Origin: a virus
Reading direction: 5' to 3' (one strand)
IMG/VR virus record: IMGVR_UViG_3300025769_000007
Span: 1 to 61,274 of that record
Length of the DNA: 61,274 nt
In this document: positions 1 to 61,274 of the stretch, in pieces
Position numbering within the stretch: position 1 is the first letter of the stretch
Layout of the letters: the number at the start of each line of letters is the position of its first letter
Made by a program: the position numbers and the translations under genes
The notes under the pieces: model-generated
What the model was told of the DNA's origin: nothing
What the model saw: only the letters and a program-made list of their open reading frames with translations
Databases searched by the model: none

Positions 1-115
1 AGAGATTATCAACTATATTGATGACAATGGTACAACAGATGAGCATTGGCGACTACTCCACGCTATCAAACAAATGGAAAAACTAAACAATACAGACAAC
101 CTATTAAACGACTAA
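1..115 (+). CDS. 3' end of hypothetical protein (complete copy at 61041-61262)
   Basis: This is the last part of the 73-residue protein encoded intact at 61041-61262, cut by the arbitrary contig start. The stop codon TAA lies at 113-115. It is not a separate gene in the circular genome. No domain is recognised. Confidence 0.85.
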   Translation, partial: EIINYIDDNGTTDEHWRLLHAIKQMEKLNNTDNLLND

Positions 116-127
116 GACTAAAAAAAA
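1..127. repeat. Terminal direct repeat, left copy (circular overlap)
   Basis: The first 127 bases are identical to the last 127 bases of the window (61148-61274). The repeat falls in the middle of a gene that is intact only at the right end. A length of exactly 127 matches the largest k-mer commonly used by short-read assemblers, so this is best read as the overlap of a circular or circularly permuted genome of about 61,147 bp, not as a biological terminal repeat. Confidence 0.9.
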
Positions 128-130
128 ATT

Positions 131-295
131 ATGAGACAAGTTAATGAAATTGAATTTGGGAAAAAATACCCACAACTTTACAAGTCAGTAAAACACCTAA
201 GACAAGGTGGTGTTATAATTATTCGTAACGTCAAGTTATTTAAATCAAGGTGCGATAGTTTAGCACATAGAGACATTCATATTAATATTATATAA
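131..295 (+). CDS. Hypothetical 54-residue protein
   Basis: An open frame begins at ATG 131 after an A-rich tract and ends with TAA at 293-295, coding for 54 residues starting MRQVNEIEFGKKYPQLYKSV. It fills the gap between the preceding early gene and the next one at 309 and follows the same tight spacing. No family is recognised. It is probably a small early phage protein. Confidence 0.6.
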   Translation: MRQVNEIEFGKKYPQLYKSVKHLRQGGVIIIRNVKLFKSRCDSLAHRDIHINII

Positions 296-308
296 AACGA
301 CTAATACT

Positions 309-677
309 ATGGACTATCAAAAAGAAGCACACAATTCGCTTGTTAAATTGTATAAAGAGAAAGTAAAAGAATGTGATAGACTTGAAGAAAAGGTCAGACA
401 ACTTCGACACAATCTTAAATGTACTGAAGAAGAATTTGAAGTTTACAAAGCACTTGCAACTGATGGTGCTATATATGTAAACACCTACTCACAAGATTGT
501 GATGGTGTTCGTTCTTATAGTACAGACAAGTTTGATTCTGCTGAAGATTATTTTAATGCCTATGAATCATTTTGTAAATCTGTTGAAGGCTCTTGCTCTT
601 GGGAAATTGTATCAAAAGAAGATGCAAGACCACAAGAAGAATGTGGTACTTACGGACAAGGATGGGGAATAAAATAA
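309..677 (+). CDS. Hypothetical early protein with N-terminal coiled coil
   Basis: The 122-residue product starts at an ATG preceded by actaatact, one form of the phage's usual start context. Residues about 5-50 are rich in Lys, Glu and Leu with heptad-like spacing, suggesting a coiled coil. The C-terminal half is acidic and aromatic with several Cys residues. The gene lies in a run of small early genes transcribed rightwards. No known family is recognised. Confidence 0.75.
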   Translation: MDYQKEAHNSLVKLYKEKVKECDRLEEKVRQLRHNLKCTEEEFEVYKALATDGAIYVNTYSQDCDGVRSYSTDKFDSAEDYFNAYESFCKSVEGSCSWEIVSKEDARPQEECGTYGQGWGIK

Positions 678-690
678 AAAAACTAAAACT

Positions 691-942
691 ATGAAAGCAA
701 AACAAATGCATAAATACCTTATGGATAATTATGGTAAGGTAGTACACGACATGGACAATATGGAATACGCTTGTTCAGAACTTGCAAACCTACACGATAT
801 AAATGCAGAGGACATCTTCTTCTTTATGGTAGAGAATAGACCTATACCAAGTATGTATACACATAGCTATGGGTTTAACACAAGAGAGGGTAGAGCCTTG
901 AAACAACAATTTGAAGCATACTATTACGAAGTTATCCAATAG
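691..942 (+). CDS. Hypothetical early protein, 83 residues
   Basis: The start is an ATG directly after aaaaaactaaaact, the canonical A-rich leader of this phage. The product is a small, probably helical soluble protein with a Met-rich N terminus (MKAKQMHKYLMDNYGKVV). It ends just before a GC-richer non-coding island (971-1074). Function unknown. Confidence 0.75.
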   Translation: MKAKQMHKYLMDNYGKVVHDMDNMEYACSELANLHDINAEDIFFFMVENRPIPSMYTHSYGFNTREGRALKQQFEAYYYEVIQ

Positions 943-970
943 AATATAGTATGGGCTTATACACAAACGT

Positions 971-1074
971 AACGAGTGGGGTTATCCCTTTAGTTTTGGT
1001 AGACATTCCTCCCGATACCCGATGTGGTCTCACTTAGGTCGGACATTGCTACCAAAAGAGTGTGATATTTCACA
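971..1074 (+). ncRNA. Candidate small structured RNA, three successive hairpins
   Basis: The gap between the genes ending at 942 and starting at 1174 holds a GC-richer stretch with three hairpins in a row. They are GGG/CCC (978-980 with 986-988); a perfect 9-bp helix TTTTGGTAG/CTACCAAAA (994-1002 with 1049-1057) enclosing CCGA/TCGG and GTG/CAC; and TGTGA/TCACA (1061-1065 with 1070-1074). Such folding in AT-rich DNA suggests a small RNA or a structured leader of the next gene. It has no tRNA TpsiC arm. No known RNA family is recognised. The strand is assumed from the flanking genes. Confidence 0.5.
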
Positions 1075-1173
1075 AATTTGAAAAGTTATATCTTATCTGC
1101 CACCCTTACTTTAGGGAAACGAAGTTACAAGAAATATTTTAAAAAGTCAAGGAATTTAAAAAAATTAACAATT

Positions 1174-1494
1174 ATGAATAGAACAAAAGCATTAAAGATA
1201 TTAAAGACTTATGGCAGACCGACCTTTAATATTGGCAACACTAAATTTCAGTTTTCAAGACAAAGTGAGCCTCAACTAAAAGAGATAGAGAATAAAACAG
1301 ATGATGAACTTATAACTGAATGGAAAAGTTTAGTTTGGATGAATGAGATTTATGGTCAAGTATCTCTTAACGATATGCAAAGAATATCTTTGATAGAGTT
1401 AGAGTTTGATGATAGAAAAGATATAAAAGATGAAGATTTAAATTCTTGGTACGATAAAGAATTAAAGAACTTTAATATAGATGATGTAAAATAA
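1174..1494 (+). CDS. Hypothetical early protein, 106 residues
   Basis: The frame is open back to a TTG at 1078, but the ATG at 1174 follows aaaaaaattaacaatt, the usual A-rich leader, and is preferred. The product starts MNRTKALKILKTYGRPTF and has an acidic, helical C-terminal half. It lies downstream of the structured island at 971-1074, and a promoter begins immediately after its stop codon. No family is recognised. Confidence 0.7.
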   Translation: MNRTKALKILKTYGRPTFNIGNTKFQFSRQSEPQLKEIENKTDDELITEWKSLVWMNEIYGQVSLNDMQRISLIELEFDDRKDIKDEDLNSWYDKELKNFNIDDVK

Positions 1495-1495
1495 A

Positions 1496-1527
1496 TTTGT
1501 ATATGTAAAATATATTTACTAATATTG
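1496..1527 (+). promoter_or_regulatory. Bacteroidota-type promoter with palindrome in the spacer
   Basis: TTTG (1496-1499), 20 bases, then TAATATTG (1520-1527) fits the Bacteroidota consensus TTTG / TAnnTTTG. The spacer contains the inverted repeat GTAAAATATATTTAC (1505-1519), nearly identical to one at 4134-4147, so it may be a regulated early promoter. It drives the cluster starting at 1549. Confidence 0.65.
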
Positions 1528-1548
1528 CCTAACCAAAAACTAAAAACT

Positions 1549-1761
1549 ATGAATACACAAACAACTTTGCAAGAGGGTAAAGACTACGAGGTAGTAGTGG
1601 ATGCCTACGTTACCAACGAAGATCTAGAAGTCAATAGTATTATGTTTCATTGTAGAAAGACAATGACTGCAGTGGATATTACAGACTTTCTATACGACTA
1701 CCTAAGTGTAGATTGTATCAACGATTTAGACCAAAGAATTATTAACAACGCAAAAGACTAA
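1549..1761 (+). CDS. Hypothetical early protein, 70 residues
   Basis: The ATG at 1549 follows the leader ctaaaaact. A TTG at 1525 in the same frame lies inside the -7 element of the promoter and is not used as the start. The product is small and acidic (MNTQTTLQEGKDYEVVVDAY). It is the first gene of a cluster running to about 4127. Function unknown. Confidence 0.7.
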   Translation: MNTQTTLQEGKDYEVVVDAYVTNEDLEVNSIMFHCRKTMTAVDITDFLYDYLSVDCINDLDQRIINNAKD

Positions 1762-1765
1762 AGAC

Positions 1766-1993
1766 ATGAAGATAAGAGAACTTATAAAACAATTACAAGA
1801 GGTAGAAGACCAAGACAGAGAAGTATCTATTGTAATAGGAAACGAGGACAACAACTCAATGGTATTTGATGAGTTTGAATTACACAATACAGATAATGAT
1901 GAAACAAGTGTAGAGGTATTCTGCTTTGACAATTATATGTTTGAACAAGATTACTGCTACTCAATAAGAGATATTAACAACACAAAAGACTAA
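1766..1993 (+). CDS. Hypothetical acidic early protein, 75 residues
   Basis: The frame starts four bases after the previous stop codon. The product is strongly acidic (MKIRELIKQLQEVEDQDREV, then Asp/Asn/Glu-rich sequence) with a helical N terminus. An acidic early protein could act as a DNA mimic or host-protein inhibitor, but nothing specific supports this. No family is recognised. Confidence 0.7.
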   Translation: MKIRELIKQLQEVEDQDREVSIVIGNEDNNSMVFDEFELHNTDNDETSVEVFCFDNYMFEQDYCYSIRDINNTKD

Positions 1994-1997
1994 CACT

Positions 1998-2162
1998 ATG
2001 GGAAAAACTAAAGAATTATTTATGGAAATGGCTCAAGGATTTATGGATGGTATAAATATAGAGAGAGAGCTAAGAGGTAGAATGGCTGATGAAGAATATC
2101 AGTACACTATATATAAAAAGAATCGTAACAAAAAAACTAAAAGCAATGGAAGAAAACAATAA
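1998..2162 (+). CDS. Hypothetical 54-residue protein
   Basis: ATG 1998 follows actaacact, the common start context. The product of 54 residues begins MGKTKELFMEMAQGFMDG: a Met-rich amphipathic N-terminal part and a Lys/Asn-rich tail. The spacing fits the surrounding cluster. Function unknown. Confidence 0.6.
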   Translation: MGKTKELFMEMAQGFMDGINIERELRGRMADEEYQYTIYKKNRNKKTKSNGRKQ

Positions 2163-2254
2163 ACTTATAGCAGAATAGCAGTACCTAACATACAACAAGT
2201 ATATTATTTAGTAGTAGAATTTATTAAGGAATATAACCAAAACAACTAGAAATT

Positions 2255-2536
2255 ATGAGAAAAGTAACAATAACAGAACGTAGAGTATATCATAAGGTGG
2301 CTAAGATAACAATCGAAATACCAAACGATATACCATTAGAAGAAACTGATGAGTGGCTATGGGGTAATGATGCTTGGGAACAAGCCTTAGATGATAAGTT
2401 TGAAACTGCTGAACTTGAATATGGTACAGGGCTTAGAGAAGTACCTCACATGAATGAACCCGAATCAGATAGAGAAATAAGATATGATGTTATTAATGAA
2501 AAATCATTTTTCGAAAAATGGGGGGGACACTTATAA
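2255..2536 (+). CDS. Hypothetical early protein, 93 residues
   Basis: The product starts MRKVTITERRVYHKVAKITI, a likely beta-rich N terminus, followed by an acidic segment with several Trp and Glu residues. The stop codon overlaps the next start in the pattern TAATG at 2534-2538, implying translational coupling. The 92 bases before it (2163-2254) contain no convincing gene. No family is recognised. Confidence 0.7.
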   Translation: MRKVTITERRVYHKVAKITIEIPNDIPLEETDEWLWGNDAWEQALDDKFETAELEYGTGLREVPHMNEPESDREIRYDVINEKSFFEKWGGHL

Positions 2537-2784
2537 TGGCTAAGATATATATAGACAATTCAAGGTACATGGAATTTATAGATGATGTAGCAACTATAAT
2601 AACTGAGCTTCAGTTTAGAGATGATGCTTATAAGGAAATTAAAGATGGTTTATCAGATGATACTTGTATTGTATTCACAGATGAAGCACAAGACTTGTAC
2701 AACGATACTTATGACTTAATAGAAGGCTTGTTAAATAGAAACCTAAACATACATAGTAATAACGAACTAATAAACGATAATTAA
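2536..2784 (+). CDS. Hypothetical early protein, 82 residues
   Basis: The frame is open from ATG 2518, but ATG 2536 overlaps the previous stop as TAATG, a coupling pattern used repeatedly in this genome, and is preferred. The product starts MAKIYIDNSRYMEFIDDVAT and is acidic and probably mostly helical. Function unknown. Confidence 0.7.
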   Translation: MAKIYIDNSRYMEFIDDVATIITELQFRDDAYKEIKDGLSDDTCIVFTDEAQDLYNDTYDLIEGLLNRNLNIHSNNELINDN

Positions 2785-2785
2785 T

Positions 2786-2977
2786 ATGGCACTATACGAA
2801 TTAGAAATAAAATGGTGGGATGACCTTTGTGTTGAAACAAAGATTGTATCTACAAGTCCATCATCCGTAGATGATAATACTATCTTCTACACATTTGAAA
2901 ATGAGGATGAGATAGAATCATTTACCCTTGAAGATCCGATAAGAGAGTTTCAAGTATTGTCTTACACAAAATTATAG
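2786..2977 (+). CDS. Hypothetical early protein, 63 residues
   Basis: It starts one base after the previous stop. The product begins MALYELEIKWWDDLCVETKI, with alternating hydrophobic residues suggesting a small beta-rich fold, and ends in YTKL. It lies within the 1549-4127 early cluster. No family is recognised. Confidence 0.7.
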   Translation: MALYELEIKWWDDLCVETKIVSTSPSSVDDNTIFYTFENEDEIESFTLEDPIREFQVLSYTKL

Positions 2978-2980
2978 ACT

Positions 2981-3253
2981 ATGGAAAGTAGAAAGGAATT
3001 TATAAGTAGAATGATTTGGATGTTAGCAGAGGTAGATGAGTCTGAGTTTAAAACTCTAAACTCTTTATCTCTGCTAGAGTTTCACTTAAAACAGAGAGAA
3101 TTAGACTTACTAAAGCAGACTAAAGAACTCCTCGTAAACTCTATGGAGTATAGGGCTAACAAGAGGCTTAGGTCTGGTATAGAAATAAGTTTAGGTAGGC
3201 TGATTATCCACACCCACGAAGAATTTAACGATATAATAAAAAAACTAAAATGA
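2981..3253 (+). CDS. Hypothetical early protein, 90 residues
   Basis: The product is Leu/Lys/Glu-rich and predicted helical throughout (MESRKEFISRMIWMLAEVDE onward). Its TGA stop overlaps a possible ATG of the next gene (ATGA at 3250-3253). Function unknown. Confidence 0.7.
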   Translation: MESRKEFISRMIWMLAEVDESEFKTLNSLSLLEFHLKQRELDLLKQTKELLVNSMEYRANKRLRSGIEISLGRLIIHTHEEFNDIIKKLK

Positions 3254-3471
3254 TAGTGGACTTCAATAAACACACATGGGTACATCAAGGAAATATAAAC
3301 AAAGTAAAAAAACTAATTATGGATGTAGAAGAATTTCAAAGAATAAGGATAGAGGCTATGGAAAAGAAAATTAAAGACCTAGAGTTAACCATAGACCTAG
3401 ATAGGGAAATGTACAGAAGTATTATAACAAATTTAGAGGTAGAACTAGATAAATTTAAAGAAGATGAATAG
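3250..3471 (+). CDS. Hypothetical coiled-coil protein
   Basis: From ATG 3250, which overlaps the previous stop, the product has 73 residues. A second ATG at 3319 has the standard leader aaaaaaactaatt and would give 50 residues, so the start is uncertain. The last 50 residues are highly charged with Ile/Leu heptads, typical of a short coiled coil. The end overlaps the next gene by 8 bases. Function unknown. Confidence 0.6.
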   Translation: MIVDFNKHTWVHQGNINKVKKLIMDVEEFQRIRIEAMEKKIKDLELTIDLDREMYRSIITNLEVELDKFKEDE

Positions 3472-3802
3472 TCAAGTAAGAACAATTGATGTAGACCAAG
3501 TATGGATGAGGGGAGAGAAAGATCCTTGTGCTAAGTATGTTTTATACGCTAAAGTACAGAGGAAGTATATCAACCCTATAATTAATGATATAGATAGTAT
3601 ACAATCTATTTTAAAAGGTGAAAAGCTCTTTAAGTTAGATAGGGCAAGTAATAAAAATAAAATATATAACATAGTAGATGCAGTAGATAGATCTTTTAAC
3701 AATGATGATCTTGAAGAATTACTAGAAAAAGAGTTATCTTTAATAGAATTTATCTACAAAGTCTATGCAATACGAAAAAGAAATGCTGGAGAACTTGCTT
3801 AA
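3464..3802 (+). CDS. Hypothetical early protein, 112 residues
   Basis: The start overlaps the previous gene. The product (MNSQVRTIDVDQVWMRGEKD onward) is predicted alpha-helical, with a Lys/Leu-rich C-terminal half. Its end overlaps the following gene by about 38 bases. No family is recognised. Confidence 0.7.
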   Translation: MNSQVRTIDVDQVWMRGEKDPCAKYVLYAKVQRKYINPIINDIDSIQSILKGEKLFKLDRASNKNKIYNIVDAVDRSFNNDDLEELLEKELSLIEFIYKVYAIRKRNAGELA

Positions 3803-4127
3803 AGATTCGGGAATTGAACACAGATTAGATAACCGAATAAGACCTAATAAGCACCCAAACATGAAACGATTAGAGGTTGCTTTAAAAGAGCATGGAGTCA
3901 ATTATATGTACTTCCATCAGACAGATAGCCTAGCAGTAACACAGGTAGATATAGGTAAACATAACGCTTTGTGTCATACACTTATGATGCCATCAGAGGA
4001 TGGTATAAGTGTTTTAATGGTAGTAAACAACGATATTGATTTAGAGTTAGTTATGGAAGGTATAAGCCAAAGCCTAGACAGAATCATACCTAAAGATATA
4101 TCGTATAATATTTTAGGAATAATATAG
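3765..4127 (+). CDS. Hypothetical early protein, 120 residues
   Basis: The frame opens at ATG 3765; ATG 3783 is an alternative with an A-rich upstream context. The product has a helical N terminus and mixed alpha/beta sequence afterwards. It is the last gene of the first small-gene cluster; a new promoter follows at 4148. Function unknown. Confidence 0.65.
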   Translation: MQYEKEMLENLLKDSGIEHRLDNRIRPNKHPNMKRLEVALKEHGVNYMYFHQTDSLAVTQVDIGKHNALCHTLMMPSEDGISVLMVVNNDIDLELVMEGISQSLDRIIPKDISYNILGII

Positions 4128-4133
4128 TAATAT

Positions 4134-4155
4134 GTAAAATAATTTACTATATTTG
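4134..4155 (+). promoter_or_regulatory. Promoter -7 element with adjacent palindrome (recombination/replication operon)
   Basis: TATATTTG (4148-4155) is an exact TAnnTTTG element 36 bases before the ATG of the ERF gene. Directly upstream is the palindrome GTAAAATAATTTAC (4134-4147), which also occurs in variant form at 1505-1519 and as a half-match at 59482-59494. The TTTG -33 box is not evident, so a phage activator or repressor may act here. Confidence 0.6.
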
Positions 4156-4190
4156 CATCAGAAGTTAATTAAATTTAAAAACCAAAAACT

Positions 4191-4760
4191 ATGGAAAAGT
4201 CAGAAACAATTGGCAAGTTAACCCTTGCCTTATCAAAAGTGCAGTCTCAATTAAGACCTGCTAAAGAAAACTCAAAAAACCCTTTCTTCAAGTCAAGCTA
4301 TGCCGATCTTGGATCAGTATGGGATTCTGTTCGTAAACTACTAGCAGATAATGAGTTAGCTATTATCCAAATGCCTACAGATGTAGGTGGTGTAACAACA
4401 ATCTTATCGCATTCTAGTGGAGAGTTTATATCTTCTACTATGTATATACCATCAAAGGAAGATGCTCATGGCGTAGGCTCTGCTATATCTTACGCTAGAA
4501 GATACGCACTTGCGTCTTTTGTAGGGGTGGTTACAGGTGATGATGATGGTAATGGTGCAGTTAAAGGGACACCTACTACTACATCTAAGAAATCTACATC
4601 TAAGCCTAAGCTAACTGATTCTCAGTACAAGGGTATGATGAAGGCTATCGAGGATGGTAAGGGTAGCGTTGTTGAGCAAAAGATGGGTGGTTATACCATG
4701 ACTAAGAATCAACAAGACAACCTTAACAAAGTCCTTAAAATATCTAAGACCTTAGTGTAA
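4191..4760 (+). CDS. erf: ERF-family single-strand annealing recombinase
   Basis: The 189-residue product matches the ERF family of phage single-strand annealing proteins. Visible family features are the N-terminal helix with LxxALSKVQSQL, the segment NPFFKSSYADLGSV, and the core motif GSAISYARRYALASFVG near residues 97-113. The C-terminal part after about residue 125 is a low-complexity Thr/Lys linker and a short helical tail. ERF proteins anneal complementary single strands during phage recombination and genome circularisation. The stop overlaps the start of the exonuclease gene as TAATG, and such recombinase-exonuclease pairs act together. Confidence 0.9.
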   Translation: MEKSETIGKLTLALSKVQSQLRPAKENSKNPFFKSSYADLGSVWDSVRKLLADNELAIIQMPTDVGGVTTILSHSSGEFISSTMYIPSKEDAHGVGSAISYARRYALASFVGVVTGDDDGNGAVKGTPTTTSKKSTSKPKLTDSQYKGMMKAIEDGKGSVVEQKMGGYTMTKNQQDNLNKVLKISKTLV

Positions 4761-5527
4761 TGAGTTTAGATAACTTTATAAAGAAGTTAGTCGATGACTC
4801 TTTTTATTACTCTGACTACGAGTTTGTAACGAACTCGCAGTTAGGGTTAATAAAGAAAGATGTCAGGACTTACAAGATGATGAGGGATAATCCCGAACTC
4901 AACAAGGAAACTATGCCTATGATCTTTGGTAGAGCATATCATGTTGCCATGTTAGAGCCTAACGAGTTTAACGACAAGGTCTTAGTATTTAATTCAGCTA
5001 CAAGGACTACTAAAGGATACAAAGAGTTTAAGGCTGATAATCCTAACGCACCTACTATAATCTTACAGAAGGAGTACGATAAGATTATGTACATGCAAGA
5101 CGTATTGTTCTCTCATAACGAGGTTAAAGACTTACTCCAAAAGGAAGGAGAGAGAGAGATAGCTAACGCTTGGAAAGATGAGGATACTAACGTGTTCTGT
5201 AAAGGTAAAGCAGATTACCGTAATGGTAAGACTTTAATAGATCTTAAAACTACTGGTGATGGTAGCCACTGGGGTTTCTCAAACTCTTGTAAGAAGTACG
5301 GTTATGATAGGCAGTCAGCCTTCTATATGGATGGTTTTGGTTGTGATGAGTTTGTATTTATAACTCAGGAGAAGGAGAGACCTTATAACGTATCTATATT
5401 TTATGCTGGTGACGAGTTCATAGAGAGGGGTAGGCAAGAGTATAAGTACCTACTAGATGTTTATAGAAGATTCTTTATAGACAACGAGGAGGTTGTAGAT
5501 GACCACTTAATAATGGAGACACTATGA
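4760..5527 (+). CDS. PD-(D/E)XK exonuclease of the RecE/Exo VIII-like type
   Basis: The 255-residue protein resembles phage PD-(D/E)XK exonucleases (PDDEXK_1/DUF3799 type). Visible features are MPMIFGRAYHVAMLEP near residues 52-67, the catalytic GKADYRNGKTLIDLKTT around residues 147-163 (Asp, then Asp-x-Lys), and KYGYDRQSAFYMDGF, matching the conserved YxxQxAxY element. It would resect DNA ends to make single strands for the ERF protein encoded just upstream with a 1-nt overlap. Its TGA stop overlaps the next gene's ATG. Confidence 0.88.
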   Translation: MSLDNFIKKLVDDSFYYSDYEFVTNSQLGLIKKDVRTYKMMRDNPELNKETMPMIFGRAYHVAMLEPNEFNDKVLVFNSATRTTKGYKEFKADNPNAPTIILQKEYDKIMYMQDVLFSHNEVKDLLQKEGEREIANAWKDEDTNVFCKGKADYRNGKTLIDLKTTGDGSHWGFSNSCKKYGYDRQSAFYMDGFGCDEFVFITQEKERPYNVSIFYAGDEFIERGRQEYKYLLDVYRRFFIDNEEVVDDHLIMETL

Positions 5528-5733
5528 CATTAAAAGAAAAATTAAAAGAAAGTAAAATATACAAGCCTTGGCTTGCAGAAAGATTAGGGTTAAGTCGTCC
5601 TACCCTAGACAAATACTTAGACAAACCTGACGAGTTTAAAGTTAAGCATCTCAGAAGAATTGCTAAGTATATAGAAACAACAGAAAGGAAGGCATTAGTT
5701 AATTATTTTATAAAAGCTGAAAGCTATGAGTAA
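5524..5733 (+). CDS. Small helix-turn-helix DNA-binding protein
   Basis: The 69-residue product contains a helix-turn-helix of the Cro/C1 type. PWLAERLGLSRPTLDKYLDK (residues about 16-35) has the typical Ala, Gly and Leu positions, and a C-terminal helix follows. It overlaps the exonuclease stop by 4 bases (ATGA) and the next gene by 8 bases. It is a candidate regulator of the early promoters carrying the GTAAAAT(A)ATTTAC palindrome, which is inference from context only. Confidence 0.75.
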   Translation: MTLKEKLKESKIYKPWLAERLGLSRPTLDKYLDKPDEFKVKHLRRIAKYIETTERKALVNYFIKAESYE

Positions 5734-5998
5734 CAAAACAACAGAAAAAATCTACGTAGGAAACGGAGTAGAAAAATTTGACGGAGACTTAGTTCAATTC
5801 TCTTTGAACTTGACTAAGTTAAAACAAGAAGCTGGAGATTACATCTTCGATGGTAAAACAGGTGATAAATTTATAACCTTAAAGGTTGTAAAGAAACGTA
5901 ACGGTGCTGATGATTATGGTAAGACTCATTACGTTGAGGTAGACACTTGGAAACCTGAAGTTAAGAAAGAAAAAGTAGCTGACGATTTACCATTTTAA
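5726..5998 (+). CDS. Putative single-stranded DNA-binding protein (SSB-like)
   Basis: This 90-residue protein belongs to a group of short phage proteins with a beta-rich core (IYVGNGVEKFDG, then FSLNLTKL, then GKTHYVEVDTW). It ends in the acidic tip ADDLPF, very like the DDDIPF tail with which SSB proteins recruit partners. Its position right after the ERF, exonuclease and HTH genes supports a role in single-strand binding. The core is shorter than classical SSB, so the assignment rests on tail and context. A strong terminator follows. Confidence 0.6.
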   Translation: MSNKTTEKIYVGNGVEKFDGDLVQFSLNLTKLKQEAGDYIFDGKTGDKFITLKVVKKRNGADDYGKTHYVEVDTWKPEVKKEKVADDLPF

Positions 5999-6002
5999 TA
6001 TT

Positions 6003-6028
6003 GGAGGGGAGAAATCCCCTCCCTTTTT
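6003..6028 (+). terminator. Rho-independent terminator
   Basis: A perfect 8-bp stem GGAGGGGA/TCCCCTCC with a GAAA tetraloop (6003-6022) is followed by C and five T. It ends the ERF-exonuclease-HTH-SSB operon and separates it from the secreted-protein gene at 6057. Confidence 0.85.
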
Positions 6029-6056
6029 AATCTTATTAAAAATTTAAATTGTAGTT

Positions 6057-6539
6057 ATGAAAAAGTACGTTTTTTATGTTTTTTATTTTGGATTATTGGT
6101 TAATCAAAAATCGTATTCACAAACAGATTCTGATAAAGTTTTAAAAGACCTGTCTAAAGATTACATTAACTACCTTGAGTCTGAAGGCTTTCGCCCAAAG
6201 ATTGATGATGTAGGTGATGTAAGCTTTAAGTTTGAGGGGTCAACGTTTTGGGTCATGCCTTACTACTCTGATTTTTTTTCTTTGAGTAGATTTTTATCTC
6301 TTGATGAAAATCAAAAGTGCACAAAAGGTCTTATGAATATGATTAATGATTTTAATTTCGATAGAGTTAGCGATGCAGCTCGTGTTTACGATAATTGTAA
6401 AACAATTGAAATAAGATCTACAAGCCACTTGCCAAATAAAAATGATTGGAAGTATATTTTTGAACCCTCTGTGATTTGGTTGAACAACTCTTCAATTGAT
6501 TTCTCAGAAAAGTATAGGGAGTTCTTAGATAAAAACTAA
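6057..6539 (+). CDS. Secreted/periplasmic protein, YbjN-like fold possible (moron candidate)
   Basis: The 160-residue product begins with a Sec signal peptide (MKKYVFYVFYFGLLVNQKSY, cleavage likely before QTDSD), so it acts outside the cytoplasm. The mature part has the pattern YLESEGFRPKIDDVGDVSF followed by FEGSTFWVM, resembling the YbjN / secretion-chaperone-like fold seen in small Bacteroidota proteins; this is a tentative impression. It is flanked by a terminator upstream and an A-rich gap downstream, sitting alone between replication genes. That is the typical arrangement of a moron acquired from a host. Function unknown. Confidence 0.7.
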   Translation: MKKYVFYVFYFGLLVNQKSYSQTDSDKVLKDLSKDYINYLESEGFRPKIDDVGDVSFKFEGSTFWVMPYYSDFFSLSRFLSLDENQKCTKGLMNMINDFNFDRVSDAARVYDNCKTIEIRSTSHLPNKNDWKYIFEPSVIWLNNSSIDFSEKYREFLDKN

Positions 6540-6585
6540 CTTAAAAAACAACCAAAAAACAACCAAAAAACTAACTAAAAAAACT

Positions 6586-7080
6586 ATGAAGTACAGAGTA
6601 TCAGACACAGACATTATCAGTATAGATAAGGTAGAGTTTATTGAGGTCGATGGTCGTTATATTAATTTTCATACTTCAACAAATACACACCAATCTATTT
6701 ATAATAACGATATGGAGTCAAATTGTGTTTTCAATAATATTGTTAACCATTTTGCTACTATAGATCTTAGGTTTAGTGATACTAAAAAAGTTGAGACTGA
6801 ATCTGAAAGAAAAGAAAAGGCATTTAATATGTTTTGGAATCTATACGACAAAAAGGTAGACAGACCTAACGCTAGAACAACATTTATGAACTTAACACTT
6901 ACCGAAATGGGTGAAGCCATAAAGGGAGTTAAGGATTATGTTGATTCAACGCCAGATAAAAAATATAGAAAAAATCCTAGAACTTGGTTAAATGCCAAGG
7001 GATGGGAGAACGAAATACATATAGATAAAAAGAAAACTAACCGATACGTTAAACCTAAATATATTACAGATGAAAGATAA
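6586..7080 (+). CDS. Putative replication protein / helicase loader
   Basis: The 164-residue product has a variable beta-rich N-terminal part. Its C-terminal domain (residues about 78-150) has the pattern FWNLYDKKVDRPNARTTF then YRKNPRTWLNAKGWENEI, shared by many phage replisome-organiser and DnaT/DnaD-like proteins that bring DnaB to DNA. It overlaps the DnaB gene by 11 bases, which supports a partnership with the helicase. The family assignment is by motif only. Confidence 0.65.
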   Translation: MKYRVSDTDIISIDKVEFIEVDGRYINFHTSTNTHQSIYNNDMESNCVFNNIVNHFATIDLRFSDTKKVETESERKEKAFNMFWNLYDKKVDRPNARTTFMNLTLTEMGEAIKGVKDYVDSTPDKKYRKNPRTWLNAKGWENEIHIDKKKTNRYVKPKYITDER

Positions 7081-8392
7081 TATGGATATGGAGATGAGAC
7101 TTATCGGTAAGATTATGTCTAATCCAAGAGACTATTACGATTGTCATAGCCTTATATCTGAGGAAATATTTACCGATCCTTTAAATAGAAAGATATATAA
7201 AGTTGTATCAGAAAGATTAGATAAAGGAGATAAGGCTGACATGATTGTAATATCATCTTCTATTAAAGATCCTCTTGTGGACCTCAGGGTAGCTGAGTGT
7301 ATGAGTTCTGATCATTACGCCTACATAACAAAAAACATGGTCTTATACCTATCTCAAGAGGATAAAAAGATAAGGCTTAAGAAGTTGGCAGAGCTTACCA
7401 CAAAGAAAATTGACAATGGTGATGACTTATTTAACATCATAGACTTTGTGGATGCTGAGATGAAATCTATATCTGAGATTAGAGGTAGTGATATACCTGA
7501 TATTAAAAAGCAGTTAAAGGTTTTGCATGACGATATACAAAGAAGAATGGCATCTGATAACATGGTGGGTTTACCTACAGGTTTCCAATCAGTAGATAAG
7601 TTTACTGGTGGGTGGCAAGAGACAGACTTTATTGTAATTGGTGGTGCTTCATCTATGGGTAAGACATCACTGGGTTTAGCTTTTTGTTATAACTGTGCTA
7701 AGGCTGGTATACCTGCTGCCGTATTCTCTTACGAGATGGGGGACACTCAGCTTCTTCAGAGGTTGGTTTCCCTAGAGAGTGAGGTAAATAATAGGTACAT
7801 AATGAAGGGTGCACTAGAGAGTAGTGAACTAAGTAGAGTGGATACAGCTATAGGTAAACTTGAAGGTGTTAGTCTATTTATAGACGAGTGCAAAGACTCA
7901 TCTCTTAGGTATCTTCTTAATAAGGTTAGACAATACGTTATAACTAAAGAGGTTAAGTTTGTTCTTGTGGATTACCTACAACTTGTTAAGGGTACTGGTA
8001 CCTCTAGAGAGCAAGAGGTTGCTATGGTGGCTCGTGAGCTAAAAAATCTAGCTAAGGAGCTTAATATAACAATAGTGGCTCTCTCACAGCTTAGCAGAGG
8101 TGTAGAGAGAAGAGATGGCTGTAGACCTAGCCTGTCCGATCTTCGTGAGAGTGGTGAGATAGAGCAGGCATCTGATATTGTTATGCTTGTGTATAGACCT
8201 GAGTACTACGGCATCATGACCGATGATAGTGGAAAGTCTACCGAAGGTCTTGTAGATTTAATCTTTGCTAAAGGTAGGAACATAGGTACTGGAACTTTAC
8301 CTCTAAAGTTTAAGAAAGAGTACACTAAGTTTATAGACCCTCAAGATTATACTGAGAAGTATATATCATCTAGTCCTTCAGAATCTTTTTAA
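7070..8392 (+). CDS. dnaB: Replicative DNA helicase, DnaB family
   Basis: The 440-residue protein shows both DnaB domains. The N-terminal helical domain (residues about 5-100, with RLIGKIMSNPRDYYDC) is followed by the RecA-like domain with Walker A GGASSMGKTS (near residue 192) and the H1a region VFSYEMGDTQLLQRLVS. Walker B is FVLVDYLQLV (near residue 300), followed by ALSQLSRGVERR and DLRESGEIEQASDIVML. It would unwind the phage replication fork; no phage DNA polymerase is visible, so host Pol III probably follows. The start at 7070 overlaps the loader gene; ATG 7082 is an alternative. Confidence 0.95.
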   Translation: MKDNMDMEMRLIGKIMSNPRDYYDCHSLISEEIFTDPLNRKIYKVVSERLDKGDKADMIVISSSIKDPLVDLRVAECMSSDHYAYITKNMVLYLSQEDKKIRLKKLAELTTKKIDNGDDLFNIIDFVDAEMKSISEIRGSDIPDIKKQLKVLHDDIQRRMASDNMVGLPTGFQSVDKFTGGWQETDFIVIGGASSMGKTSLGLAFCYNCAKAGIPAAVFSYEMGDTQLLQRLVSLESEVNNRYIMKGALESSELSRVDTAIGKLEGVSLFIDECKDSSLRYLLNKVRQYVITKEVKFVLVDYLQLVKGTGTSREQEVAMVARELKNLAKELNITIVALSQLSRGVERRDGCRPSLSDLRESGEIEQASDIVMLVYRPEYYGIMTDDSGKSTEGLVDLIFAKGRNIGTGTLPLKFKKEYTKFIDPQDYTEKYISSSPSESF

Positions 8393-8394
8393 TT

Positions 8395-8487
8395 ATGGAG
8401 GTAGATTTTATTTTTATTATAGATTTTATAGTAGGGGTTATATTTATTATTTGGCTTATTGAAGAACTAATTAACTCGCTAAGATGA
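8395..8487 (+). CDS. 30-residue single-span membrane microprotein
   Basis: ATG 8395 follows the DnaB stop by two bases. The 30-residue product is almost entirely one transmembrane helix (DFIFIIDFIVGVIFIIWLIE) followed by a short polar tail. Its TGA stop overlaps the next ATG as ATGA (8484-8487), as expected for a coupled, real gene. Function unknown. Confidence 0.55.
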   Translation: MEVDFIFIIDFIVGVIFIIWLIEELINSLR

Positions 8488-8747
8488 GAAAAGAGATATA
8501 TCACGCCACAGTTCATTACAGATGGAGAACTTTAAGATTTGTAAAAGGAGTCGAGAAGCCTGCTAAGAAGTGGAAAAAATCTACTCACAGGACATGTATT
8601 ACTGAGCTTGATCCTGAAAAACTACAGAATGTTAAGCATTTTACAAGAGGATTAGAGATAAAACACAAATCAACTAACGATATACAAATAAAGATAGATA
8701 AGGTAACTGACTATGAGTTTATATGTATGTCCCACGATGTTTATTAA
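8484..8747 (+). CDS. Hypothetical basic protein, 87 residues
   Basis: The product is basic and aromatic at the N terminus (MRKEIYHATVHYRWRTLRFV) with a Lys-rich middle, and probably small and beta-rich. It is coupled to the upstream microprotein by an ATGA overlap. No family is recognised. Confidence 0.7.
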   Translation: MRKEIYHATVHYRWRTLRFVKGVEKPAKKWKKSTHRTCITELDPEKLQNVKHFTRGLEIKHKSTNDIQIKIDKVTDYEFICMSHDVY

Positions 8748-8758
8748 AAGATATAGAT

Positions 8759-8950
8759 ATGAAATTATATTGTAAAAATTGTGAAAAAACAATTGAAGTT
8801 AGTAAATTTACAATGAAAGTCGTTGATAATAAGGTAATTAAACCTGAGTCAATCTGCGATTGTGGTGAACAAATGAAAGACGTTTCAGAGTACAAAGGAC
8901 TTGGTGGTATTATAAAAAGACCAGGTGGTAAAGTAGGAGGTAAGATATAA
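8759..8950 (+). CDS. Small zinc-ribbon-like protein, 63 residues
   Basis: The frame is open from 8723, but ATG 8759 lies outside the previous gene and gives a product starting directly with the metal site (MKLYCKNCEKTIEV). Two Cys pairs, CxxC near residue 5 and CxC in ICDCGEQM near residue 38, look like a zinc ribbon. The tail is Gly/Lys-rich. The stop overlaps the next start as TAATG. Role unknown, possibly nucleic-acid binding. Confidence 0.7.
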   Translation: MKLYCKNCEKTIEVSKFTMKVVDNKVIKPESICDCGEQMKDVSEYKGLGGIIKRPGGKVGGKI

Positions 8951-9216
8951 TGAAAGAAGAAAATCAATTAAACTTACTGCTATTACTAGCTACGTTTAAA
9001 AGCTTTAGTGAGCAGTTGTACAACCTAAAGGGTGAGCATTCAGGGCTGGTTAAAAAGAAGTTTAACATGCTAATGAACGCTGTAAGTAGTTACGAGAGAA
9101 CCATAGACGAAGAGTGGTTAAAAGAAAATAAGTCTGTTATTGAGGACTTAAACGACTCAGTTACTGATTTTATTTATATACTAAGAGACGAATCCATTAA
9201 ACGAAATACTAACTAA
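8950..9216 (+). CDS. Hypothetical helical protein, 88 residues
   Basis: The start overlaps the upstream stop by one base. The product is predicted all-helical (MKEENQLNLLLLLATFKSFS onward) and acidic overall, with no transmembrane segment of sufficient length. No family is recognised. Confidence 0.7.
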   Translation: MKEENQLNLLLLLATFKSFSEQLYNLKGEHSGLVKKKFNMLMNAVSSYERTIDEEWLKENKSVIEDLNDSVTDFIYILRDESIKRNTN

Positions 9217-9228
9217 AAACAATATAGT

Positions 9229-9414
9229 ATGGAACATGATTCAATTGAGTGGGGATGGGAAAGCCAAAGCCCACTAAACATGAGAAGTCAAGAGCATATA
9301 GCTTTTTTACTTAAAAGGTACAACGAAGGTAAACCTGAATCAGAACACGTAACAACAATGGCTCAGTTAAACAGAGCATTATTAAAAGAAGAGTCAGAAA
9401 ATTTGAATAGTTAA
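9229..9414 (+). CDS. Hypothetical protein, 61 residues
   Basis: It starts after aaaacaatatagt, a start context seen several times in this arm. The product is acidic and polar (MEHDSIEWGWESQSPLNMRS) with a likely helical C terminus. Function unknown. Confidence 0.65.
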   Translation: MEHDSIEWGWESQSPLNMRSQEHIAFLLKRYNEGKPESEHVTTMAQLNRALLKEESENLNS

Positions 9415-9443
9415 ATTAAGTTAAACAATTAAATTAAATTAAA

Positions 9444-9710
9444 ATGGTCGTAGTAGCGATAACAGTCGTCTGCGTTATATGTATTCTTATAGCGTGGGAC
9501 ATGGTAAAGTATTCTCAAAAAATTAAAGAAAGTGAAAGACATAATAACAGAGTTCTTGAAACTATCAAAAAAGAAAAATCTAAGACTAAGCGTAGTCCAA
9601 AGATTTCTAAAGATCAAGTATCGAATAAACGTAAGTATAAGAGTGCTAAAAAGAAGGCTGTTGAATCTAAAGTAAAGAAAAATGCAGGAAGAAATAAGAA
9701 AAAAGTGTGA
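9444..9710 (+). CDS. Membrane-anchored lysine-rich protein, 88 residues
   Basis: An N-terminal transmembrane helix (VVVAITVVCVICILIAWDMV, residues about 2-21) is followed by a charged helix and a strongly basic Lys/Arg/Ser tail ending KKKV. The layout suggests an inner-membrane protein whose cytoplasmic tail could bind nucleic acid. The end overlaps the next gene by 29 bases. No family is recognised. Confidence 0.7.
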   Translation: MVVVAITVVCVICILIAWDMVKYSQKIKESERHNNRVLETIKKEKSKTKRSPKISKDQVSNKRKYKSAKKKAVESKVKKNAGRNKKKV

Positions 9711-10041
9711 TGAGATCAGGGACTTGTTAATAGAAAAGAATAAGTCTTACGGAAACTCAGTTTTTGATAAAGGAGTTTTGTTTAATGTTGATCCTATGTA
9801 CGCTATCCAAGCTCGTATAAATGACAAGCTTAACCGTATAAAAAGTAAGGAAACCTATATGAGTGAGAATGATCTCATGGATCTTACGGGATACCTTATA
9901 TTATTACAGGTTTATATGGACGAGGTAGATAAAAGAATGAGTGAAACTATTAAGTCTGCTGAGACATATAAAGAGGGTGAAACACCATTTACTTACGAGT
10001 GGTCTACAAATGGAGAAGATGAGACTGGAACCCCGATTTGA
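9682..10041 (+). CDS. DUF1599 / Nmad1-like protein (nucleotide-modification associated)
   Basis: The 119-residue product matches the DUF1599 / nucleotide-modification-associated domain 1 family. Visible features are IEKNKSYGNSVFDKG (residues about 17-31), IQARINDKLNRIKSK (about 42-56) and ENDLMDLTGYLILLQ (about 62-76). This helical family occurs widely in phages and is suspected to act on nucleotides or modified DNA; the biochemical role is not settled. It overlaps genes on both sides, so it is part of a packed operon. Confidence 0.8.
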   Translation: MQEEIRKKCDEIRDLLIEKNKSYGNSVFDKGVLFNVDPMYAIQARINDKLNRIKSKETYMSENDLMDLTGYLILLQVYMDEVDKRMSETIKSAETYKEGETPFTYEWSTNGEDETGTPI

Positions 10042-10462
10042 AAGTAAAGAGGATAGAGAAAGAGAGGCTGAAACTCTTCGCATCCTCCTCGAGGGAAAAG
10101 ATTTAACCTTTAAGCAGTTAGATAAGTACGCACCAGTAGATGCTGAGATTATAGATAATAAGACCATGAAGGTTGTATCTTTATGCGAAATTAAAACAAT
10201 GTCTTTAAATATGACTGACGTACAGAGAGCTAGAACTTCAGTAAGAAAGATACAGCATTGCCAGAAAGAAGCCCTTCAAAAAGAGTTACCTTTATGTATA
10301 GCTTGGAGATTTCTCGATGGAATTGGTTATATTTGGATGCACGAAATAACAAAAGCCACAGTTGAGTGGGGTGGCATGAGAAACCCACGACCAGGATCTA
10401 TATGGGATAGAGAATTGTTATTCTATATAGACCTAGATTTACTAACTATAATTAAATTTTAG
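10010..10462 (+). CDS. Putative PD-(D/E)XK nuclease
   Basis: The frame is open from 9941 but overlaps the preceding gene deeply; ATG 10010 or 10019 gives a product starting MEKMRLEPRFESKEDRERE. The core has the nuclease-like pattern VDAEIID, about 10 residues, then VSLCEIKTM (Asp ... Glu-x-Lys), and later PLCIAWRFLDGIGYIWMHE. It is probably a PD-(D/E)XK superfamily member, possibly a resolvase or DNA-end nuclease, in an operon with other DNA-processing genes. The assignment is by motif only. Confidence 0.6.
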   Translation: MEKMRLEPRFESKEDREREAETLRILLEGKDLTFKQLDKYAPVDAEIIDNKTMKVVSLCEIKTMSLNMTDVQRARTSVRKIQHCQKEALQKELPLCIAWRFLDGIGYIWMHEITKATVEWGGMRNPRPGSIWDRELLFYIDLDLLTIIKF

Positions 10463-10464
10463 AC

Positions 10465-10656
10465 ATGAACAAGCAACAGAAAGACAGAGAACAACAGGTT
10501 AGACTATTAAAGTTTGACTGTGAAATGAGAGCTAGAGTATTAGAGATAGCCTCAGGACTACCAACAAGTAAGAACGCTAAATCTCTTTTAGAGAACGCAG
10601 ACAAGCTTGCCAAATATGTATTTGGTATACCAGATCAGCCTAAGGAAAAGAAATAA
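10465..10656 (+). CDS. Hypothetical helical protein, 63 residues
   Basis: It starts two bases after the nuclease gene. The product is charged and helical (MNKQQKDREQQVRLLKFDCE) with a Pro/Lys tail. Probably a small accessory phage protein; no family is recognised. Confidence 0.65.
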   Translation: MNKQQKDREQQVRLLKFDCEMRARVLEIASGLPTSKNAKSLLENADKLAKYVFGIPDQPKEKK

Positions 10657-10688
10657 TTCGTATCTTGCGTGTTATAATATAGTTTAGT

Positions 10689-10961
10689 ATGGCACGAAAT
10701 AAATTAGCTGGTAAGATTAACGGTAAGAGCAAAAGCTCTAAGCATTACGCTAAAAACCCTAAGTCTAGAAAAAAGAAAAACGAATACGATAAAGAGTATT
10801 CCTCTTCTGAAGAGAGGAAAAAGTATCGTGTTAAGTTAAATCTTTTTAATAGAAAGAAAGGTAAGAAGGGTGACGGCATGGATGCTTCTCACACAAAAAA
10901 TGGTGGGCTAGTTATGGAAGGGCAGTCTAAAAATAGAGCAAGGAATAGAAATAAAAAATAA
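10689..10961 (+). CDS. Conserved-type basic phage protein, 90 residues
   Basis: The product is very basic. Its arrangement, NPKSRKKKNEYDKEYSSSEE followed by KKYRVKLN, then DGMDASHTKNGGLVME and SKNRARNRNKK, is a pattern I recognise from many phages, usually encoded near replication or packaging genes. No biochemical function is known to me. Basicity suggests DNA or RNA binding. Confidence 0.7.
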   Translation: MARNKLAGKINGKSKSSKHYAKNPKSRKKKNEYDKEYSSSEERKKYRVKLNLFNRKKGKKGDGMDASHTKNGGLVMEGQSKNRARNRNKK

Positions 10962-10982
10962 TTATTTTCGTAACTTGCTTTA

Positions 10983-11444
10983 ATGCGATTTAAAAGACGA
11001 AAGGGAAAACAGATAACTAAAGCTAAGAAACACGTTGTAGATGGTATTACATTTGCTTCAGGACTAGAGCTGTACTGTTATAAAGCCCTAAAGAAAGCAA
11101 AGATCCCCCACGAATATGAAGGAAAGACCTTTGAGCTTGTAGAGAAATTCAAGTTCGAGGGTCTTCTCATGGATAAGGGTAAGACAAAAGGTAAAACCAC
11201 CTTTAAACAAAAGCCTGGTAACATAAGAAATATATCTTACACACCAGACTTTATTAATTTAGAAGAGGGTTTTATTATAGAAACAAAAGGTATAAGAACT
11301 CCTGAATTTAAGATGAGGTTCAAACTATTTTTAAAGTATCTTTATGATACTAATCAAAAATTAGACGTATATGTCCCATCAAATCAAAAGGAAGTTGACG
11401 CAACTGTAAACCTTATTTTAAACAGGGGTTCTTTTAAAAAATAG
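10983..11444 (+). CDS. PD-(D/E)XK endonuclease, DUF1064 / resolvase-like
   Basis: The 153-residue protein has a typical small PD-(D/E)XK nuclease layout. An N-terminal basic segment and FASGLELYCYKALKKAKIPH (Glu in the first helix) are followed by YTPDFINLEEGFIIETKGI (catalytic Asp, then Glu-x-Lys, residues about 90-108) and a helical C terminus. DUF1064 and T7 endonuclease I-like proteins process branched DNA in phage replication or packaging. It is followed by the non-coding island 11445-11676. Confidence 0.75.
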   Translation: MRFKRRKGKQITKAKKHVVDGITFASGLELYCYKALKKAKIPHEYEGKTFELVEKFKFEGLLMDKGKTKGKTTFKQKPGNIRNISYTPDFINLEEGFIIETKGIRTPEFKMRFKLFLKYLYDTNQKLDVYVPSNQKEVDATVNLILNRGSFKK

Positions 11445-11501
11445 CTCTCCATTTTTTTTACTTATTTATAAGTTTTTTGGATTTAATTTACAGGAGAGTT
11501 T

Positions 11502-11568
11502 AGTACGAGAGCAAGCTGCGTGAGTGCTGCATAGTATACGAGAGTGGGCTGCGTGAGTGCTACATATC
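11502..11568 (+). repeat. Tandem 33-bp repeat, two copies
   Basis: Two adjacent 33-bp units start at about 11504 and 11537. They share tacgagag, three variable bases, then gctgcgtgagtgct. They lie in a 232-bp gene-free interval (11445-11676) of higher GC that also contains an inverted repeat CTCTCC/GGAGAG (11445-11450 with 11493-11498). They could be part of a small RNA or protein-binding iterons. No known element is recognised. Confidence 0.6.
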
Positions 11569-11607
11569 TAAATCCTGGCTTTAAGCAATATGGGCTAGGT
11601 TGTTCTT

Positions 11608-11662
11608 GTATTCGGGGGGTTTTTGAGATTTGGTCGTCCATGCGGCCCCCCAATACTTTTTT
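11608..11662 (+). terminator. Strong hairpin followed by T6 (terminator or RNA 3' end)
   Basis: GTATT-C-GGGGGG (11608-11619) pairs with CCCCCCAATAC (11646-11656), an 11-bp helix with one bulged C and a 26-nt loop. TTTTTT follows (11657-11662). This is a good rightward terminator and would also form the 3' end of any RNA made from the repeat-containing interval upstream. Confidence 0.7.
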
Positions 11663-11676
11663 AAAATAATATAGTA

Positions 11677-11832
11677 ATGTTACACGATAGAGATGAAGCT
11701 TTAAGAGAAGCGTTAAGAAAGTCAGACGAGTCTAGAGATAACCTTTTTGAATCATGGATAGTAGATCTTGTAGATCCAGAAGATGAGGACGAGTCTTGTG
11801 AAGATGGTTGTTGTGGAGATAGCTGTGAATAA
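11677..11832 (+). CDS. Acidic 51-residue protein with Cys-rich tail
   Basis: ATG 11677 follows taatatagta, a recurring start context. The product is acidic, with a helical N-terminal half and the C-terminal end DEDESCEDGCCGDSCE. The C-x4-CC-x3-C cluster could bind a metal ion. The stop overlaps the PhoH start as TAATG, so the two are translationally coupled. No family is recognised. Confidence 0.6.
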   Translation: MLHDRDEALREALRKSDESRDNLFESWIVDLVDPEDEDESCEDGCCGDSCE

Positions 11833-12491
11833 TGACAGATAACAAGGATAAAAAAAGACCCAAGGGTAACATTAAGTTTAATATAACCCTATCTGAAGAA
11901 CAGAAGAAGGCTAAAGAAAGTATCTTGAGCCACGCTTTTAGTTTTGTAATAGGTAAGGCTGGATCTGGTAAGACCCTTCTTGCCGTTCAAGTCGCTCTTG
12001 ACATGTTCTTTAAAAGGCAGTATAGTAAGATTATAATTACTAGGCCTACTATAGCTACTGAAGATAACGGTTTCCTCCCAGGTAGCGAGAAAGAAAAGCT
12101 TGAGCCTTGGCTTGTACCAATCATGTCAAACATGCGTAAGGTTTACAATAAGGCTGATAAGATTAATAGTATGGTTGAGAAAGGGGAGATAGAGCTTGTG
12201 TCTTTATCTCACTTTAGAGGTAGGACGTTTGACAACTCTGTAGTTATAGTAGATGAGTTTCAGAACTTAACTAAGGCTCAGTTTCGTATGGCTTTAGGTA
12301 GGCTAGGTAAAGATTCTATAATGATATTCTGTGGTGACAATCAGCAGATCGACCTTAAAGATCAGAACTACTCAGCAATACATGACGTTGCTAAAATAAA
12401 AGATAGTGATTTTGTATTCAAGGTTATACTAGAAGATAACCATAGGCATCAAGCGATAGATGACGTTCTTAAGCTACTTAGCGGCTACTAA
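11832..12491 (+). CDS. phoH: PhoH-like P-loop ATPase
   Basis: The 219-residue product is a complete PhoH-domain ATPase with Walker A FVIGKAGSGKTLLAVQ (near residue 40), the family signature ITRPTIATEDNGFLPGS, and Walker B SVVIVDEFQNLTKAQF (near residue 138). IFCGDNQQIDL and ILEDNHRHQAI follow. PhoH-like proteins are frequent in marine and Bacteroidota phages; an RNA-related ATPase or helicase role is proposed but not established. It ends the rightward early arm. Confidence 0.92.
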   Translation: MTDNKDKKRPKGNIKFNITLSEEQKKAKESILSHAFSFVIGKAGSGKTLLAVQVALDMFFKRQYSKIIITRPTIATEDNGFLPGSEKEKLEPWLVPIMSNMRKVYNKADKINSMVEKGEIELVSLSHFRGRTFDNSVVIVDEFQNLTKAQFRMALGRLGKDSIMIFCGDNQQIDLKDQNYSAIHDVAKIKDSDFVFKVILEDNHRHQAIDDVLKLLSGY

Positions 12492-12619
12492 TCCCAGATA
12501 ACATAGAAGCATATAACTCCAGCAAAGATCTGGATTTCGCTGTATGGCATAGATTCTGTTGGGGCAAATAATCTGAACCCAAACATAACCCCATTGAGTA
12601 ATTGTATTCCTATTTCCAT
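12488..12619 (-). CDS. Small hydrophobic protein, 43 residues
   Basis: An ATG at 12619 on the - strand opens a 43-residue frame (MEIGIQLLNGVMFGFRLFAP ... ending CFYVIWD) with two hydrophobic stretches and real-protein-like composition. It converges with and overlaps the end of phoH by 4 bases. It lies beyond the late-arm terminator (12633-12663), so expression would need readthrough or its own promoter. No family is recognised, and it could be spurious. Confidence 0.45.
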   Translation of the reverse strand: MEIGIQLLNGVMFGFRLFAPTESMPYSEIQIFAGVICFYVIWD

Positions 12620-12632
12620 AGAGCTAATATAG

Positions 12633-12663
12633 TAAAAAAAAAGGAGGGAACCACCCCTCCTTT
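12633..12663 (-). terminator. Late-arm rho-independent terminator
   Basis: A 9-bp perfect stem AAAGGAGGG/CCCTCCTTT (12640-12648 with 12655-12663) has a 6-nt loop. Read leftwards it is followed by a run of eight T (complement of 12633-12640), a textbook terminator for the late - strand operon. Read rightwards the T-tract is short, so it may act weakly on early transcripts. A second small hairpin (GCTCCA/TGGAGC, 12711-12725) lies between it and the last late gene. Confidence 0.85.
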
Positions 12664-12782
12664 CAAACAACCAAAAAACTAATCTATGAATGCGAACAAA
12701 AAAGCAAACTGCTCCAGAATGGAGCCTTAGAAAAGTACTACAAATTTAGTAATTAATTATTTAATTATATAATGTTTGTAAA

Positions 12783-15700
12783 TTATTTAGCCTCTACGTT
12801 TATATAATCTTCTTGGTATCTAGATTTAGCTCTCTGATCTACAAGCTTTATAACTTCTTCACTAATTCTAGAGTTCCTAAATATAGCTAAAATATCATCA
12901 CCTTCTATACTGTTTAGTATACCTGCACCATAAACATCAACAAGTCTATTAACGTAGTTATCCATTTTAGAATCATAAGTAGATCCTCCAGAGTTAGACG
13001 TATTCATTAACATGTCTTGATCTTTCAAAACTTCATATCCAACTCTATCTATCATATCTTTGTAAACGTAGTAAGCCTGTATAGACATATTCTTATTTAC
13101 GTTAACTCTACTTACTCTTAACCCAAAGAAAGCTAGTACCTCATACTCAGGAACCATTTCAGAATCTCTATCCATTGAATCGTAAATTCTTTTTCCTGTT
13201 TTTAAAGCTCCAGGACCGATCTTATTACCCACGTAAGACATAACACTAGCTATCTGCATGTGAGGTTTATCTGTAGGGTTAAACACCTTATTTCCATCGT
13301 TATTTATAGCGTCCCTCAATACCTTTAAAGTCATCTCCTCTCCTAAGAATGGAGCGTAAACCTTTTCTAAAACATCCATCATGGATTCTTTACCTATCTT
13401 AGTGTTAAGATCGTTAAACATAATTCTCATTATGTCTTTCGTATAACCAACACCAGATATGCTAGAGAAGTTTATGTAATCAAAGTATTTATCTTTTTGT
13501 GTTTGACCCTCAGTTTGTCTAGAGTCAAGTTCACCTTTAGATATGTAAGATATATTTCCTGAAGCGTCCCATTCAGGCATTAAAGTTCTCATCATTCTCT
13601 CCTCAATCTTCTCATCATCCTCTCCACCTAAGCCAATCATTTGACCTAAGAACTGTGCAGTATACAACTGAATACTTTCCATTAAGTACATAGTAAATAT
13701 AGTACCTGCTATTCTTGTAGCTCCAATCTTTTTAATCTTTGAATTATCACTTCCCATCTCCTCAAATCCTAGTGCTAAAGTATTCTTAGCGTTACGAACA
13801 GATTCAGCCTGGAAAGCAACGAATGATCCAACTAAAGGAGAACGACCAAGTAATCTAATTATACGAGGAACCTCGTTGTAGTTAGGGTAAAGGTTTCTAA
13901 TGTTTTTTGCAGCCATCTCTTCAGCTGTTGAAACATCTAAACCAGCCTTTATGTATCTAGCTTTTTCAGATATAAACCCAAAGATTTTCCAAATATCATC
14001 TTCAGCCTGATAAGCACTCATAGCTTTATCATCAAATAGTTTAATAAGTTTTTTACTACCTCTACCTACTTTAGCTATTTGCTTACCAACATATCCCTTT
14101 GATTCATCTAAGTATTCTGATAAGTCAAAGTTACTATCGTATACATCGTTAGCTATACCTCTTATCTCTTGAAGTGAAGCTGAAGAGTTTACCACACCTA
14201 ACTTAACTAGCTTTGAGTATAAAGCTTCAAGCTCAGCATCCTTAAGACCTCTTACTGCGTTAAAAGATGTTTTACTATCCTTATACATTCCACCTCTAAA
14301 CCCTATATGACCATTCATGGTAGCAAAAGCACTGTTACCAATAATGTTTTTAAAGTGAGTGCCAGGATTCCACACAGTCTTCATCTTCTTATTAAATAAG
14401 ACTACCTTCATGTAGAAGTTATACCACCACTTGCTATCAAAACCGTCAGAGACCTGATTCATAACAGCAAACATCTCTTCGTCAACAAACTTACCCTCTA
14501 AAGATCCAAACTTAGATCCCTTTAACTCGTAGTAGGTATCACTAGTCTGCTCGTTAGATATAAACTTGCCATTACCAACGTCATATATTTCTCTAAACAT
14601 TCTTTCGGCAGAAACTGTTCTAGCAAGCTTACTAACTGTGTTGCTATAATTAAATAAAGGGTTATCTATTTGACCCCAAAGTTCTCTAATCTCTTCAGGT
14701 ATAACCTTCTTCTCTTTAAATATAGAGCTAACTCTGTTTAAGCCATCAAGGCTAGTTGAGTTTTTCATGTTATAAAGAAACTCTTTATCTTCTGTAATCT
14801 TTCTATAGTTAACTTCAGCTTTATCTTTTATTTTATCTTTTGACATTAAAGTTATTGGTTCCCCATTTTCATCTAACCTACCCTCTTCAACATCTTTTTT
14901 GTTTTGAGACTCAACCTCTCTGTATAAGAACTCTTTAGCTTTCTTTATTATATCGTTGTCTGTCTGCTCCCATCCTTTAACCTCAAACTGTTTGTAAGAT
15001 CTTCTAACGTAGACACCCATGTTTTCATCTACAGTAAACATAGTGCTACCCTCAATCATTTCTTCTTCTATAAGGGTTCTACTAAGTTGATCTATGTGTA
15101 TTCTCATATCCATAAGAATAGACTTAATTTCTGAGTCTTCCATGGATCTAATCTCATCCATGTTATGAAGTAGATCGTTTATTTGACCTGATGTAAAGTC
15201 AGTACCTTCTAAAGCTTTCTTTAACGCTTTACTGTTTTCTGAAACTCTAAGCAACTCAGCGTTAAGATTACCTCTACTAAGTACCATTATCTCTTTAATC
15301 TCTTCGTTAGAGTGAGTGCCAAATGGCTTACCTAAAAGTTGAGACAATCTTATTTCATATTCTTTACCTTTATCAAATCCTGCTTTAGATAACTTTCCAG
15401 TTAAATACTTTCCTGCTTTATAATCAGCCTCAATAACTTTATCAGCAATATCAAAAGCTATAGTTGTTAACCCCGAAGTGTATACGTTAGTCTCTCCTTC
15501 TGCTTGAGGAGCCTGCATTCTAATATCAACAACAGGTCTAGCCATCTCAATCTTTCTTTGTCTTCTAGCTTGAGTTGTACCTTCACTTAATTTTTCTCCT
15601 GTTCTAGAATCTATTAAGAACTTATCAGCTAAGTTAAGTTCATCCCAAACTTCTGAAGCGTCAACAGACTCATCAAAGATCATTAAAGGCTCTCCCTTAA

Positions 15701-18700
15701 CAACGTATGGATAAGTAGGGTGATCTTTTATTTTATCGTCAAGCCTAGAGTCAACATATCCAGCATCTACATCTATTCTGATAGCAGATACTATAGGGTT
15801 TCCTTTTAGGTCTTTTATAATGTCTTGATTAACAGTGTTATATATTTCCTTCATAGAAGGAATACCCCACTTTTCAAATATCTTACTCTGGATAGATTTT
15901 CTTATTATATCTTTTCTAACACCAAAAGCCTGAGGCATAGATAGAACTAAATTACTAAACTCTTTTACAGATTTAATCTTAGACGTTTTTATACCTTGAT
16001 CCTTAGCTTTAGAGTCAAAAGACTTAATAGTCATCTTTTTATTAAGGAAGTCTACAACTTCTTTTTTAGTAGCTCTCTTATCTTTTATGGCTTGATCAAG
16101 TTCTTTCATAACGTAATCAAACATGTTAACGCTACCGTCAATAGATCCTGGAGCCATAGCAGTTAAGAAAACTAAACCATCACTTTCTTTAGCTGCGTTA
16201 ATCATTCTAGTCGCTGCAGCCTTATCTGAGAATGCCCAAACACCTGTGTCTTCTTGGTAAGGATAAAACACTCCACCATCAAACTCATGTTTAACTCCTG
16301 TTGGAGATACAACCATACCAGATGCTGACCTATCGGTTAACATAAGTAAAGCCTTCTGACCATTAAACTCTTTTATACTACCTCTTTTTACTTTTGATAC
16401 GTCAAAGTTTGGGTAAAATTCAGGAGCTTGAAATCTTATCTCTTGGGTTTGAGTATTATCTGGTATATTTATGTTTACAACACCAAGGTCAGAATTGTTT
16501 TCTAATTTGTCTACTTGAAATTTAATAGACTCGTTAACCTTATCTTTATCAGCTTGTATGTCTCCAACTTCAAACTCTACACCTCCAACGTTAATCTTTC
16601 TACCATTCACTAAAGCTTCAGCTAAATCTGTTCTTAAATTAGATAAAGACATCTGATTAAGATCTATAGCTTCAACATTATCAAAAGGGGATGTAATACC
16701 AAGTCTAGATAACATCGCTTTTATAACTTCTCTAATTCTAGATAGTTTAGATTGACTGTTTACAAAGTGACCATAAGCAGCGTCACCCATCATCTCAGCA
16801 AAAGCTTCCTCTATAAGTCCTTCTTCAGAGAGACCTTCGTAGTTTGCTTCAGCCCACTCAAGATAAGACCCCTTCATTCTATTACCATCCTTCATCACTC
16901 TTCTCTTAACACCACTCTCTTTAACTTCAGCCTCTATTCTTTCATATAAAGCTGGGTCAGTCTTCTTAATGAAGTCAACCATTGGGTGAATGATCTCGTG
17001 GAATAAAGTGTTACCCTGAACAGTTTCAAGGTTTACATATATAGTCTTGTTAGATCCTCTAAAGAAAGAACTCATTTTTTTAGAAGGGTCTTGTCCTATA
17101 GTTTTTAATTGCTCTTCCATAGCCTTACTGTTCCTAACAACAGTAACGTTAAGACCACCAATAGAACTAAGTAATTTAAAGGCAAAGCCTAAAACTCTTT
17201 TTCGATCTTTAGTTAAACCTTGAAACACTTCACTATCATGGTTAGGATCACTCTCGTCTAACTTGTGAATGTTATCTGAGTTAAAGTTTTTACCATAACT
17301 TGTGTTGGCCCACTCAAGACCTGTATGTATAGATGTTTTTTCACCTGCAACATTCATTATAGTTAAGGCATCTCTTTTTCTAGCGTCAACCCCCTTAGCT
17401 ACATCTCCGTTTAAAGGAACTACACGTCCATCACCAAACATCAACCCATCCTTAGACGAGAAGATAGACTCTTGTTGGAATTGGTTACCTATATTTAAAG
17501 CAGTGGCGTTATCTATTCCTGTTACCACAAGGCTTTCTTCAGCAACCCCGTTGTAAACACCTTGAACGGTATAATAAGTTGCACCAGCCTCATCTAGCAT
17601 AGACTTAAGACTCTCCATTCTAGAGACTCTCTCTTGCTCTGTTAGACCTTCTTTCTCTGAAGTTAACACGTGGTAATCGTTGTTATCTATAACCTCTTGA
17701 GGTATCTCGTCAAGAGTTTCTTTCTTTGTTTTTAAGAATAGTTTATTGTTAATAGGAAATGAACCACTACCTGTAGTGCTTTTAGGTCTTTCAGCTCTAA
17801 GTTTAGCTTTTCTATTTTCTACTATACTTTCACTATAGTTAGCTTCAAATCCTTCTCTAGTTTCTTTCTCTCTTTTATTTAAACTATATCCTTCATCTTC
17901 AGCAAATGGATGTAGTCCATCAATAAGCTGTTCATTACTTGCAGGATTATCTTTACTAAATTTTTCGCTAGAATATCTAGTACCTTCTTCATCTTTAAGC
18001 TCTACTCTTTTAGAACCATCTTTACTAGTTTTTACCTCAACAGTTTGTGAATTACCATCTCCGTCTGTTATAGTATAGTATTCTGTTCTAATAATACTGT
18101 CGTCTTGAGCTAACTCATCTGATGTAAACTCTTGTTCTGCTACTTCCTTTTTAGATGCCTTATTAGCAACCTCAAAGTCTTTCATAGCGTTCCTAGCTGC
18201 AGAAACACTTTTAAACTTACCTTGAGTTATCTCTGACGTTTGAGATACTTCGCCATTAACCTTTATACCACTTTGGTTTTGAGACTGAACCACTGTTGGC
18301 TTTCTCTTACCATCCTCCAATTGTTTCTTAACAGCGTCATACTGCTCTTGACTATCTATCTTTGTAGCGTCTACAGTTTCAGTGACTTTAGATACAGACG
18401 TGTTTTGAGATTCTACAGCGTCTACTATTTCTATATTGTTGTCATCAAGGATTTTTTTAGACTCAGCTCTAGCAGCTCTAGTGCTTTCAGTAACGTTGTA
18501 CTTAGACTTCTTACCTTCAGCCTCCATTTCAGAGATAGCACTTGCAAGACTAGAGACGTCCTCCATAGAAACCTCGTAGTCTTCTTTTTTAGCTTTAGCA
18601 TCCTCTTTTGCTTGATTGATTTTTCTAGATAAGCTAGATACAGCTTTCTCTTTTTCAAACATCTTAGCTTTAGCCTGCTGAGCATCAGGTGCACTGTGAC

Positions 18701-20615
18701 CATAAACTAAATCATCTATAGCCTGTCGAGCCACATCACTTACAGAGTAGTCTACCTTAAGTTTACCATCTCTAATTTGTTGAGCTACTTCTGGATCTTT
18801 AGCAAGGTTAATAGCCTCACCTCTAGACACCTCTCTTGTTTCACCCTTTTCGTTTGTAAAGATTACAGAGGTGTTGTCGTTGATTATGTTTAGATTTCTG
18901 CTAATATCTTTAGCACCCCTAACTGTGGTATAAGTAAGTCCACCAAATAGAGATGATATAATGGCTGTATCTACCATCCTAATAGCAAACTCTCCAGAGT
19001 CGAACTCTTCTAACCCTACAGCCGCATCAGATAGATACTGAGAACCTTCTGTTGCTACCTCAGAAGATGTTTCTATAAACATAGATTTTTTAATACCTTG
19101 GAAGTAACTATCAAGTAAAATATTAGGATCTGTAATAGCTTTAAAACCACCAGCAGTTCTAGCAGAGTTTATAATTCCTTGGGTGTACTTTTCAAAGAAA
19201 GCCTCTGAAACAGCAGTAACACCTTCACTAAAGTGTATTTGCCAATCCTTTATATCTTCACCTTTTCTTCTTCTTTCTTTAAGTTCTAAAGATTTCATAC
19301 CTCCAGCTGAGGCACCACCAAGTATAAGGGGAACTGTTCCTCCACCTGCCAAGGCTATAGATAAAGTAAAAGGAACTGCGTTAGCAATACCATTACCTGT
19401 ATTAAAGAAAGCGTCATCAAAGTTGCCGTCAAATATAGCCTTTGTAATAGATGACTCTTCAGGTATTCTAGTCTTCTCTCTTATATGCTCAGCGTAATCG
19501 CTAACCTTATTAGCATAGTATCCACCCTCTTGCATATATAAATCCCAGGCAGATAAATCTTCAAACTCTTCTGAATCAGCTAAAGGAGACGGTTTCATCC
19601 CTAAGGCTGCAGGAGCTTTCTCTAACTGCTCAAGAGCCCCAGCACCTAAATCTATAGTTGTAGCTAAAAGATTCTGCCCCCAATCACCAAACCTTCCTCC
19701 AGAATCTATCTGTCTATTCATAAAGTCTTCAACGTACTTTATAGCCTCGTAGCTTGGGTCACTTGGATCTGGAACTCTTATACTAAAGTTTACGCTTTCC
19801 CCATCTTGGGCAGCGTTAACATTATCAGTCTTCATCCAATAGTCTAAAGCTTCGTTAATAGAAGCTTCTTTGCCATCTATAGTCATGGCAGACATTCTTA
19901 TATTGTTTGAGTCTATATCTGAATCTTCTAAGGCTTTAGAAAATTCTTCAGGTGATTGAGATGATTTAGCTATGGATTGAAACAAAGCGTTATCATACTC
20001 TGTCTTTGCAGCTTTAATCTTTTCTTCGTTACCAGATAGGTATAGTTTTGAAGTAGCGTCTTTCTCAGCTAGTTCGGTTTGTTCTTGGTTGTATTCTGAC
20101 CAATTAGAAAACCTGTCGTACCACTTCTCAGCCCAAGAGGCTTGATTATCTTTCTCTTCTTGAGTCTTTTTTGTTGACTCAACCTCTTCCTCTTTATTTT
20201 TTGCTGATAAAAAGTCATCGTAATTTAAACCCTGATCTTCAAAGAAAGGTCTTTGGTCTTCTTGTCTAGCTATCTTTATCTTATCCTCGTTGGAAACACC
20301 ATCATAACTAGCTAATCTTTCTTCTAAACTAAGCTGAACGTCTTGTTCCAAAGAAGATTGACCATCTTCCGATACTGATGGAGACACCCCTGAATCCACT
20401 TGGGCACTCGCACCTTGAGGCATAGAAGAATCTTTTTTTTTTAACCTAGACTCGTATTGCTCATAGTCACCAAGGTCTATGCCTTTACCAGAAACAGTAT
20501 CGTAAAAACTTTTACGCATATCTTCTGTTTCCATTTTAGCAGAAAAGTCATCAAATGAACCAACATCAAACTTAGTTGAAATTGCTTCGTATAGTTTTTT
20601 TAAATCGTCATTCAT
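12783..20615 (-). CDS. Giant polyvalent internal virion protein with metalloprotease motif
   Basis: The product has about 2610 residues. ATG 20615 overlaps the upstream stop as TAATG; ATG 20621 is also possible. It is a multidomain protein of the kind carried inside phage heads and ejected with DNA. Visible parts: charged coiled-coil segments (N-terminal 200 residues and about 650-720); hydrophobic segments (about 405-435, FTLSIALAGGGTVPLILGG, and near 550) that could insert into a membrane; a zincin motif TLFHEIIHPMVDF near residue 1207; and a C-terminal region with TVWNPGTHFKNIIGNS near 2080, resembling large polyvalent protein domains. It is the last gene of the late arm and shares its operon with two other internal-type proteins. 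The enzymatic role is inferred from motifs. Confidence 0.75.
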   Translation of the reverse strand: MNDDLKKLYEAISTKFDVGSFDDFSAKMETEDMRKSFYDTVSGKGIDLGDYEQYESRLKKKDSSMPQGASAQVDSGVSPSVSEDGQSSLEQDVQLSLEERLASYDGVSNEDKIKIARQEDQRPFFEDQGLNYDDFLSAKNKEEEVESTKKTQEEKDNQASWAEKWYDRFSNWSEYNQEQTELAEKDATSKLYLSGNEEKIKAAKTEYDNALFQSIAKSSQSPEEFSKALEDSDIDSNNIRMSAMTIDGKEASINEALDYWMKTDNVNAAQDGESVNFSIRVPDPSDPSYEAIKYVEDFMNRQIDSGGRFGDWGQNLLATTIDLGAGALEQLEKAPAALGMKPSPLADSEEFEDLSAWDLYMQEGGYYANKVSDYAEHIREKTRIPEESSITKAIFDGNFDDAFFNTGNGIANAVPFTLSIALAGGGTVPLILGGASAGGMKSLELKERRRKGEDIKDWQIHFSEGVTAVSEAFFEKYTQGIINSARTAGGFKAITDPNILLDSYFQGIKKSMFIETSSEVATEGSQYLSDAAVGLEEFDSGEFAIRMVDTAIISSLFGGLTYTTVRGAKDISRNLNIINDNTSVIFTNEKGETREVSRGEAINLAKDPEVAQQIRDGKLKVDYSVSDVARQAIDDLVYGHSAPDAQQAKAKMFEKEKAVSSLSRKINQAKEDAKAKKEDYEVSMEDVSSLASAISEMEAEGKKSKYNVTESTRAARAESKKILDDNNIEIVDAVESQNTSVSKVTETVDATKIDSQEQYDAVKKQLEDGKRKPTVVQSQNQSGIKVNGEVSQTSEITQGKFKSVSAARNAMKDFEVANKASKKEVAEQEFTSDELAQDDSIIRTEYYTITDGDGNSQTVEVKTSKDGSKRVELKDEEGTRYSSEKFSKDNPASNEQLIDGLHPFAEDEGYSLNKREKETREGFEANYSESIVENRKAKLRAERPKSTTGSGSFPINNKLFLKTKKETLDEIPQEVIDNNDYHVLTSEKEGLTEQERVSRMESLKSMLDEAGATYYTVQGVYNGVAEESLVVTGIDNATALNIGNQFQQESIFSSKDGLMFGDGRVVPLNGDVAKGVDARKRDALTIMNVAGEKTSIHTGLEWANTSYGKNFNSDNIHKLDESDPNHDSEVFQGLTKDRKRVLGFAFKLLSSIGGLNVTVVRNSKAMEEQLKTIGQDPSKKMSSFFRGSNKTIYVNLETVQGNTLFHEIIHPMVDFIKKTDPALYERIEAEVKESGVKRRVMKDGNRMKGSYLEWAEANYEGLSEEGLIEEAFAEMMGDAAYGHFVNSQSKLSRIREVIKAMLSRLGITSPFDNVEAIDLNQMSLSNLRTDLAEALVNGRKINVGGVEFEVGDIQADKDKVNESIKFQVDKLENNSDLGVVNINIPDNTQTQEIRFQAPEFYPNFDVSKVKRGSIKEFNGQKALLMLTDRSASGMVVSPTGVKHEFDGGVFYPYQEDTGVWAFSDKAAATRMINAAKESDGLVFLTAMAPGSIDGSVNMFDYVMKELDQAIKDKRATKKEVVDFLNKKMTIKSFDSKAKDQGIKTSKIKSVKEFSNLVLSMPQAFGVRKDIIRKSIQSKIFEKWGIPSMKEIYNTVNQDIIKDLKGNPIVSAIRIDVDAGYVDSRLDDKIKDHPTYPYVVKGEPLMIFDESVDASEVWDELNLADKFLIDSRTGEKLSEGTTQARRQRKIEMARPVVDIRMQAPQAEGETNVYTSGLTTIAFDIADKVIEADYKAGKYLTGKLSKAGFDKGKEYEIRLSQLLGKPFGTHSNEEIKEIMVLSRGNLNAELLRVSENSKALKKALEGTDFTSGQINDLLHNMDEIRSMEDSEIKSILMDMRIHIDQLSRTLIEEEMIEGSTMFTVDENMGVYVRRSYKQFEVKGWEQTDNDIIKKAKEFLYREVESQNKKDVEEGRLDENGEPITLMSKDKIKDKAEVNYRKITEDKEFLYNMKNSTSLDGLNRVSSIFKEKKVIPEEIRELWGQIDNPLFNYSNTVSKLARTVSAERMFREIYDVGNGKFISNEQTSDTYYELKGSKFGSLEGKFVDEEMFAVMNQVSDGFDSKWWYNFYMKVVLFNKKMKTVWNPGTHFKNIIGNSAFATMNGHIGFRGGMYKDSKTSFNAVRGLKDAELEALYSKLVKLGVVNSSASLQEIRGIANDVYDSNFDLSEYLDESKGYVGKQIAKVGRGSKKLIKLFDDKAMSAYQAEDDIWKIFGFISEKARYIKAGLDVSTAEEMAAKNIRNLYPNYNEVPRIIRLLGRSPLVGSFVAFQAESVRNAKNTLALGFEEMGSDNSKIKKIGATRIAGTIFTMYLMESIQLYTAQFLGQMIGLGGEDDEKIEERMMRTLMPEWDASGNISYISKGELDSRQTEGQTQKDKYFDYINFSSISGVGYTKDIMRIMFNDLNTKIGKESMMDVLEKVYAPFLGEEMTLKVLRDAINNDGNKVFNPTDKPHMQIASVMSYVGNKIGPGALKTGKRIYDSMDRDSEMVPEYEVLAFFGLRVSRVNVNKNMSIQAYYVYKDMIDRVGYEVLKDQDMLMNTSNSGGSTYDSKMDNYVNRLVDVYGAGILNSIEGDDILAIFRNSRISEEVIKLVDQRAKSRYQEDYINVEAK

Positions 20616-22111
20616 TACCATTCAAGTTTTTCTGGAGCCCCACCACCTTGTTGAGATGATTCTAAATTAGAGTATTCTATTATTTTAGCACCTGTACTTC
20701 CCTTCTCAAATTTATTCTTAAATAAAGAAGAGTCTAGCCTACCTAAAGGAACTAAGAATGAAGATCCTTTGTATTCCATTACAGCTACAGGCTTATTATC
20801 CTCAGTTAAAGCAATTCTTTGAAGATTAGCTTCAATACTATCTGAGTCAGAGTCGTACCAGTTCTTGTTATATAAGAACGTTCCTGTAGTTTCTTTGTCC
20901 CCAACATTCTGACCTTCAACACCTTGTAAATCTTCTAAAAATACTGAAACTTTAGTTACATCTCTTACGACAGCACTCTTATTATCATCAAGTTTAACTG
21001 AAATATTATTTATGTTTTTAAGTTGTTCTGACGGACTCTCTAGTAAAGATATAGAATCCTTAGATAAGACTTCTTCTTCTGCCTTTTTAGTTGAAGGTTT
21101 AGAACCTCTTCGAGGGCCTCTGTTTTCGTACTCTCTATCAGAAATCTTTTTACCTAAATACTCAGCGTACTGGTCAGATAACTCTTTATTAAAGTTTTCA
21201 CTTTGAGGATCTAACTGTCCAATTAACTCTTCATCAGGGGATGTAATACCACCAACAACAGAGTCATTATTTGGATTAATATAAGCTTCTAAGAAAAAAG
21301 CCTCCTTACCAGTCATAGATTCTCCGTTTACGATAAGTTGCTCAGTATTATATATCCTTTCAGCGTTTTTATCATCATGCCTATTATAAGCATTCACCTT
21401 TAACTTTGTAGTTATTTTATCTGTAGTCTGAGATTTTTGATCGTCTGATATACTTAAGTATTCCCAACCATCTTTTCCTATAGCTTTTCCTTCACGATTT
21501 TTATCATCTTTCTCGAAGTAATCGTCTTTAGACATATAAAAGGGAACAAACTCACTCTCGTTAACCATAGACTGAGAGTCTATAGGATAAGCCTCTAAAG
21601 CTTGATCTAAGTCCATCTCACCGCTATTTACAGCCTCTTGAACTTGACTCCAGTTGTACTTATAAAGGTACTCACCATCTTCAGTCAACTTAAGGTTATC
21701 AGCCTTTCCTGCAGTAACAAGATTATTTAAAGATGTTAAGTCATTACTTATGCTGTCATACTTAGATTTATTAGCAGTAAGATCTCTTTCTAGGCTTAGT
21801 TGTTGATTTTTAGCCTCGTTATCTCCATCATATATGGCCATAGCTTTTTCATTGGCAAAACCTTGGTATTCACCAACTTGCGATTGAAACTGATCAACCA
21901 AGAAAGGATCCATTCCTTCTACAGAATAATCTTTTATTTGAGCTTTAGAACCTTTTCTTCTAGCTTCTTTCTTTTTATCAGCAAGTTGTTGCTTCCTAAG
22001 TTCCAACTCTTCTTTTTGAATAGCGAGTTGCTGCCTAGTAGCCTCTTCTTTTAAAAGATCACGATTGTTTTTAAAAACTGTACCTGTGAAAAATAAACCT
22101 TCTCCAGCCAT
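20615..22111 (-). CDS. Putative internal virion protein, 498 residues
   Basis: The N-terminal 90 residues form a basic coiled coil (QQLAIQKEELELRKQQLADK). The rest is acidic and polar, with no signal peptide or transmembrane segment. It sits between the 419-residue membrane-active-like protein and the giant polyvalent protein, coupled to the latter by a TAATG overlap. This position corresponds to internal core or cargo genes of short-tailed phages. No specific family is recognised. Confidence 0.6.
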   Translation of the reverse strand: MAGEGLFFTGTVFKNNRDLLKEEATRQQLAIQKEELELRKQQLADKKKEARRKGSKAQIKDYSVEGMDPFLVDQFQSQVGEYQGFANEKAMAIYDGDNEAKNQQLSLERDLTANKSKYDSISNDLTSLNNLVTAGKADNLKLTEDGEYLYKYNWSQVQEAVNSGEMDLDQALEAYPIDSQSMVNESEFVPFYMSKDDYFEKDDKNREGKAIGKDGWEYLSISDDQKSQTTDKITTKLKVNAYNRHDDKNAERIYNTEQLIVNGESMTGKEAFFLEAYINPNNDSVVGGITSPDEELIGQLDPQSENFNKELSDQYAEYLGKKISDREYENRGPRRGSKPSTKKAEEEVLSKDSISLLESPSEQLKNINNISVKLDDNKSAVVRDVTKVSVFLEDLQGVEGQNVGDKETTGTFLYNKNWYDSDSDSIEANLQRIALTEDNKPVAVMEYKGSSFLVPLGRLDSSLFKNKFEKGSTGAKIIEYSNLESSQQGGGAPEKLEW

Positions 22112-22116
22112 GTTTC

Positions 22117-23376
22117 TTAGTATTTAGATTTCATGTAGGCTCCCATTCTAGCCTTAATCTTAGATAGGTAACCTCCACCTTTCATTTGAGGTGCGTCAAC
22201 TCTACCTTTCTCTTTAATCAATTGCTCTCTATAGTTTTTAATAAAGTCAATCTCAGCTTTACTTGTTGAATCTATATCGAAAGAAAGCTTATCACCAATA
22301 TACTTAACAAGTCCAGCAGGATTTGTTGGGTCTTCATCGAAAGGAAGTTCTCCAACGTTTCTAACTTGATCAGCGTTACCTTTCATTACTCTTACTATTT
22401 CCTGAGCCTTGTCTTGATTTAAAGGTGGTACAGTAGGTTTTTTAACCTTACCTCCCTCTTGAGCTTCACTATCATCATCACCTATGACATTCTCGTCATA
22501 CTTAGCAACTAAATCTTTCATTAAGTCAAAAGCAACATCTTTATCTTCACTCTTTAAAGCCTCTCTAATGTTGTCAACATCATCAGGAGGTAGTATAAGT
22601 TCTCCACCTGTAGCCTCACCAATCTTCTCACCGTCCTTGACCATATCTATAGGGTTACTGTTGTGATCAAACTTCCCTGGTGTTACTCCGCCCTCTTCAG
22701 AATCAATTTTACCACCTTTTTTCAGGGTCATTTTACCACCTCTAAGCTTTGCTTCTGGCTGATCATAATCTATACTAGATACCTGATCCACAGGATCTAA
22801 AGTTACAGCTTTTTGACGACTACCAAAATTCATAGCACCAATACCACTAGCTATATCCTCAAGACCACCAAATATATTTTGTTCTGCAGCAGCCTTCTGA
22901 CCTACTATACCTTTAAGTTCAGATTCAGCAACACCCAGTCTTTGACTCTCAGCCATTTGTTGTTCTTGAGACAATCTTTGTAAAGCCTGAGTTTTAGCTT
23001 CTTGTTGTTCACCAAGTAAACCTAACTCTTGCTCTCTAGCTTGTCTTTGAATACCCATAGCACCAGATAATGCTGCTCTAGGGTCTCTAGCTAAGTTTCT
23101 CATAGCTGTAGCTTGACTAGCAAGCCTAGATTGCTCTAAGCCTTCTATGTAATCCTGATCAATAGGCTCATCAACCATTCTTCTAGTAGCTGAACTAATT
23201 CCTCTTTCCAATCTACCTTTATCAAAAGCTTCCTGAGCCTTTCTAGCTTTTCTAGCCTGAATACCACCGTATATTGCCCTACCTAAGCCAAGAGCTGCTG
23301 TTGCAGCTCCAACAAAAGCTTTAGGTGCTTTTTTATTTTTGTTGTATTTTATCTTAGTTTTTACTCTACGTGCCAT
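22117..23376 (-). CDS. Putative internal virion / ejection protein, 419 residues
   Basis: The product starts with a Lys-rich segment, then a Gly/Ala-rich hydrophobic stretch (AFVGAATAALGLGRAIYGGI, residues about 20-39). A long Gln/Arg/Ala-rich helical region follows (about 45-170). The C-terminal half contains NPIDMVKDGEKIGEATGGEL, a motif shared by structural proteins of several podovirus-like phages. It probably helps form the DNA-ejection conduit. A promoter-like TACATTTG lies just upstream. Confidence 0.6.
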   Translation of the reverse strand: MARRVKTKIKYNKNKKAPKAFVGAATAALGLGRAIYGGIQARKARKAQEAFDKGRLERGISSATRRMVDEPIDQDYIEGLEQSRLASQATAMRNLARDPRAALSGAMGIQRQAREQELGLLGEQQEAKTQALQRLSQEQQMAESQRLGVAESELKGIVGQKAAAEQNIFGGLEDIASGIGAMNFGSRQKAVTLDPVDQVSSIDYDQPEAKLRGGKMTLKKGGKIDSEEGGVTPGKFDHNSNPIDMVKDGEKIGEATGGELILPPDDVDNIREALKSEDKDVAFDLMKDLVAKYDENVIGDDDSEAQEGGKVKKPTVPPLNQDKAQEIVRVMKGNADQVRNVGELPFDEDPTNPAGLVKYIGDKLSFDIDSTSKAEIDFIKNYREQLIKEKGRVDAPQMKGGGYLSKIKARMGAYMKSKY

Positions 23377-23391
23377 GTTATTGAATTTTTA

Positions 23392-23399
23392 CAAATGTA
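23392..23399 (-). promoter_or_regulatory. Promoter -7 element for the internal-virion-protein genes
   Basis: Read leftwards, TACATTTG (complement of 23392-23399) lies 16 bases upstream of the ATG at 23376 in the only gap between the muzzle gene and the internal protein genes. It matches TAnnTTTG exactly, but no TTTG box is present at the expected distance. It could give extra expression of the last three late genes. Confidence 0.45.
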
Positions 23400-23413
23400 C
23401 TAATTTTTTTTTA

Positions 23414-26400
23414 TTATTTATTACTAAGCTCACTCTTGTCTACATCTACGTTTGCAGCGTACAAATTAAATTTGTATTTAGACTGATACCAGTGAGATGT
23501 AAGGATTGTTTTAAGGTAGTGACCTTTTAGCTTCTCACCGTCTATAAGACCCTCCTTAACTATAAAGTAAAACTTATTACCTTGTATATCGTTGTAATTA
23601 TCTGATATAAATTCAACCCTTTCCTGTGTCACGTTGTAAACCCATCCTGCGTGTTTAGTTTCTCCTGTCTTAACATCCATACAATGCAAAGAGTATTCAC
23701 ATGGGAAAACAGAAGACCTAGACCTAGATGATGTTCCATTTTTAGCTACAAAAATTCCTCTAGGTGGATTTACTTTCTGAATATTTAAATTATTTATATA
23801 AAACTCAGGTTGATTTTCTTCAGATCTTATATATAAATAAGGGTCAATGTTTTTGTCACCAGAGTTTAACTCAATTTCATGATTTTGTAAGTAATTTGTA
23901 TTGTCAATTGAAATAGTCTGAAATGACGAACCTAGTTTACCAGATTGATTAACTCTATCTCCAATTCTAAAAGACAAAGAAACTTTACTTCTGTCTAATA
24001 CATCTATTAAGTTTAATCTAAAAGAAATTATATACTTAGAATTAGACTTAAAGTCTATAGTAGAACTTGTCCTTACTTGAGATGAAGAATTTTGTTTGTC
24101 AAAATACAAAACGTTACCACTTCTTTTTTTGTTTTTTTGAACTTTAACTCCTGAATCTACAACAGTCCAATCAGAAGAGTTCGCAAAATTACCTTTAGAA
24201 GATAAGATGTCTTTACCTTTATTGAGGCCACCATTAAGATCAAAAACTTCTTCAAACTTAAAATCTTCTCTAATATCTAAAATTCCGTACACTCCACCAG
24301 GAATTATATTAGAAACAGTAGTAGATTTACTACCCATAAAAGGAAGACTGTTAGATTTAAAATCACCTTTAAGGATAAAATTAGAACCATAACTACTTGC
24401 ACTAAACATACCTAATCCAAAAATATTAGAAGCGTCTCCATCAAAATCACCTTGAAAGTCACCATACTCATTTACGTTAAACTTGCTTGGAGCAAAAGGA
24501 ATTTGAGAATATTGAACGCCCTCCTTTGTTTTATAATCTATAACATCAATTCTATTGTTTTTTGACCTGTAGTTAACGGAGTTGTCTAAAATAACTTTTT
24601 GTTTTGTTAAGATACTTTTAACTACATTGTACTGAGGACTTAAATTTTCTGCATTATAGAACCTAATTAAATCACCTGGAGATAAATCTTTATAAAAGTT
24701 AGAGCTTGGAGATCCATAAAGGCAGTAAGGAGAGTCTTCTTTCGTTGATATAGTTCCGTCAACTTTTTTATAACCTATCTGAGTAGATACAACAGAGTCA
24801 TAAGAGTTATTGTATTGACCCATATTAGTAGACATGTTAGTTAAAAGCTTTGTGTCACTTTCTAACGATATGCTATTATAGGTTTTTACAGATGATGGGT
24901 CTGAGTTAAACGGAAACTCTATATTAGAGTTGTATCTAACACCATAGAAAGTATTAAAATTACTTTTATTTTCAGTGTTGTGTCTGTATATTTTACCATT
25001 TTTATACGTAACAAACTGTCTATTTATTTTGCCATAAAACTCTGGTTTATAGCTATAAAAAGATGTCCACTTTTTTAAAGTGTCATTAAAAGCTATAGTT
25101 TTAGCAGGGTCAAAAACTGCAGCATCTTGATTACTAACTAAACTGTAAGACTCGTCAAAATTAACAGAATCAAATCCCCAAAATCCAGAATTATTATAAT
25201 CTTCAGTTTTTAATATAGCTGGTAGAGTAACTATATACTCATCATACTTAGGATCGTAGCCAGCAACAATTTTAAGGCTTTCAAATTCTTGATCTATATA
25301 CACTTGACCTTTATCTCTAATATAATCAGACAATCCATAGTCAGAGATTCTTGTAATACCATCTCCGCCAAGCCTTAATATAGAACCTCTCTTTATGTCT
25401 ACAAAATAAAACCTATCATTATTCTCAACTATACTTTCAGGGTTGAGGCTACAACCATTCTCTGCAGAATACACCTGAGCATAATCAGCAAGTATATCTT
25501 TAGATAGCGTTAGATTAGAGTTACCATCAGCATAATTAACTATATTTTTACCAACCAAAGCTCTACCTACTCTATTCTCATGAAATATCAAAAGGTCATC
25601 ACCTTTAATCATTAAAGATTGTATTGACCCAAAGTCTTGATTGTAGTCGTAGTATGGAGATGTTGCCATATCAAAAGTACTAAGACCATTAAAATTAGCC
25701 GTACCTTGAAAAACATCAGAGTAGTATACTGAGGCTGACAACCTTCTCTCTTCAGAATAAGGATTTACTATATTGACTCTACCCTTATCCCAGTTGTCAG
25801 AATTATAGAAATCTGTTAGGTAATAACTCTCGCAAGCAAAAGCAACTTGTTCAACCCCCGAAGTTAGGTTCCCATCACTTTCAACACGTTTTTCATGATA
25901 AGGAACCATAACCCTTCTTCTAGTGTAAACATCACCATGAAGTAAAGTTCCAGCAGCATAGTTTGTAGTTTGGTTTCCACTATCATCAATAGGTCCATTT
26001 AGACCATCTATAGCTGTAACCTCCATTCTAGACTCTTCGTCAAAAAAGTAATCAGAACCTTGCCCCTGATGAGACCTAAAATCAGTTCCTGGATTCTCTA
26101 TCTCAAACTTTTCTCCTACCTCATAAAACAAACCAGAAACCTCTGATTGTATAGATTTTTTAGGTCTATATATTTCTACTATAAGTCTATTATAGCCGTT
26201 ATGTGAAAAATCATAGTCAGTATGATCAACATCAGCATGATCAATAGCTATACTACCATCAATAGTTCCATTATTTGCTGTAGAAAAATCTATATCGTTA
26301 CCAGCATCTGTAGGACTATCTATAACAATGTAAAATCCTGGAATACGATCAGATCCACCAACAGCATCCTGAATCTCCTCTTGAGTGTAAAAATCATAAG

Positions 26401-29254
26401 AAGATATAGGAATGTCTATAGACTCTTTAAAATAACGCCTAGAGTTTTCATTACTATTATCATTTGACTGATTTGATAAACCAAAAGATATGTACCTAAC
26501 CCTATCACCTTTTGCGTAAACATAATCTATTACAGCTGATGTAGAATCTAAGTAACTCTCCATATCAATATCCTCTTCACCTAATCCTTTTAATGACCCT
26601 AAGCCTAAATATATCTTATTAGAGTTGTTACCAGTTCCTTTATACGAGTTTAGTATAGGGATTTGTATAAACTCATCTACAGTAGTATTACCAGAATAAA
26701 CCCACTGATAATGAGTTGCCCACACTGGAGGTTTGTGATATATCTTCCACTCAAGACCATTAAATGTACTTTGATTTTGAGAAATCTCAGTATAAAAAGG
26801 TGCGTACACGTTTGTACCTGAATTAAAACTATTTATAGCCTTTGAGGTATTAACAAAAGAAGCTCTATTTGTCTCGTCATAATAGACTAAGCCAAAACCA
26901 TGATTAGCCCCAGTTTTGTAAGATTTACCAAAAGAAGGTGCACCTCTAAAAGACGATTTTATAGCAGATATTTGACTATGATACATGTTTGTAGTTCCAC
27001 CTGAACTAGTTCCTTTACCTGCAAATTCTAAATTAGGAGTTGTGCCTTCACCAGTTTCTGTATAATTAGTGTCATTACTAGGTATGTCAATAAATATACT
27101 GTCAGGTAGTGGGTCATAATCTTGTAAATAAGTAAATGTTATAGATAATTTTTTATCAGATGTATTGTAAGACGCTGTTGTTAGGTCATGTTTAGGTGCA
27201 GTTTGCAAACTACCACCAGTATAAGTATGGACGAAATAACCCACACTATTATCTAAATCAAAGTCTCCAACGTTAATTCTTTCTTCAAGGTGTAATCCTA
27301 TAGCGTTAATATTACCAGGATTAAATATAGATGATTCATGTCTAAAAAAACCACCTCTAGGAATAATACTTGATCCTCCAAACTGCCCATGATTTTGAAA
27401 TAAAGTTTTAGTCCATTCGTAATTAATTTCTATAATTCCTTCACCACCATTTGTTTCTGGGTCTATATTAGAAAGATCAAAACTAACCTTAAAAACAGTA
27501 CTAATGTTTGGACCACCTGCATTTACAACTTCAAAGTCAGGACCACCACTATAATTAGTTATGCTACCTCCAGTAATTGAATTTATAAACTGATTAGAAG
27601 CTTCTAAACTAGTTACAGGGTTTATCTGTAAATTGCAGTATATATCTGTATTGTCATATCCATCAACAACGTTACCATACGCTATTCTATTCTTAGGTAG
27701 TATAGTTTGAGCTTTCGCTAGTTTAGGTAAAGCATCTTGAAGCTTATCAATATCTGTTTTAGATACAAAAGGATAAACACCATCATTTCTAAATATTGCA
27801 GTTGAAAACTCAACATTAGTTTGAGTAGATCCACCAAAAAACAAACTAGGGGTAAAGAAAAGAGATTCGTTCTTTCTTCTTTTTAAGTACTTTATAAAGT
27901 CATTAGGTATAGTTTCTACAAGGAAAAACTCACCATCATTACCATCCCTAGCTACAACTTCTACCTTATCCACATAAGATATACTATCGTTATACTTTAT
28001 ATTTATAATATTATTTACAGCGTTGTTAATAGTAGTGTTGTCTTCACCAGAAATATATCTTTTAGTATAAACGCTTTGGTTAGCTACATCTGATATACCA
28101 CTATATGCTGATACAGTACCATCCTTGTAAACATATCTATATCTAAACTGAAAAAATTTACCAACTATATGGTTTACCCTAGCAGGCTCTTTGTTAAAAG
28201 AAAATTCAGGCTTATATCTTGGTTGATGAGATAAAGCGTCAAGGTATACCATCTTATCTTCAACTTCCCCAAAACTAATTAAAGGAGAGTAAGCGTCATC
28301 AGGCTGTGCGTACAACACTCTACCCCCAGGAGATGTTTCTGCTAAATCAATAAATGGCGTACTAGTTATAATACCATTATCAGTATTTAAAGCAGAATTA
28401 AAAGATGATAAATCAAAATTGATATAACTAGCACCTGCATAAGCCCACTCAGTAGTAGCTTCAAAAGTATGAGTGTCAACGATGTAGTCAATCTCAATTA
28501 AATGTGCATTACCACTAACCACAACGCAAACAAAGTCACCAGGAAACAATTCATCAGTAGGAGTAGTTCCCTGCATTGTAACAGTTTTATTGTTTTGCGT
28601 TAAGGTAACATGAGTTGTTCCTTTTGCGAACCTCTTAATAATACCGACAGCTTTAGCGTAACCATTATACCCTTTACCTAACAAGTCTGGAGATATTATA
28701 CCAAACTGTTGAAGATACAAGTGATCGTTTTTTTCAAAAGGGTGATTATTAGTTACACCAACTAATATAGTTCTAGTATCTTCTTTCAATGTAGATGAGA
28801 ATACAGCAGTAGTACTTGACCCTGAAGTTGACTCTTTTAATATACCTTGAAATGTAGGACCAAGTTTTATATACTGCTCGTTTCTTTTAGCTTTCTCTAC
28901 ATCAATCTTTCTAGGTCTATTAAGGTTATCTGTCCAATACAGTATATCTTCAACCTTATTGATACCAGTTATAAGGTGGTCTTTATCAAAGTTTAAGATA
29001 TTTTCATTAATCCCATTACTACCTGTTTTACCATCTTGATAAACCACAGTAGTCTTGTTTTCAACTTGGCTATACTCTATAATGCAATCGTACTTACCAG
29101 AAACACCAATATTATCTTCAGAGTATAAAAAGTAATATATACAATTTGTAGTCTTATCTTCATAAGAACCTATGCAGGTATACTCTCCCGACAAAGATTT
29201 AGTTGAAAAACTTTTATGTAAGTCTGAGTTTTTATTTTTTATTGTTAAAGACAT
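23414..29254 (-). CDS. Muzzle-type tail tube/adaptor protein, C-terminal main part
   Basis: The 1946-residue product begins within the pattern typical of the second segment of large Bacteroidota podovirus muzzle/stabilisation proteins (YTCIGSYEDKTTNCIYYFLY, then ITGINKVEDILYWTDNLNRP). It continues through beta-rich sequence (FQFRYRYVYKDGTVSAYSGI) and ends with KLKGHYLKTILTS and LYAANVDVDKSELSNK, similar to the usual C terminus of this family. The missing first segment is found at the start of the gene upstream (29276-33376) in the same reading frame, so the family protein is split in two here. It would build the tail nozzle through which DNA leaves. Confidence 0.75.
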   Translation of the reverse strand: MSLTIKNKNSDLHKSFSTKSLSGEYTCIGSYEDKTTNCIYYFLYSEDNIGVSGKYDCIIEYSQVENKTTVVYQDGKTGSNGINENILNFDKDHLITGINKVEDILYWTDNLNRPRKIDVEKAKRNEQYIKLGPTFQGILKESTSGSSTTAVFSSTLKEDTRTILVGVTNNHPFEKNDHLYLQQFGIISPDLLGKGYNGYAKAVGIIKRFAKGTTHVTLTQNNKTVTMQGTTPTDELFPGDFVCVVVSGNAHLIEIDYIVDTHTFEATTEWAYAGASYINFDLSSFNSALNTDNGIITSTPFIDLAETSPGGRVLYAQPDDAYSPLISFGEVEDKMVYLDALSHQPRYKPEFSFNKEPARVNHIVGKFFQFRYRYVYKDGTVSAYSGISDVANQSVYTKRYISGEDNTTINNAVNNIINIKYNDSISYVDKVEVVARDGNDGEFFLVETIPNDFIKYLKRRKNESLFFTPSLFFGGSTQTNVEFSTAIFRNDGVYPFVSKTDIDKLQDALPKLAKAQTILPKNRIAYGNVVDGYDNTDIYCNLQINPVTSLEASNQFINSITGGSITNYSGGPDFEVVNAGGPNISTVFKVSFDLSNIDPETNGGEGIIEINYEWTKTLFQNHGQFGGSSIIPRGGFFRHESSIFNPGNINAIGLHLEERINVGDFDLDNSVGYFVHTYTGGSLQTAPKHDLTTASYNTSDKKLSITFTYLQDYDPLPDSIFIDIPSNDTNYTETGEGTTPNLEFAGKGTSSGGTTNMYHSQISAIKSSFRGAPSFGKSYKTGANHGFGLVYYDETNRASFVNTSKAINSFNSGTNVYAPFYTEISQNQSTFNGLEWKIYHKPPVWATHYQWVYSGNTTVDEFIQIPILNSYKGTGNNSNKIYLGLGSLKGLGEEDIDMESYLDSTSAVIDYVYAKGDRVRYISFGLSNQSNDNSNENSRRYFKESIDIPISSYDFYTQEEIQDAVGGSDRIPGFYIVIDSPTDAGNDIDFSTANNGTIDGSIAIDHADVDHTDYDFSHNGYNRLIVEIYRPKKSIQSEVSGLFYEVGEKFEIENPGTDFRSHQGQGSDYFFDEESRMEVTAIDGLNGPIDDSGNQTTNYAAGTLLHGDVYTRRRVMVPYHEKRVESDGNLTSGVEQVAFACESYYLTDFYNSDNWDKGRVNIVNPYSEERRLSASVYYSDVFQGTANFNGLSTFDMATSPYYDYNQDFGSIQSLMIKGDDLLIFHENRVGRALVGKNIVNYADGNSNLTLSKDILADYAQVYSAENGCSLNPESIVENNDRFYFVDIKRGSILRLGGDGITRISDYGLSDYIRDKGQVYIDQEFESLKIVAGYDPKYDEYIVTLPAILKTEDYNNSGFWGFDSVNFDESYSLVSNQDAAVFDPAKTIAFNDTLKKWTSFYSYKPEFYGKINRQFVTYKNGKIYRHNTENKSNFNTFYGVRYNSNIEFPFNSDPSSVKTYNSISLESDTKLLTNMSTNMGQYNNSYDSVVSTQIGYKKVDGTISTKEDSPYCLYGSPSSNFYKDLSPGDLIRFYNAENLSPQYNVVKSILTKQKVILDNSVNYRSKNNRIDVIDYKTKEGVQYSQIPFAPSKFNVNEYGDFQGDFDGDASNIFGLGMFSASSYGSNFILKGDFKSNSLPFMGSKSTTVSNIIPGGVYGILDIREDFKFEEVFDLNGGLNKGKDILSSKGNFANSSDWTVVDSGVKVQKNKKRSGNVLYFDKQNSSSQVRTSSTIDFKSNSKYIISFRLNLIDVLDRSKVSLSFRIGDRVNQSGKLGSSFQTISIDNTNYLQNHEIELNSGDKNIDPYLYIRSEENQPEFYINNLNIQKVNPPRGIFVAKNGTSSRSRSSVFPCEYSLHCMDVKTGETKHAGWVYNVTQERVEFISDNYNDIQGNKFYFIVKEGLIDGEKLKGHYLKTILTSHWYQSKYKFNLYAANVDVDKSELSNK

Positions 29255-29275
29255 TGTTGTTGTTTAATTAATTTA

Positions 29276-32200
29276 TTAATCAAATGGGACACCATTATTT
29301 ATTGTAAACTCAAGTGCTTTACCAATATGAGAACCAAACCAAAATATTCCTCCACTTGTAGACTCAGCAAATCTTTTTAAATAAATATCATCTGAAAATG
29401 TTACATTATCACCTTCATTTTGGTTATAATAAAGTAATATCTGAACCATGCCTATATCAAAAAACTCACTTAAGGAATCTACATTAATTACTGGATCAAC
29501 AAAATTTACACCTGCACTAATAGTAGGATTTGGTGCTGTAGAAGTTAACTCAGTAGTGTTTTCGTCAAAGTTAGCAAATATAATATGCATAACTTGAGTT
29601 GGATAACCACCTCCTGGTATCTCAAACTCAATAGTTTGACCATTAGTAAACTTGTTTGTTATATAGTAACAGAAATTATTTGTAGGGCTATGTGGTTGAT
29701 CACGCAAAGCGTCCAATTCTTGTTCGGTTATAAAAACTATGTTTTCGCCATAAAAATCTTCACCATTGATTGTCCATTCTGGCTTTACACCACAAAAAGC
29801 ACCTGCTGTGTGAAAATATGAAGGAGTTGCCCATTCAGAAGTGATCCCAACCTCTGGACCCTTTACACAATAAGTTCCTGCAACAACATTATCTCCCAAA
29901 AGTATATTATCTAAAACAGGATCGAAACCAAGCCCAGCATTCATATTCTCTATAGTAAATATAGCGTTATCAAGTTGAAATTGTAAATCATCAATGTACA
30001 GTTGTGCAGCATCAAGGTTTCCTTCTAAAGTGGATACAGTTAATTGATGCGATTGCTGCATAGTTTCTAAAGCAGAAATATCTGCATTTGAAGCTAAGAC
30101 ATATAGGTTGTATTGATTATAAAGCTGAGTCGTAACAGCGTTAGAAAAATCTGTAACAGAGTCTACATAATCTGAAAGTCTATCTCCTAGGGGAGTAAAC
30201 GCAGTAGTCTCTGAATAGCCAGGAACGATTAATGATAGATAATTCTCATACTGTGACTCACCTATAAACTCCTTAAAGGTATCTAAACCAGAATCTTGCC
30301 ACCCTATAACATCAGAGTTAATTAAATTAAATAATTCATTAAAGGACGTTTGATGTTCTGGAACTAAATTATTTAAATTAAAAGCAAACATCTCTTGAGC
30401 ATCATTACCCACTCGAATATTTGTGATTCTATATTCAATATTTACATTCGGAACAGGAGGAAATACAATAACAATATTAGCGTATCTATCTAAATAATCA
30501 CCTTGATACCCTACGTTATTATTAACAACAGTAAAGGTATGTAAAAAAGGTTCTGGGTTATTTGATCCTCCAGGAGTTAAATTGTATTGTTCATCAATGG
30601 CAACCTCTTCAGATGAATTATAATTACCTGTAGTATCCCATTGATTAGTTATCTGCACACTTATATTATTTGGTATTGACGCAGAACCAGATGTAGATGT
30701 ATTAACAACTTCAAAAGTTATTGACAAAGTTATTTCAGCACCATTTACCCAAGCTGCTGAGTTTTGAAAGGAACTGTAAGGAAGTCTAAAAGCTCCATAA
30801 GAACTTCCTACACTAGAAATTGCTTTTAAGTGGCCGTTTTGTTCAAATAAAAATGAAGGTAATGAATTTACAGAGTTTCCAGCAGTAAGATATGCATTAT
30901 CATAAAAAGTCCACTCATTTTCATAATCAGAAGTTGGAGAAAAATCCTCCTCATAAATAATTTGATTATCTATATTTAAAGCGTTATATGCTTCTAGACT
31001 TAGATTATATGATAGAGTTGTATCGATATAAATTTGATTAAAATTATCAAGTATAGACAATATTATAGCATCAGATATAGCGTTAGCATTAAGCTGTTCC
31101 TGCAACGCATCTATTTGCTCTCCAAGTTCGTAAACGTTAGTCTGAAGATTAACTATTGTGGCATCTTGATCCGAAACCTGAGTGGTAAGGGAAGTAATAT
31201 CTACTTCTAAAGCTGCTACTTCAGCATTATGCTGTGCATTAAGATCAGCTAAATCTTGATCAAACTGTGCTTGCAAAGCGTATTGTGCAGCTTGGTCAGC
31301 AGCTTCTGCATCATCTAAAGCTTGTTCATGTTGAGCAATAAGGACAGCCACTGCATGATTATGATCCAATGTTAATTGAGCAATCTCTGCAGCATGTTCA
31401 TCATCTTGATCCTCCATGTCTTGAACATACTGAGCTAACATTTGATTAAGAGCATCCACAAGATCCTCAAGGTTATTATTAGCATTTTCAAGTAATGCTA
31501 TCTCAGCCCCTAACTCAGCCTCTAAAGCTGCTAATTCACCTCCATGAGCCACATTTATAGCTATAATAGCGTCTGCTAATGTTACTATCTCTGCATTAAG
31601 TTCAGCTATTGTTATTACTTGAGATGCTGTTAAATCCTGTTCAGCTTCTAAATCGTTTACAGCTATATTTAATTGAGACTGAACGTAATTTAACTGATCA
31701 CCAACTGACTCTAAATCTTCATTCAAACTAGCTATCTCTATAAGCATAGCGTCATTTTGCTCTTGATAAAAATCAAGCTGCTGACCCAGATTACTAATAG
31801 TACTAACGTGATCAGAAATAACACTTTCAGCTAATTCTAAATTAGACTCAGTCTCTCCTAGTTCTGCCAATGCTGTTGCTGTTAAATCTATCTGATTAGC
31901 AAGATCCTCCTGTAAATTGTTATTAGTAATATTTAGTTCAATTAAAGTCTGTTGTTGCTCACCATATATTTGAATTTGATGTGCTAATTCTTCTTGTAAG
32001 CTATTAAAATCATTAATTATAGAGTCTGTAATTTCGATGGAATTTTCAACTATTTGATAACTATTAAGAGTCATCATTGTTCCGTTTCCAAAAACTTGCA
32101 AAACATCAGATTCTCCAACATCAAATCCTTCTGCTTGACTTAAAATATTATTTATGCTATGATAACTATACCCTAAGGCTAACTTAAATTTAACACCAAC

Positions 32201-33376
32201 AGGTCCTACAACGATAACAGTAAAGTTGTTTTCACCATTAAAAGTTGCGTTTTCAGAAAATGTTAAAAAGAATTTTTCAGGATCTATATTAAAATTTAAA
32301 GGCAAACCGTCACAAAGGATAGTTTTACTTTCAGAAAATTCATTATGTAAAAATGCAGATAAGTTATTTTGATTTGAGTCAAACTCAAACTGTCCAGATG
32401 AAAATGTAGATGAATTTATAGTCAAAAAAGGCTCAAACTCATAATCATTATTTTGATCTGCTGGGTTAAGGCTCTCCCTATAAGAGAAAACGTTTACTTC
32501 AGGGAAATTCGCAGGTGACGTAGGCTCTTCTCCTGCAACAAACGTAATTCTCCATACAGTTCTATTACCAACTTCGTAAAAAGTACCGTTAGGACTTATA
32601 ACAACACCATCATCATTAGCGTCTGTATTAAAAACACCTCCAGTATCAAAAGATGGTAACAACATTATAGAAACGTTTTCACTAGGAGTTATTGGTATAC
32701 TAGAATCTTCAGAAAAAGTATAAGTATACTGAATATCAGGTAGGCCAGGGGGAGAATACCTTTCACCGCCTGTTGAATTTAAAGATACAGATACACCAAG
32801 ATCAAAATTAACACCAGCAACGTCACACTCAACTACAACATCAAAATAACCACCATGCAACATAGCGTTTTGACCAAATGTTAAAAGTTTTATGCTTGCC
32901 GTATATTGATCTCCAGTATTTACATCATACACGTTAATACCGCTATTGTAAGGACCAACACTACCAAACTGAGAGTATAAATATTGAGCTGTAAAAGTAT
33001 GATTAACATTTCCAGACCAATTAAACTCACCAATAGGAATATTTCCATTTGGCCCAACTGAAAGTAAAGTAAATCTGTATTCAGAATTATTTTGTTCCCA
33101 TCCTTGTATCCTTATAACCTTTTGATAGAATACAGTCGCAGGATTTATTTCTTCATATAAACCATTATCATTAACAAAAAATGTTTCTGATTCTGTAGAA
33201 TAAAAATCAAAAGGGACTACCTCGTTACCTTCTATATTCTCTAAAGACCCAACAGTTCCATCAACAGATGTTGCTGCTCTAACATTTAAAGCGTCTATGT
33301 AATCTGGGTTTTTAATAAGACGAACATCTCCGTCTTTATTCATACCACCTAAAAAACTTCTCTTATCTAAAGGCAT
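29276..33376 (-). CDS. Muzzle N-terminal segment fused to a coiled-coil fibre-like protein
   Basis: Residues 1-55 (KRSFLGGMNKDGDVRLIKNP, then SVDGTVGSLENIEGNEVV) are the canonical N terminus of Bacteroidota podovirus muzzle/stabilisation proteins. After that the 1366-residue protein diverges: a beta-rich region to about residue 430, a nearly continuous coiled coil (about 435-775, rich in Gln, Leu, Ala, Glu and Asp), a jelly-roll-like beta region (about 800-960) and a distal part to the end. It may be attached to the tail by its muzzle segment and project as a fibre. It ends with TAA TAA ... TAA in frame, 21 bases before the next gene. Confidence 0.7.
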   Translation of the reverse strand: MPLDKRSFLGGMNKDGDVRLIKNPDYIDALNVRAATSVDGTVGSLENIEGNEVVPFDFYSTESETFFVNDNGLYEEINPATVFYQKVIRIQGWEQNNSEYRFTLLSVGPNGNIPIGEFNWSGNVNHTFTAQYLYSQFGSVGPYNSGINVYDVNTGDQYTASIKLLTFGQNAMLHGGYFDVVVECDVAGVNFDLGVSVSLNSTGGERYSPPGLPDIQYTYTFSEDSSIPITPSENVSIMLLPSFDTGGVFNTDANDDGVVISPNGTFYEVGNRTVWRITFVAGEEPTSPANFPEVNVFSYRESLNPADQNNDYEFEPFLTINSSTFSSGQFEFDSNQNNLSAFLHNEFSESKTILCDGLPLNFNIDPEKFFLTFSENATFNGENNFTVIVVGPVGVKFKLALGYSYHSINNILSQAEGFDVGESDVLQVFGNGTMMTLNSYQIVENSIEITDSIINDFNSLQEELAHQIQIYGEQQQTLIELNITNNNLQEDLANQIDLTATALAELGETESNLELAESVISDHVSTISNLGQQLDFYQEQNDAMLIEIASLNEDLESVGDQLNYVQSQLNIAVNDLEAEQDLTASQVITIAELNAEIVTLADAIIAINVAHGGELAALEAELGAEIALLENANNNLEDLVDALNQMLAQYVQDMEDQDDEHAAEIAQLTLDHNHAVAVLIAQHEQALDDAEAADQAAQYALQAQFDQDLADLNAQHNAEVAALEVDITSLTTQVSDQDATIVNLQTNVYELGEQIDALQEQLNANAISDAIILSILDNFNQIYIDTTLSYNLSLEAYNALNIDNQIIYEEDFSPTSDYENEWTFYDNAYLTAGNSVNSLPSFLFEQNGHLKAISSVGSSYGAFRLPYSSFQNSAAWVNGAEITLSITFEVVNTSTSGSASIPNNISVQITNQWDTTGNYNSSEEVAIDEQYNLTPGGSNNPEPFLHTFTVVNNNVGYQGDYLDRYANIVIVFPPVPNVNIEYRITNIRVGNDAQEMFAFNLNNLVPEHQTSFNELFNLINSDVIGWQDSGLDTFKEFIGESQYENYLSLIVPGYSETTAFTPLGDRLSDYVDSVTDFSNAVTTQLYNQYNLYVLASNADISALETMQQSHQLTVSTLEGNLDAAQLYIDDLQFQLDNAIFTIENMNAGLGFDPVLDNILLGDNVVAGTYCVKGPEVGITSEWATPSYFHTAGAFCGVKPEWTINGEDFYGENIVFITEQELDALRDQPHSPTNNFCYYITNKFTNGQTIEFEIPGGGYPTQVMHIIFANFDENTTELTSTAPNPTISAGVNFVDPVINVDSLSEFFDIGMVQILLYYNQNEGDNVTFSDDIYLKRFAESTSGGIFWFGSHIGKALEFTINNGVPFD

Positions 33377-33381
33377 TTAAT

Positions 33382-34605
33382 TTATATTTTTGGAGATTGC
33401 TTAAATGCTTTCCTAGAAACCTGCATAGCAGCCTCTTTATTAAAGTTCATCATCCTAGCTCTAGCTAATCTCTTCTCGTTATAGTAAGCTCTTTTAGCCA
33501 TTTGTTTCTCGTTAGCAGGAATACCACGTTTTCTCTGAATGTACTTGTAGTACATATAAGACCTTAAAGCTTCTTCGCAAAACTTATGTATCTTAGGTAC
33601 ATCACCTGAAGAACCTAATTGAAGTAAAGATTGGCTATCTACAGAAAAAAATGCAGATGAGCCATCATACAAATTACTATCAAACTCTCCATCAGTACTT
33701 AGTAAATCTAAAGGATCTGAAGTAAGATTACTAATTGTTATAATAATATTATTTTGATCATCAACTGCTGTTATGTTAGAGTCGTTAGGAGAAACATGAT
33801 ACCTTGGGTGACCATTATTTATAACATCAGTTAAAGCTTCTGCAACGTCAATGCTTGAGCCATCAAATAAATTAACATAAACCTCTGTAGATAAAGGATT
33901 ACTACTTAAATTATCGTAATCATATATTATTGCTCCAGTCGAATCCATTACAGCAGTATCTTTAAAAGTATAAGTAATCACACCTCCAGACCTAGATGGT
34001 ATTTTAATTGTTGTATCGTTAGAAATACCAGCAAGAAGATTTGAACTTGCAAGAGGAGTAGCTATATTAAATTTAACAATATGATCCTCTCCAGGTGTAG
34101 CGGTAATGCCATCAGATATATACTCCATAAACACTGTTTTACCACCAACATCTGAAGAGAAGTTTATAGTACCATCTTGTCTATTTATTCTGTAATAACC
34201 TAAAGTATTTTTTCCTCCACCTATACCAAACTTTTTTCCTATATCTGTATGATAATAAGGATTGTTTTCATCATAAGCTTCATCCCCAACTTGAGACGCT
34301 ACACTAGCATCTAACACTAAGTTAGGGTTACTACCTAAGGAGTGAAATTCATCATCATCTCCTCTATATCCAATTCTATTTATTTTTACGTAATCAGCAG
34401 GTAAAGTACACTGAAGTGTTGTAGAGTTTACAGCAAGTGTAGTAGTCTTAACCCTTTGCTCAACATCAAACGTAAGCTCTCTTAAGCCTTGTAAGGCTAA
34501 CAATCTTAGCTGATATACACTAGCTTCTTTTTCGTAAGATGTGTCGTCAATCATTAACTGAAAATCGTTAACAATTTCTTCTATTGTTGTGTAATCTATT
34601 GCCAT
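33382..34605 (-). CDS. Head-tail connector / ring protein
   Basis: The 407-residue product has a helical N-terminal part (YQLRLLALQGLRELTFDVEQ), a beta-rich middle with LPADYVKINRIGYRGDD, and a basic helical C terminus (RSYMYYKYIQRKRGIPANEK, then KRAYYNEKRLARARMMNF). This arrangement is typical of the tail-tubular or ring adaptor proteins between portal and muzzle in short-tailed Bacteroidota phages. Its position between another connector candidate and the muzzle genes fits. Confidence 0.65.
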   Translation of the reverse strand: MAIDYTTIEEIVNDFQLMIDDTSYEKEASVYQLRLLALQGLRELTFDVEQRVKTTTLAVNSTTLQCTLPADYVKINRIGYRGDDDEFHSLGSNPNLVLDASVASQVGDEAYDENNPYYHTDIGKKFGIGGGKNTLGYYRINRQDGTINFSSDVGGKTVFMEYISDGITATPGEDHIVKFNIATPLASSNLLAGISNDTTIKIPSRSGGVITYTFKDTAVMDSTGAIIYDYDNLSSNPLSTEVYVNLFDGSSIDVAEALTDVINNGHPRYHVSPNDSNITAVDDQNNIIITISNLTSDPLDLLSTDGEFDSNLYDGSSAFFSVDSQSLLQLGSSGDVPKIHKFCEEALRSYMYYKYIQRKRGIPANEKQMAKRAYYNEKRLARARMMNFNKEAAMQVSRKAFKQSPKI

Positions 34606-34607
34606 AA

Positions 34608-35351
34608 TTAACTATCTGCTTTTAATTCGTTACCTTGAGCATACTGAACTAATTGAGCCTCTCTTAAGTTAACCCCAAGATATTCTAATATTTTAACTAC
34701 AATTTCACCATGAACTCTAGAAGGTAATCTAAACTGAGTTGAATTAGACGGGTCATGTACAGGCTTTCCAGCGACAGTAACATAGTTCCACTGAGGTGGT
34801 ATAGACGGTAAATGGTAGTAGTAAACCATCACATTCTTTATAGAATCAGGAAATATTTTTATTTTTAACCTTTCGCTTGTAGAAGATCCACTCATAAGAC
34901 CTATAGGAAAGTCCATTGAAGGTTTAACCAAACTACTTCTAAGTACTTTATTTATATCTTCAGGTTTTACTATTTCTAAAGGTACATGAGAGTTTATACC
35001 AAAATTTTCATCTGGTAATATAAAAATTTCTTTTATTAAAAGAACATCGTTGGAAAGACTAACCTCTGCCTCTGAGTATCCAGATGCAACTACAGAGGAT
35101 GAAACGTTAAATCTTTTTGATACTAAAAAGGGAGCTAAATCTTGTTCTGCCACTTCAGGTGTCAAAGACTCCTCTATAAATCCTGCAGCCTTTTTTTGTG
35201 TAGACTTTTCTTGTAGTATACTTAACCTTTTGTTTACTAGCTCTAACTCTGCTTGTTTAGCTAAAAGATTAAAATCAGACGGTGTTATAAACCCTCTCTG
35301 CTCTTTATTAGCAAAGGTTTGTACCAGTCTATATATTTCATCAATCGTCAT
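34608..35351 (-). CDS. Putative connector/adaptor protein, 247 residues
   Basis: The product starts MTIDEIYRLVQTFANKEQRG, continues with PSDFNLLAKQAELELVNKRL, and has a beta-rich centre and a short helical C terminus. The N-terminal pattern is common in phage structural proteins encoded next to ring proteins. It lies two bases upstream of the ring protein gene and after a terminator (35401-35427). Virion role inferred from position. Confidence 0.6.
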   Translation of the reverse strand: MTIDEIYRLVQTFANKEQRGFITPSDFNLLAKQAELELVNKRLSILQEKSTQKKAAGFIEESLTPEVAEQDLAPFLVSKRFNVSSSVVASGYSEAEVSLSNDVLLIKEIFILPDENFGINSHVPLEIVKPEDINKVLRSSLVKPSMDFPIGLMSGSSTSERLKIKIFPDSIKNVMVYYYHLPSIPPQWNYVTVAGKPVHDPSNSTQFRLPSRVHGEIVVKILEYLGVNLREAQLVQYAQGNELKADS

Positions 35352-35400
35352 TATTGTATATTTTATTCCCTAGCAAAAGTACGAAATTAATTCGTATAAC

Positions 35401-35427
35401 AAAAAAAGGGAGACTGTTAAGTCCCCC
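35401..35427 (-). terminator. Leftward terminator between late genes
   Basis: Hairpin GGGAGACT/AGTCCCCC (35408-35415 with 35420-35427, one mismatch) is followed, in the leftward direction, by a run of seven T (complement of 35401-35407). It lies after the 292-residue gene and should reduce transcription into the connector genes relative to capsid genes. Confidence 0.75.
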
Positions 35428-35451
35428 TCTTGCATATATAACATTAATACA

Positions 35452-36330
35452 TTATCCATTAATTGCTTTTAGCCTACGCTCTATCTCAGCGTATATCTGC
35501 TCTCCCTCACCTTCAGAGCAAAAGTCTACCATTCTCTCGATAGGCTTAACTCCAATTGCAGGGACACAAATAGTGTTACCTGAAGATACCCAAGTTACAC
35601 CTGTCTTCTTCATAGAGATAATACCTGATTCCTCAGCCATTAGTAAAAGTTGCTTCATCTCTGTACGAGGGTCATTCATACCTGCTAAGAAAGCTGTAGG
35701 ATTCTTCTCTGCTTGAATCTTCATATCCCAGCGAATTTCATCTACACTCTTGTTAGTGTTAACACCTAATACCTTAGCATACCCTACAAGCTCATTTAAA
35801 GGCATTTTAAGGGCAGCTTGAACAGCGTCTATAACATCGTTTACTTGAGATATTTTTTCTTGAGCATTCTTCTCATCATCCTTTACAGTAAACAATACAG
35901 TTTTAGATTTTATTCTATGAGGATTACTACCATTAGCATTACAAGTGTCTAGATACTTTTTAAGGGTAGGATTAGTATGATCTACAAATAAATATCCGTT
36001 ATTAAAAGCTATAGGTTCTCTCATCTTAGCACCCTCTGGTTGTTCATCTACAAATATAGATGGCTCTCCAGGGATATATCTAATCTTTCTGTTTTCTCCT
36101 GTCTCAGGATCAAATATAACATCCTCAGCCTTTAGTAAAGAAACTATAGGGTACTGAGGCATACCATTTCTTTTTTTAGAATAAGATTTAAGATTATAAA
36201 CAGTTGGTTTGAAATCTTCTTTTCTATTAGTAAATCGAGGGGTGAATTTTTTTTCTACTACGGGAGCTTTAGCTTCAACCTTAGTATTCGTAGGAGGCGT
36301 AACAGCCTTACGAGTTTTTGTTGGTGTCAT
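35452..36330 (-). CDS. Hypothetical late protein, 292 residues
   Basis: The N-terminal 60 residues are Pro/Lys/Thr-rich and probably disordered. The rest is mixed alpha/beta, with PIVSLLKAEDVIFDPETGEN and later ALKMPLNELVGYAKVLGVNT. It is bounded on both sides by leftward terminators, so it behaves as a separately controlled unit downstream of the capsid genes. No family is recognised; a head-completion or accessory virion role is possible. Confidence 0.6.
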   Translation of the reverse strand: MTPTKTRKAVTPPTNTKVEAKAPVVEKKFTPRFTNRKEDFKPTVYNLKSYSKKRNGMPQYPIVSLLKAEDVIFDPETGENRKIRYIPGEPSIFVDEQPEGAKMREPIAFNNGYLFVDHTNPTLKKYLDTCNANGSNPHRIKSKTVLFTVKDDEKNAQEKISQVNDVIDAVQAALKMPLNELVGYAKVLGVNTNKSVDEIRWDMKIQAEKNPTAFLAGMNDPRTEMKQLLLMAEESGIISMKKTGVTWVSSGNTICVPAIGVKPIERMVDFCSEGEGEQIYAEIERRLKAING

Positions 36331-36368
36331 AATAATTATTTTCTAAAATTAACTTAAAGTTTTATAAA

Positions 36369-36391
36369 GGGGGAGAGTAAATCCCTCCCCC
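36369..36391 (-). terminator. Leftward hairpin after the capsid genes
   Basis: GGGGGAGAG/CCCTCCCCC forms a strong hairpin (36369-36391, loop of five bases, one internal mismatch). Read leftwards it is followed by TTTATAAAACTTT. The T-tract is broken, so it may be a leaky terminator or an mRNA-stabilising structure that raises capsid expression. Confidence 0.6.
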
Positions 36392-36415
36392 AGTAATATA
36401 ATCAACTATTGCTTA

Positions 36416-36739
36416 TTAAGCAGCACCTGATATTCCAATAGAAGCTACTGTAGCAGATGTAGGTAAAGCCTCTACATCAATAAAGCCAACATGATTTTTT
36501 GGTAGGCTATTTATAGCCTCAGCAAGATCATGTAAAAAAGCTTTAGCGTCTCCACTAGCAACTGTAATAACAGCTTTCGCTTGTTCATCGTTTGCAGTCT
36601 CGTCTGTTGGATCTGCAAGCAAAGTTTGATAGAATATCTCTATTGAAGTTGCAGAAGCACCATCTATAGCTAATATTCTTGAAGCAGGAAGCATCATGTA
36701 ATCAGTACTTGAAACTTCTAAATATAAGTATCTCTCCAT
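36416..36739 (-). CDS. Putative small capsid-associated protein, 107 residues
   Basis: The product is rich in Ala, Ser, Thr and Ile (MERYLYLEVSSTDYMMLPAS onward) with no signal peptide. It lies 26 bases after the major capsid gene and before a strong hairpin, a common place for decoration or head-stabilising proteins. A similar placement of a small Ala/Thr-rich protein is seen at 53660-54139. Function inferred from position only. Confidence 0.55.
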   Translation of the reverse strand: MERYLYLEVSSTDYMMLPASRILAIDGASATSIEIFYQTLLADPTDETANDEQAKAVITVASGDAKAFLHDLAEAINSLPKNHVGFIDVEALPTSATVASIGISGAA

Positions 36740-36765
36740 TTTCTTATGTCTTTATATATTAATAA

Positions 36766-38181
36766 TTATGATTTTTTGAACAATAAGAAACGGTTAGGAG
36801 CAAATCCTTCAAAACCACGTTCAGTACGGTAGTTACAACGTAACTCATCTGTTTCGTTAGTTTTGTTTTGTAGAACTGCAGAACCAGTTAACCAGTGCTC
36901 CATCTCACGAGAGTATCCGTTAGCTGCTTTATATCGCATACGTAACGAAGGAATCTTCTCACCAGAACGAGCATCTTTTTGTGAATCCATAGGGATACAC
37001 ATACCGTAACCATTGTAGTTAAATCCAGTACCACCTAATAAGTCAGGACGGTTAAATAGGTCGTAAGTTTTCTTGTGGAAAGTGTAACCACCACGAGAGA
37101 ACGAGTTGAAACCTAAGTTCAACGCCATGTCTTTGTTATTAGCGAAAGTACCATAGTTAGCACCACCAGCAGCGTAAGCTCCTTGTGCAGCTAATAAGTC
37201 ATCAATATCTAAAGATAAGTTGATACCAGCGTAAAGAGCCATCTCTTTTGAACCTCTGTATTTGTCTAAAGACTTAACAGCAGCATCAAAGTCAGCCATT
37301 GTAATTGCTGAAGAACCAAGACCCATAGTTTGACCTTTGTTTTCAATAAATGGTAAAAGACCTTCAGTTGTTACAATAGAAGAACCTGTTGCGTCATCAG
37401 CAGCACCATCACGTAAAGTACCATCACCAGACTGACCAATAATCATTGCTAATTCAGCATAATCTTGGAATCTTTGATAAGTATCAGCCTCACCTTGTAG
37501 GTACCATAAGTAACCAGAACCAAACTCAGGAGAGTTTACTTTTACATAAACAGCGTTAGTTGCCTCAGAACCAGAAACAGTGAAAGATTCTTTAATAATC
37601 TGACATTTGTTTTGGTATTGAGTTACACGAGGCGTAATACCAACTGGTTGACCAGTTTGCTCTGCATAAGCATTACCTACTATAGCGTAAGCTTGAGAAG
37701 CTTTAGTTGCAACAACAGCACCATTCATATCTTTTACGGTAAAGTCGTTGTCGTTACCTAAAACTGCTGTTACATAGTACATGCTGTTATCAGCACCTAA
37801 AATTAAATCTCCATCACGAAGAGCTGAGTTTCCAGCATCACTAGAACCATCAGTAAATCCGTCAGCAATTTCTAACTCACTAGATGCAATTTCTGCCTCA
37901 AAGTGATTATGAAGAAGAGTTTCTTCATAGTGCTCAAAAGTTTGAGCTGTTGTTTCTTTTTTAGAACCTAAAAGTTCCATTAAGCCAGTAATACCTTGAT
38001 TACCGTATCGCTTAATTAGTTGCTCATCCACATCACGTTTATGTAAAGGTACATTTGCTGCTGTTCCGTCAGAAGACGCTAACAAAGTAGCACTACCAAC
38101 ATAGTTAGATGTAGTTGCAACTGCTACATTAGAAGGAGTAGGCACCATAGTAGGTGACGTTCCTAAACTTACACTTGCCAT
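36766..38181 (-). CDS. Major capsid protein
   Basis: The 471-residue protein lies between the scaffold-like gene and small head genes, the standard place for the major capsid protein. Sequence traits fit an HK97-fold capsid of Bacteroidota podovirus type: an N-terminal Ala/Thr-rich arm, KRYGNQGITGLMELLGSKKE, a long beta-rich middle, and the C-terminal RYKAANGYSREMEHWLTGSA. Base usage in its coding strand is more regular (for example frequent GTA/ACC-type codons) than in neighbouring genes, as expected for very high expression. Confidence 0.75.
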   Translation of the reverse strand: MASVSLGTSPTMVPTPSNVAVATTSNYVGSATLLASSDGTAANVPLHKRDVDEQLIKRYGNQGITGLMELLGSKKETTAQTFEHYEETLLHNHFEAEIASSELEIADGFTDGSSDAGNSALRDGDLILGADNSMYYVTAVLGNDNDFTVKDMNGAVVATKASQAYAIVGNAYAEQTGQPVGITPRVTQYQNKCQIIKESFTVSGSEATNAVYVKVNSPEFGSGYLWYLQGEADTYQRFQDYAELAMIIGQSGDGTLRDGAADDATGSSIVTTEGLLPFIENKGQTMGLGSSAITMADFDAAVKSLDKYRGSKEMALYAGINLSLDIDDLLAAQGAYAAGGANYGTFANNKDMALNLGFNSFSRGGYTFHKKTYDLFNRPDLLGGTGFNYNGYGMCIPMDSQKDARSGEKIPSLRMRYKAANGYSREMEHWLTGSAVLQNKTNETDELRCNYRTERGFEGFAPNRFLLFKKS

Positions 38182-38220
38182 TTTTTTATATTTTTAAAAT
38201 GATAATTAATTTATTTTTCC

Positions 38221-39306
38221 TTAACCAAGTATTTGTCGTCTCAACATGTCGAGAGTTGACTCTTGCTTTGCAGGAGCTTCTTGTTTATCCTGAGTAAACG
38301 AAGGGTTCTTAATCTCATTAATTACGCTTTCTGTTCCTTTACTTCTATACTGATTAGCGACACCCCTAACAATCTTATCTATATTGTTTAAGATGTACAT
38401 ATCCGTATTTAAAGCGTCAAAGTCCCAGTCACCACTTTCATTAACATACTTGTCAAAGAAGTTTTCTAGGTTAGAGTTATACCCTTTAATCTCCTGACGA
38501 GCTTCGTCATCAAGATTGTAAATAAACTCTTCGCCTTGGTCATTCATTTCAAATGATAAACCATCGAGGTCATCGACCTCAGATTCCATTTGACCTAACC
38601 ATTCACCTCTTTCTGCTTCAGATATTCCAGGATCATCTGCTTGCATTGGCATAGCATAATCTTCCTTGATCTGATTAAAGTAGTCTCTAGCAGCTTTAGC
38701 GTCCTTCATAAGTTGAACCTTACCAGCGTTGGTTTCTCTCTCACTATAAGCCTCTTTGTCTGTTTTGTACGTTGTCGCCATATAATCATTTAACTCTGCA
38801 TCAGTTAAATTTGGATTATCTAATCTTAGATACTCCTTCATTAAAGCGTCATCAGACACGTTGGTTAAATCAACCGTTTGAGTGTTTAGGTAATCTTGAA
38901 CTGTACGACCAGTATTCTTAACATACTCATTAATAACTTGAAGCTGCTCGCTAGCAAAGTCATTGCTTTCTGTTTCTGTACTAGTAGTCGTGTTAAGATC
39001 ATCAAATGATGTTAGGTCTCGCCCAAGCTTTTCGCTAAGGTATTGTAAGACAACTTCATCATCACTGATTTCCTCACCCTCTTGTGGTTGACTAGTTTGA
39101 GGTTGTTCCTCAACGTTAGTAGTTTCTTCAGTATTTAAAGAACTCTCACCTGTCAAGTCTATAACGTTAGATTGCTCCTCTGCTACAGGTTGCTCTGACT
39201 CGACTGCTTGGTTTTCATCACCAGTCAAGTCAACGATATTTTGTTTAGATTCAGGTTGTACAACCTCGCCTCCAAACTGTTTTACTAATTCATCTCTTAT
39301 ATCCAT
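38221..39306 (-). CDS. Putative scaffolding protein
   Basis: The 361-residue protein is strongly acidic. Its first 100 residues are low-complexity Glu/Gln/Thr/Ser sequence containing the short repeat (I/V)DLTGxE twice; the remainder is predicted helical, with a final basic amphipathic helix (ESTLDMLRRQILG). Size, acidity, helical character and position between portal and capsid genes are typical of scaffolding proteins, which guide capsid assembly and then leave. A good promoter lies upstream. Confidence 0.65.
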   Translation of the reverse strand: MDIRDELVKQFGGEVVQPESKQNIVDLTGDENQAVESEQPVAEEQSNVIDLTGESSLNTEETTNVEEQPQTSQPQEGEEISDDEVVLQYLSEKLGRDLTSFDDLNTTTSTETESNDFASEQLQVINEYVKNTGRTVQDYLNTQTVDLTNVSDDALMKEYLRLDNPNLTDAELNDYMATTYKTDKEAYSERETNAGKVQLMKDAKAARDYFNQIKEDYAMPMQADDPGISEAERGEWLGQMESEVDDLDGLSFEMNDQGEEFIYNLDDEARQEIKGYNSNLENFFDKYVNESGDWDFDALNTDMYILNNIDKIVRGVANQYRSKGTESVINEIKNPSFTQDKQEAPAKQESTLDMLRRQILG

Positions 39307-39335
39307 TGTCTTAAATTTAATTTATGTTATTTTCG

Positions 39336-39366
39336 CAAATATAAACTATTTTATATTAATGTCAAA
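39336..39366 (-). promoter_or_regulatory. Strong late promoter for scaffold and capsid genes
   Basis: Read leftwards: TTTG (complement of 39363-39366), 19 bases, then TATATTTG (complement of 39336-39343). Both boxes match the Bacteroidota consensus and the spacing is right. It lies between portal and scaffold genes and would boost scaffold and capsid transcription. Confidence 0.75.
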
Positions 39367-41766
39367 CTATTGAGGTATGTTTTGATTCTCACCTAAAGGA
39401 CCTCTATTGCCTTGTCTCTGTTCAATCATCTGAGATTGATTCATAGCAGACTGCTCTTGGACAGCTTTACGAACCTCTCCCTGAATAGACGCAGCACCCT
39501 CTTTACCAAGGTTACTAAGCTCTATTTCCCTCAACCTTCTTTGATGCTGAGATTGTTCAAACTGTTCTTTTAACTGAAACTCTAATTGTTTAAGTTGCAT
39601 ATCAGCTTGAACTTTAGCTTGAACACGAGCCTGTTCTATCTGCATCTCAGTCTGCAACTCTTGTTGCTTTAGCTGTGCAGCTTGTTGAGCAGACTGCTGT
39701 TGTAGTTCAGCGTTTTGCTTAGAAGCTTCTTGTGCTTGCAATTGCTGCTCTTCTTGATATTTCTTCCTTCTTAAAACAAGCATTTGATTAGCCATCTTAA
39801 TATTCTTAATAGATCTAATCATAATGGCATCTTCTAATCTAATTTCTTTCTGAGCTATAGATGCTTGTATATTCTGCTCCATCATCTGCTTCTCTTCCTC
39901 GCTAGGTGCAACATCTAGTGTTATACCAAACTCGTGAATAGAAAGCTTCTTCATCATATCTATAGAGTACATTGCAGTATCACCTATAACGTTAGCATAC
40001 ATCTTATGTAACCCTTTAAAGTTTACTAAATCTTGCATACGAACAGTTATGCTTTGAGAAACTCTTGTTGTAACGTTAAGATAAGCATCGTTAATATCTC
40101 TAGTAGCATTGTTAGATGCTAATAGAGATAGTTTTTGAACTCCTACCAAAGCTTCGCTAGATGGCTTAGAAGCGTCTCTAGATTCGTTTACACCAGTCAC
40201 ATCACGAATCATTTGCATGTTGTGATTATAAACACCTATAAGAGTGTTAAAATCACGACCTATACCATTCTCTAACTCCTGAATTGGCATAGCCCCAGTC
40301 ATCTGACCTTCATCATCTATACGTCTGTAATATATATTACCAGTTTGATCGTATATCTCTTGAAGCTCCATAGGCGTAAATGTACCACCATCACCTTTTG
40401 AAACGTTTTCCAAAGAACCTATTTCAAAAGCCGCACCCTTTGGTCTAGCTTTAGCTAAAGTATGTTGTATTTTAAGGTGAGCTAATTGTATTTGGTCAGC
40501 AAAAGGAATCATTCTATCTACTAAAGAACGACTCTTCATTTTGTATAAGTTTGGTTGATACACTATATAAGACAACCTTGTTTCAGATAAGTTAGACTTA
40601 GCCCTAGGCATATCTTGCATCATGCCATAATTAAATATATAATCTGTTCCTACAATGTACTTACCCTTGTATATAACCTTTACTGTTTGACCTATATCTT
40701 CTCTCTTTGTTTTAGAGTTTTTAGGTTTTTTATAATTAGAAGGTTTTTTGTTTACAGAGTAACCACCAAATCTATTTTCTTTCTTCTCATATTTTAAAGA
40801 GTGACTTGTAATAAACTCAGCATCTAATATATTAACACTAAACTTATCGTAGTCATAAGTCTCGTTACCATTCTCGTAATAAGCTTGAGTGCCATAATTT
40901 GCTGGGTTATTATTTTTTCCAGCATACTCTCTAGCTATTTTAATATAATCCTCTTCACTAAACTCATCTCCAGCTTGCATTTTTAAGTCAGCAATAGTGA
41001 TAGAATAAACCTCACCTGCGTGTCTTATATTTTTAAAGTCTGGTTTAGCAGAAAAAGAAGTTATAAGGTTTACGGGGTCAACGTGACGTATCTTAACACC
41101 TTCTGTTTTTGAAATTTCTGTTTTAGCAGCACATAAACCTAAAACAACAAGATCACGAATCATATATCGTTTAACCTCGTCATAGTCGTTAATATCTAAA
41201 GTGTACTCTATTGCTTTCTCTAAAGCTATTTCTACATTTTGCTTATAATTAAGTGCCATAAACATTTCAACTTCTTCAGAGCTTTCAGCAACAAACTCTT
41301 TAGGAGCTAAAGGTAAACCAGTTTCATCCTCTAAGTTTTGTAAGAAATCTTTAGTTAACATGTTGCCATACAACTGCTTTTTCTTTTCCATTCTTTCGTT
41401 AGCAGCAACAGGATCTATAGTTTTAGCTTTTATATCATAGTCTTGATTAACCATTCCGTTAACAATAACGTCAACAAACTTAGGTATAACAGATACAGGG
41501 CTCCAGTCTATATTTAAATAAGAAGAATCCCCTTGAACATCAAGAAGGTCTTTATATTTACCTACATCTTGGTTTCCCTCAGCGTAAGATCTGTTACGAT
41601 TATATCGCATCTTACGATCTCTAAAATATACGTCACCATTATTATGCCACTCGTAGTACATGTTTTTAAAGTACTCAAGTCCATACTCTTTAGTAGCTTT
41701 TTCTTCGTTAGTTGCTAAAGGTGATGGATAACCATTTAATTTGTTTTTATTATTACCGTAAGTCAT
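39367..41766 (-). CDS. Portal protein
   Basis: The 799-residue protein directly follows the terminase gene with a 4-base overlap and precedes scaffold and capsid genes, the classical portal position. Portal-like traits are an N-terminal region with RDRKMRYNRNRSYAEGNQD, a beta-rich wing, the segment PFADQIQLAHLKIQHTLAK that would form the clip/stem helices, and a long Gln-rich C-terminal coiled coil (residues about 675-750). The C-terminal barrel-like coiled coil suggests a podovirus-like portal. It would form the dodecameric ring for DNA entry and exit. Confidence 0.8.
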   Translation of the reverse strand: MTYGNNKNKLNGYPSPLATNEEKATKEYGLEYFKNMYYEWHNNGDVYFRDRKMRYNRNRSYAEGNQDVGKYKDLLDVQGDSSYLNIDWSPVSVIPKFVDVIVNGMVNQDYDIKAKTIDPVAANERMEKKKQLYGNMLTKDFLQNLEDETGLPLAPKEFVAESSEEVEMFMALNYKQNVEIALEKAIEYTLDINDYDEVKRYMIRDLVVLGLCAAKTEISKTEGVKIRHVDPVNLITSFSAKPDFKNIRHAGEVYSITIADLKMQAGDEFSEEDYIKIAREYAGKNNNPANYGTQAYYENGNETYDYDKFSVNILDAEFITSHSLKYEKKENRFGGYSVNKKPSNYKKPKNSKTKREDIGQTVKVIYKGKYIVGTDYIFNYGMMQDMPRAKSNLSETRLSYIVYQPNLYKMKSRSLVDRMIPFADQIQLAHLKIQHTLAKARPKGAAFEIGSLENVSKGDGGTFTPMELQEIYDQTGNIYYRRIDDEGQMTGAMPIQELENGIGRDFNTLIGVYNHNMQMIRDVTGVNESRDASKPSSEALVGVQKLSLLASNNATRDINDAYLNVTTRVSQSITVRMQDLVNFKGLHKMYANVIGDTAMYSIDMMKKLSIHEFGITLDVAPSEEEKQMMEQNIQASIAQKEIRLEDAIMIRSIKNIKMANQMLVLRRKKYQEEQQLQAQEASKQNAELQQQSAQQAAQLKQQELQTEMQIEQARVQAKVQADMQLKQLEFQLKEQFEQSQHQRRLREIELSNLGKEGAASIQGEVRKAVQEQSAMNQSQMIEQRQGNRGPLGENQNIPQ

Positions 41767-43856
41767 GATTTTATTTGTTTGCTAAACATTCCTTTGTTAC
41801 TATATCTTTTAACTAAAGGAGATGACACCTTTAATTCTTTTTTAGGTTTTATATATTTCTGTGACGCTAGTAAAGCCAATGAAGACGATATACTAGCATC
41901 ATACTTTGTTCTATTATCTATCTCGAACCTACTCCAATCATCAAGAAGCGTATTAAAAAAACATCTACCAATCTCTCCAGTCTCTGCGTTATACCCTACA
42001 TGATCATATATATATGTTGCTATAGCCTCTGCTTGAGCATTTATAACTGCAGCACCTGATCCAGGTATACCTTTAGTCTTTTGTTTTCCTCTACTCCACT
42101 CTGTGTGAGTCATATCTGGTCTATCCATCAAGTACTCATAGTATCCTCTGTTTTCAAAATACTTTAGTATTCCCACCTTATTATTCTCTACCAATATCTG
42201 ACAGCCATAGAATACGCACATCTTAATCATATCCTCGTAAAATATTTCTGCTTTAGGAGGTCTATTAATGTACTCACATACAAACTGCATAGACGCATCA
42301 CTTGACATGCTAAACTTATGAAATACATGAGCAGCAGCATCAGACCTTCTACCATCGGTAGTCGTATCATGATCGTAAGGGTCACAGCCTGCAACAAGTT
42401 GATCTGATCTACCAGGAAACTTTTTATTAAATCTAGACGATACAACGTTTTGATTCTGAGCCTCTGGAACCCAAGTGATTTCCCACTTACCCTTTCTGTG
42501 AGGTATCCATATAACCTCGCTATCCTGTACGCCATTTTTCCAAACAAACTCACCCCTTGTTGTAGGAGTATTATTAACTTCGTTGTAATCCATTTGTTGA
42601 TAAATTCTCTCGACATCAAATATACAACTTTGTGTATCATTTCTAAATGCCTCTTCTATAGTAAACGGAAACTGACGCTTAAACTCTGATAACGCTGTTG
42701 TATCATTCTTTAAAGCATCCCTTCTGTTTTGTATATAATCTTTAGCACCAGTATCAACAAGCATATCATCAATCCCCATTACAGGAGTCTTTGGAGTATC
42801 TACAACACTATAACCATACTCGTCAATAAATCCCTCTAGGTTATCAAACGCAGGTATAAATAACTTATACAAACCGCTCTTTGTCCTACCATTGAGATCT
42901 TTCTCTCCCATATCAGAGTTGTAGAATATATCTTTAAACTCTGCACCACCATCCTGTTGTTTATTAGCAGTGGAACCCATCATACACTTTCCAACAACCT
43001 TTCTACCCAGTAGTAAACAAGTTTGAGTTACACCCCAGTTTTTCTTAATAGAGTTTTGCCCTGTCCACTTACCAGCCTCATCATGTATAAGAAGTTTAAG
43101 CTTCATACCATCATAGCTGTTGTCTGCTGTGTTTCTCCAATCTATTATAGAATTTAAAGCTTCAGACTTTTCTATATGCTTTTGATTCTTAGTAATCTTT
43201 TTAGCTGGCTCTCTAAACGCTAGCTCTACACGAGGATTACTAGAACCATCCTGTATAGGTTGAAAGAAGAAAGGGTAGTTTCTATATATACGAACTACTT
43301 TGTCAGTAAACATAGTCTTAGCATCAGCTCCAGTTTTAGAAAGCAAACCAAAGTTACTATCGTAAATCTGTGTAGCCTGATTAACTATCTCACTACTAGC
43401 CATATAAGAAAAACCACTACGTCTGTTCTTAAGAAAACACATTCCGTAAGAGTTCTTGTCGTTTTTACACGCTTCCCAAAAAATAAAGAACGTTCTGTTA
43501 GCATCCCTATAATCAGGATAACCAACATCTATTTTACTCCACTGGATAAACATATAATGAGATCCAGTAATATAAGTAGGGATGCCATTGTTGTAAAACC
43601 ACAATCCTTCTCTTCTACGTCTAAACTCCTCTTCTATGTAGTCTACATAATCTGTAGCATTATCCCTTGTTAAACCCTTTGGTATATCCTCTCTAGTCCA
43701 CTTTTGTTTTTTCTTAGGGAGGTTATGATATAGTATATCTTTTTTATATCTAGGCTTTTTAGGTAGAACTATCTTTAAGTTATCAAACTCTAAGATCTCT
43801 CCTTCGTTACCCTCTATTAGATATATAGTATCACTTTTTTGCATACCGTTCAGCAA
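41763..43856 (-). CDS. terL: Terminase large subunit
   Basis: The 697-residue protein shows both terminase domains. In the ATPase part there is a degenerate Walker A (LKNRRSGFSYMASSE, near residues 140-155), Walker B with catalytic Glu (LLIHDEAGKW, near 256) and the coupling motif MMGSTANKQQDGGAEF. In the RNase H-like nuclease part there is AGCDPYDHDTTTDGRR (near 489) with its acidic residues and later ILVENNKVG. It pumps DNA into the prohead and cuts it. It overlaps the portal gene by 4 bases and the upstream small gene by 26 bases. Confidence 0.88.
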   Translation of the reverse strand: MLNGMQKSDTIYLIEGNEGEILEFDNLKIVLPKKPRYKKDILYHNLPKKKQKWTREDIPKGLTRDNATDYVDYIEEEFRRRREGLWFYNNGIPTYITGSHYMFIQWSKIDVGYPDYRDANRTFFIFWEACKNDKNSYGMCFLKNRRSGFSYMASSEIVNQATQIYDSNFGLLSKTGADAKTMFTDKVVRIYRNYPFFFQPIQDGSSNPRVELAFREPAKKITKNQKHIEKSEALNSIIDWRNTADNSYDGMKLKLLIHDEAGKWTGQNSIKKNWGVTQTCLLLGRKVVGKCMMGSTANKQQDGGAEFKDIFYNSDMGEKDLNGRTKSGLYKLFIPAFDNLEGFIDEYGYSVVDTPKTPVMGIDDMLVDTGAKDYIQNRRDALKNDTTALSEFKRQFPFTIEEAFRNDTQSCIFDVERIYQQMDYNEVNNTPTTRGEFVWKNGVQDSEVIWIPHRKGKWEITWVPEAQNQNVVSSRFNKKFPGRSDQLVAGCDPYDHDTTTDGRRSDAAAHVFHKFSMSSDASMQFVCEYINRPPKAEIFYEDMIKMCVFYGCQILVENNKVGILKYFENRGYYEYLMDRPDMTHTEWSRGKQKTKGIPGSGAAVINAQAEAIATYIYDHVGYNAETGEIGRCFFNTLLDDWSRFEIDNRTKYDASISSSLALLASQKYIKPKKELKVSSPLVKRYSNKGMFSKQIKS

Positions 43857-44118
43857 AAGACCCTTTAAAGTCTTTTTTCTCTTCTATTAAGGATTCACCT
43901 TCCTTGATTCTATCCTCAAGGTTTTTTATTCCTAAAAGAATTTCTTGACAATCTTCAAAGCATTCTCTTTTTGCTTTTATAGCTTGTCTTCTTTTAGCAT
44001 CATCTTCCTCTATTAAAGGTTTGCCTATCTCTTCAATAAGAAGATCTACAGCTCCTTTACTTGCTTCTATTAACTTCTCTAAAGTCTTAAGAGCATAATC
44101 TCTATTCTGCTCCTTCAT
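43831..44118 (-). CDS. Helical protein upstream of terL (possible small terminase)
   Basis: The 95-residue product is highly charged and helical (YALKTLEKLIEASKGAVDLL, then a Lys/Glu coiled coil). It overlaps terL by 26 bases and the upstream GroES-like gene by 17 bases. Its position and helical nature would suit a small terminase subunit, but it lacks a recognisable HTH, so this is a weak inference. Confidence 0.5.
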   Translation of the reverse strand: MKEQNRDYALKTLEKLIEASKGAVDLLIEEIGKPLIEEDDAKRRQAIKAKRECFEDCQEILLGIKNLEDRIKEGESLIEEKKDFKGSFAERYAKK

Positions 44119-44677
44119 ATACAGCTAATACATCAAAGTTACGCATACGAAGAAGTTTTCTACCATCTATGTCCATATCGTACTCAGAGTTCTCGCTCCA
44201 CATAACTCTATCTCCCTCGCTAACACCCTGCTCTTTCATCCAGTCAGTTATTATAACTGCTTTACCATGAAGCTCAACTTCAGATGCTGAAGTCTCTAGA
44301 AATATTCCAGACTCAGATTGCTCTGGTTCTTTCATCTCTTGCTCCATGAAGTTCCATACTCCTACAGGAATGTACTCTTCGCCTCTTTGTATAAGATATA
44401 TCTGCTCTGCAAAAGCTTGATATATATTATCTTTATCAGCATGTTTAACAAGGTTTACAGGTGTTGCTATAAAATGGTGAAACCAAACTTTATCACCCTC
44501 CTGTATTCCTGTCTCTTTAGTGTCCTGCATTGGTACCTTATATACCGTACCATACTGTCTCGCTAACTTCATAGGATCGTAAGAGGTATCTCTATACAAC
44601 TCCTTACCGTTTAACATTATAGTATCTTCTGTTTCTTTTTCTACCTCTATCCAGTAGACATCTTTAATTGGCTTCAT
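44102..44677 (-). CDS. Tandem GroES-like co-chaperonin
   Basis: The 191-residue product looks like two GroES-like beta-barrel domains in one chain. The first has GTVYKVP and IQEGDKVWFHHF (residues about 43-68). The second has GKAVIITDWMKEQGVSEGDR, then DGRKLLRMRNFDVLAVYEG (about 138-189), matching the GroES pattern of a Gly-Asp-x-Val turn and a C-terminal Met/Asp-Ile-Leu-Ala strand. Phage co-chaperonins such as T4 gp31 adapt host GroEL to fold the capsid protein. Its location in the packaging/head operon supports that role. Confidence 0.7.
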   Translation of the reverse strand: MKPIKDVYWIEVEKETEDTIMLNGKELYRDTSYDPMKLARQYGTVYKVPMQDTKETGIQEGDKVWFHHFIATPVNLVKHADKDNIYQAFAEQIYLIQRGEEYIPVGVWNFMEQEMKEPEQSESGIFLETSASEVELHGKAVIITDWMKEQGVSEGDRVMWSENSEYDMDIDGRKLLRMRNFDVLAVYEGAE

Positions 44678-44705
44678 TTTTGCTTATATTTACGTTTACT
44701 TTTTT

Positions 44706-44984
44706 TTACTTAACCTCGTACTCTTCTTCCAGTACTGCAGTGTTATACTCTATAGCTGTGGGTTGAGAGAAAAACCTTTTCCAAGGTCTTGAAAACTCTT
44801 CGCCATCTTTCTTTATATATACATCGTATACAACCTGTTGGTGTTTATACCACGCAGCTTCGTCTTGTATAATAGCTGTAACCTCTAGTGAACCCCCAAG
44901 CATTCTCTGACCTACCTGGTAGGTAAGACCTTGCTTTAAGTCCCCTATTGTTATCTTTCTTATAATGGGGTTTATTGATTCCAT
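44706..44984 (-). CDS. Hypothetical late protein, 92 residues
   Basis: The product is predicted mostly beta (TIGDLKQGLTYQVGQRMLGG onward) with Trp and Phe residues and an acidic C terminus. It lies between the tail-fibre gene and the GroES-like gene. No family is recognised; a small head or tail accessory role is possible. Confidence 0.6.
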   Translation of the reverse strand: MESINPIIRKITIGDLKQGLTYQVGQRMLGGSLEVTAIIQDEAAWYKHQQVVYDVYIKKDGEEFSRPWKRFFSQPTAIEYNTAVLEEEYEVK

Positions 44985-45013
44985 TTTTCTTTAATTTAAA
45001 TTTGTTATGTATT

Positions 45014-46564
45014 CTACTCGTATAAATCTCTAGACATTTTTATAAATCCAATCTGGATACCTCTACCTGCTGCACTTAAAGCTTGAACTCCTACAAAAGG
45101 CAACAAATCTATATCGTCAGTCATAATTAAAGATTTTGTTGTACTAACAGATTGAGTTGCACCACCTGCTGTAGCAGATGTAACTAGACCATACTGAATA
45201 TTATTTACAAAAACACTAATTTTTCTATTTTCATCAATAGAAATTCTTAATTTATACACAGTGCTAGCAGCAACTGCTATACCTAAATCTGTTATATAAT
45301 CTACTCCCGATACACTATACACAAAATGAAGATTACCATTAGTTGTTAAAGCTCCTAAATCATCATCAGTAGCGTACAAAAAGTAAGCTTGATTTGCGTC
45401 TGTAGCGTAAGCACCAACCTCTGTTAGCTTTAATCCTGCCCATATAGCAGAATTGGTTATAGTACCCGATGTAGATATAGCAGAATCAAACTGTATTCTA
45501 TTTTCTGTACCAAAAGGCACTGAAGACCATGCAGAAGAATCAAAAGTAGCTGGCATTTCAGTCTCACCATCTCTAGTGGTTAAAACAGTAAAATCATTAT
45601 CAGTAGTTCCTGTAACTAGTTTAATCCCAGCAAAACCATTAGTAGGTCTTCCAGCATTACCGCTTACTTGAACAGAGCCAGAATTAGCACCACCCAAAAC
45701 AAAATTTTGATTAGGAGTAATATAAGAATCTATTACAAAAAATAATTTAAACACTGTGGCTGAAATATCAGTTCCATTAGTACCAATTCTAATTCTACAA
45801 CTACCATCAGCAGTATCAAAAACTATTACGTTAACCATAGCATTGTCTGCAAGATTTACACTTGAATCTATTATACTAACTAAAACTTGAGATGTAGCTC
45901 CGTATATATGATCATTGTTAAATTCAAACTGTACAGTATCTGTAGCAGCTAAATCAACTGATTGCATAGTTATAACACCATACTTAGCATTCAAGGTTAC
46001 AGCCGTTGTTGCACTTGAAGCTTGAGTTACTTGAGCATCTGCTATACCTAAACTTGGAACTTTTTCAAAATACTCTACAAGCTCAAACCTATCATCTGAT
46101 TGAGATACTGTACCATTCACTTTAAGATTTGAGTTTTTATCTAAAGTCATAGACACAGATCCATTAGTGCTAAAACTAAATGAATCATCAGAATGATTGT
46201 AAGATATTTTACCTACATCATTGTCATTAGCATCACCAAAAAACATATTACCTTTATGTGACGCACCTGATAATATAGATAAACCAGTATTAGTTGAAGA
46301 CTCTAAAACAATTTCATCAGCTAAAGAGTTTGCTGTAACTGAACCTGCAGATGTAGACAAAACGTGTAATAATCCATCAGGAGTAGACCCTGTATTACCA
46401 ATACCTACTTTAGGGAAAACAGCTTTATCTGTAGACAACTTCATAGCAACATTATTTCCAGCACCACTTTGAATTTGTTTTAAGTTAGTGTTAGAAATCT
46501 CACTTGAAGATTGAATTAAATTTTTATATGTAGATGCTATTGATCTTCCTTTTAAATCTGACAT
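45014..46564 (-). CDS. Tail fibre / receptor-binding protein
   Basis: The 516-residue protein has a short N-terminal helical anchor (MSDLKGRSIASTYKNLIQSS), then repetitive beta-rich Asn/Ser/Gly/Asp sequence (LSILSGASHKGNMFFGDAND, then SMTLDKNSNLKVNGTV) typical of phage fibres. A C-terminal beta-sandwich-like region (about 190-516) ends in FIKMSRDLYE. It is probably the adhesin that binds the host surface. It follows the lysis genes directly in transcription order. Confidence 0.65.
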   Translation of the reverse strand: MSDLKGRSIASTYKNLIQSSSEISNTNLKQIQSGAGNNVAMKLSTDKAVFPKVGIGNTGSTPDGLLHVLSTSAGSVTANSLADEIVLESSTNTGLSILSGASHKGNMFFGDANDNDVGKISYNHSDDSFSFSTNGSVSMTLDKNSNLKVNGTVSQSDDRFELVEYFEKVPSLGIADAQVTQASSATTAVTLNAKYGVITMQSVDLAATDTVQFEFNNDHIYGATSQVLVSIIDSSVNLADNAMVNVIVFDTADGSCRIRIGTNGTDISATVFKLFFVIDSYITPNQNFVLGGANSGSVQVSGNAGRPTNGFAGIKLVTGTTDNDFTVLTTRDGETEMPATFDSSAWSSVPFGTENRIQFDSAISTSGTITNSAIWAGLKLTEVGAYATDANQAYFLYATDDDLGALTTNGNLHFVYSVSGVDYITDLGIAVAASTVYKLRISIDENRKISVFVNNIQYGLVTSATAGGATQSVSTTKSLIMTDDIDLLPFVGVQALSAAGRGIQIGFIKMSRDLYE

Positions 46565-46565
46565 T

Positions 46566-46952
46566 TTATTTTTTTCTTATTTTCTCTATAGACCTACCTG
46601 CAAAGTAAGCTCCATATACTGTTATTAATAATGTTTGATATATAGGTATATAACTCTCCTGAATAGCAAACTCCCCTATATTACCGTCAAACACTGACAA
46701 AACTACAAAAATTGCAGTTAAAAATATACATATCAAAGGTCTAATGTTCTTAGATAGCCAGTTATCAGACTTCATGTCGGCCTCCCAACGTCTAGTAACT
46801 TGTTCTTGTGCTTGAGATTCAGCTTGCATAAGAACTTCTTCCATTTTACGCTTTGCTTCTAATCTCTCCTCTTCAGAAGTGCTAAGATTATCTATTACAT
46901 CACCGACTTGTTTAACAACACCACCACCTAAAAAATTTAGTAACTTACTCAT
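46566..46952 (-). CDS. Holin, three-TM / GTA-holin-like
   Basis: The 128-residue product has a helical N-terminal part and coiled coil, then the motif SDNWLSKNIRPLICIFLTAI (residues about 62-81) beginning the membrane part, and a further hydrophobic segment (YQTLLITVYGAYFAGRSIEK). WLxKxxRP followed by membrane spans is characteristic of the GTA_holin_3TM family. It lies immediately downstream of the endolysin gene (two-base gap). It would permeabilise the inner membrane for lysis. Confidence 0.75.
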   Translation of the reverse strand: MSKLLNFLGGGVVKQVGDVIDNLSTSEEERLEAKRKMEEVLMQAESQAQEQVTRRWEADMKSDNWLSKNIRPLICIFLTAIFVVLSVFDGNIGEFAIQESYIPIYQTLLITVYGAYFAGRSIEKIRKK

Positions 46953-46954
46953 AT

Positions 46955-47404
46955 CTATACTAATCTGTAAGCAGTGTCCCCTTCATCATCTTTGTACGCT
47001 TCTAAAATCTGCTTTCTATTACTATTCTTTTTTAAGGATATGTGTATCCAGGAGAAGTCAAACTCGTTTATCATCTGATCAAATTCTAACCCTGACTCTA
47101 TAATCCAATCATAAATAACTTTGTTATTCATTTTTCCTTTTTCCCAAAACTGGAGATCCAAAGCTTCAGCTTTGCTATGCTGGCTACGAGATGAACCGCC
47201 AATTGCACGATTAAGTGACGGGGAACGATAACCACTACTAATCCTAACAGGACCAATAGCGTCACGAAGAGGCTGTATAAGATTATCAATGAGCCTTTGC
47301 ATGTTTTCCAAGTGTTTCTCCGACATCTCATTGTTTATACCTAATCTTTTTGCTGTGTTACTGTGTTCTATCTCTGCACGAGAGAAATTTTTACTTAGTT
47401 TCAT
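46955..47404 (-). CDS. Endolysin, peptidase M15 (D,D-/L,D-peptidase type)
   Basis: The 149-residue product is a peptidase M15-family enzyme. SSGYRSPSLNRAIGGSSRSQ then HSKAEALDLQF (residues about 57-86) provides the Zn-binding His and Asp, and WIHISLKK near residue 123 provides the second His. Such enzymes cleave peptide cross-links in peptidoglycan. There is no signal peptide, so export would depend on the adjacent holin gene. Family length is typical. Confidence 0.88.
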   Translation of the reverse strand: MKLSKNFSRAEIEHSNTAKRLGINNEMSEKHLENMQRLIDNLIQPLRDAIGPVRISSGYRSPSLNRAIGGSSRSQHSKAEALDLQFWEKGKMNNKVIYDWIIESGLEFDQMINEFDFSWIHISLKKNSNRKQILEAYKDDEGDTAYRLV

Positions 47405-47413
47405 AATTTAAAT

Positions 47414-47752
47414 TTAAAACGCTTCCATGACTATTTCATCTATAGAGTTTTGAACCTCCTTAAGGGTTGCTTCCATAGTCATCATAATATTTGCTTGAAA
47501 TCTTTTTACTTCTTCGTTATTATTAAATATAACAATAGTAGGAACAACCACTATTTTATATTCTTTAGACCATCTTGAATCTGCAGCTATATCAACTCTT
47601 TGAATTTCACAGTCTGATAGTTTTGATAACCAAGCCACTTCGTTAGCTTTATTAAAACTAGCATTAAACTCAACAGCAACCATTCCGTCAGAAAAATCTT
47701 GACCGTATATTGTTGATGTCAGAATAAAAAATATAATTAAAAAGTTTTTCAT
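47414..47752 (-). CDS. Secreted thioredoxin-fold protein lacking the CXXC motif
   Basis: A signal peptide (MKNFLIIFFILTSTIYGQ) is followed by a thioredoxin-like pattern. The strand VAVEFNASFNKANEVAWLSK occupies the place where CxxC is expected but has no Cys there; IQRVDIAADSRWSKEYKIVV and the conserved cis-Pro motif VVPTIVIFNNNEEVKRF follow. It has a single Cys (DCEIQ). It therefore probably has a thioredoxin fold without disulphide redox activity, perhaps a periplasmic chaperone or decoy. It lies next to the endolysin and surface-protein genes. Confidence 0.7.
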   Translation of the reverse strand: MKNFLIIFFILTSTIYGQDFSDGMVAVEFNASFNKANEVAWLSKLSDCEIQRVDIAADSRWSKEYKIVVVPTIVIFNNNEEVKRFQANIMMTMEATLKEVQNSIDEIVMEAF

Positions 47753-47756
47753 AAGA

Positions 47757-48041
47757 TTACCTTAACTTATCAATCTTCTCCTCCATTCTAATCATTTGAC
47801 TCTTAATGTCTTTAACGTCATCCTGAGTTGACATAATTGTTTGTCTAATAAGTTGATCTTTCATATCATACTCCATACGAGTAATTTCTGGATCAGGAGG
47901 AAGAGGTAATTTTTTAGCCTCTGCTATATCTGCTTGCAGTACAAACCAACCACTAATTACTGCAGCCATTACAAAACCTATACCTGCTAAAGTCTTTAGA
48001 CTTATATTAAAAGACGTTTCTTCGCTTAGTTCTTTTGCCAT
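47757..48041 (-). CDS. Single-span membrane protein with coiled coil, 94 residues
   Basis: A hydrophobic segment (LAGIGFVMAAVISGWFVLQA, residues about 18-37) is followed by PLPPDPEITRMEYDMKDQ and a C-terminal coiled coil. Topology and location between lysis genes and outer-membrane genes suit a spanin-like or holin-accessory protein, but no specific motif confirms this. Confidence 0.6.
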   Translation of the reverse strand: MAKELSEETSFNISLKTLAGIGFVMAAVISGWFVLQADIAEAKKLPLPPDPEITRMEYDMKDQLIRQTIMSTQDDVKDIKSQMIRMEEKIDKLR

Positions 48042-48043
48042 TT

Positions 48044-49141
48044 TTAGAATATTACATAATTAAGGCCAACGCTAAAGTTGTGCCACTGTCTGTTCCAATA
48101 CTTATTGTATCTTCCTTCCACAAATATACCAAAACTTTTATTAAATCTATAACCATAAATTAAACCTAAAGAATAGTCAACCCATTGACCTTCATTAAAC
48201 TTATGATAAGAGTAAGTATTCTTAGTGTCTAAGTGGTATGGCATAACATTACCCCAAGTGTGAAACCAGAAGTCTTTTGTGAAATGATAATAGTCCATAC
48301 CCACAACAAAAGAATACTCAACTATATTAGATATAGAGTTTCTTTGTTTTTCTACATAATTATTTATAACTTGTGGTATAACAACTTCTTCCCACACTTC
48401 TTGACTGCTGGCTACAAGAGTTCCATCAGGCGAAAAGTACTCTCCCCCTAGGGTGATGTTGTACCCCTCTTGAAGAGCAAGGTATGTATAATGAAGAGTT
48501 CCATTATCTAATACCCAGTCTTCTAAAGGATTAAAGCCATAAGGTTCGGCAAGTCTTTGTACTAAACCCCCATTTAATGAAAGCTTACCGCTCCTTATCT
48601 TTAATCTAAATCTTTCTGATGCTTCAAAATATTTTATATCTGCAAAACCATCCTCAAGGTACTCTACTTTACTCACCCATTTATCTGCAACATATCTTAC
48701 AAAGTGATGATGATTAGTGTAGTTTACCCCTAAACGTCTTACAAAATCAGCCTCGAACAAATATTCAAAACCATCAACTCTACCAATGGTTGCGGCATCA
48801 GAATAAGAGTTTTCCGTACCATTATAAAAAGTGTTGGCTCTGTTCTCATATCCGAATCTTTTAATCTTTCTAATACCAATAGATATATTATAATCAAATG
48901 GTGTTTTAATAGTTTCTTCTTCTAAAGATCCAGATGTTACAGACCATATTTGATCATCACCTAATGATGTACCACCATTAACTGCAGCGTAAAATGTAGA
49001 GTATTTAAATATTTTATGTAAATCTTGAGCTTTACAAGACGGAGCAAATAATCCAAAAAACACAACATAAAATAAAACTAGTATTACCCAAAATAACAAA
49101 TACCCAACATCAGGTGTAAAAAATTCTTTTAATCTTTTCAT
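48044..49141 (-). CDS. Predicted outer-membrane beta-barrel protein
   Basis: The 365-residue product has an N-terminal hydrophobic export segment (about residues 14-37, ending PSCKAQ, probable cleavage before DLHK). The mature part is dominated by short amphipathic strands rich in Tyr, Phe, Trp, Gly and Asn, and its end, WHNFSVGLNYVIF, has an aromatic terminal residue as recognised by the BAM machinery. Strand pairs such as VDYSLGLIYGYRFNKSFGIF support a porin-like barrel. Its start overlaps the stop of the T9SS repeat protein gene by 4 bases (ATGA), so the two are co-translated. The barrel could sit in the host outer membrane and alter receptors or partner the exported protein. Confidence 0.7.
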   Translation of the reverse strand: MKRLKEFFTPDVGYLLFWVILVLFYVVFFGLFAPSCKAQDLHKIFKYSTFYAAVNGGTSLGDDQIWSVTSGSLEEETIKTPFDYNISIGIRKIKRFGYENRANTFYNGTENSYSDAATIGRVDGFEYLFEADFVRRLGVNYTNHHHFVRYVADKWVSKVEYLEDGFADIKYFEASERFRLKIRSGKLSLNGGLVQRLAEPYGFNPLEDWVLDNGTLHYTYLALQEGYNITLGGEYFSPDGTLVASSQEVWEEVVIPQVINNYVEKQRNSISNIVEYSFVVGMDYYHFTKDFWFHTWGNVMPYHLDTKNTYSYHKFNEGQWVDYSLGLIYGYRFNKSFGIFVEGRYNKYWNRQWHNFSVGLNYVIF

Positions 49142-52100
49142 TTCTTTAATATGCTTTTAGTAGTAGTTACACCATCATATGTTACACTAAAATAATACAC
49201 TCCTGAATTTAATAAACTCATGTTTAATTGATTTAAACCTTTTTTAGTATATCTTTCTTTTACGTGTATTACTACTTTACCTGCTGAGTCATAAACAACA
49301 ACCTCTACCTTTCCGTTAGTTAGTATATTTATATAGTCAGTTACGGGAACAGGATACATAACTACGTTATGTCCTCTCAATAAATCTCTAGTATCTAATG
49401 GGCTATCCCAGCTACAGCTCCAGTATAATTCTTGACATTTATCGTCCCACTCATTATTACAACAATAAGGATCTACCATTAAAACCCAAGCGTAACATGT
49501 GTCATTCAACCAATATGGATTACCAGGACCATCAACACAACCTGCGTCATACAAACAACTACCATCCTCTGTATTAGAAAACTCGCTATAATTATGTGCC
49601 ATCTGATCCATACATCCTTCTATAATGTCTATACAAGCATCATTATCTGTGTTAGCTGTTTCGTCATAATTAAACGACTCTGGATTAGTGCATCCTAATA
49701 CAATATCAATACAAGAGAAGTCCTCTGTGTTAGCGTTTACACTATAATTAAACGCTGCAGGATCTGTACAACCATAGACTACTTCAATACAAGATTGGTT
49801 GTCTGCATTTGCAAGAACATCGTAATTAAAAGCAGTAGAGTCCATACACCCATATATAGGAAGGATACAAGTATTATCGTCAGTATTTGCTTCAGCGTTG
49901 TAATTTAAAGCGTTAGGATCATCGCATCCATATATAAATGATACGCAAGATTGATTATCGCTATTTGCAAGTGGATTGTAGTTATACATTGTATTGTCTG
50001 TACAACCGTATATAGGTGTAATACAAGACCCGTCATCCAGGTTAGCATCTAAAATATAATTTAAAGCTATAGGATTTGTACACCCATAAACTATTCCTTC
50101 ACAACTCTGATTATCAGTGTTAGCTAACGGGTTATAATTATAAGCTGAAGAATCAGTACAACCGTATATTATATTTATACAAGAACCATCATCAGTATTT
50201 GCGTCCTGATTGTAGTTCAAAGATTGAGGGTTTATGCATCCGTAAATATATTCTAAACAGGTTCCGTTATCTGAGTTAGAAAGAGGATCATAATTAAATG
50301 CAGTAGAATCACCGCACCCAAATACAAAAGAAATACAATTATTGCTTTCTGTGTTTGCTTCTTCATTATAGTTATACATTGTTGCGTCCATACATCCAAT
50401 AACAACTTCTACGCATAACCCGTTATCTGTATTTGCTGCTATATTAAAATTAAACATGCTTGGATCCGTACAACCTTCTATAACATCAACGCAACTTTCA
50501 TCGTCTGTATTAGCTAAAGGTTCATAATTAAAAGATGCCTCGTTAGTGCATCCATACACGTATGGTATACAATCATCGCTACTATCTGTAGCCTCAGGCA
50601 TAAAGTTAATTGATAAAGGATTAGTGCAACCAACAACTTCAAGTTCATCACAAACTTCATCTAAATCAATATCATTAAGACAATCTCCGTTACAATCTTC
50701 GTAAACTTCTACTGGATAAAAACAACCACCATTGTCTGCGTTAGCTTCTTGGTCATAATTACAAGCCTCAGAATCAGTACATCCTAAATAAATACAATTG
50801 CCATCGTCTATATTAGATTCTGCATTATAGTTCCAAGCCTGGTTGTCCATGCAACCATAAACTATAGCTTCACAACTTTCATCATCAACATTAGCTTCTG
50901 CATTATAGTTAAACGCTAAATCGTTTGTACAACCTAATACAATATCAATACATTCTTCAGATTGAGTGTTAGCAAGAGAATCGTAATTTAAAGCAAAAGG
51001 ATCTAAACAACCTTCTACAACTGGAATACAATAATCTCCACAATATGGCATAACACTATATACATGCCAAAAAGGAGCTTGATAAGCTTTTAATATTCCC
51101 GCCCCATTATTCATAAAAGGATTAGTTCCCGCTTGTATTGTTGTAACACCATTAGAGTTTATTAGTCTAAAAGAATTGTGCATTGTTTGGAACTCTACTT
51201 CAGCTTGAGGCTGCTGAGGCTTCCCTATCTCGAAATAATAAATATCTATAGGTTTATCAGTAGATAAAGTTATTTCAAACTCTTGATAGTATTCTCCTGC
51301 TACCACAGTATAAGTTCCTATAGATACACCACCCTGAACTAAACCTATATAGGAGTCTCCCCATCCATCACCTGCATCATCCTCTATAATTAAAGTGTAA
51401 TCACAAGATGGGATTATATCATTTAATGTAGCCTCAGGATTGTAATTAAATGAAGATGGATTTAAGCAACCTAAAGTGTGTGGGTTTGTACAACTTCCAT
51501 CATCTACATCTGCAAAAGGATTATACTCTATATAGTCAGGATCCATGCAGCCATAAACTACAGGTATAGGGCAGTTTTCTAATTGTATAACTCCTGAGTA
51601 TGCTGCGTTACCAAAACCTGCATCAGGTAAAGACCATAAAGTATCTAAAACCCCGCAAGGTTCTAAGTCACCTAAAATAACAAAGTTACCATCTACACCT
51701 CCGCTATATAACGACCCTTGCATACCGTCACCGTATGTATCACTTATTATAAGTTCCACACCAAATTCTGGAGCACACAAACTATAAGATATTGTAGTAT
51801 TTGCTTGATTGTAATTATAAGTGTTGCCTAGAACACTTTCTACTGGTTGTCCTGTAGATATATCAGTAAGAATCCACCCAGTTTCGTTTGGATATTGATC
51901 TAGAGTAACTTCTAAAATCATTCTAGCCTCACCATCGCTACACTCTGTATTTATACAGCTACCATTGTCAACCTGCGCCCAAGGGTTATAATTGTTAGCA
52001 TCTTGATCTGTACAACCCAATACTGGAAACTGACAAGAATTATTATCAACATTGGCTAGAGAGTCGTAATTAAGAGCTAAGGGATCTACACAACCTAACA

Positions 52101-52326
52101 CTGTGTCTATTGGTGCTTCACAGTCACCTGCGTCATAACCAAATTCTTCACAATTAAAATCTATAGGGTTACCATTCCATGTATACGAACCATCGTCACA
52201 AAAACCATCACTTAACCAGTTTTCTGGAGATGGTGTTCCAAAACAGTCAACAAATGTGCTGTCTTGAGAAAATGAGTTAATAGTAATAAATAATAGTAGG
52301 TAACTTAATTTCTTTAACACTTCCAT
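49138..52326 (-). CDS. Large secreted Cys-repeat protein with T9SS sorting domain
   Basis: The 1062-residue product has a signal peptide (MEVLKKLSYLLLFITINSFS). A Notch/LNR-like Cys module follows (about 26-70, DGFCDDGSYTW, then YDAGDC). About 22 copies of a roughly 26-residue repeat come next: GC(T/M)DP, Ala, then Asn-Tyr, Ala-Asn, then DDGSC, mostly between 438 and 925. Two beta domains with DTYGDGMQG (about 210) and DDAGDGWGD (about 315) interrupt the repeats. The last 75 residues (VVMYPVPVTDYINILTNGKV to SGVYYFSVTYDGVTTTKSIL) are a type A T9SS C-terminal sorting domain. The host type IX system would export it to the cell surface. It overlaps its neighbours (13 and 4 bases) and so belongs to the late operon. 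Confidence 0.88.
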   Translation of the reverse strand: MEVLKKLSYLLLFITINSFSQDSTFVDCFGTPSPENWLSDGFCDDGSYTWNGNPIDFNCEEFGYDAGDCEAPIDTVLGCVDPLALNYDSLANVDNNSCQFPVLGCTDQDANNYNPWAQVDNGSCINTECSDGEARMILEVTLDQYPNETGWILTDISTGQPVESVLGNTYNYNQANTTISYSLCAPEFGVELIISDTYGDGMQGSLYSGGVDGNFVILGDLEPCGVLDTLWSLPDAGFGNAAYSGVIQLENCPIPVVYGCMDPDYIEYNPFADVDDGSCTNPHTLGCLNPSSFNYNPEATLNDIIPSCDYTLIIEDDAGDGWGDSYIGLVQGGVSIGTYTVVAGEYYQEFEITLSTDKPIDIYYFEIGKPQQPQAEVEFQTMHNSFRLINSNGVTTIQAGTNPFMNNGAGILKAYQAPFWHVYSVMPYCGDYCIPVVEGCLDPFALNYDSLANTQSEECIDIVLGCTNDLAFNYNAEANVDDESCEAIVYGCMDNQAWNYNAESNIDDGNCIYLGCTDSEACNYDQEANADNGGCFYPVEVYEDCNGDCLNDIDLDEVCDELEVVGCTNPLSINFMPEATDSSDDCIPYVYGCTNEASFNYEPLANTDDESCVDVIEGCTDPSMFNFNIAANTDNGLCVEVVIGCMDATMYNYNEEANTESNNCISFVFGCGDSTAFNYDPLSNSDNGTCLEYIYGCINPQSLNYNQDANTDDGSCINIIYGCTDSSAYNYNPLANTDNQSCEGIVYGCTNPIALNYILDANLDDGSCITPIYGCTDNTMYNYNPLANSDNQSCVSFIYGCDDPNALNYNAEANTDDNTCILPIYGCMDSTAFNYDVLANADNQSCIEVVYGCTDPAAFNYSVNANTEDFSCIDIVLGCTNPESFNYDETANTDNDACIDIIEGCMDQMAHNYSEFSNTEDGSCLYDAGCVDGPGNPYWLNDTCYAWVLMVDPYCCNNEWDDKCQELYWSCSWDSPLDTRDLLRGHNVVMYPVPVTDYINILTNGKVEVVVYDSAGKVVIHVKERYTKKGLNQLNMSLLNSGVYYFSVTYDGVTTTKSILKK

Positions 52327-52847
52327 CGTCTTCGTGCTTGTCGGATTCTTGAATTAGGATCGTTTTGAGTCTTTTGACTGCTACGTTTTAATTGACCTAG
52401 TGATCTAGCACAATAAGATTTACGTCTTTTAGCTGCTTTACTACCAGGCTTTACTTTACCAGTTACTGCAGTTTTAAGCTTGCTACCAGGGTTTGCACGT
52501 CTGTAAGCCTTAACACCTTTCTGTGTCATACCTGCACCAGACTTAGTAGGCCTAAAGTTACCAGACTTAATACTAGTCTTTATGCCCATACCTTTTTTAG
52601 CTTTCTTTACTGCTTTCACTTTTTTATATCTAGATACTCTGCCTTTAGTGTTCTTTTCTATTTGAGCTCTACGTTTCTCTCCAGGAGTGAGTTCACTCCA
52701 AGTAGTAGGCGTATCTTTTGTTATTCTTTTAGTAGGGCGAAAAGTATTTTCTCCACCCTCGTAACCTTTTTTGCCTTTAGGTGTACGCCAGTCTTCTTTG
52801 AACCAGCGTTTAAGTCGTAAACCTGCTGCTGTCTTTCTAACTGCCAT
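52314..52847 (-). CDS. Lys/Arg-rich protein with C-terminal phage motif, 177 residues
   Basis: The product is extremely basic and low in hydrophobics. Its C-terminal 40 residues, KAAKRRKSYCARSLGQLKRS, then NDPNSRIRQARRRWKC, match a short motif (DUF6321-like) I recognise from virion-region proteins of many aquatic phages. It probably binds DNA or capsid interior. Start and stop overlap neighbouring genes (TAATG at 52847), so it is coupled to the next basic protein gene. Confidence 0.65.
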   Translation of the reverse strand: MAVRKTAAGLRLKRWFKEDWRTPKGKKGYEGGENTFRPTKRITKDTPTTWSELTPGEKRRAQIEKNTKGRVSRYKKVKAVKKAKKGMGIKTSIKSGNFRPTKSGAGMTQKGVKAYRRANPGSKLKTAVTGKVKPGSKAAKRRKSYCARSLGQLKRSSQKTQNDPNSRIRQARRRWKC

Positions 52848-53230
52848 TACTTTTTCTTTTTAGAATAAAGTTTATCACCTTTCTTTATTACTTTATAACC
52901 AAGAGCTCTTTCTATTTTTTTTGTTTTATATATGGTAGGATGTTTTCTACCTTTTAAAATTCTACCTGTTTCAGGAACTCTTGATTGCATGTGTCCAGTA
53001 GCGTCAGGTTTTATACCTCTTTTATTAGCCTCTTCATAGTCATACCCATATTTAAGTTGAGTTGACTTTTCTTTACTAGTTCCTTTTGCTTTATCAATTT
53101 TTTTATCTGCACGTTTATACCTGCGAATATCTTTTTTAGACATTTGCTCTCCTTTGTACATGCGTCCTTTAGCAGCCTTTTTAGCAAACCTTTTTTCTAA
53201 TTTTTTTATTTTTTTAACAGGATCTGCCAT
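52847..53230 (-). CDS. Lys-rich protein with conserved SRVPxTGxILKG motif, 127 residues
   Basis: The N-terminal half is Lys-rich and helical. The C-terminal half carries YDYEEANKRGIKPDATGHMQ, then SRVPETGRILKGRKHPTIYK, a motif widespread in phage virion-associated proteins. Coupled by TAATG overlaps at both ends to other small basic proteins. Virion or DNA-condensing role inferred. Confidence 0.65.
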   Translation of the reverse strand: MADPVKKIKKLEKRFAKKAAKGRMYKGEQMSKKDIRRYKRADKKIDKAKGTSKEKSTQLKYGYDYEEANKRGIKPDATGHMQSRVPETGRILKGRKHPTIYKTKKIERALGYKVIKKGDKLYSKKKK

Positions 53231-53445
53231 TACTTCTTCTTTTTACCACCTTCACCCCAGTTAGCAGCACCTACTTTTCTACACTTAGCCATTGCACCAC
53301 TTCTATAAGCTGAAGTCTTAGGTCCGTATCTAGATACTACCTTGTGGTAGCAAGCGTCTTTTACAGAACCACCTTTCTTCATAACCTTTACGCTACTACC
53401 TTTCTTCTTTCGCTTTACAGCTTTACAAGTGCAATTCTTTCCCAT
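53230..53445 (-). CDS. Small Cys/Lys-rich protein, DUF5872-like, 71 residues
   Basis: After a Lys-rich N terminus containing CTC, the product has the motif KDACYHKVVSRYGPKTSAYR, then SGAMAKCRKVGAANWG, characteristic of a small domain (DUF5872-like) seen in aquatic phages and giant viruses. It ends in KKKK. It is one of three adjacent basic proteins coupled by TAATG overlaps. Possibly virion-internal or nucleic-acid binding. Confidence 0.7.
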   Translation of the reverse strand: MGKNCTCKAVKRKKKGSSVKVMKKGGSVKDACYHKVVSRYGPKTSAYRSGAMAKCRKVGAANWGEGGKKKK

Positions 53446-53657
53446 TATTTTTTAGCAAATTTTTCTACACCAGAAATACCAAACGAGCCTAACACAACCC
53501 ACACGAAGGAATCGTATACAAACTCGTTTATTACTAGGTCTGATCCAACCCACCCTGTAACAAGGTCAGCTATCATTATAAGGCACATAATAGCAAAGGC
53601 TATAAACCCTACGATAGCTTTCTCGTTCCAGGCGTTATCGTTTTTAAATATTTCCAT
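53445..53657 (-). CDS. Two-TM membrane protein, holin-like
   Basis: The 70-residue product has two hydrophobic spans (IVGFIAFAIMCLIMIADLVT, residues about 15-34, and DSFVWVVLGSFGISGVEKFA, about 49-68) separated by a short loop, and a Lys-rich end. Size and topology fit a holin, but a better holin candidate lies beside the endolysin (46566-46952), so it may be a second holin or antiholin. Confidence 0.6.
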   Translation of the reverse strand: MEIFKNDNAWNEKAIVGFIAFAIMCLIMIADLVTGWVGSDLVINEFVYDSFVWVVLGSFGISGVEKFAKK

Positions 53658-53659
53658 TA

Positions 53660-54139
53660 TTAAAGAACTTCAAATCCAAATGTAAATACAAGACCTGAAG
53701 CTGCATATGTTTTAGTAGCAGTAGCAACACCAGCAACATATATAGCACCTTCATCATTGTCATCTCCATCAGATTGAACTACTAAGTCTATATCAGTAAG
53801 AGTGCTTATATTTCCTAGTATATAATCTCCTACTCCACCAGAAAGTGCAGGCATAGTTACACAACCTAATGGCTTTGCTAATAATAAATTAGCATCTGTA
53901 ATATCTATTACATCACCTAAGGTTCCTAAGTCTTTGCTAACTTGAAAAAAATATAAATCTACAGCAGCTTGATTATCATCAGTATCAACCATAACTGCAG
54001 ATTTTAATAAAGATGCTGCATCTCTAGGGCAAGCACCAGGAATTTTTACTGGATTAAATAATACATCTGCATCATCAACTGCTGCACCAGTTTTACAAAC
54101 AGGAGTTACAGTTACTGTGTGATATTTTCTTTGTGCCAT
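53660..54139 (-). CDS. Putative structural protein, first late gene, 159 residues
   Basis: The product (MAQRKYHTVTVTPVCKTGAA onward) is rich in Ala, Val, Asp, Gly and Thr with beta-strand character and no export signal, resembling small capsid decoration or tail proteins. It is the promoter-proximal gene of the leftward late arm, just downstream of a TACATTTG element, so it is probably abundant. No specific family is recognised. Confidence 0.55.
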   Translation of the reverse strand: MAQRKYHTVTVTPVCKTGAAVDDADVLFNPVKIPGACPRDAASLLKSAVMVDTDDNQAAVDLYFFQVSKDLGTLGDVIDITDANLLLAKPLGCVTMPALSGGVGDYILGNISTLTDIDLVVQSDGDDNDEGAIYVAGVATATKTYAASGLVFTFGFEVL

Positions 54140-54172
54140 TATTTTTTTATTTTAAATTTTTTATTTTATACG

Positions 54173-54180
54173 CAAATGTA
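54173..54180 (-). promoter_or_regulatory. Leftward late promoter -7 element
   Basis: Read leftwards, TACATTTG (complement of 54173-54180) lies about 35 bases upstream of the first late gene in the 99-bp gap between divergent genes. It fits TAnnTTTG; the -33 position (TTTA) is a weak match. It would start the long late operon. Confidence 0.55.
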
Positions 54181-54210
54181 ATGATAATTTTTTAATTATA
54201 ATAAAATTAT

Positions 54211-54218
54211 TATCTTTG
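54211..54218 (+). promoter_or_regulatory. Rightward promoter -7 element for the fibre block
   Basis: TATCTTTG matches TAnnTTTG and lies 20 bases before the ATG at 54239, back-to-back with the leftward element at 54173-54180. The -33 region is T-rich without a clear TTTG. The two divergent elements may share regulation. Confidence 0.55.
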
Positions 54219-54238
54219 ACCTAATTTAATCTAAGACA

Positions 54239-54562
54239 ATGAGGAATTACCTGAAGTATCTAAGTGATACCATGTACTCCTTCCAAAGAAAGTACGACCT
54301 TACAGATAACCAGATGAGGTTCCTTCTTTTTATAAATGACGAGAAAGGGTCTTTCACTAAAAGGTTTATAAGGGAAAATATGTACGTTAGTAAAAACTTT
54401 AATGATAGAATGTTTCCCGAACTAGTTAAAAGGGATTACATCTTTGTCTTTGAAAAACGAGCCTGGAACTCAAATCAACCGAACCAGTATCGTGTAACAC
54501 ATAAAACTCATAGGTTGATTAATAAATTTTATAACGTCCTTGAGGGGACAGAGGAAATATAA
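54239..54562 (+). CDS. Winged-helix (MarR-like) DNA-binding protein, 107 residues
   Basis: The product has the helical pattern of a winged helix: YDLTDNQMRFLLFINDEKGS, then TKRFIRENMYVSKNFNDRMF (recognition helix region), PELVKRDYIFVFEKR (wing) and YRVTHKTHRLINKFY. MarR-like regulators have this layout. It is transcribed from the divergent promoter region 54140-54238 and could control that region, including the late operon; this is inference. Confidence 0.65.
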   Translation: MRNYLKYLSDTMYSFQRKYDLTDNQMRFLLFINDEKGSFTKRFIRENMYVSKNFNDRMFPELVKRDYIFVFEKRAWNSNQPNQYRVTHKTHRLINKFYNVLEGTEEI

Positions 54563-54563
54563 A

Positions 54564-55508
54564 ATGATGAAACTTTTAAAAAAGAGAAAAGAAAAAAGAG
54601 CAGCTAAAAAAGCAGCTATAGATGCAGCACCTGGTACATCTAGATTAGAGAAAAGATTAAATGTTGCTGGTGCAAAGGCTAGAGCTAAAAAAGCACAACG
54701 TCAAAAAGTAAAAGAAGCTAAAAAAGCATCAACAACTAAACTTTCTGACAAGCAGGCGGCTGAATTTGAAAAATTTGCTGGTGTTAAAAGCACAGTTGTT
54801 GCAAAAAAACCTAAGCCTGGAGATAGAATAGTATCTTCAAAACCAAAAGCAAAAGTTGTACAGCCTGAAAAAAAAGAAATATCTAAAGTTGATAGAACCG
54901 CAGGTATGACATTTAATCAAGCTTTTGCTGCTGCTAGAAAAGCAGGTCAAAAACGTTTTGAGTGGAGAGGTAAGTCATACAATACTAAATTAAAAGGTGA
55001 GGCTAAACATGGTGGTGCAGTAGCTATAATGATTGCACCCGTAAAAGCAAAAAAAATGAAAGCTGTTAAAAAAGCAAAGATGGGTGCTAAACTAAAAGAA
55101 GTACCATCAGATAATAAAGGTTTAGGTAAACTACCAAAAGAAGTTCGTAACAAGATGGGTTACATGAAGAATGGTGGTAAAATCGGTTCTAAAATGAACG
55201 ACCTTATATCACAACAAAAAGCTCTACAAGAAAAATTATCTAGGGCAGCTACAAAAGATAGTATAATGAAGAGTGAGTTTACAGTTGCTCAGGTTAGGAA
55301 GATGAAGTCAGACTTAAAATCTTTGGATGCTAAGATAAAAGAACTAAAAGGTGCAGGTTCAGGAACAGTAGAGAAAGCAACTCCATTGGGAAAAAGAGTA
55401 GGTAAAGATGGGAAGAAACTTATGTACGGTGGTGCTATGAAGAAGGCTATGTACGGTTCTAAGATGAAAAAAAAAGCAATGTACGGTGCTAAATTAAAGA
55501 AGAAGTAA
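54564..55508 (+). CDS. Lys/Ala-rich basic protein with C-terminal MYG repeats
   Basis: ATG 54564 is preferred over 54540, which overlaps the upstream gene. The 314-residue product is rich in Lys and Ala. It contains TFNQAFAAARKAGQKRFEWR (residues about 115-134), a short motif present in other phage virion-region proteins, a helical segment near 225-275, and a C-terminal tract with MYGGAMKKA, MYGSKMKKK and MYGAKLKKK in series. It may bind DNA or be a virion cargo protein, like the basic proteins of the late arm. Confidence 0.65.
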   Translation: MMKLLKKRKEKRAAKKAAIDAAPGTSRLEKRLNVAGAKARAKKAQRQKVKEAKKASTTKLSDKQAAEFEKFAGVKSTVVAKKPKPGDRIVSSKPKAKVVQPEKKEISKVDRTAGMTFNQAFAAARKAGQKRFEWRGKSYNTKLKGEAKHGGAVAIMIAPVKAKKMKAVKKAKMGAKLKEVPSDNKGLGKLPKEVRNKMGYMKNGGKIGSKMNDLISQQKALQEKLSRAATKDSIMKSEFTVAQVRKMKSDLKSLDAKIKELKGAGSGTVEKATPLGKRVGKDGKKLMYGGAMKKAMYGSKMKKKAMYGAKLKKK

Positions 55509-55511
55509 TAA

Positions 55512-57623
55512 ATGAAATCACCCCTCAAGAAATCCATAGGTGAGGTAGTCACTGATTACGGAACTAAGGTAATGAGAATAATGAAGAAAAGGCTACAGCG
55601 TAGCCTTTTTGATTTTTACGGAGACGTAAAAGCTGACAACCTTAGAACAAGAGAAGCTATAAATGCTCCAACAACTCCTGTTGATGGTGATGGTGGTGTT
55701 ATATACACTAAGTCTGCAGACGGAAAACTATACTATAAAAGTAACGAAGTTGCAGAAGTTGAACTTAGTGCTTCTGATACTGTACTAACTACAGAACAGG
55801 TTCAGGATATTGCAGGTCCACTTGTAGCAACAGGGGGTACAAAGACTGGTATCACTATTACATACGATGATGCTAACAACGATATGGATTTTGTTGTTGA
55901 CCACGATGCTGCAACAAACTACGTTGCTGAAGAGCATTATAGATGGGACAACGATATACAATCTACTGCTACTATAAACCATGCTAACTTATCTTCTGAT
56001 ACAGGTTCAGATGGTGAAGTCCTTGTTGTTATAGATGGTGACGCTGTATGGGGACACCCTGAAAAGATACACCTACAGGTAAGAAACGATGAAGGTGCTA
56101 CTATACCTGCAGGGGCACCGCTATACTCTAAAATAGAACTAGGAGGTAGTGGTAGATTAAAGGTTGGAATATGTGACGCTAACGATCCTGCTAAAATGCC
56201 TTGTATAGGTCTTGCTGAGGCAGAGATGAATACTACATCTACTAAAGATAACTTTGCTATAACGCAAGGTATATACAACACAAACATATCTGGGTTTACA
56301 GGTCTTGCTGTGGGAGATACTTTGTATGTAGATACTTCAGGTTCTGCTCCATACCTTACACAAACAAAACCTACAGGGGAGTCCTCCCTTATACAAAACG
56401 TTGGTATTGTCGTAAAAACTAACGGTACTATATGTCAAGGACTACAAGTTTCTGCTATTGGTAGAACTAATGATGTGCCTAACTTAAATAGTGGATACAT
56501 ATTCTATGGTAACGGTAGTAACCAAGCAGCATCTACACAACTAAGTACTCTACTTCCTCCTGACTTAACAGTAGATGGTGCAGGAACCATACACGTTAAT
56601 AATGTGCCTACGTTAAATCAAAGTACAACTGGTAACGCTGCTACAGCAACATTAGCTACTAATGCACAAGGAATAACTGGAGCTACTGATGGAGATGTAA
56701 CAATTACATCTGATGGTGAAGTAACTGTAAAGCTTGATTCAGATAATGATGAATCTCTTCAAAAATTTAAAATAACAGACAATTCAGATGCAGTAGTTTT
56801 TAGTGTTGATGAAGGTGGAGCTATTTTTACATCTGGAAGTACTATAAGTAACACTGGTTCAGATAATGATTTACAGATACAGTCTGACGGTAATATGACT
56901 TTTGTTATTGATAGAGACAATGACGAAACAAGTCAATCCTTTTCTTTTAAAAACTTTAATGTAGAAGTAGCAAACTTAGATGAGTCAGGTAACCTTCAGA
57001 TAGATGGAACTTTAGAATTAGGGCACGCAAGTGATACTACAATAGCGAGATCAGCTGCTGGAAAAGTATCTATTGAAGGAGATGATATTCAGACTCAAGG
57101 TGAGAAGATAGGACAGTATTTTCAAATCAAAATAAAAGATTTAAACTCTTACATGTTTTACATGTATAATGATGACTATTGGTATAGTGCAGGTAGTGGG
57201 ACTTTAGCTATATTAGGATTAAGTACTGCTCCTTCAGCTATATCTAGTGCTAACAGTGAGTATCAAAGTAGAACAGCTTGCTATACTGCTGTAGCAGATT
57301 GTACTGTAAAGAAATTACAGCTAACATTTTATTGGAGTTCTTCTGTTGTTAACTCTGCAGATATAGATTTTGCTTTTAGTAAGTTCACACCAATAACAGA
57401 TGGTACAGCAGCAAGTATAACAATGAACGCTATTACAGCAACAGACCATAACGGGTCATATACAGAAAATAAACCATATCAAAAAACATTTACTTTTTCT
57501 GGAGCTAACGCTTCTTTGTCAGCAGGTGATGCTCTTGGGTTTCATATGAGAACAACAGGAGGTAGCAGTGCTCAAAGAGTTTTTATTTACGGAACAGCAA
57601 TATTATCAGTAGAATTAGATTAA
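55512..57623 (+). CDS. Large tail fibre / appendage protein, 703 residues
   Basis: A basic N-terminal anchor (MKSPLKKSIGEVVTDYGTKV) is followed by repetitive beta-rich Asp/Ser/Thr/Gly sequence, for example DGDVTITSDGEVTVKLDSDN, then SDNDLQIQSDGNMTFVIDRD, typical of trimeric phage fibres. A separate beta-sandwich-like C-terminal region (about 560-703) follows. It is probably a host-recognition appendage. It starts three bases after the upstream gene and two bases before the collagen-like gene. Confidence 0.65.
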   Translation: MKSPLKKSIGEVVTDYGTKVMRIMKKRLQRSLFDFYGDVKADNLRTREAINAPTTPVDGDGGVIYTKSADGKLYYKSNEVAEVELSASDTVLTTEQVQDIAGPLVATGGTKTGITITYDDANNDMDFVVDHDAATNYVAEEHYRWDNDIQSTATINHANLSSDTGSDGEVLVVIDGDAVWGHPEKIHLQVRNDEGATIPAGAPLYSKIELGGSGRLKVGICDANDPAKMPCIGLAEAEMNTTSTKDNFAITQGIYNTNISGFTGLAVGDTLYVDTSGSAPYLTQTKPTGESSLIQNVGIVVKTNGTICQGLQVSAIGRTNDVPNLNSGYIFYGNGSNQAASTQLSTLLPPDLTVDGAGTIHVNNVPTLNQSTTGNAATATLATNAQGITGATDGDVTITSDGEVTVKLDSDNDESLQKFKITDNSDAVVFSVDEGGAIFTSGSTISNTGSDNDLQIQSDGNMTFVIDRDNDETSQSFSFKNFNVEVANLDESGNLQIDGTLELGHASDTTIARSAAGKVSIEGDDIQTQGEKIGQYFQIKIKDLNSYMFYMYNDDYWYSAGSGTLAILGLSTAPSAISSANSEYQSRTACYTAVADCTVKKLQLTFYWSSSVVNSADIDFAFSKFTPITDGTAASITMNAITATDHNGSYTENKPYQKTFTFSGANASLSAGDALGFHMRTTGGSSAQRVFIYGTAILSVELD

Positions 57624-57625
57624 CT

Positions 57626-58063
57626 ATGGCATTAGCAGATAAAAAACACTCAGCAGTACATACAAGAACAGGAGACGCTAAGACAGCTCTTAAAAATAAA
57701 TTTGATGAAGGTCATATAAATACTTTATTAGATTTAGCAGATAACGAAATTAATCCTGAGTTTGGGGCTTTAGTATATCAAATACAACAAATGCAAGATG
57801 AATTAGACGAACTTAGAAGACATCTTCTAAATGATGTTGTAGGGCAAAGAGGTCCTGCAGGTGCACAAGGACCACAAGGACCACAAGGACCAGCTGGTAG
57901 TAACGGTGCTGCAGGAGCTAAAGGAGACAAGGGAGATACTGGAGCAACAGGTCCTGCGGGTACAACAGATGCATCACAATTAGATGCAAGTAGACTTCCA
58001 ACAAGAAGACCATCAAGTAGAGGTTTGCTATGGAACGATAGAGGTATAGTAAAAGTATCTTAG
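57626..58063 (+). CDS. Collagen-like fibre protein, 145 residues
   Basis: An N-terminal helical domain (residues 1-70, ending in a coiled coil QMQDELDELRRHLL) precedes about 14 Gly-X-Y triplets (GPAGAQGPQGPQ onward, about 73-114). A short tail ends LLWNDRGIVKVS. Collagen-like triplets form rigid trimeric rods in phage fibres. Its place after the fibre gene suggests it is a virion spike or capsid fibre. Confidence 0.75.
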   Translation: MALADKKHSAVHTRTGDAKTALKNKFDEGHINTLLDLADNEINPEFGALVYQIQQMQDELDELRRHLLNDVVGQRGPAGAQGPQGPQGPAGSNGAAGAKGDKGDTGATGPAGTTDASQLDASRLPTRRPSSRGLLWNDRGIVKVS

Positions 58064-58084
58064 TATAATAATAGATAATTTTCA

Positions 58085-58092
58085 TATATTTG
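58085..58092 (+). promoter_or_regulatory. Promoter -7 element before the small structural protein gene
   Basis: TATATTTG matches TAnnTTTG exactly and lies 29 bases before the ATG at 58121, in a 57-bp gap. No clear TTTG box is seen 20 bases upstream. A dedicated promoter would fit an abundant virion protein. Confidence 0.55.
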
Positions 58093-58120
58093 CAAACAAA
58101 CACATTAATTAAAAAATAAA

Positions 58121-58522
58121 ATGGCAACAGTAACACCTAAATTAACATTAACTAGTGCAGACCTATTATCTCAAAACTTGAATTTATCTGTATCTACTTC
58201 AATTACAGCATCTCACACAACAGGGATTGCTCGTGCACCTATCACTTCAACCGCTAAAGGAACAGCATCTGGACAGGTTACTCTATACACTGGAGATGAC
58301 TACGCAGCAATAGCTTACTTGTACGTTAAAAATACAAACTCTACAGCAGCAAATAAAATATACATATACGATGACACCTCAACTGGTGACCCTATATGGA
58401 TGCAGCTACAAGGTGGAGAGTTTGCTTTTGTCCCTATGCATGGTGATAAAACTTTAAAGGCTTACTCACCAGGAGGTAGTAACCCAATCGTAGAGTGGAT
58501 GGTATTTGGTACTGATCAATAA
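58121..58522 (+). CDS. Small structural protein (decoration-like), 133 residues
   Basis: The product is Thr/Ser/Ala-rich and beta-type (MATVTPKLTLTSADLLSQNL, then GDDYAAIAYLYVKNTNSTAA, then EFAFVPMHGDKTLKAYSPGG), reminiscent of capsid decoration or fibre-tip proteins. It has its own promoter element and an A-rich leader. It converges with the HNH gene, with only two bases between the stop codons. Confidence 0.6.
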   Translation: MATVTPKLTLTSADLLSQNLNLSVSTSITASHTTGIARAPITSTAKGTASGQVTLYTGDDYAAIAYLYVKNTNSTAANKIYIYDDTSTGDPIWMQLQGGEFAFVPMHGDKTLKAYSPGGSNPIVEWMVFGTDQ

Positions 58523-58524
58523 GA

Positions 58525-58893
58525 TCAAGACCTCTTCCTTTGCTCACTCTTAATCTTCTTACACCCCTCACATCGACAACCGTTTCTATACGCTGTCGTT
58601 GAGGGGCAAGACCTTGATTTACCTGCCCTGGCAGCCCTGTAGTTACAACTCTTGTGAGAGAAAGCTATGTTGTCAATATCAAAAAACAAACCCCTAGGAT
58701 CTTCTGAGTGAAGCCAAGGGGTTTTATGTTCTACAGTGAAGTCATCACACGACTCTATTTCAGCACCACACTGATAACACCAGTGCATATCTAATCTCTT
58801 CGCAAACTCAAACAATAAGTTCTTCTTTAACCTGTTTGAAGCAGTGCCAGGATCCATACCCAACTGCTTAGTCTTCTCTTGCTTAATTCCCAA
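58525..58893 (-). CDS. HNH endonuclease
   Basis: The 122-residue product shows the zinc-stabilised HNH layout: WCYQCGAEIESCDDF (first Cys pair), FTVEHKTPWLHSED (Glu-His), DIDNIAFSHKSCNYRAAR (Asn ... His ... Cys). A C-terminal NGCRCEGCKKIKSEQRKRS forms a second Cys cluster. The conserved N terminus LGMDPGTASNRL lies upstream of the only ATG (58857), so translation probably starts at TTG 58893. HNH proteins often assist terminase cutting or act as homing nucleases; here it is far from terL. Confidence 0.82.
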   Translation of the reverse strand: MGIKQEKTKQLGMDPGTASNRLKKNLLFEFAKRLDMHWCYQCGAEIESCDDFTVEHKTPWLHSEDPRGLFFDIDNIAFSHKSCNYRAARAGKSRSCPSTTAYRNGCRCEGCKKIKSEQRKRS

Positions 58894-58895
58894 AA

Positions 58896-59060
58896 TTAAA
58901 AGATTGGTTCGTCCAAGTCCGTAACACTTAACTCTATCAACTCACCCGACATAGACTGAATTACTACAACGTAATGAGAGTCGCCAACGTAAAATCCAGA
59001 AGCCATAATGTGAGATTCACCATCTTTTGACACAGCAGCACCGCATACATTTTCAAACAT
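58896..59060 (-). CDS. Hypothetical protein, 54 residues
   Basis: ATG 59060 opens a 54-residue frame (MFENVCGAAVSKDGESHIMA ... ending TDLDEPIF), preceded by an A-rich leader; a TTG seven codons upstream is less likely. The alternating hydrophobic pattern VVVIQSMSGELIELSV suggests a small beta protein. The stop is next to the HNH start. Function unknown. Confidence 0.55.
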   Translation of the reverse strand: MFENVCGAAVSKDGESHIMASGFYVGDSHYVVVIQSMSGELIELSVTDLDEPIF

Positions 59061-59490
59061 AGATTTTTGATTTTTTTGCAATATATAATTTTTTCTGAGA
59101 AATAAAAAGGGTGGGGGTTATATATGTAATCTGTGAGTGTGTTCCATACACCGAAACCCGAATCCCGAAACGGGGTACCCAAACTAAAATACAATGCATG
59201 CATTCTAAATGTCGTTTTCTATTTTCAGTCTGTTAGGCTAACTATCATCAGCTATGCTATCTGTCAGTACTAAGAATCCTAAACATTGTCTTATATGCTC
59301 CCTAAGATACCCCAAACGGAACGTATCGCAGTAACTATTACAAGGAAAGGAGCTGAAAGAGGTGGTGTAATATCCCCAATAAACAACCCAACCCCCAAGA
59401 TATACAAACAACACAAAAAAAAGTTTACCCTCTCAATCCCTTGCTATCAGTACGTTTGCAATATTTGTTGTAACATTTAATGTAAAATAA
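59061..59490. other. Gene-free divergent region with palindromes, possible origin or control region
   Basis: About 430 bases without a convincing gene separate leftward and rightward transcription. The stretch holds a tandem 7-bp motif CCGAAAC/CCGAATC/CCGAAAC (59151-59171), a small hairpin CCCG-AAA-CGGG (59164-59174), the palindrome GGGTACCC (59173-59180) and a perfect 12-bp palindrome AATGCATGCATT (59193-59204). Short repeats and palindromes near the early promoter could mark a replication origin or regulator sites. This is suggestive only. Confidence 0.45.
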
Positions 59491-59523
59491 TTTGACACGT
59501 ATTGTTTTTTATTCGTACATTTG
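59482..59523 (+). promoter_or_regulatory. Promoter of the large non-coding RNA / early arm
   Basis: TTTG (59491-59494), 21 bases, then TACATTTG (59516-59523) is a full match to the Bacteroidota promoter consensus. Transcription would begin near 59530. GTAAAATAATTTGAC (59482-59496) overlaps the -33 box and resembles the palindrome found at the 1505 and 4134 early promoters. Confidence 0.75.
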
Positions 59524-59529
59524 TCCCAA

Positions 59530-60105
59530 CAATGATTCAATATCGTTGTCGTTCTTTAACATACTGATTCAGATATAGCACACGTGATGGTTGTGGCAAC
59601 GTCCCTAGGGATTAGCAGTAAGACCACGTTAACCTAGTGTAGCATCTGACTATCAAGTCTCTTTCGAGGGTGTTGAGATAGCATATCAGTAATAGACCTT
59701 TAGCTTGATTGAGGGTCGTAAGTCTTAGTCACGATACGTGGCAGTAGCATTGCCTACCTAAACGTATTAGAGCAATAATTCAATCAGCGTTTGTCAGTAT
59801 CGAATCAACTGAACGGAAACCACTGCCGACAACCAAGTGGGCTTGGATAGACCAATAGGCTATCATCAAGTTAGGTAAAGCACCATAGGGGATGTAAGAA
59901 ATCCGTACCGATTAATATGGGAAGTCTATCAGAGGGGATACTGATGATAGGTGGTAAGCAATTGAAGTGCCACCTTGATAGGTATGAAACTAAGTGGCAG
60001 TTAGTTTGAAGCAAGATAGACACCACGCCTTTGTGTGTTAAGGCGTGACTAATAACAACACACAAACTCCTTTTGATTTGGTGGGGGAAGTTTCCCCCAT
60101 CTTTT
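59530..60105 (+). ncRNA. Large structured non-coding RNA, about 576 nt
   Basis: No open frame of protein-like character exists here, and GC content is clearly higher than in flanking genes. The region is bounded by a consensus promoter and a terminator. Many helices are visible: ACGTG/CACGT (59582/59615), GTTG/CAAC (59590/59597), CTGA/TCAG plus CTATC/GATAG (59646/59677), TGATTGA/TCAATCA (59706/59780), ATACGT/ACGTAT (59734/59762), CCAAG/CTTGG (59833/59842), GATAG/CTATC (59846/59860), CTATCA/TGATAG (59926/59945), GGTGGTA/TGCCACC (59950/59968) and CACGCCTT/AAGGCGTG (60024/60040). The last one's 8-nt loop pairs with 60057-60064. It is not rRNA, tmRNA, RNase P or a group I or II intron by their core motifs. 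Size and phage setting recall the large ornate RNAs ROOL and GOLLD, but I cannot establish identity. Confidence 0.75.
60080..60105 (+). terminator. Terminator of the non-coding RNA
   Basis: A 9-bp stem GGTGGGGGA/TCCCCCATC (60080-60088 with 60093-60101, one G-T pair) with loop AGTT is followed by TTTT. It ends the non-coding RNA; some readthrough may reach the gene at 60195. Confidence 0.8.
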
Positions 60106-60194
60106 AAAGCTACCTAAGGCAGTTACAAGTCTGCATAAAAGCTGAGTAGAGGAAACAAATCAATAAACTAATCATTAATCTTAAATTATTTACT

Positions 60195-60530
60195 ATGGAA
60201 AGTGTAAGAGAATTACTAAATGAACTGAATACATATTCAGTAAAGGATGCAAACGCAATCAATAAAAAGGTACTATTTAAAAATGGTATTGAAGTAACGT
60301 ATCATGTCAAGAATAATTTGCAAAATGAAGATATGGTATTCCAAGCAGTACTTGTTATATCTTACAAGAATAGTGAGCCTATCGTATGGGGATGCACCAC
60401 AAATGAGGATAACTACCAAGTGGTTAGATGGTTTGAGAGGAAAGATGCTGGTATGCTTCAAAAGAAGAACAAGCAGAGAGAGACAGACACTCGAATATTA
60501 GCATCACTAATTGATGTATCGAAGTTATAA
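60195..60530 (+). CDS. Hypothetical early protein, 111 residues
   Basis: The first protein gene after the structured RNA starts after aaattatttact. The product is mixed alpha/beta (MESVRELLNELNTYSVKDAN, then VFQAVLVISYKNSEPIVWGC) with a basic C-terminal helix. It is followed by a G6/C6 hairpin, so it forms a short transcription unit. No family is recognised. Confidence 0.7.
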   Translation: MESVRELLNELNTYSVKDANAINKKVLFKNGIEVTYHVKNNLQNEDMVFQAVLVISYKNSEPIVWGCTTNEDNYQVVRWFERKDAGMLQKKNKQRETDTRILASLIDVSKL

Positions 60531-60535
60531 AAAAT

Positions 60536-60555
60536 GGGGGGAAAAATCCCCCCTT
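60536..60555 (+). terminator. Hairpin GGGGGG/CCCCCC after the first early gene
   Basis: GGGGGGA/TCCCCCC (60536-60542 with 60547-60553) with a four-base loop gives a strong stem, but only two T residues follow. It may be a leaky terminator or a processing/stability element between two early genes. Confidence 0.55.
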
Positions 60556-60575
60556 AACCTTAACAATTAGAAACT

Positions 60576-60836
60576 ATGAAATCAAACGAGAAATTAGCAC
60601 AAAAAATGTACAATGAAATATGGGACATATATAATACCTATGGTGGGTATGACTATAACGATAGTATGTTATGTCAAGCACAAGGCTCATCAGATGCCTT
60701 TGATTATTGGATATATGAAAAGGATGAAGACTGGGGTAACTTGGTTAAAGAATTGACACCATGCTTGGAGTATATGCGACACATCAAGAAGATACGAATA
60801 CTACAAGAGAGTATCCCACAACCTTTATATTGCTAA
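60576..60836 (+). CDS. Hypothetical early protein, 86 residues
   Basis: The start follows ttagaaact, the usual context. The product is acidic and aromatic (MKSNEKLAQKMYNEIWDIYN, then YGGYDYNDSMLCQAQGSSDA), probably helical. No family is recognised. Confidence 0.7.
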   Translation: MKSNEKLAQKMYNEIWDIYNTYGGYDYNDSMLCQAQGSSDAFDYWIYEKDEDWGNLVKELTPCLEYMRHIKKIRILQESIPQPLYC

Positions 60837-60861
60837 ACATTAACCTTAAAAATTAGAAACT

Positions 60862-61035
60862 ATGAAAATTATTATTGAAGATAAATCAGGAAATTATTTA
60901 TGCTCTTTTAATGTTTACAATAATCATCATTATTATGATGATGATGTAGAAATAGATAGAGATAGTTTAAAAGATTGCAACACATCAGTAGATGAAAAAG
61001 GAAATGAAATCGTTAAAATACAAATAAATAAATAG
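60862..61035 (+). CDS. Hypothetical early protein, 57 residues
   Basis: ATG 60862 follows aattagaaact, the same start context as its neighbours, and TAG ends the frame at 61033-61035. The product begins MKIIIEDKSGNYLCSFNVYN and has a His/Tyr/Asp-rich middle. It is a short, probably beta-type protein. Function unknown. Confidence 0.6.
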   Translation: MKIIIEDKSGNYLCSFNVYNNHHYYDDDVEIDRDSLKDCNTSVDEKGNEIVKIQINK

Positions 61036-61040
61036 AAACT

Positions 61041-61262
61041 ATGAGCAGTTACACAACAATAGGCTACTTGCAATCTAAGATGATTCGTATGCCTCTAAAC
61101 CTAAACACGAATTGGAACAACGACATCAATTCACTATCATCTGTCCAAGAGATTATCAACTATATTGATGACAATGGTACAACAGATGAGCATTGGCGAC
61201 TACTCCACGCTATCAAACAAATGGAAAAACTAAACAATACAGACAACCTATTAAACGACTAA
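61041..61262 (+). CDS. Hypothetical early protein, 73 residues
   Basis: The complete gene starts after aatagaaact. The product (MSSYTTIGYLQSKMIRMPLN onward) is polar and helical, with VQEIINYIDDNG and a C-terminal MEKLNNTDNLLND. Its 3' part is repeated at the window start because of the circular overlap; on the circle the next gene is the 54-residue frame at 131. Function unknown. Confidence 0.75.
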   Translation: MSSYTTIGYLQSKMIRMPLNLNTNWNNDINSLSSVQEIINYIDDNGTTDEHWRLLHAIKQMEKLNNTDNLLND

Positions 61263-61274
61263 GACTAAAAAAAA
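61148..61274. repeat. Terminal direct repeat, right copy (circular overlap)
   Basis: This is the right copy of the 127-base repeat also found at 1-127. Joining the two copies gives a continuous early arm with an intact 73-residue gene, supporting circular closure. Confidence 0.9.

Follow-up and report, generated by a model that had tools for sequence, protein, structure and literature searches.

Is the gene for a type IX secretion system (T9SS) cargo found among the late genes of this phage a lone captured gene, or does it belong to a function that phages maintain, and what might an infecting phage gain from exporting such a protein? The window, i.e. the whole 61,274-nucleotide stretch analysed (IMG/VR record IMGVR_UViG_3300025769_000007), comes from a marine phage. 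Profile searches identified a terminase, a portal, an SU10-like MCP, an M15 endolysin and a 3TM holin, which establish its phage nature and bear out the late phage operon in which the preliminary description had placed the cargo gene. The relevant features are:

52314..52847, minus strand: basic DUF6321/DUF5872 protein upstream of the cargo gene (Pfam scan)
49138..52326, minus strand: T9SS cargo gene, Cys-repeat protein of 1062 aa (ORF list, translation, Pfam and NCBIfam profile scans)
52267..52326, minus strand: putative Sec signal peptide, aa 1–20, MEVLKKLSYLLLFITINSFS followed by Q (translation by eye; equivalent N-termini in relatives)
52117..52245, minus strand: N-terminal 4-Cys module, aa 28–70 (translation; conserved in close relatives)
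49543..52095, minus strand: 22 Cys repeats, aa 78–928 (repeat count and consensus)
49402..49542, minus strand: C-terminal Cys module, GCVDGPGNPYWLNDTCYAWV..DPYCCNNEWDDKC..YWSC (translation; conserved in relatives)
49141..49359, minus strand: type A T9SS C-terminal sorting domain (CTD), aa 990–1062 (PF18962, TIGR04183)
48044..49141, minus strand: predicted outer-membrane beta-barrel, 365 aa, 12 strands, with signal peptide and C-terminal F (structure prediction, fold and family searches)
47757..48041, minus strand: membrane/coil protein of 94 aa, with a coil and a single TM helix at its N-terminus (conserved together with the barrel)
47414..47752, minus strand: 112-aa predicted secreted thioredoxin-fold protein, CxxC lost (FNASFNKAN) (profile searches; co-conserved)
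46955..47404, minus strand: M15 peptidase endolysin, adjoining the cassette (phrog_894, 3.2e-36; PF08291, 9.2e-16)
46566..46952, minus strand: 3TM holin (phrog_3427, 1.8e-29; PF11351, 4e-7)
41763..43856, minus strand: terminase large subunit (phrog_6681, 4e-166)

The cargo ORF of 1062 residues was recovered as first described, reading from 52326 to 49138 on the minus strand. Its N-terminus, judged by eye, has clear n, h and c regions and an S-x-S site before Q, and the N-termini of its relatives are hydrophobic. The module that follows had been called LNR-like, a label that could not be kept, since it contains 4 Cys where 6 are needed and no Notch/LNR Pfam match was found at E<0.1. The repeats, estimated earlier at about 22 of the form GC(T/M)DP...NYN...DDGSC, number exactly 22, far above the count in shuffled sequences (mean 0.037, maximum 1). 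They have the consensus GCTDPxAxNYNxxANTDDGSC and a period of 26 aa, and the array is broken by two non-repeat inserts at about aa 130–258 and aa 310–438. Cys makes up 6.0% of the cargo, versus 0.36% of the other minus-strand (late) proteins of the window. Weak matches of the repeats to T4 Y03C and phrog_2192, which were marginal or below cut-off, were dismissed as matches of Cys pattern. A PDB sequence search with the cargo gave no match.

The sorting domain called in the preliminary description was recognised by both profiles above their curated cut-offs, PF18962 with E=7.5e-10 (39.4 bits, cut-off 27) and TIGR04183 with E=1.2e-8 (34.8 bits, cut-off 23). The CTD is preserved by almost all relatives, and together with the putative signal peptide across about 70 distinct loci, dN/dS is mostly low across the cargo, its CTD and the partner genes, indicating purifying selection, and two MAGs binned with related contigs contain PorV and PorP/SprF genes. 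The proposed use of the host T9SS is thus well supported at the sequence level by the retained CTD, purifying selection, Cys-richness, the putative signal peptide and the flavobacterial hosts of relatives, and the cargo is very likely exported by this route.

The cargo gene is no lone captured gene; it is the head of a conserved cassette, in which it is followed by genes for the outer-membrane beta-barrel, the membrane/coil protein and the thioredoxin-like protein lacking CxxC, next to those for endolysin and holin; these partners and their position had escaped the preliminary description. In the window the cargo stop and the barrel ORF share 4 nt (ATGA). Across 93 distinct loci the cargo gene lies directly 5' of the barrel gene in 71, with an overlap of exactly 4 nt in 66 of these. 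Of the 101 ORFs that immediately precede a barrel gene, duplicates and MAG contigs counted, 86 contain PF18962. Among 15 records without a recognised adjacent cargo, 6 PF18962 proteins were found, each carrying the repeats seen in the window cargo; 9 of the 15 records yielded no CTD protein, and many of these are fragments. Some phages hold the barrel gene away from the cargo gene. The cargo start is overlapped by 13 nt by the DUF6321/DUF5872 gene, an arrangement common to the closest relatives. Promoter and terminator scans gave nothing above chance.

The barrel structure was predicted with 12 strands (pLDDT 75, pTM 0.66), and its best PDB fold matches were outer-membrane barrels, albeit at low TM-scores of about 0.2–0.5. 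The fold, the signal peptide and the C-terminal aromatic residue are together those of a predicted outer-membrane barrel. The family was found in at least 580 IMG/VR stretches versus 6 contigs from 84,980 genomes, all 6 in MAGs, and is by this distribution virus-specific. Assignment to PorP/SprF (TIGR03519) was rejected, with no NCBIfam or Pfam match at E<0.1 and an hhalign probability of 9% contributed by the signal peptide only, as was assignment to PorV (NF033709), with no family match and an hhalign probability of 0.2%. CTD identity drops to 34% between phages whose barrels are still about 95% identical. CTD and barrel distances correlate at 0.82 over all loci, no more strongly than those of other cassette genes (barrel and thioredoxin-like, 0.90), and at only 0.39 within the close clade. 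Since sorting domains have been swapped at a constant barrel, a dedicated CTD shuttle is argued against, and recognition of the CTD by the barrel is unlikely.

The thioredoxin fold of the 112-aa protein was recognised by profile, with a match to a PDB thioredoxin at 2.9e-6; PF00085 matched it at 1.3e-4, just below the cut-off, and matched its counterpart in L108 at 5.7e-6, above the cut-off. The CxxC active site is missing in all aligned members, which have FNASFNKAN and similar sequences in its place. Because CxxC is absent, a role as disulfide catalyst for the Cys-rich cargo was rejected.

The hosts of relatives belong to Flavobacterium, Cellulophaga, Maribacter and Tenacibaculum (the first three being hosts of relatives by terminase), suggesting that the window phage also infects flavobacteria. 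The cassette is absent from 4 examined terminase relatives with Flavobacterium, Cellulophaga and Maribacter hosts, and a tblastn search of 50,697 cultured-phage records with the cargo, the CTD module, the barrel, a barrel consensus and a divergent barrel gave no relevant match. Because no integrase-sized unassigned ORF was seen in the window, a lytic role is favoured over lysogenic conversion.

The reading that we prefer, and consider about as likely as not, is that the cargo is a substrate of the host T9SS and that the conserved late cassette to which it belongs serves to remodel the envelope of the infected cell. The cargo would be made late, along with structural and lysis proteins, and would enter the periplasm through Sec; there, about 30 Cys pairs could become oxidised. 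The host T9SS would then recognise the type A CTD, carry the cargo across the outer membrane and cut off the CTD, so that the repeat protein ends up surface-bound or released; this export step is strongly supported by the sequence features described. Its partners would be spread over the envelope, the co-translated viral barrel occupying the outer membrane, the dead thioredoxin-like protein the periplasm and the coil protein the inner membrane. Export might benefit the phage by blocking re-adsorption or superinfection or by contributing to outer-membrane lysis. Most likely, a surface layer would keep other phages and the phage's own progeny off infected or lysed cells, protecting the phage's investment by blocking adsorption; the coating suggested earlier could serve such exclusion or aggregation of cells. 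T9SS-exported gliding adhesins may act as phage receptors in flavobacteria (PMC13288928), which would give a phage reason to alter the surface. The T9SS-tagged cargo and the hundreds of related viral contigs with the barrel suggest that these phages probably rebuild the infected cell surface shortly before lysis. A fuller version, which we advance tentatively and hold somewhat short of even, is that a widespread group of flavobacterial phages possesses a complete viral envelope-remodelling cassette, consisting of a T9SS-exported disulfide-repeat surface protein, a virus-only outer-membrane barrel, an inner-membrane coil and a dead periplasmic thioredoxin, which, just before lysis, assembles a new layer on the surface or a complex spanning the envelope; this would be a way of excluding superinfecting phages, or of lysing the outer membrane, that has not been described so far.

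The cassette could instead be lysis machinery, with the barrel, coil and thioredoxin-like proteins replacing spanins in bridging or disrupting the outer membrane, and the cargo contributing to weakening or shedding of the surface layer. Its genes are followed immediately by those for endolysin and holin in the window and in many relatives; in L108, which has an unrelated backbone, an amidase endolysin gene follows the thioredoxin-like gene instead; in ctfjg026 and phi38:1 one membrane-anchored protein fills the endolysin-adjacent place; and the barrel, coil and thioredoxin-like genes are retained more widely than the cargo gene. However, no spanin family match was found, a T9SS cargo co-translated with the barrel requires living secretion machinery, and lysis has no obvious need for 22 disulfide repeats; we consider this explanation unlikely, albeit the strongest competitor. 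A further possibility, improbable in our judgement, is that the cargo is paired with the barrel as its dedicated viral shuttle or anchor: in flavobacteria, Type B cargo genes are likewise followed by the gene of their SprF shuttle (PMC12618676, PMC9143113) and the 4-nt overlap is nearly constant, but the phage CTD is type A, a type served by PorV, neither family scans nor profile-profile comparison link the barrel to PorP/SprF or PorV, and CTDs change while the barrel does not.

Variation in the number of cargo repeats, from 5 to 23 across relatives, is adhesin-like, as are the modules in common with host surface proteins; as an adhesin, the cargo might aggregate infected cells or tie them to particles, raising the local host density for progeny. 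No ligand-binding domain was identified in the cargo, however, and an adhesin leaves unexplained the partner genes and their site beside the lysis genes, so that we find this idea doubtful, even slightly more so than a shuttle pair. The location of the gene inside a late structural operon would also suit an ordinary virion structural protein with a relic CTD, which is very hard to reconcile with a CTD and signal peptide maintained by purifying selection over so many loci, with a Cys content unlike that of other late proteins, and with a signal peptide that would take the protein away from the cytoplasmic site of assembly.

The cassette has partial precedents. Cryophage (2020) encodes proteins bearing type A T9SS sorting domains, for which host T9SS use was proposed (PMC7468147). 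It resembles the window phage in encoding type A CTD cargo and differs in that its three variable enzyme or PA14-domain genes lie in flexible islands of one phage (PMC7468147), whereas here, in many phages, a single Cys-repeat cargo has a conserved, co-translated viral barrel and two further partners. Gut crAss-BACON cluster 2 phages (2019), which also infect Bacteroidota, have T9SS sorting-domain proteins near head genes, with BACON repeats rather than Cys repeats, and the portions of that report consulted note no barrel partner (PMC6949934). Phage T9SS cargo was therefore already known; what appears to be new is its place in a conserved cassette that includes a viral barrel. This cassette suggests that a large, uncultured group of Bacteroidota phages has maintained the use of host T9SS, as opposed to one phage having captured an isolated gene, and brings to light hundreds of virus-only outer-membrane barrels that form a family without known function. 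How Bacteroidota phages change the host surface ahead of lysis, and possibly how they handle the outer membrane, thereby becomes testable.

SprB-SprF and PG1035-PorP, which are Type B cargo-shuttle pairs (PMC12618676, PMC9143113), likewise have an outer-membrane barrel gene directly 3' of the cargo gene; in contrast to these pairs, the phage CTD is type A and the phage barrel, with its 12 predicted strands, is unrelated in sequence and does not track the CTD. The barrel E1A206 of Aeromonas phage phiAS5 (BFVD) is also a phage-encoded outer-membrane barrel, with no clear sequence homology and, as far as seen, no tie to secretion cargo. Another BFVD entry, the phage protein A0A516LKJ4, matches the window barrel by fold with E 7e-23 at 20% identity. 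Flavobacterial hosts themselves have surface proteins with the same Cys repeats; two of these, L135 and L137, are encoded by cellular genes in genomes from which the barrel family is absent, and share with the phage cargo both the repeat type and, judged by eye, a CTD-like C-terminal domain.

The gene of main interest here encodes a 1062-aa protein (hereafter the cargo) with a signal peptide evident by eye, and is considered together with its two neighbours:

49138-52326, minus strand: cargo, a Cys-repeat protein
48044-49141, minus strand: 365-aa predicted outer-membrane beta-barrel protein (the barrel)
52314-52847, minus strand: very basic DUF6321/DUF5872 protein, overlapping the cargo start by 13 nt, whose domain matches several PHROGs of unknown function at their C-terminus

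The preliminary description had attributed to the cargo about 22 Cys repeats and a C-terminal type A sorting domain (CTD) of the type IX secretion system (T9SS), and both were borne out: a strict pattern counted 22 repeats (shuffles average 0.04), with a period of 26 aa and the consensus GCTDPxAxNYNxxANTDDGSC, and the CTD matched Pfam (7.5e-10) and NCBIfam (1.2e-8) profiles, each above the curated cut-off. The LNR label given to another module was not retained, as this module has only 4 Cys and a profile match is absent. Cys accounts for 6.0% of the cargo vs 0.36% of the remaining minus-strand proteins, a high content being expected if the cargo folds outside the cytoplasm. The phage context also held: the same strand encodes terminase, portal, an SU10-like capsid protein, GroES, an M15 endolysin and a 3TM holin, and the window is one single IMG/VR virus record. 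Full-length cargos contain 5 to 23 repeats in 654 to 1119 aa. A related Cys-repeat protein, encoded at L022:9569-12271 and in its near-copy L023:731-3433, has the C-terminal motif ITDILGRPVTGHKRQLLFYIYNDGSVDKKYMR, perhaps another sorting signal, in place of the type A CTD of the others.

Using the cargo as query against viral contigs, 25 loci were obtained, two of which (L016 and L026) were left out because the contig ends before the barrel position. A barrel homologue was the next gene after the cargo in 21 of the other 23 loci, and lies ~840 nt further downstream in L022 and L023. Downstream of the barrel there usually lie genes for a 94-aa protein with a single TM helix plus a coil, and for a secreted thioredoxin-like protein of 112 aa (Trx), completing what we term the cassette; in L107, a phage-like contig in a metagenome-assembled genome (MAG), the order is coil, Trx, small basic gene, cargo, barrel. 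A barrel-family scan gave at least 580 confirmed stretches among 600 examined. The cargo was directly 5' of the barrel in 71 of 93 distinct members, 66 of these 71 with an exact 4-nt overlap, while the remaining 22 had another gene directly 5' (15) or no ORF end within 60 nt (7). An independent count, including duplicate contigs and MAG loci, found PF18962 in 86/101 ORFs upstream of the barrel; 6 of 15 records without a recognised adjacent cargo encode a PF18962 protein, each with Cys repeats. Pairwise dN/dS was mostly 0.04–0.3 for cargo parts, barrel, coil, Trx and endolysin, with a few CTD values of 0.3–0.4 and one above 1 that rests on very few changes; saturation at synonymous sites makes some values unreliable. 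Seven loci (L083, L084, L089, L091, L094, L098 and L102) have the barrel apart from any cargo and directly 3' of a gene for a ~2,400–2,670-aa protein, perhaps the counterpart of the 2612-aa protein of the window (12783-20621).

The barrel has a signal peptide, present in two unrelated versions among members, most of which end in F. AlphaFold2 models reached pLDDT 65 with 15 sequences and pLDDT 75 (pTM 0.66, 12 strands) with 57. The best PDB fold matches were outer-membrane barrels (porins, autotransporter domains, OmpG, FapF); their TM-scores were low, about 0.2–0.5, so the model supports the class but not a nearest relative. The best viral fold match, the distant BFVD A0A516LKJ4 (E 7e-23, TM 0.55, 20% identity), may offer a route to a named phage that has a related system. 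In contigs of 84,980 genomes the family had 6 matches, all in MAGs or uncultured assemblies, and among 295 genomes of the class only one, the MAG of L108, whose contig on reading resembles a phage in its ribonucleotide-reductase-like, helicase-like and queuosine-type genes. The barrel family is essentially viral.

Type A CTDs are served by PorV. In Flavobacterium johnsoniae, a Type B cargo gene is commonly followed directly by a PorP/SprF-like shuttle-barrel gene (PMC12618676), and PorP/SprF bind their cargo and may anchor it (PMC9143113). The phage cassette has the same-looking layout; however, its CTD is type A, and family scans and profile comparison detected no homology of the barrel to PorP/SprF or PorV. 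At L008 and L055, barrel identity is as high as 95% and CTD identity only 34%; recognition of the CTD by the barrel is therefore improbable.

The cargo is very probably exported through the host T9SS. Late remodelling of the infected cell's envelope by the cargo together with its partners is, in our view, rather probable. Such remodelling might block adsorption of other phages or reduce the loss of progeny to debris, a tentative best guess suggested by the report that T9SS-exported gliding adhesins of flavobacteria may act as phage receptors (PMC13288928). The chief rival is a role of the cassette in lysis, which is favoured by its position next to the endolysin and holin genes and by retention of the barrel-coil-Trx core in more phages than the cargo. 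Phage-encoded T9SS cargo is already known, having been reported for Cryophage (PMC7468147) and noted for gut crAss-BACON phages (PMC6949934), whereas the cassette with the barrel had no earlier report in the literature searched, most subscription journals lying outside its coverage.

Terminase and portal relatives were Flavobacterium elemo phages, Cellulophaga phi38:1, Maribacter Panino, Tenacibaculum phages and the uncultured ctfjg026. The GroES-terminase-portal order of the window recurs in the four relatives' regions inspected (the GroES product of ctfjg026 being unannotated there), in which no barrel or thioredoxin-like homologue was found; on reading, the endolysin of phi38:1 and ctfjg026 is adjoined instead by a single membrane-anchored protein. 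Cargo-type repeats occurred in 3 of 149 host genomes (E<=1e-20), one being the phage-bearing MAG, and two of the other host repeat proteins have a C-terminal domain resembling a CTD, so the repeat type is common to phage cargo and cellular surface proteins. Two further genes of the window were noted:

6057-6539, plus strand, early region: 160-aa protein with a Bacteroidota-style signal peptide and no PHROG match below 0.01
57626-58063, plus strand, opposite to the late operon: collagen-like repeat protein (PF01391), adjoining probable fibre genes

Follow-up and report, generated by a model that had tools for sequence, protein, structure and literature searches.

Results

Composition, coding potential and known RNA families

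What does the GC-rich island near the end of an uncultured phage genome encode, and what might it do at the head of an operon? The window, meaning the whole 61,274-nt stretch of DNA analyzed (positions 1 to 61,274 of IMG/VR record IMGVR_UViG_3300025769_000007), had been described in a sequence-only reading as carrying a large, many-helix non-coding RNA between a promoter and a terminator. The proposed coordinates, 59530-60105, proved correct. GC content across them is 42.4%, compared with 34.8% window-wide, and only 0.27% of the window's 576-nt stretches are equally GC-rich, so the description as a GC-rich island holds. The plus strand of 59530-60105 contains no ORF of at least 50 aa, and no frame of at least 45 aa is common to the homologues in the RNA sense. 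The suggested lack of a protein-like frame is thereby confirmed, and a protein-coding origin was rejected. A kinship with ROOL or GOLLD RNAs had also been raised; within 59300-60250, however, neither was matched in Rfam at the gathering threshold or at E ≤ 10. OLE, HEARO, tmRNA and group I/II introns likewise gave no Rfam match in the RNA region, and a known large RNA or intron was rejected as its identity. ARAGORN called neither a tRNA nor a tmRNA in the window, and a search for repeats flanking the RNA found none. Judged by these searches, the body of the 59530-60105 RNA is a family without an Rfam counterpart, in line with the earlier failure to recognize a family signature.

Consensus structure and covariation

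Homologues were sought in IMG/VR with the flanking protein and with exact patterns taken from the RNA. At least 10 other phage contigs hold them, at 75-94% identity (L002/L013, which are identical, L003/L018, L015, L014, L016, L012, L072, L017, L073, L035 and L042); L019 has a homologue in part only. A single 12-sequence alignment, which favors structure somewhat because it served both to predict the structure and to count pair changes, gave a consensus of 26 helices and 137 pairs, with 96.3% of cells paired. Forty-one of the 137 pairs changed on both sides, versus 17.0 ± 2.6 in shuffles (0 of 500 reached 41), and sliding the partner by 1-3 columns lowered the number of double changes to 3-7. 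Since the double changes exceed both controls, we regard the covariation as decisive despite the same-alignment prediction; on this comparative evidence, the RNA fold is under selection. With covariation present above both controls in the 12 homologous sequences, and with a conserved frame and a match to a known RNA or intron both absent, the many-helix structure proposed from sequence holds, and covariation and operon position together bear out a large structured phage non-coding RNA heading the early arm. Folding energy alone was weakly unusual (z −1.77; 3 of 100 shuffles) and was for that reason left out as evidence. Consensus helices 1 and 2, which would pair boxA with downstream bases, barely vary and are not claimed. 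The poorly aligning 5′ and 3′ hairpins were folded sequence by sequence, and their pairing was retained in several unrelated sequences. The features of the locus are as follows.

59082-59490, no strand: conserved non-coding sequence ahead of the promoter, aligning across relatives (~90% to L003)
59491-59523, plus: Bacteroidota-type promoter TTTG-N21-TACATTTG, by pattern match
59529-59549, plus: 5′ hairpin ACAAUGAU/AUCGUUGU, boxB-like by position, pairing kept
59550-59567, plus: rrn-type boxA CGUUCUUUAACAUACUGA, predicted NusB-S10 site, by matrix match, directly after the 5′ hairpin
59569-59699, plus: variable 5′ domain, closed by UCAGAU/AUCUGA (59569-59574 with 59644-59649; covarying helix 3)
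59700-60021, plus: core I, the most conserved body of the RNA (covarying helices 7, 8, 10, 11, 15 and 18-20)
60022-60080, plus: 3′ domain, a CACGCC/GGCGUG hairpin and the strand GAUUUGG (helices 22 and 9)
60081-60100, plus: conserved 3′ hairpin beside the predicted cleavage site, earlier taken for a terminator
60101-60152, plus: type-P1 twister ribozyme, matching the whole RF03160 model
60195-61262, plus: first early genes of the operon (ORFs), continuing at window 1-12491 after circular joining

The main part of core I has a mean column identity of ~91%, and the GAUUUGG strand of the 3′ domain pairs back to ~59778-59788. The variable 5′ domain is swapped out or absent in L087, L085 and L088.

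A twister ribozyme at the 3′ end

A rho-independent terminator had been proposed at 60080-60105. As far as the consensus goes, this stands in the window, where the hairpin followed by AUCUUUU fits an intrinsic terminator, as it does in L015 and L072. Across the 15 twister loci, however, the terminal U-run is cut down to UUU in 12 (all but these three), and the hairpin is retained with altered sequence in every one. A hairpin with a conserved U-run, as an intrinsic terminator would have, was not found across the 15 loci; hairpin and twister are conserved instead.

The twister match spans positions 1-68 of RF03160 with 43.6 bits (E 9.9e-9 when 251 bases were searched, 2.4e-6 over the whole window) and unites the twister core motifs with P1, P2 and P4 pairing. 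Its score and those of its relatives (41.8-47.9 bits) fall below the gathering threshold of 67.2 bits because the P3 arm of the model is absent, and the call rests on motif, structure and E-value, the Rfam threshold not being reached. Double changes occur in the twister helices 24-26 of the alignment, and compensatory changes turn AGC..GCU into UGC..GCA and GCAG..CUGC into GUCG..CGAC. With one exception, all full-length core I relatives have a near-complete twister consensus, as do those core II loci (see below) that have the 3′ domain. Twisters cut at U-A (PMC6154101), and the predicted cleavage site here is U60105/A60106, with 60105 as the last base and 60106 as the first; it coincides with the end point given in the sequence-only reading.

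The exception is L042, whose RNA body has no twister and is followed instead by a ~150-nt tRNA-like element, recognized by eye (acceptor GGGAAU/AUUCCC, T-arm). Folding gives this element (L042:3386-3545) an expanded cloverleaf; it was called neither by ARAGORN nor by Rfam at E ≤ 0.5. Hammerhead-like sequences were also seen by eye between early genes at L042:3955-4012, among the first early genes of L088 and at L106:21900-22010 (phage phi18:3), with no Rfam match at E ≤ 0.5. Another phage carries several twister-like copies between small genes, without the large RNA (L086:5000-5960).

Promoter, 5′ hairpin and boxA

At the other end, the location of the previously proposed consensus promoter was upheld, and its type was corrected to the Bacteroidota pattern TTTG-N21-TAnnTTTG. 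The pattern by itself proves nothing, since the window holds 3 such sites versus 4.0 expected. Position and conservation carry the promoter call: most leaders have a TAnnTTTG/TTTG-type site at the equivalent place. Transcription would start at ~59528-59532. The conserved non-coding region upstream may be an origin or a regulatory site.

The 5′ hairpin has unrelated sequences yet keeps its pairing in L014/L016, L017 and L082/L085. For the boxA that follows, we used a matrix made from seven non-phage sites, all in Bacteroidota rrn spacers; the rrn operons were found on plasmids. Such spacers carry boxA sequences such as AGTTCTTTGACATATTGA, or AGTTCATTGACATATTGA in Flavobacterium limnophilum. Over both strands of the window, the best match lies at 59550 with a score of 17.8 (next, 12.5). 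Because 5 of 60 simulated genomes equal this score, the boxA of the window is not overwhelming by itself, and it is position and recurrence that make the case. Within the 5′ domain, boxA is the most conserved 17-column block (95% versus 64%). In other leader types, sites near the promoters also match the matrix (scores of 23.9 in L088, 22.5 in L085 and 22.0 in MW202828), with a weak one in L081 (7.6). For leader types that have no detected mutual similarity, chance probabilities per 150-nt leader are 0.0024 for the window, 0.0004 for L088, 0.0012 for MW202828 and 0.02 for L081. The boxA of L082, L085 and L088 is the same as the F. limnophilum spacer sequence GTTCATTGACATATTG over 16 nt, and L077 and L084 each have two boxA-like sites. 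The leader in MW202828 is overlapped by an annotated minus-strand CDS that may be spurious (L099:18480-18803, MW202828 43480-43803).

Two phage isolates carry boxA sites in the leader of an early-gene operon. In phi18:3, the site AAGTTCATTGACATATTAAG (score 20.6) lies in the leader of leftward genes. Calle_1 has, by eye, two tandem promoter-hairpin-boxA units ahead of its rightward operon, one of which the matrix misses on account of an extra T in the boxA. These tandem units lie at 35.9-36.7 kb (L104/L105), and the same phage encodes an RtcB ligase. A matrix scan of elemoA and FCL-2 found no comparable boxA site. The leader of the window thus has what an rrn-type leader would have, namely a boxA of the host phylum (as deduced below) near the 5′ end, a hairpin directly 5′ of it and a place at the head of a long operon. 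In E. coli, boxA is necessary and sufficient for formation of the rrn antitermination complex (PMC10250234). Our literature search, which covered subscription journals and preprints in part, found no paper on boxA in phages of Bacteroidota.

Exchange of cores and spread of the RNA

Two scans, one for the 5′ motif and one for the twister, uncovered loci (L077, L082, L084, L085 and L087) with a 3′ end like that of the window, and mostly its 5′ domain too, but with a different core, core II. Core II carries its own boxA, GUUCAUUGACAUA...UCGCAAARUUCAGCAGUCGGC. The phage at L085 has a capsid protein 84% identical to that of the window, from which we infer that cores are exchanged among close relatives. 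At L088 and L089, core II serves as a leader without a twister, and at L081 and L083 an unrelated ~430-nt leader ends in one. L081:870-1308 and L083 are a GC-rich distant relative with a weak boxA. Taken together, the loci indicate that the RNA is modular, its ends being kept and its central core exchangeable.

The RNA did not turn up when 84,980 species genomes of bacteria and archaea were scanned with a core pattern; the sole match, L074, was rejected as a chance protein-coding match, and an origin from a host genome was discarded, there being no genuine match in this set. Among 50,697 phage records, none matched core I or core II at the DNA level, and a DNA match in FCL-2 extends over the promoter region only. 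Where homologue contigs include the major capsid protein gene, the product is 73-88% identical to that of the window, except for a short partial match of 69% (L084) and a distant one of 23% (L081). The RNA appears to be confined to uncultured phages akin to that of the window.

Genome context and probable host

A 127-bp terminal direct repeat (window 1-127 and 61148-61274) and the contig L013, which joins the end of the window to its start with 100%/99.95% identity, indicate that the genome is complete. The RNA heads a co-directional run of ~13.6 kb (60195-61262 plus 1-12491) that includes genes for a DnaB-type helicase, ERF, PhoH and a nuclease, a content that points to an early operon. The gene at 60195 starts 90 bases beyond the RNA end, with no TTTG/TAnnTTTG promoter between the RNA and the operon; in relatives whose contig is long enough, same-strand small genes likewise follow the RNA. 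Within the run, a strong intrinsic-terminator-like site at window 6003-6022 would have to be read through or followed by a restart, which we count in favor of an antitermination leader.

The host is probably a member of the Bacteroidota, to judge from the promoter type, a type IX secretion (T9SS) sorting domain (PF18962) and capsid relatives in Flavobacterium, Cellulophaga and Maribacter phages (26-29% identity). The sorting domain is C-terminal in a 1062-aa phage protein (window 49138-52326, minus strand).

Discussion

A proposed rrn-type leader and its alternatives

On balance we favor, with modest confidence, the view that the phage early operon opens with an rrn-type antitermination leader and that the twister sets the folded RNA of this leader free. 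Conserved structure, the sequence and covariation of the twister, the boxA match, modularity and position at the operon head support it. Host RNA polymerase would start at ~59530, and the nascent hairpin and boxA (59529-59567) would attract the NusB-S10 of the host, so that an antitermination complex of the host rrn type would assemble there. Polymerase would thereby be fast and Rho-resistant across the untranslated structured leader and into the ~13.6 kb of small early genes. The leader would fold into a compact RNA around an exchangeable core (core I in the window). During transcription, the twister at 60101-60152 would cut U60105|A60106; a ~575-nt RNA would come free, its 3′ end adjoining a stable hairpin, and the early mRNA would begin with a 5′-OH. 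The functional steps are deduced from sequence: that NusB-S10 binds, that antitermination follows, that the transcript is cut, that the product is stable and that its core acts once released. Several points weigh against this leader model. Twister cleavage would sever the tether between the leader and the remaining transcript, the twister, at 43.6 bits, falls short of the gathering threshold of 67.2, FCL-2 and elemoA have no comparable boxA, and 5 of 60 simulated genomes equal the boxA score. Moreover, boxA can drive antitermination without 500 nt of elaborate folding, which means that the core must have another role. Because it is both conserved and exchangeable, we suspect either a released RNA that acts in trans or a contact between the core and polymerase.

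In an alternative, the large RNA acts freely in the manner of ROOL or GOLLD (as an assembly made of RNA only, in host takeover or in the virion), boxA just keeps Rho off a long untranslated RNA, as in rRNA, and the twister just makes the 3′ end. Conservation peaks in the core (91% mean identity), far beyond the needs of an antitermination site, the 3′ hairpin is retained beside the cleavage site, and the size is ROOL-like. The L042 body, with a tRNA-like element replacing the twister, is what one would expect if the RNA itself needs a defined 3′ end. Yet ROOL and GOLLD are unmatched by sequence, no tRNA island lies nearby in a window without tRNAs, the core is swapped wholesale for core II, and the RNA sits at an early-operon head; we consider a free-acting RNA rather unlikely. 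The boxA itself could instead be the active part, an abundant decoy that would titrate NusB-S10 (or RNA polymerase) off host rRNA operons during takeover. A boxA resembling that of the host (with a 16-nt identity in core II), release by the twister, the early position, the paired boxA-like sites of L077 and L084 and the two tandem promoter-hairpin-boxA units of Calle_1 would all suit this proposal, which nevertheless leaves the conserved core and the restriction to the operon head unexplained and seems to us very improbable. We give equally little credence to an ordinary terminator-bounded small RNA gene with a twister that is decayed or part of the downstream gene. An intrinsic terminator does fit the hairpin and AUCUUUU of the window, L015 and L072, but the other homologues lose the U-run while keeping hairpin and twister, the twister core is retained with compensatory changes, and no promoter was recognized between the terminator and the 13.6-kb operon. 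The free-standing transcript between promoter and intrinsic terminator that had been envisaged from sequence thus gives way to an early-operon leader with boxA and twister as the likelier form.

Comparison with known systems

With the rrn leader and 16S-23S spacer boxA of Bacteroidota, the phage locus shares the boxA sequence, a place at the start of a long transcript with a structured untranslated RNA that is then processed (a step predicted in the phage), and a hairpin just upstream of boxA, the boxB-boxA order of E. coli. Unlike rrn, it heads a phage early operon with protein genes and no rRNA, has a twister 3′ end and contains a large exchangeable core. The lambda nut site requires the protein N. 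As in nut and in HK022 put RNA, RNA elements of an early phage transcript are predicted here to act on polymerase; unlike them, and set beside them by description, the window combines a boxA of host type with a covarying body of ~500 nt and predicted self-cleavage. The put RNA of HK022 is self-sufficient (PMC9378689). Action on polymerase that calls for neither a phage protein nor Nus factors characterizes the put type. The twister has the core motifs and helices of type-P1 RF03160, with P1 at the ends, but differs from the model in being minimal, without the P3 hairpin, and in closing off a large RNA at its 3′ side. ROOL and GOLLD are similarly phage-borne, 500-900 nt long (ROOL env-120 is 659 nt; PMC12286853) and elaborately structured with covariation, and GOLLD likewise has one conserved and one variable part. 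The RNA described here differs from both in lacking a sequence match and an adjacent tRNA island, in its boxA start and ribozyme end, and in heading an early operon.

In the literature found, three traits are not combined: an rRNA-type boxA in a phage early leader, a self-cleaving ribozyme as the 3′ boundary and exchangeable large cores. Our findings suggest that phages of Bacteroidota hosts may launch early transcription by borrowing the host apparatus for rRNA antitermination, with no known phage protein of the N kind involved. Tentatively, and as a possibility that we rate below the leader model itself, the locus may belong to a "plug-in" class of phage RNA in which boxA and a self-cleaving ribozyme are fixed ends between which unrelated large cores (I, II and possibly others) are exchanged, each released as an effector RNA in early infection. 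The position of boxA, the core swap and the predicted cleavage site offer entry points in the sequence for testing what a large ornate phage RNA does, and the isolates Calle_1 and phi18:3, which carry boxA in their early leaders, make the boxA part accessible to tests in culture.

Follow-up and report, generated by a model that had tools for sequence, protein, structure and literature searches.

The perfect 8-bp hairpin with a complementary tail at positions 60024-60064 of the window (the whole stretch of DNA analysed here, 61,274 nucleotides of the virus record IMGVR_UViG_3300025769_000007) lies in what comparison with related phages identifies as a large noncoding RNA of about 580 nt (about 59528-60105). 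The reading that we favour, and hold to be fairly probable, is that of a large structured phage RNA which is trimmed by a ribozyme and in which the pairing between loop and tail locks the 3' domain. The pseudoknot is probably real and conserved but, taken alone, ordinary; what stands out is the RNA together with the boxA-like element and the variant twister ribozyme at its two ends. The features used throughout the text are the following:

59491-59523, + strand: predicted Bacteroidota-type promoter, TTTG-N21-TACATTTG, with a predicted RNA start near 59528
59529-59549, + strand: leader hairpin directly before the boxA-like element (helix 1, 74% paired)
59551-59569, + strand: boxA-like antitermination element GTTCTTTAACATACTGATT, conserved in 12 of the 12 members covering it
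59566-59690, + strand: variable 5' domain (helices 59569-74/59644-49 and 59650-54/59677-81)
59691-60021, + strand: conserved core with helices P3-P12 (closing helix 59924-30/60015-21)
60024-60047, + strand: pseudoknot stem 1, in which 60024-60029/60042-60047 are conserved and the pairs 60030-31/60040-41 are not
60032-60039, + strand: loop strand of putative stem 2 (TGTGTGTT), from homologue comparison and a shuffled-tail test
60057-60064, + strand: tail strand of putative stem 2 (AACACACA), from the same comparison and test
60083-60100, + strand: 3'-terminal hairpin, terminator-like in the window, from homologue comparison
60101-60152, + strand: variant type-P1 twister ribozyme (Rfam RF03160, 43.6 bits, E 4.9e-8)
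60195-60530, + strand: first small downstream ORF (111 aa, no known family), heading a same-strand early region

The RNA family and its structure

Members of the family were traced in IMG/VR through the small protein encoded downstream of the RNA (two contigs) and then with DNA patterns taken from a conserved stretch. Including the window, 13 distinct contigs were found and confirmed with an nhmmer profile. The last three pattern scans of IMG/VR returned no new member (for the last scan, among the matches listed), and the family looks complete within that database at the sensitivity used. Since the terminases are 86-95% identical to that of the window in every record in which a terminase was seen, the members were considered to form one phage clade. 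The small genes flanking the RNA differ among the contigs that carry it. By terminase the nearest named phages are MW202828 (47.6%), Maribacter phage Panino and the Flavobacterium elemo phages, from which we infer that the host is most likely a Bacteroidota bacterium. The RNA was absent from MW202828, elemoF_6-3D and Panino when these were searched with nhmmer and with a covariance model of the core. About 395 Bacteroidota genomes, a set holding no positive control, gave one 29-base blastn match and no covariance-model match, a pattern scan of genome contigs gave unrelated matches only, and comparison of the DNA of the window with phage records revealed no real similarity.

Rfam had no match in the window at the gathering level, and none of its families matched the body of the RNA even at a permissive threshold. 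The GOLLD model (RF02032) matched neither in the window scan nor at the locus in six records, the ROOL model (RF03087) neither in the window scan nor in a model search run without a positive control, and ARAGORN predicted no tRNA in the window or at the homologue loci. In the part of the literature covered, no description of such a combination of RNA, boxA and twister was found, and the RNA family is likely new.

A hand-checked structure of 123 pairs was paired in 94.6% of the cells of alignment A4, compared with 33-39% when the strands were slid by 1-3 bases. In this alignment 44 pairs had changed on both sides compared with 19.9 in shuffled alignments, and none of the 500 shuffles reached 44. 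The core alignment (A2) had 97.1% of cells paired and 32 pairs changed on both sides, and RNAalifold likewise returned many covarying helices. Because the single-sequence folding energy is unexceptional (z -1.14), the case for an RNA rests on comparison. A coding reading of the region was rejected; no ORF spans it, it contains no long ORF and its indels are not in multiples of three.

Conservation is highest in the core, where positions 59691-59930 share 81-97% identity with the window in the eight members measured. The 5' domain has been exchanged as a block among the phages, with one version in L064 and L027, another in L036 and L044 and a third in L007 and L020 (handles denote member contigs), and the core has not. 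In L036, L044, L020 and L140 the sequence of the leader hairpin is replaced and a hairpin can still be drawn.

Stem 1 and the putative loop-tail pairing

The original prediction described the arrangement from the window alone, and its description was accurate. The strands CACGCCTT (60024-60031) and AAGGCGTG (60040-60047) are perfectly complementary 8-mers, the loop TGTGTGTT is the exact reverse complement of the tail AACACACA, and a 9-base linker (60048-60056) places the start of the tail at the tenth base past the hairpin. It was also right to call such a match unlikely by chance: 0.06 cases of this 8+8 type are expected per window (first-order Markov sequences of the same length, both strands), and the case found is unique in the 61 kb window when both strands are scanned. 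The region occurs as a single copy in the record. The original placement of the arrangement at the RNA's 3' end agrees with the position of the ribozyme, 36 bases past the tail.

Among the homologues, six pairs of stem 1 are retained by every member covering it (100% of cells paired) and two of the six have changed on both sides, which constitutes compensatory change; the two U-A pairs nearest the loop lack such conservation. This comparison supports stem 1 well. The putative stem 2 is supported as well, on thinner evidence. In L036 and L044 the loop and tail read TGTATGTT and AACATACA, respectively, and the pair G60035-C60061 is A-U in these two members and in L047 and L020, whose rebuilt 13-base loop still pairs with AACATACA around a single bulged A. 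In L140 the pairing is re-registered to UUGUAUG/CAUACAA; the other nine of the ten twister-bearing sequences keep stem 2 directly or with one bulge. The linker between the helices is variable (ACTAATAAC, ATTAATGAC, ATGAATGAC), with both helices retained. Shuffled tails equalled the observed loop-tail complementarity in 1-23 of 2000 trials for the window, L036, L007, L047 and L020, and in 96 of 2000 for L140. Loop and tail have been replaced together in L027 and L084, where they are complementary at 8 of 9 positions, a value that shuffled tails equalled in 387 and 975 of 2000 trials, respectively. The comparison of loop and tail for compensatory changes, as had been suggested, hence gave a divided answer: one G-C pair has become A-U, and the complementarity in L027 and L084 is at the shuffled level. 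The change in stem 2 amounts to one pair, and the members with AACATACA may perhaps be heirs of a single event in one subclade. Beyond the window, loop-tail complementarity survives sequence change in five members.

The original prediction had offered either an H-type pseudoknot or pairing of the loop with a second RNA molecule. The covariation of stem 1, and of stem 2 at one position, partly supports the pairing itself, but all 16 pairs cannot form at once in one molecule, whereas six plus eight can. By general pseudoknot geometry, an H-type fold with two 8-bp stems would leave both L1 and L2 at zero length; with stem 1 at 6 bp, L1 would have 2 nt and L3 at least 9 nt next to an 8-bp stem 2, which should be tolerable. 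As in an H-type pseudoknot the hairpin loop would pair with a 3' tail; the differences are that the conserved stem 1 here is 6 bp and that the two loop-proximal pairs must open before stem 2 can form in a single molecule.

The same geometry bears on the strongest alternative, a tentative one to which we give clearly less weight, namely that the loop (60032-39) of one copy pairs with the tail of a different copy and that a homo-oligomer like those of ROOL and GOLLD results. Covariation between a loop and a linker proved to be interchain in both of these RNAs (J6/8-L8 in ROOL, L20-J13/15 in GOLLD; PMC12286853), an 8+8 pairing without L1 and L2 nucleotides is awkward within one molecule and easy between two, and the RNA is of similar size and, like GOLLD, is conserved in its 3' part and variable in its 5' domain. 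However, tail and loop are 17 bases apart, the 6-bp stem 1 permits workable intramolecular loops (2 nt and at least 9 nt), and covariance models reveal no relationship to ROOL or GOLLD. The more specific version, in which twister-trimmed copies would build a closed homo-oligomer with each 8-base loop pairing with the tail of the next copy, is slightly more doubtful still. Loop and tail may pair within one molecule or between two.

Predicted promoter, boxA-like element and variant twister at the ends of the RNA

The flavobacterial sigma-A -7 box reads TAnnTTTG (PMC9723704). By itself the promoter motif before the RNA is no rarer than would be expected by chance (3.4 per window), but it is conserved in place in most homologues; we favour a promoter because of this position and conservation and not because of the rarity of the motif. 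The + strand of the window has a single strict promoter match, located before the RNA. The element GTTCTTTAACATACTGATT that follows is very likely a boxA, since the same layout of promoter and element occurs in the 16S leader of a flavobacterial genome (L300), where GTTCTTTAACATATTG stands with a TTTG/TATATTTG promoter 133 bases before the 16S gene. The arrangement is that of this flavobacterial 16S leader, a TAnnTTTG promoter and then GTTCTTTAACATAyTG, except that here the element precedes a phage RNA instead of rRNA. One of the seven matches to the boxA pattern that were examined lies before a 16S gene, several others being near-identical, coding-looking stretches, so the motif is informative mainly through the common layout. 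The window contains no second copy within 3 mismatches. Copies of GTTCTTTNACATAyTG also occur in AT-rich, apparently intergenic sequence away from 16S in L297 and L299 (Flavobacteriaceae), and these may belong to other boxA-led transcripts.

At the other end, twister ribozymes consist of P1, P2, P4 and the pseudoknots T1 and T2 and are cleaved at a U-A step (PMC5408937). The match in the window was obtained at a permissive threshold and its score lies below the gathering score of RF03160 (67.2). Matches were found at the same place after the RNA in 10 of the 12 records tested (E 9e-9 to 7e-11) and were absent from L027 and L084 in this RF03160 search. The scores are 39.5-44.7 bits in all ten, compared with the cut-off of 67.2, and because every one is below it we speak of a variant twister and not of a certified member. 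P1, P2 and P4 all covary, with 100% of cells paired, and the three pairs of T1 between L1 and L4 covary as well (UAC/GUA and UGC/GCA). Features in common with type P1 are P1, P2, P4, T1, the U-A step and the L4 motif CAAG. The element differs from that type in T2, which can be drawn as A60112-C60113/G60129-U60130 where GC/GC is usual, in having no P3, and in its site as a candidate 3' trimmer of a large RNA. The AC/GU T2 together with the altered T1 would account for the low score. Cleavage is predicted between U60105 and A60106, and this would give the RNA its 3' end. Most pairs lose similarity abruptly past the twister; in L003, L041, L064, L036 and L044, which share 96-98% identity with the window across it, the value directly downstream is 28-60%.

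RNAalifold also permits a helix 59552-59560/60146-60154 between the boxA-like strand and the 3' strand of twister P1, which would compete with the ribozyme; its letters are nearly invariant among the members. In the position of the twister, L027 (3389-3545) carries an element whose ends read GGGAAU/AUUCCC and which has a tRNA-like T arm (AGUGG UUCGAUU CCACU); the start of this element is also present in L084 (13710-13741). A known tRNA or tmRNA was rejected for the L027 element, as neither ARAGORN nor Rfam makes a call; that it serves as an alternative processing signal is a guess.

An intrinsic terminator at 60083-60105 was rejected as a conserved feature, L007, L020, L027, L084 and L140 having larger structures there. 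The terminator-like hairpin of the window (60083-60100) appears as a swappable peripheral module, with larger inserts in these five homologues and hairpins such as GTTACTCGCAGTAAC in four.

Small same-strand genes follow the RNA, and transcription probably runs past it into them. An HNH endonuclease gene (phrog_23251; 58525-58893, - strand), possibly a homing endonuclease, lies just upstream of the RNA unit. Four records (G001, G003, G005, G011) hold RNA and helicase on a single unbroken stretch, and there a DnaB-like helicase gene follows 7.9-9.1 kb downstream of the RNA on the same strand; in the window and G004 the two share their orientation and lie at opposite ends, the RNA close to the right one and the helicase close to the left.

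Read-through into the small genes would give the twister a purpose, and it also keeps alive the rival view that the RNA is a cis-acting, put- or EAR-like antitermination leader of an early operon which the twister merely removes afterwards. The distance to the helicase in those four records, the same-strand small genes, the boxA at the 5' end and the window's only strict + strand promoter match all suit such a leader. Cis antiterminators known so far measure roughly 70-120 nt, whereas this RNA has about 580 nt and about two dozen helices, and its conservation peaks in the core and not at the promoter-proximal end; we consider a leader unlikely. Least probable of all is a chance arrangement beside an intrinsic terminator with no pseudoknot, as the terminator-like look of hairpin GGGGGAAGTTTCCCCC followed by ATCTTTT, and the lack of a demonstrable loop-tail pairing in L027 and L084, are outweighed by the larger, U-poor structures that replace the hairpin in five homologues, by the five further members that keep loop-tail complementarity despite sequence change, and by the chance expectation of only 0.06 such cases per window.

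Proposed course and relation to known phage RNAs

In the reading that we favour, the pseudoknot would be part of the 3' domain of a phage-encoded structured noncoding RNA of about 580 nt. Its own Bacteroidota promoter would drive transcription through a boxA like that of an rRNA leader, which would let the polymerase traverse a long, untranslated and structured stretch and continue into the small downstream genes. The variant twister would then cut between U60105 and A60106, which would free the mRNA and define where the RNA ends on its 3' side. Pairing of the loop (60032-39) with the tail (60057-64) would lock the 3' domain next to the last hairpin, and the released RNA would be compact, stable and presumably active in trans.

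Only a handful of large structured RNAs with unknown function are known in phages, and two of these build RNA-only cages. The present family adds one, carried by phages of Bacteroidota that are related to the Flavobacterium and crAss-like podoviruses. It is small enough for cryo-EM and its loop-tail contact is testable. A ribozyme sits where an end-trimming activity would be needed, with an rRNA-style promoter and antiterminator at the other end; the natural roles of twisters are largely unknown, and 3' trimming is a concrete candidate for one.

Like GOLLD (RF02032), the putative RNA is a large phage RNA with a conserved 3' and a variable 5' region and a loop-linker pairing, putative here, recognized by covariation. 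It differs from GOLLD in its length (about 580 nt compared with 800 or more), in the lack of an ARAGORN tRNA at these loci, and in its boxA leader and adjacent twister, neither of which is mentioned in the GOLLD descriptions consulted. With ROOL (RF03087) it shares a length of about 600 nt, a phage origin, pseudoknots and a covarying loop-linker contact, which is putative in the present RNA.
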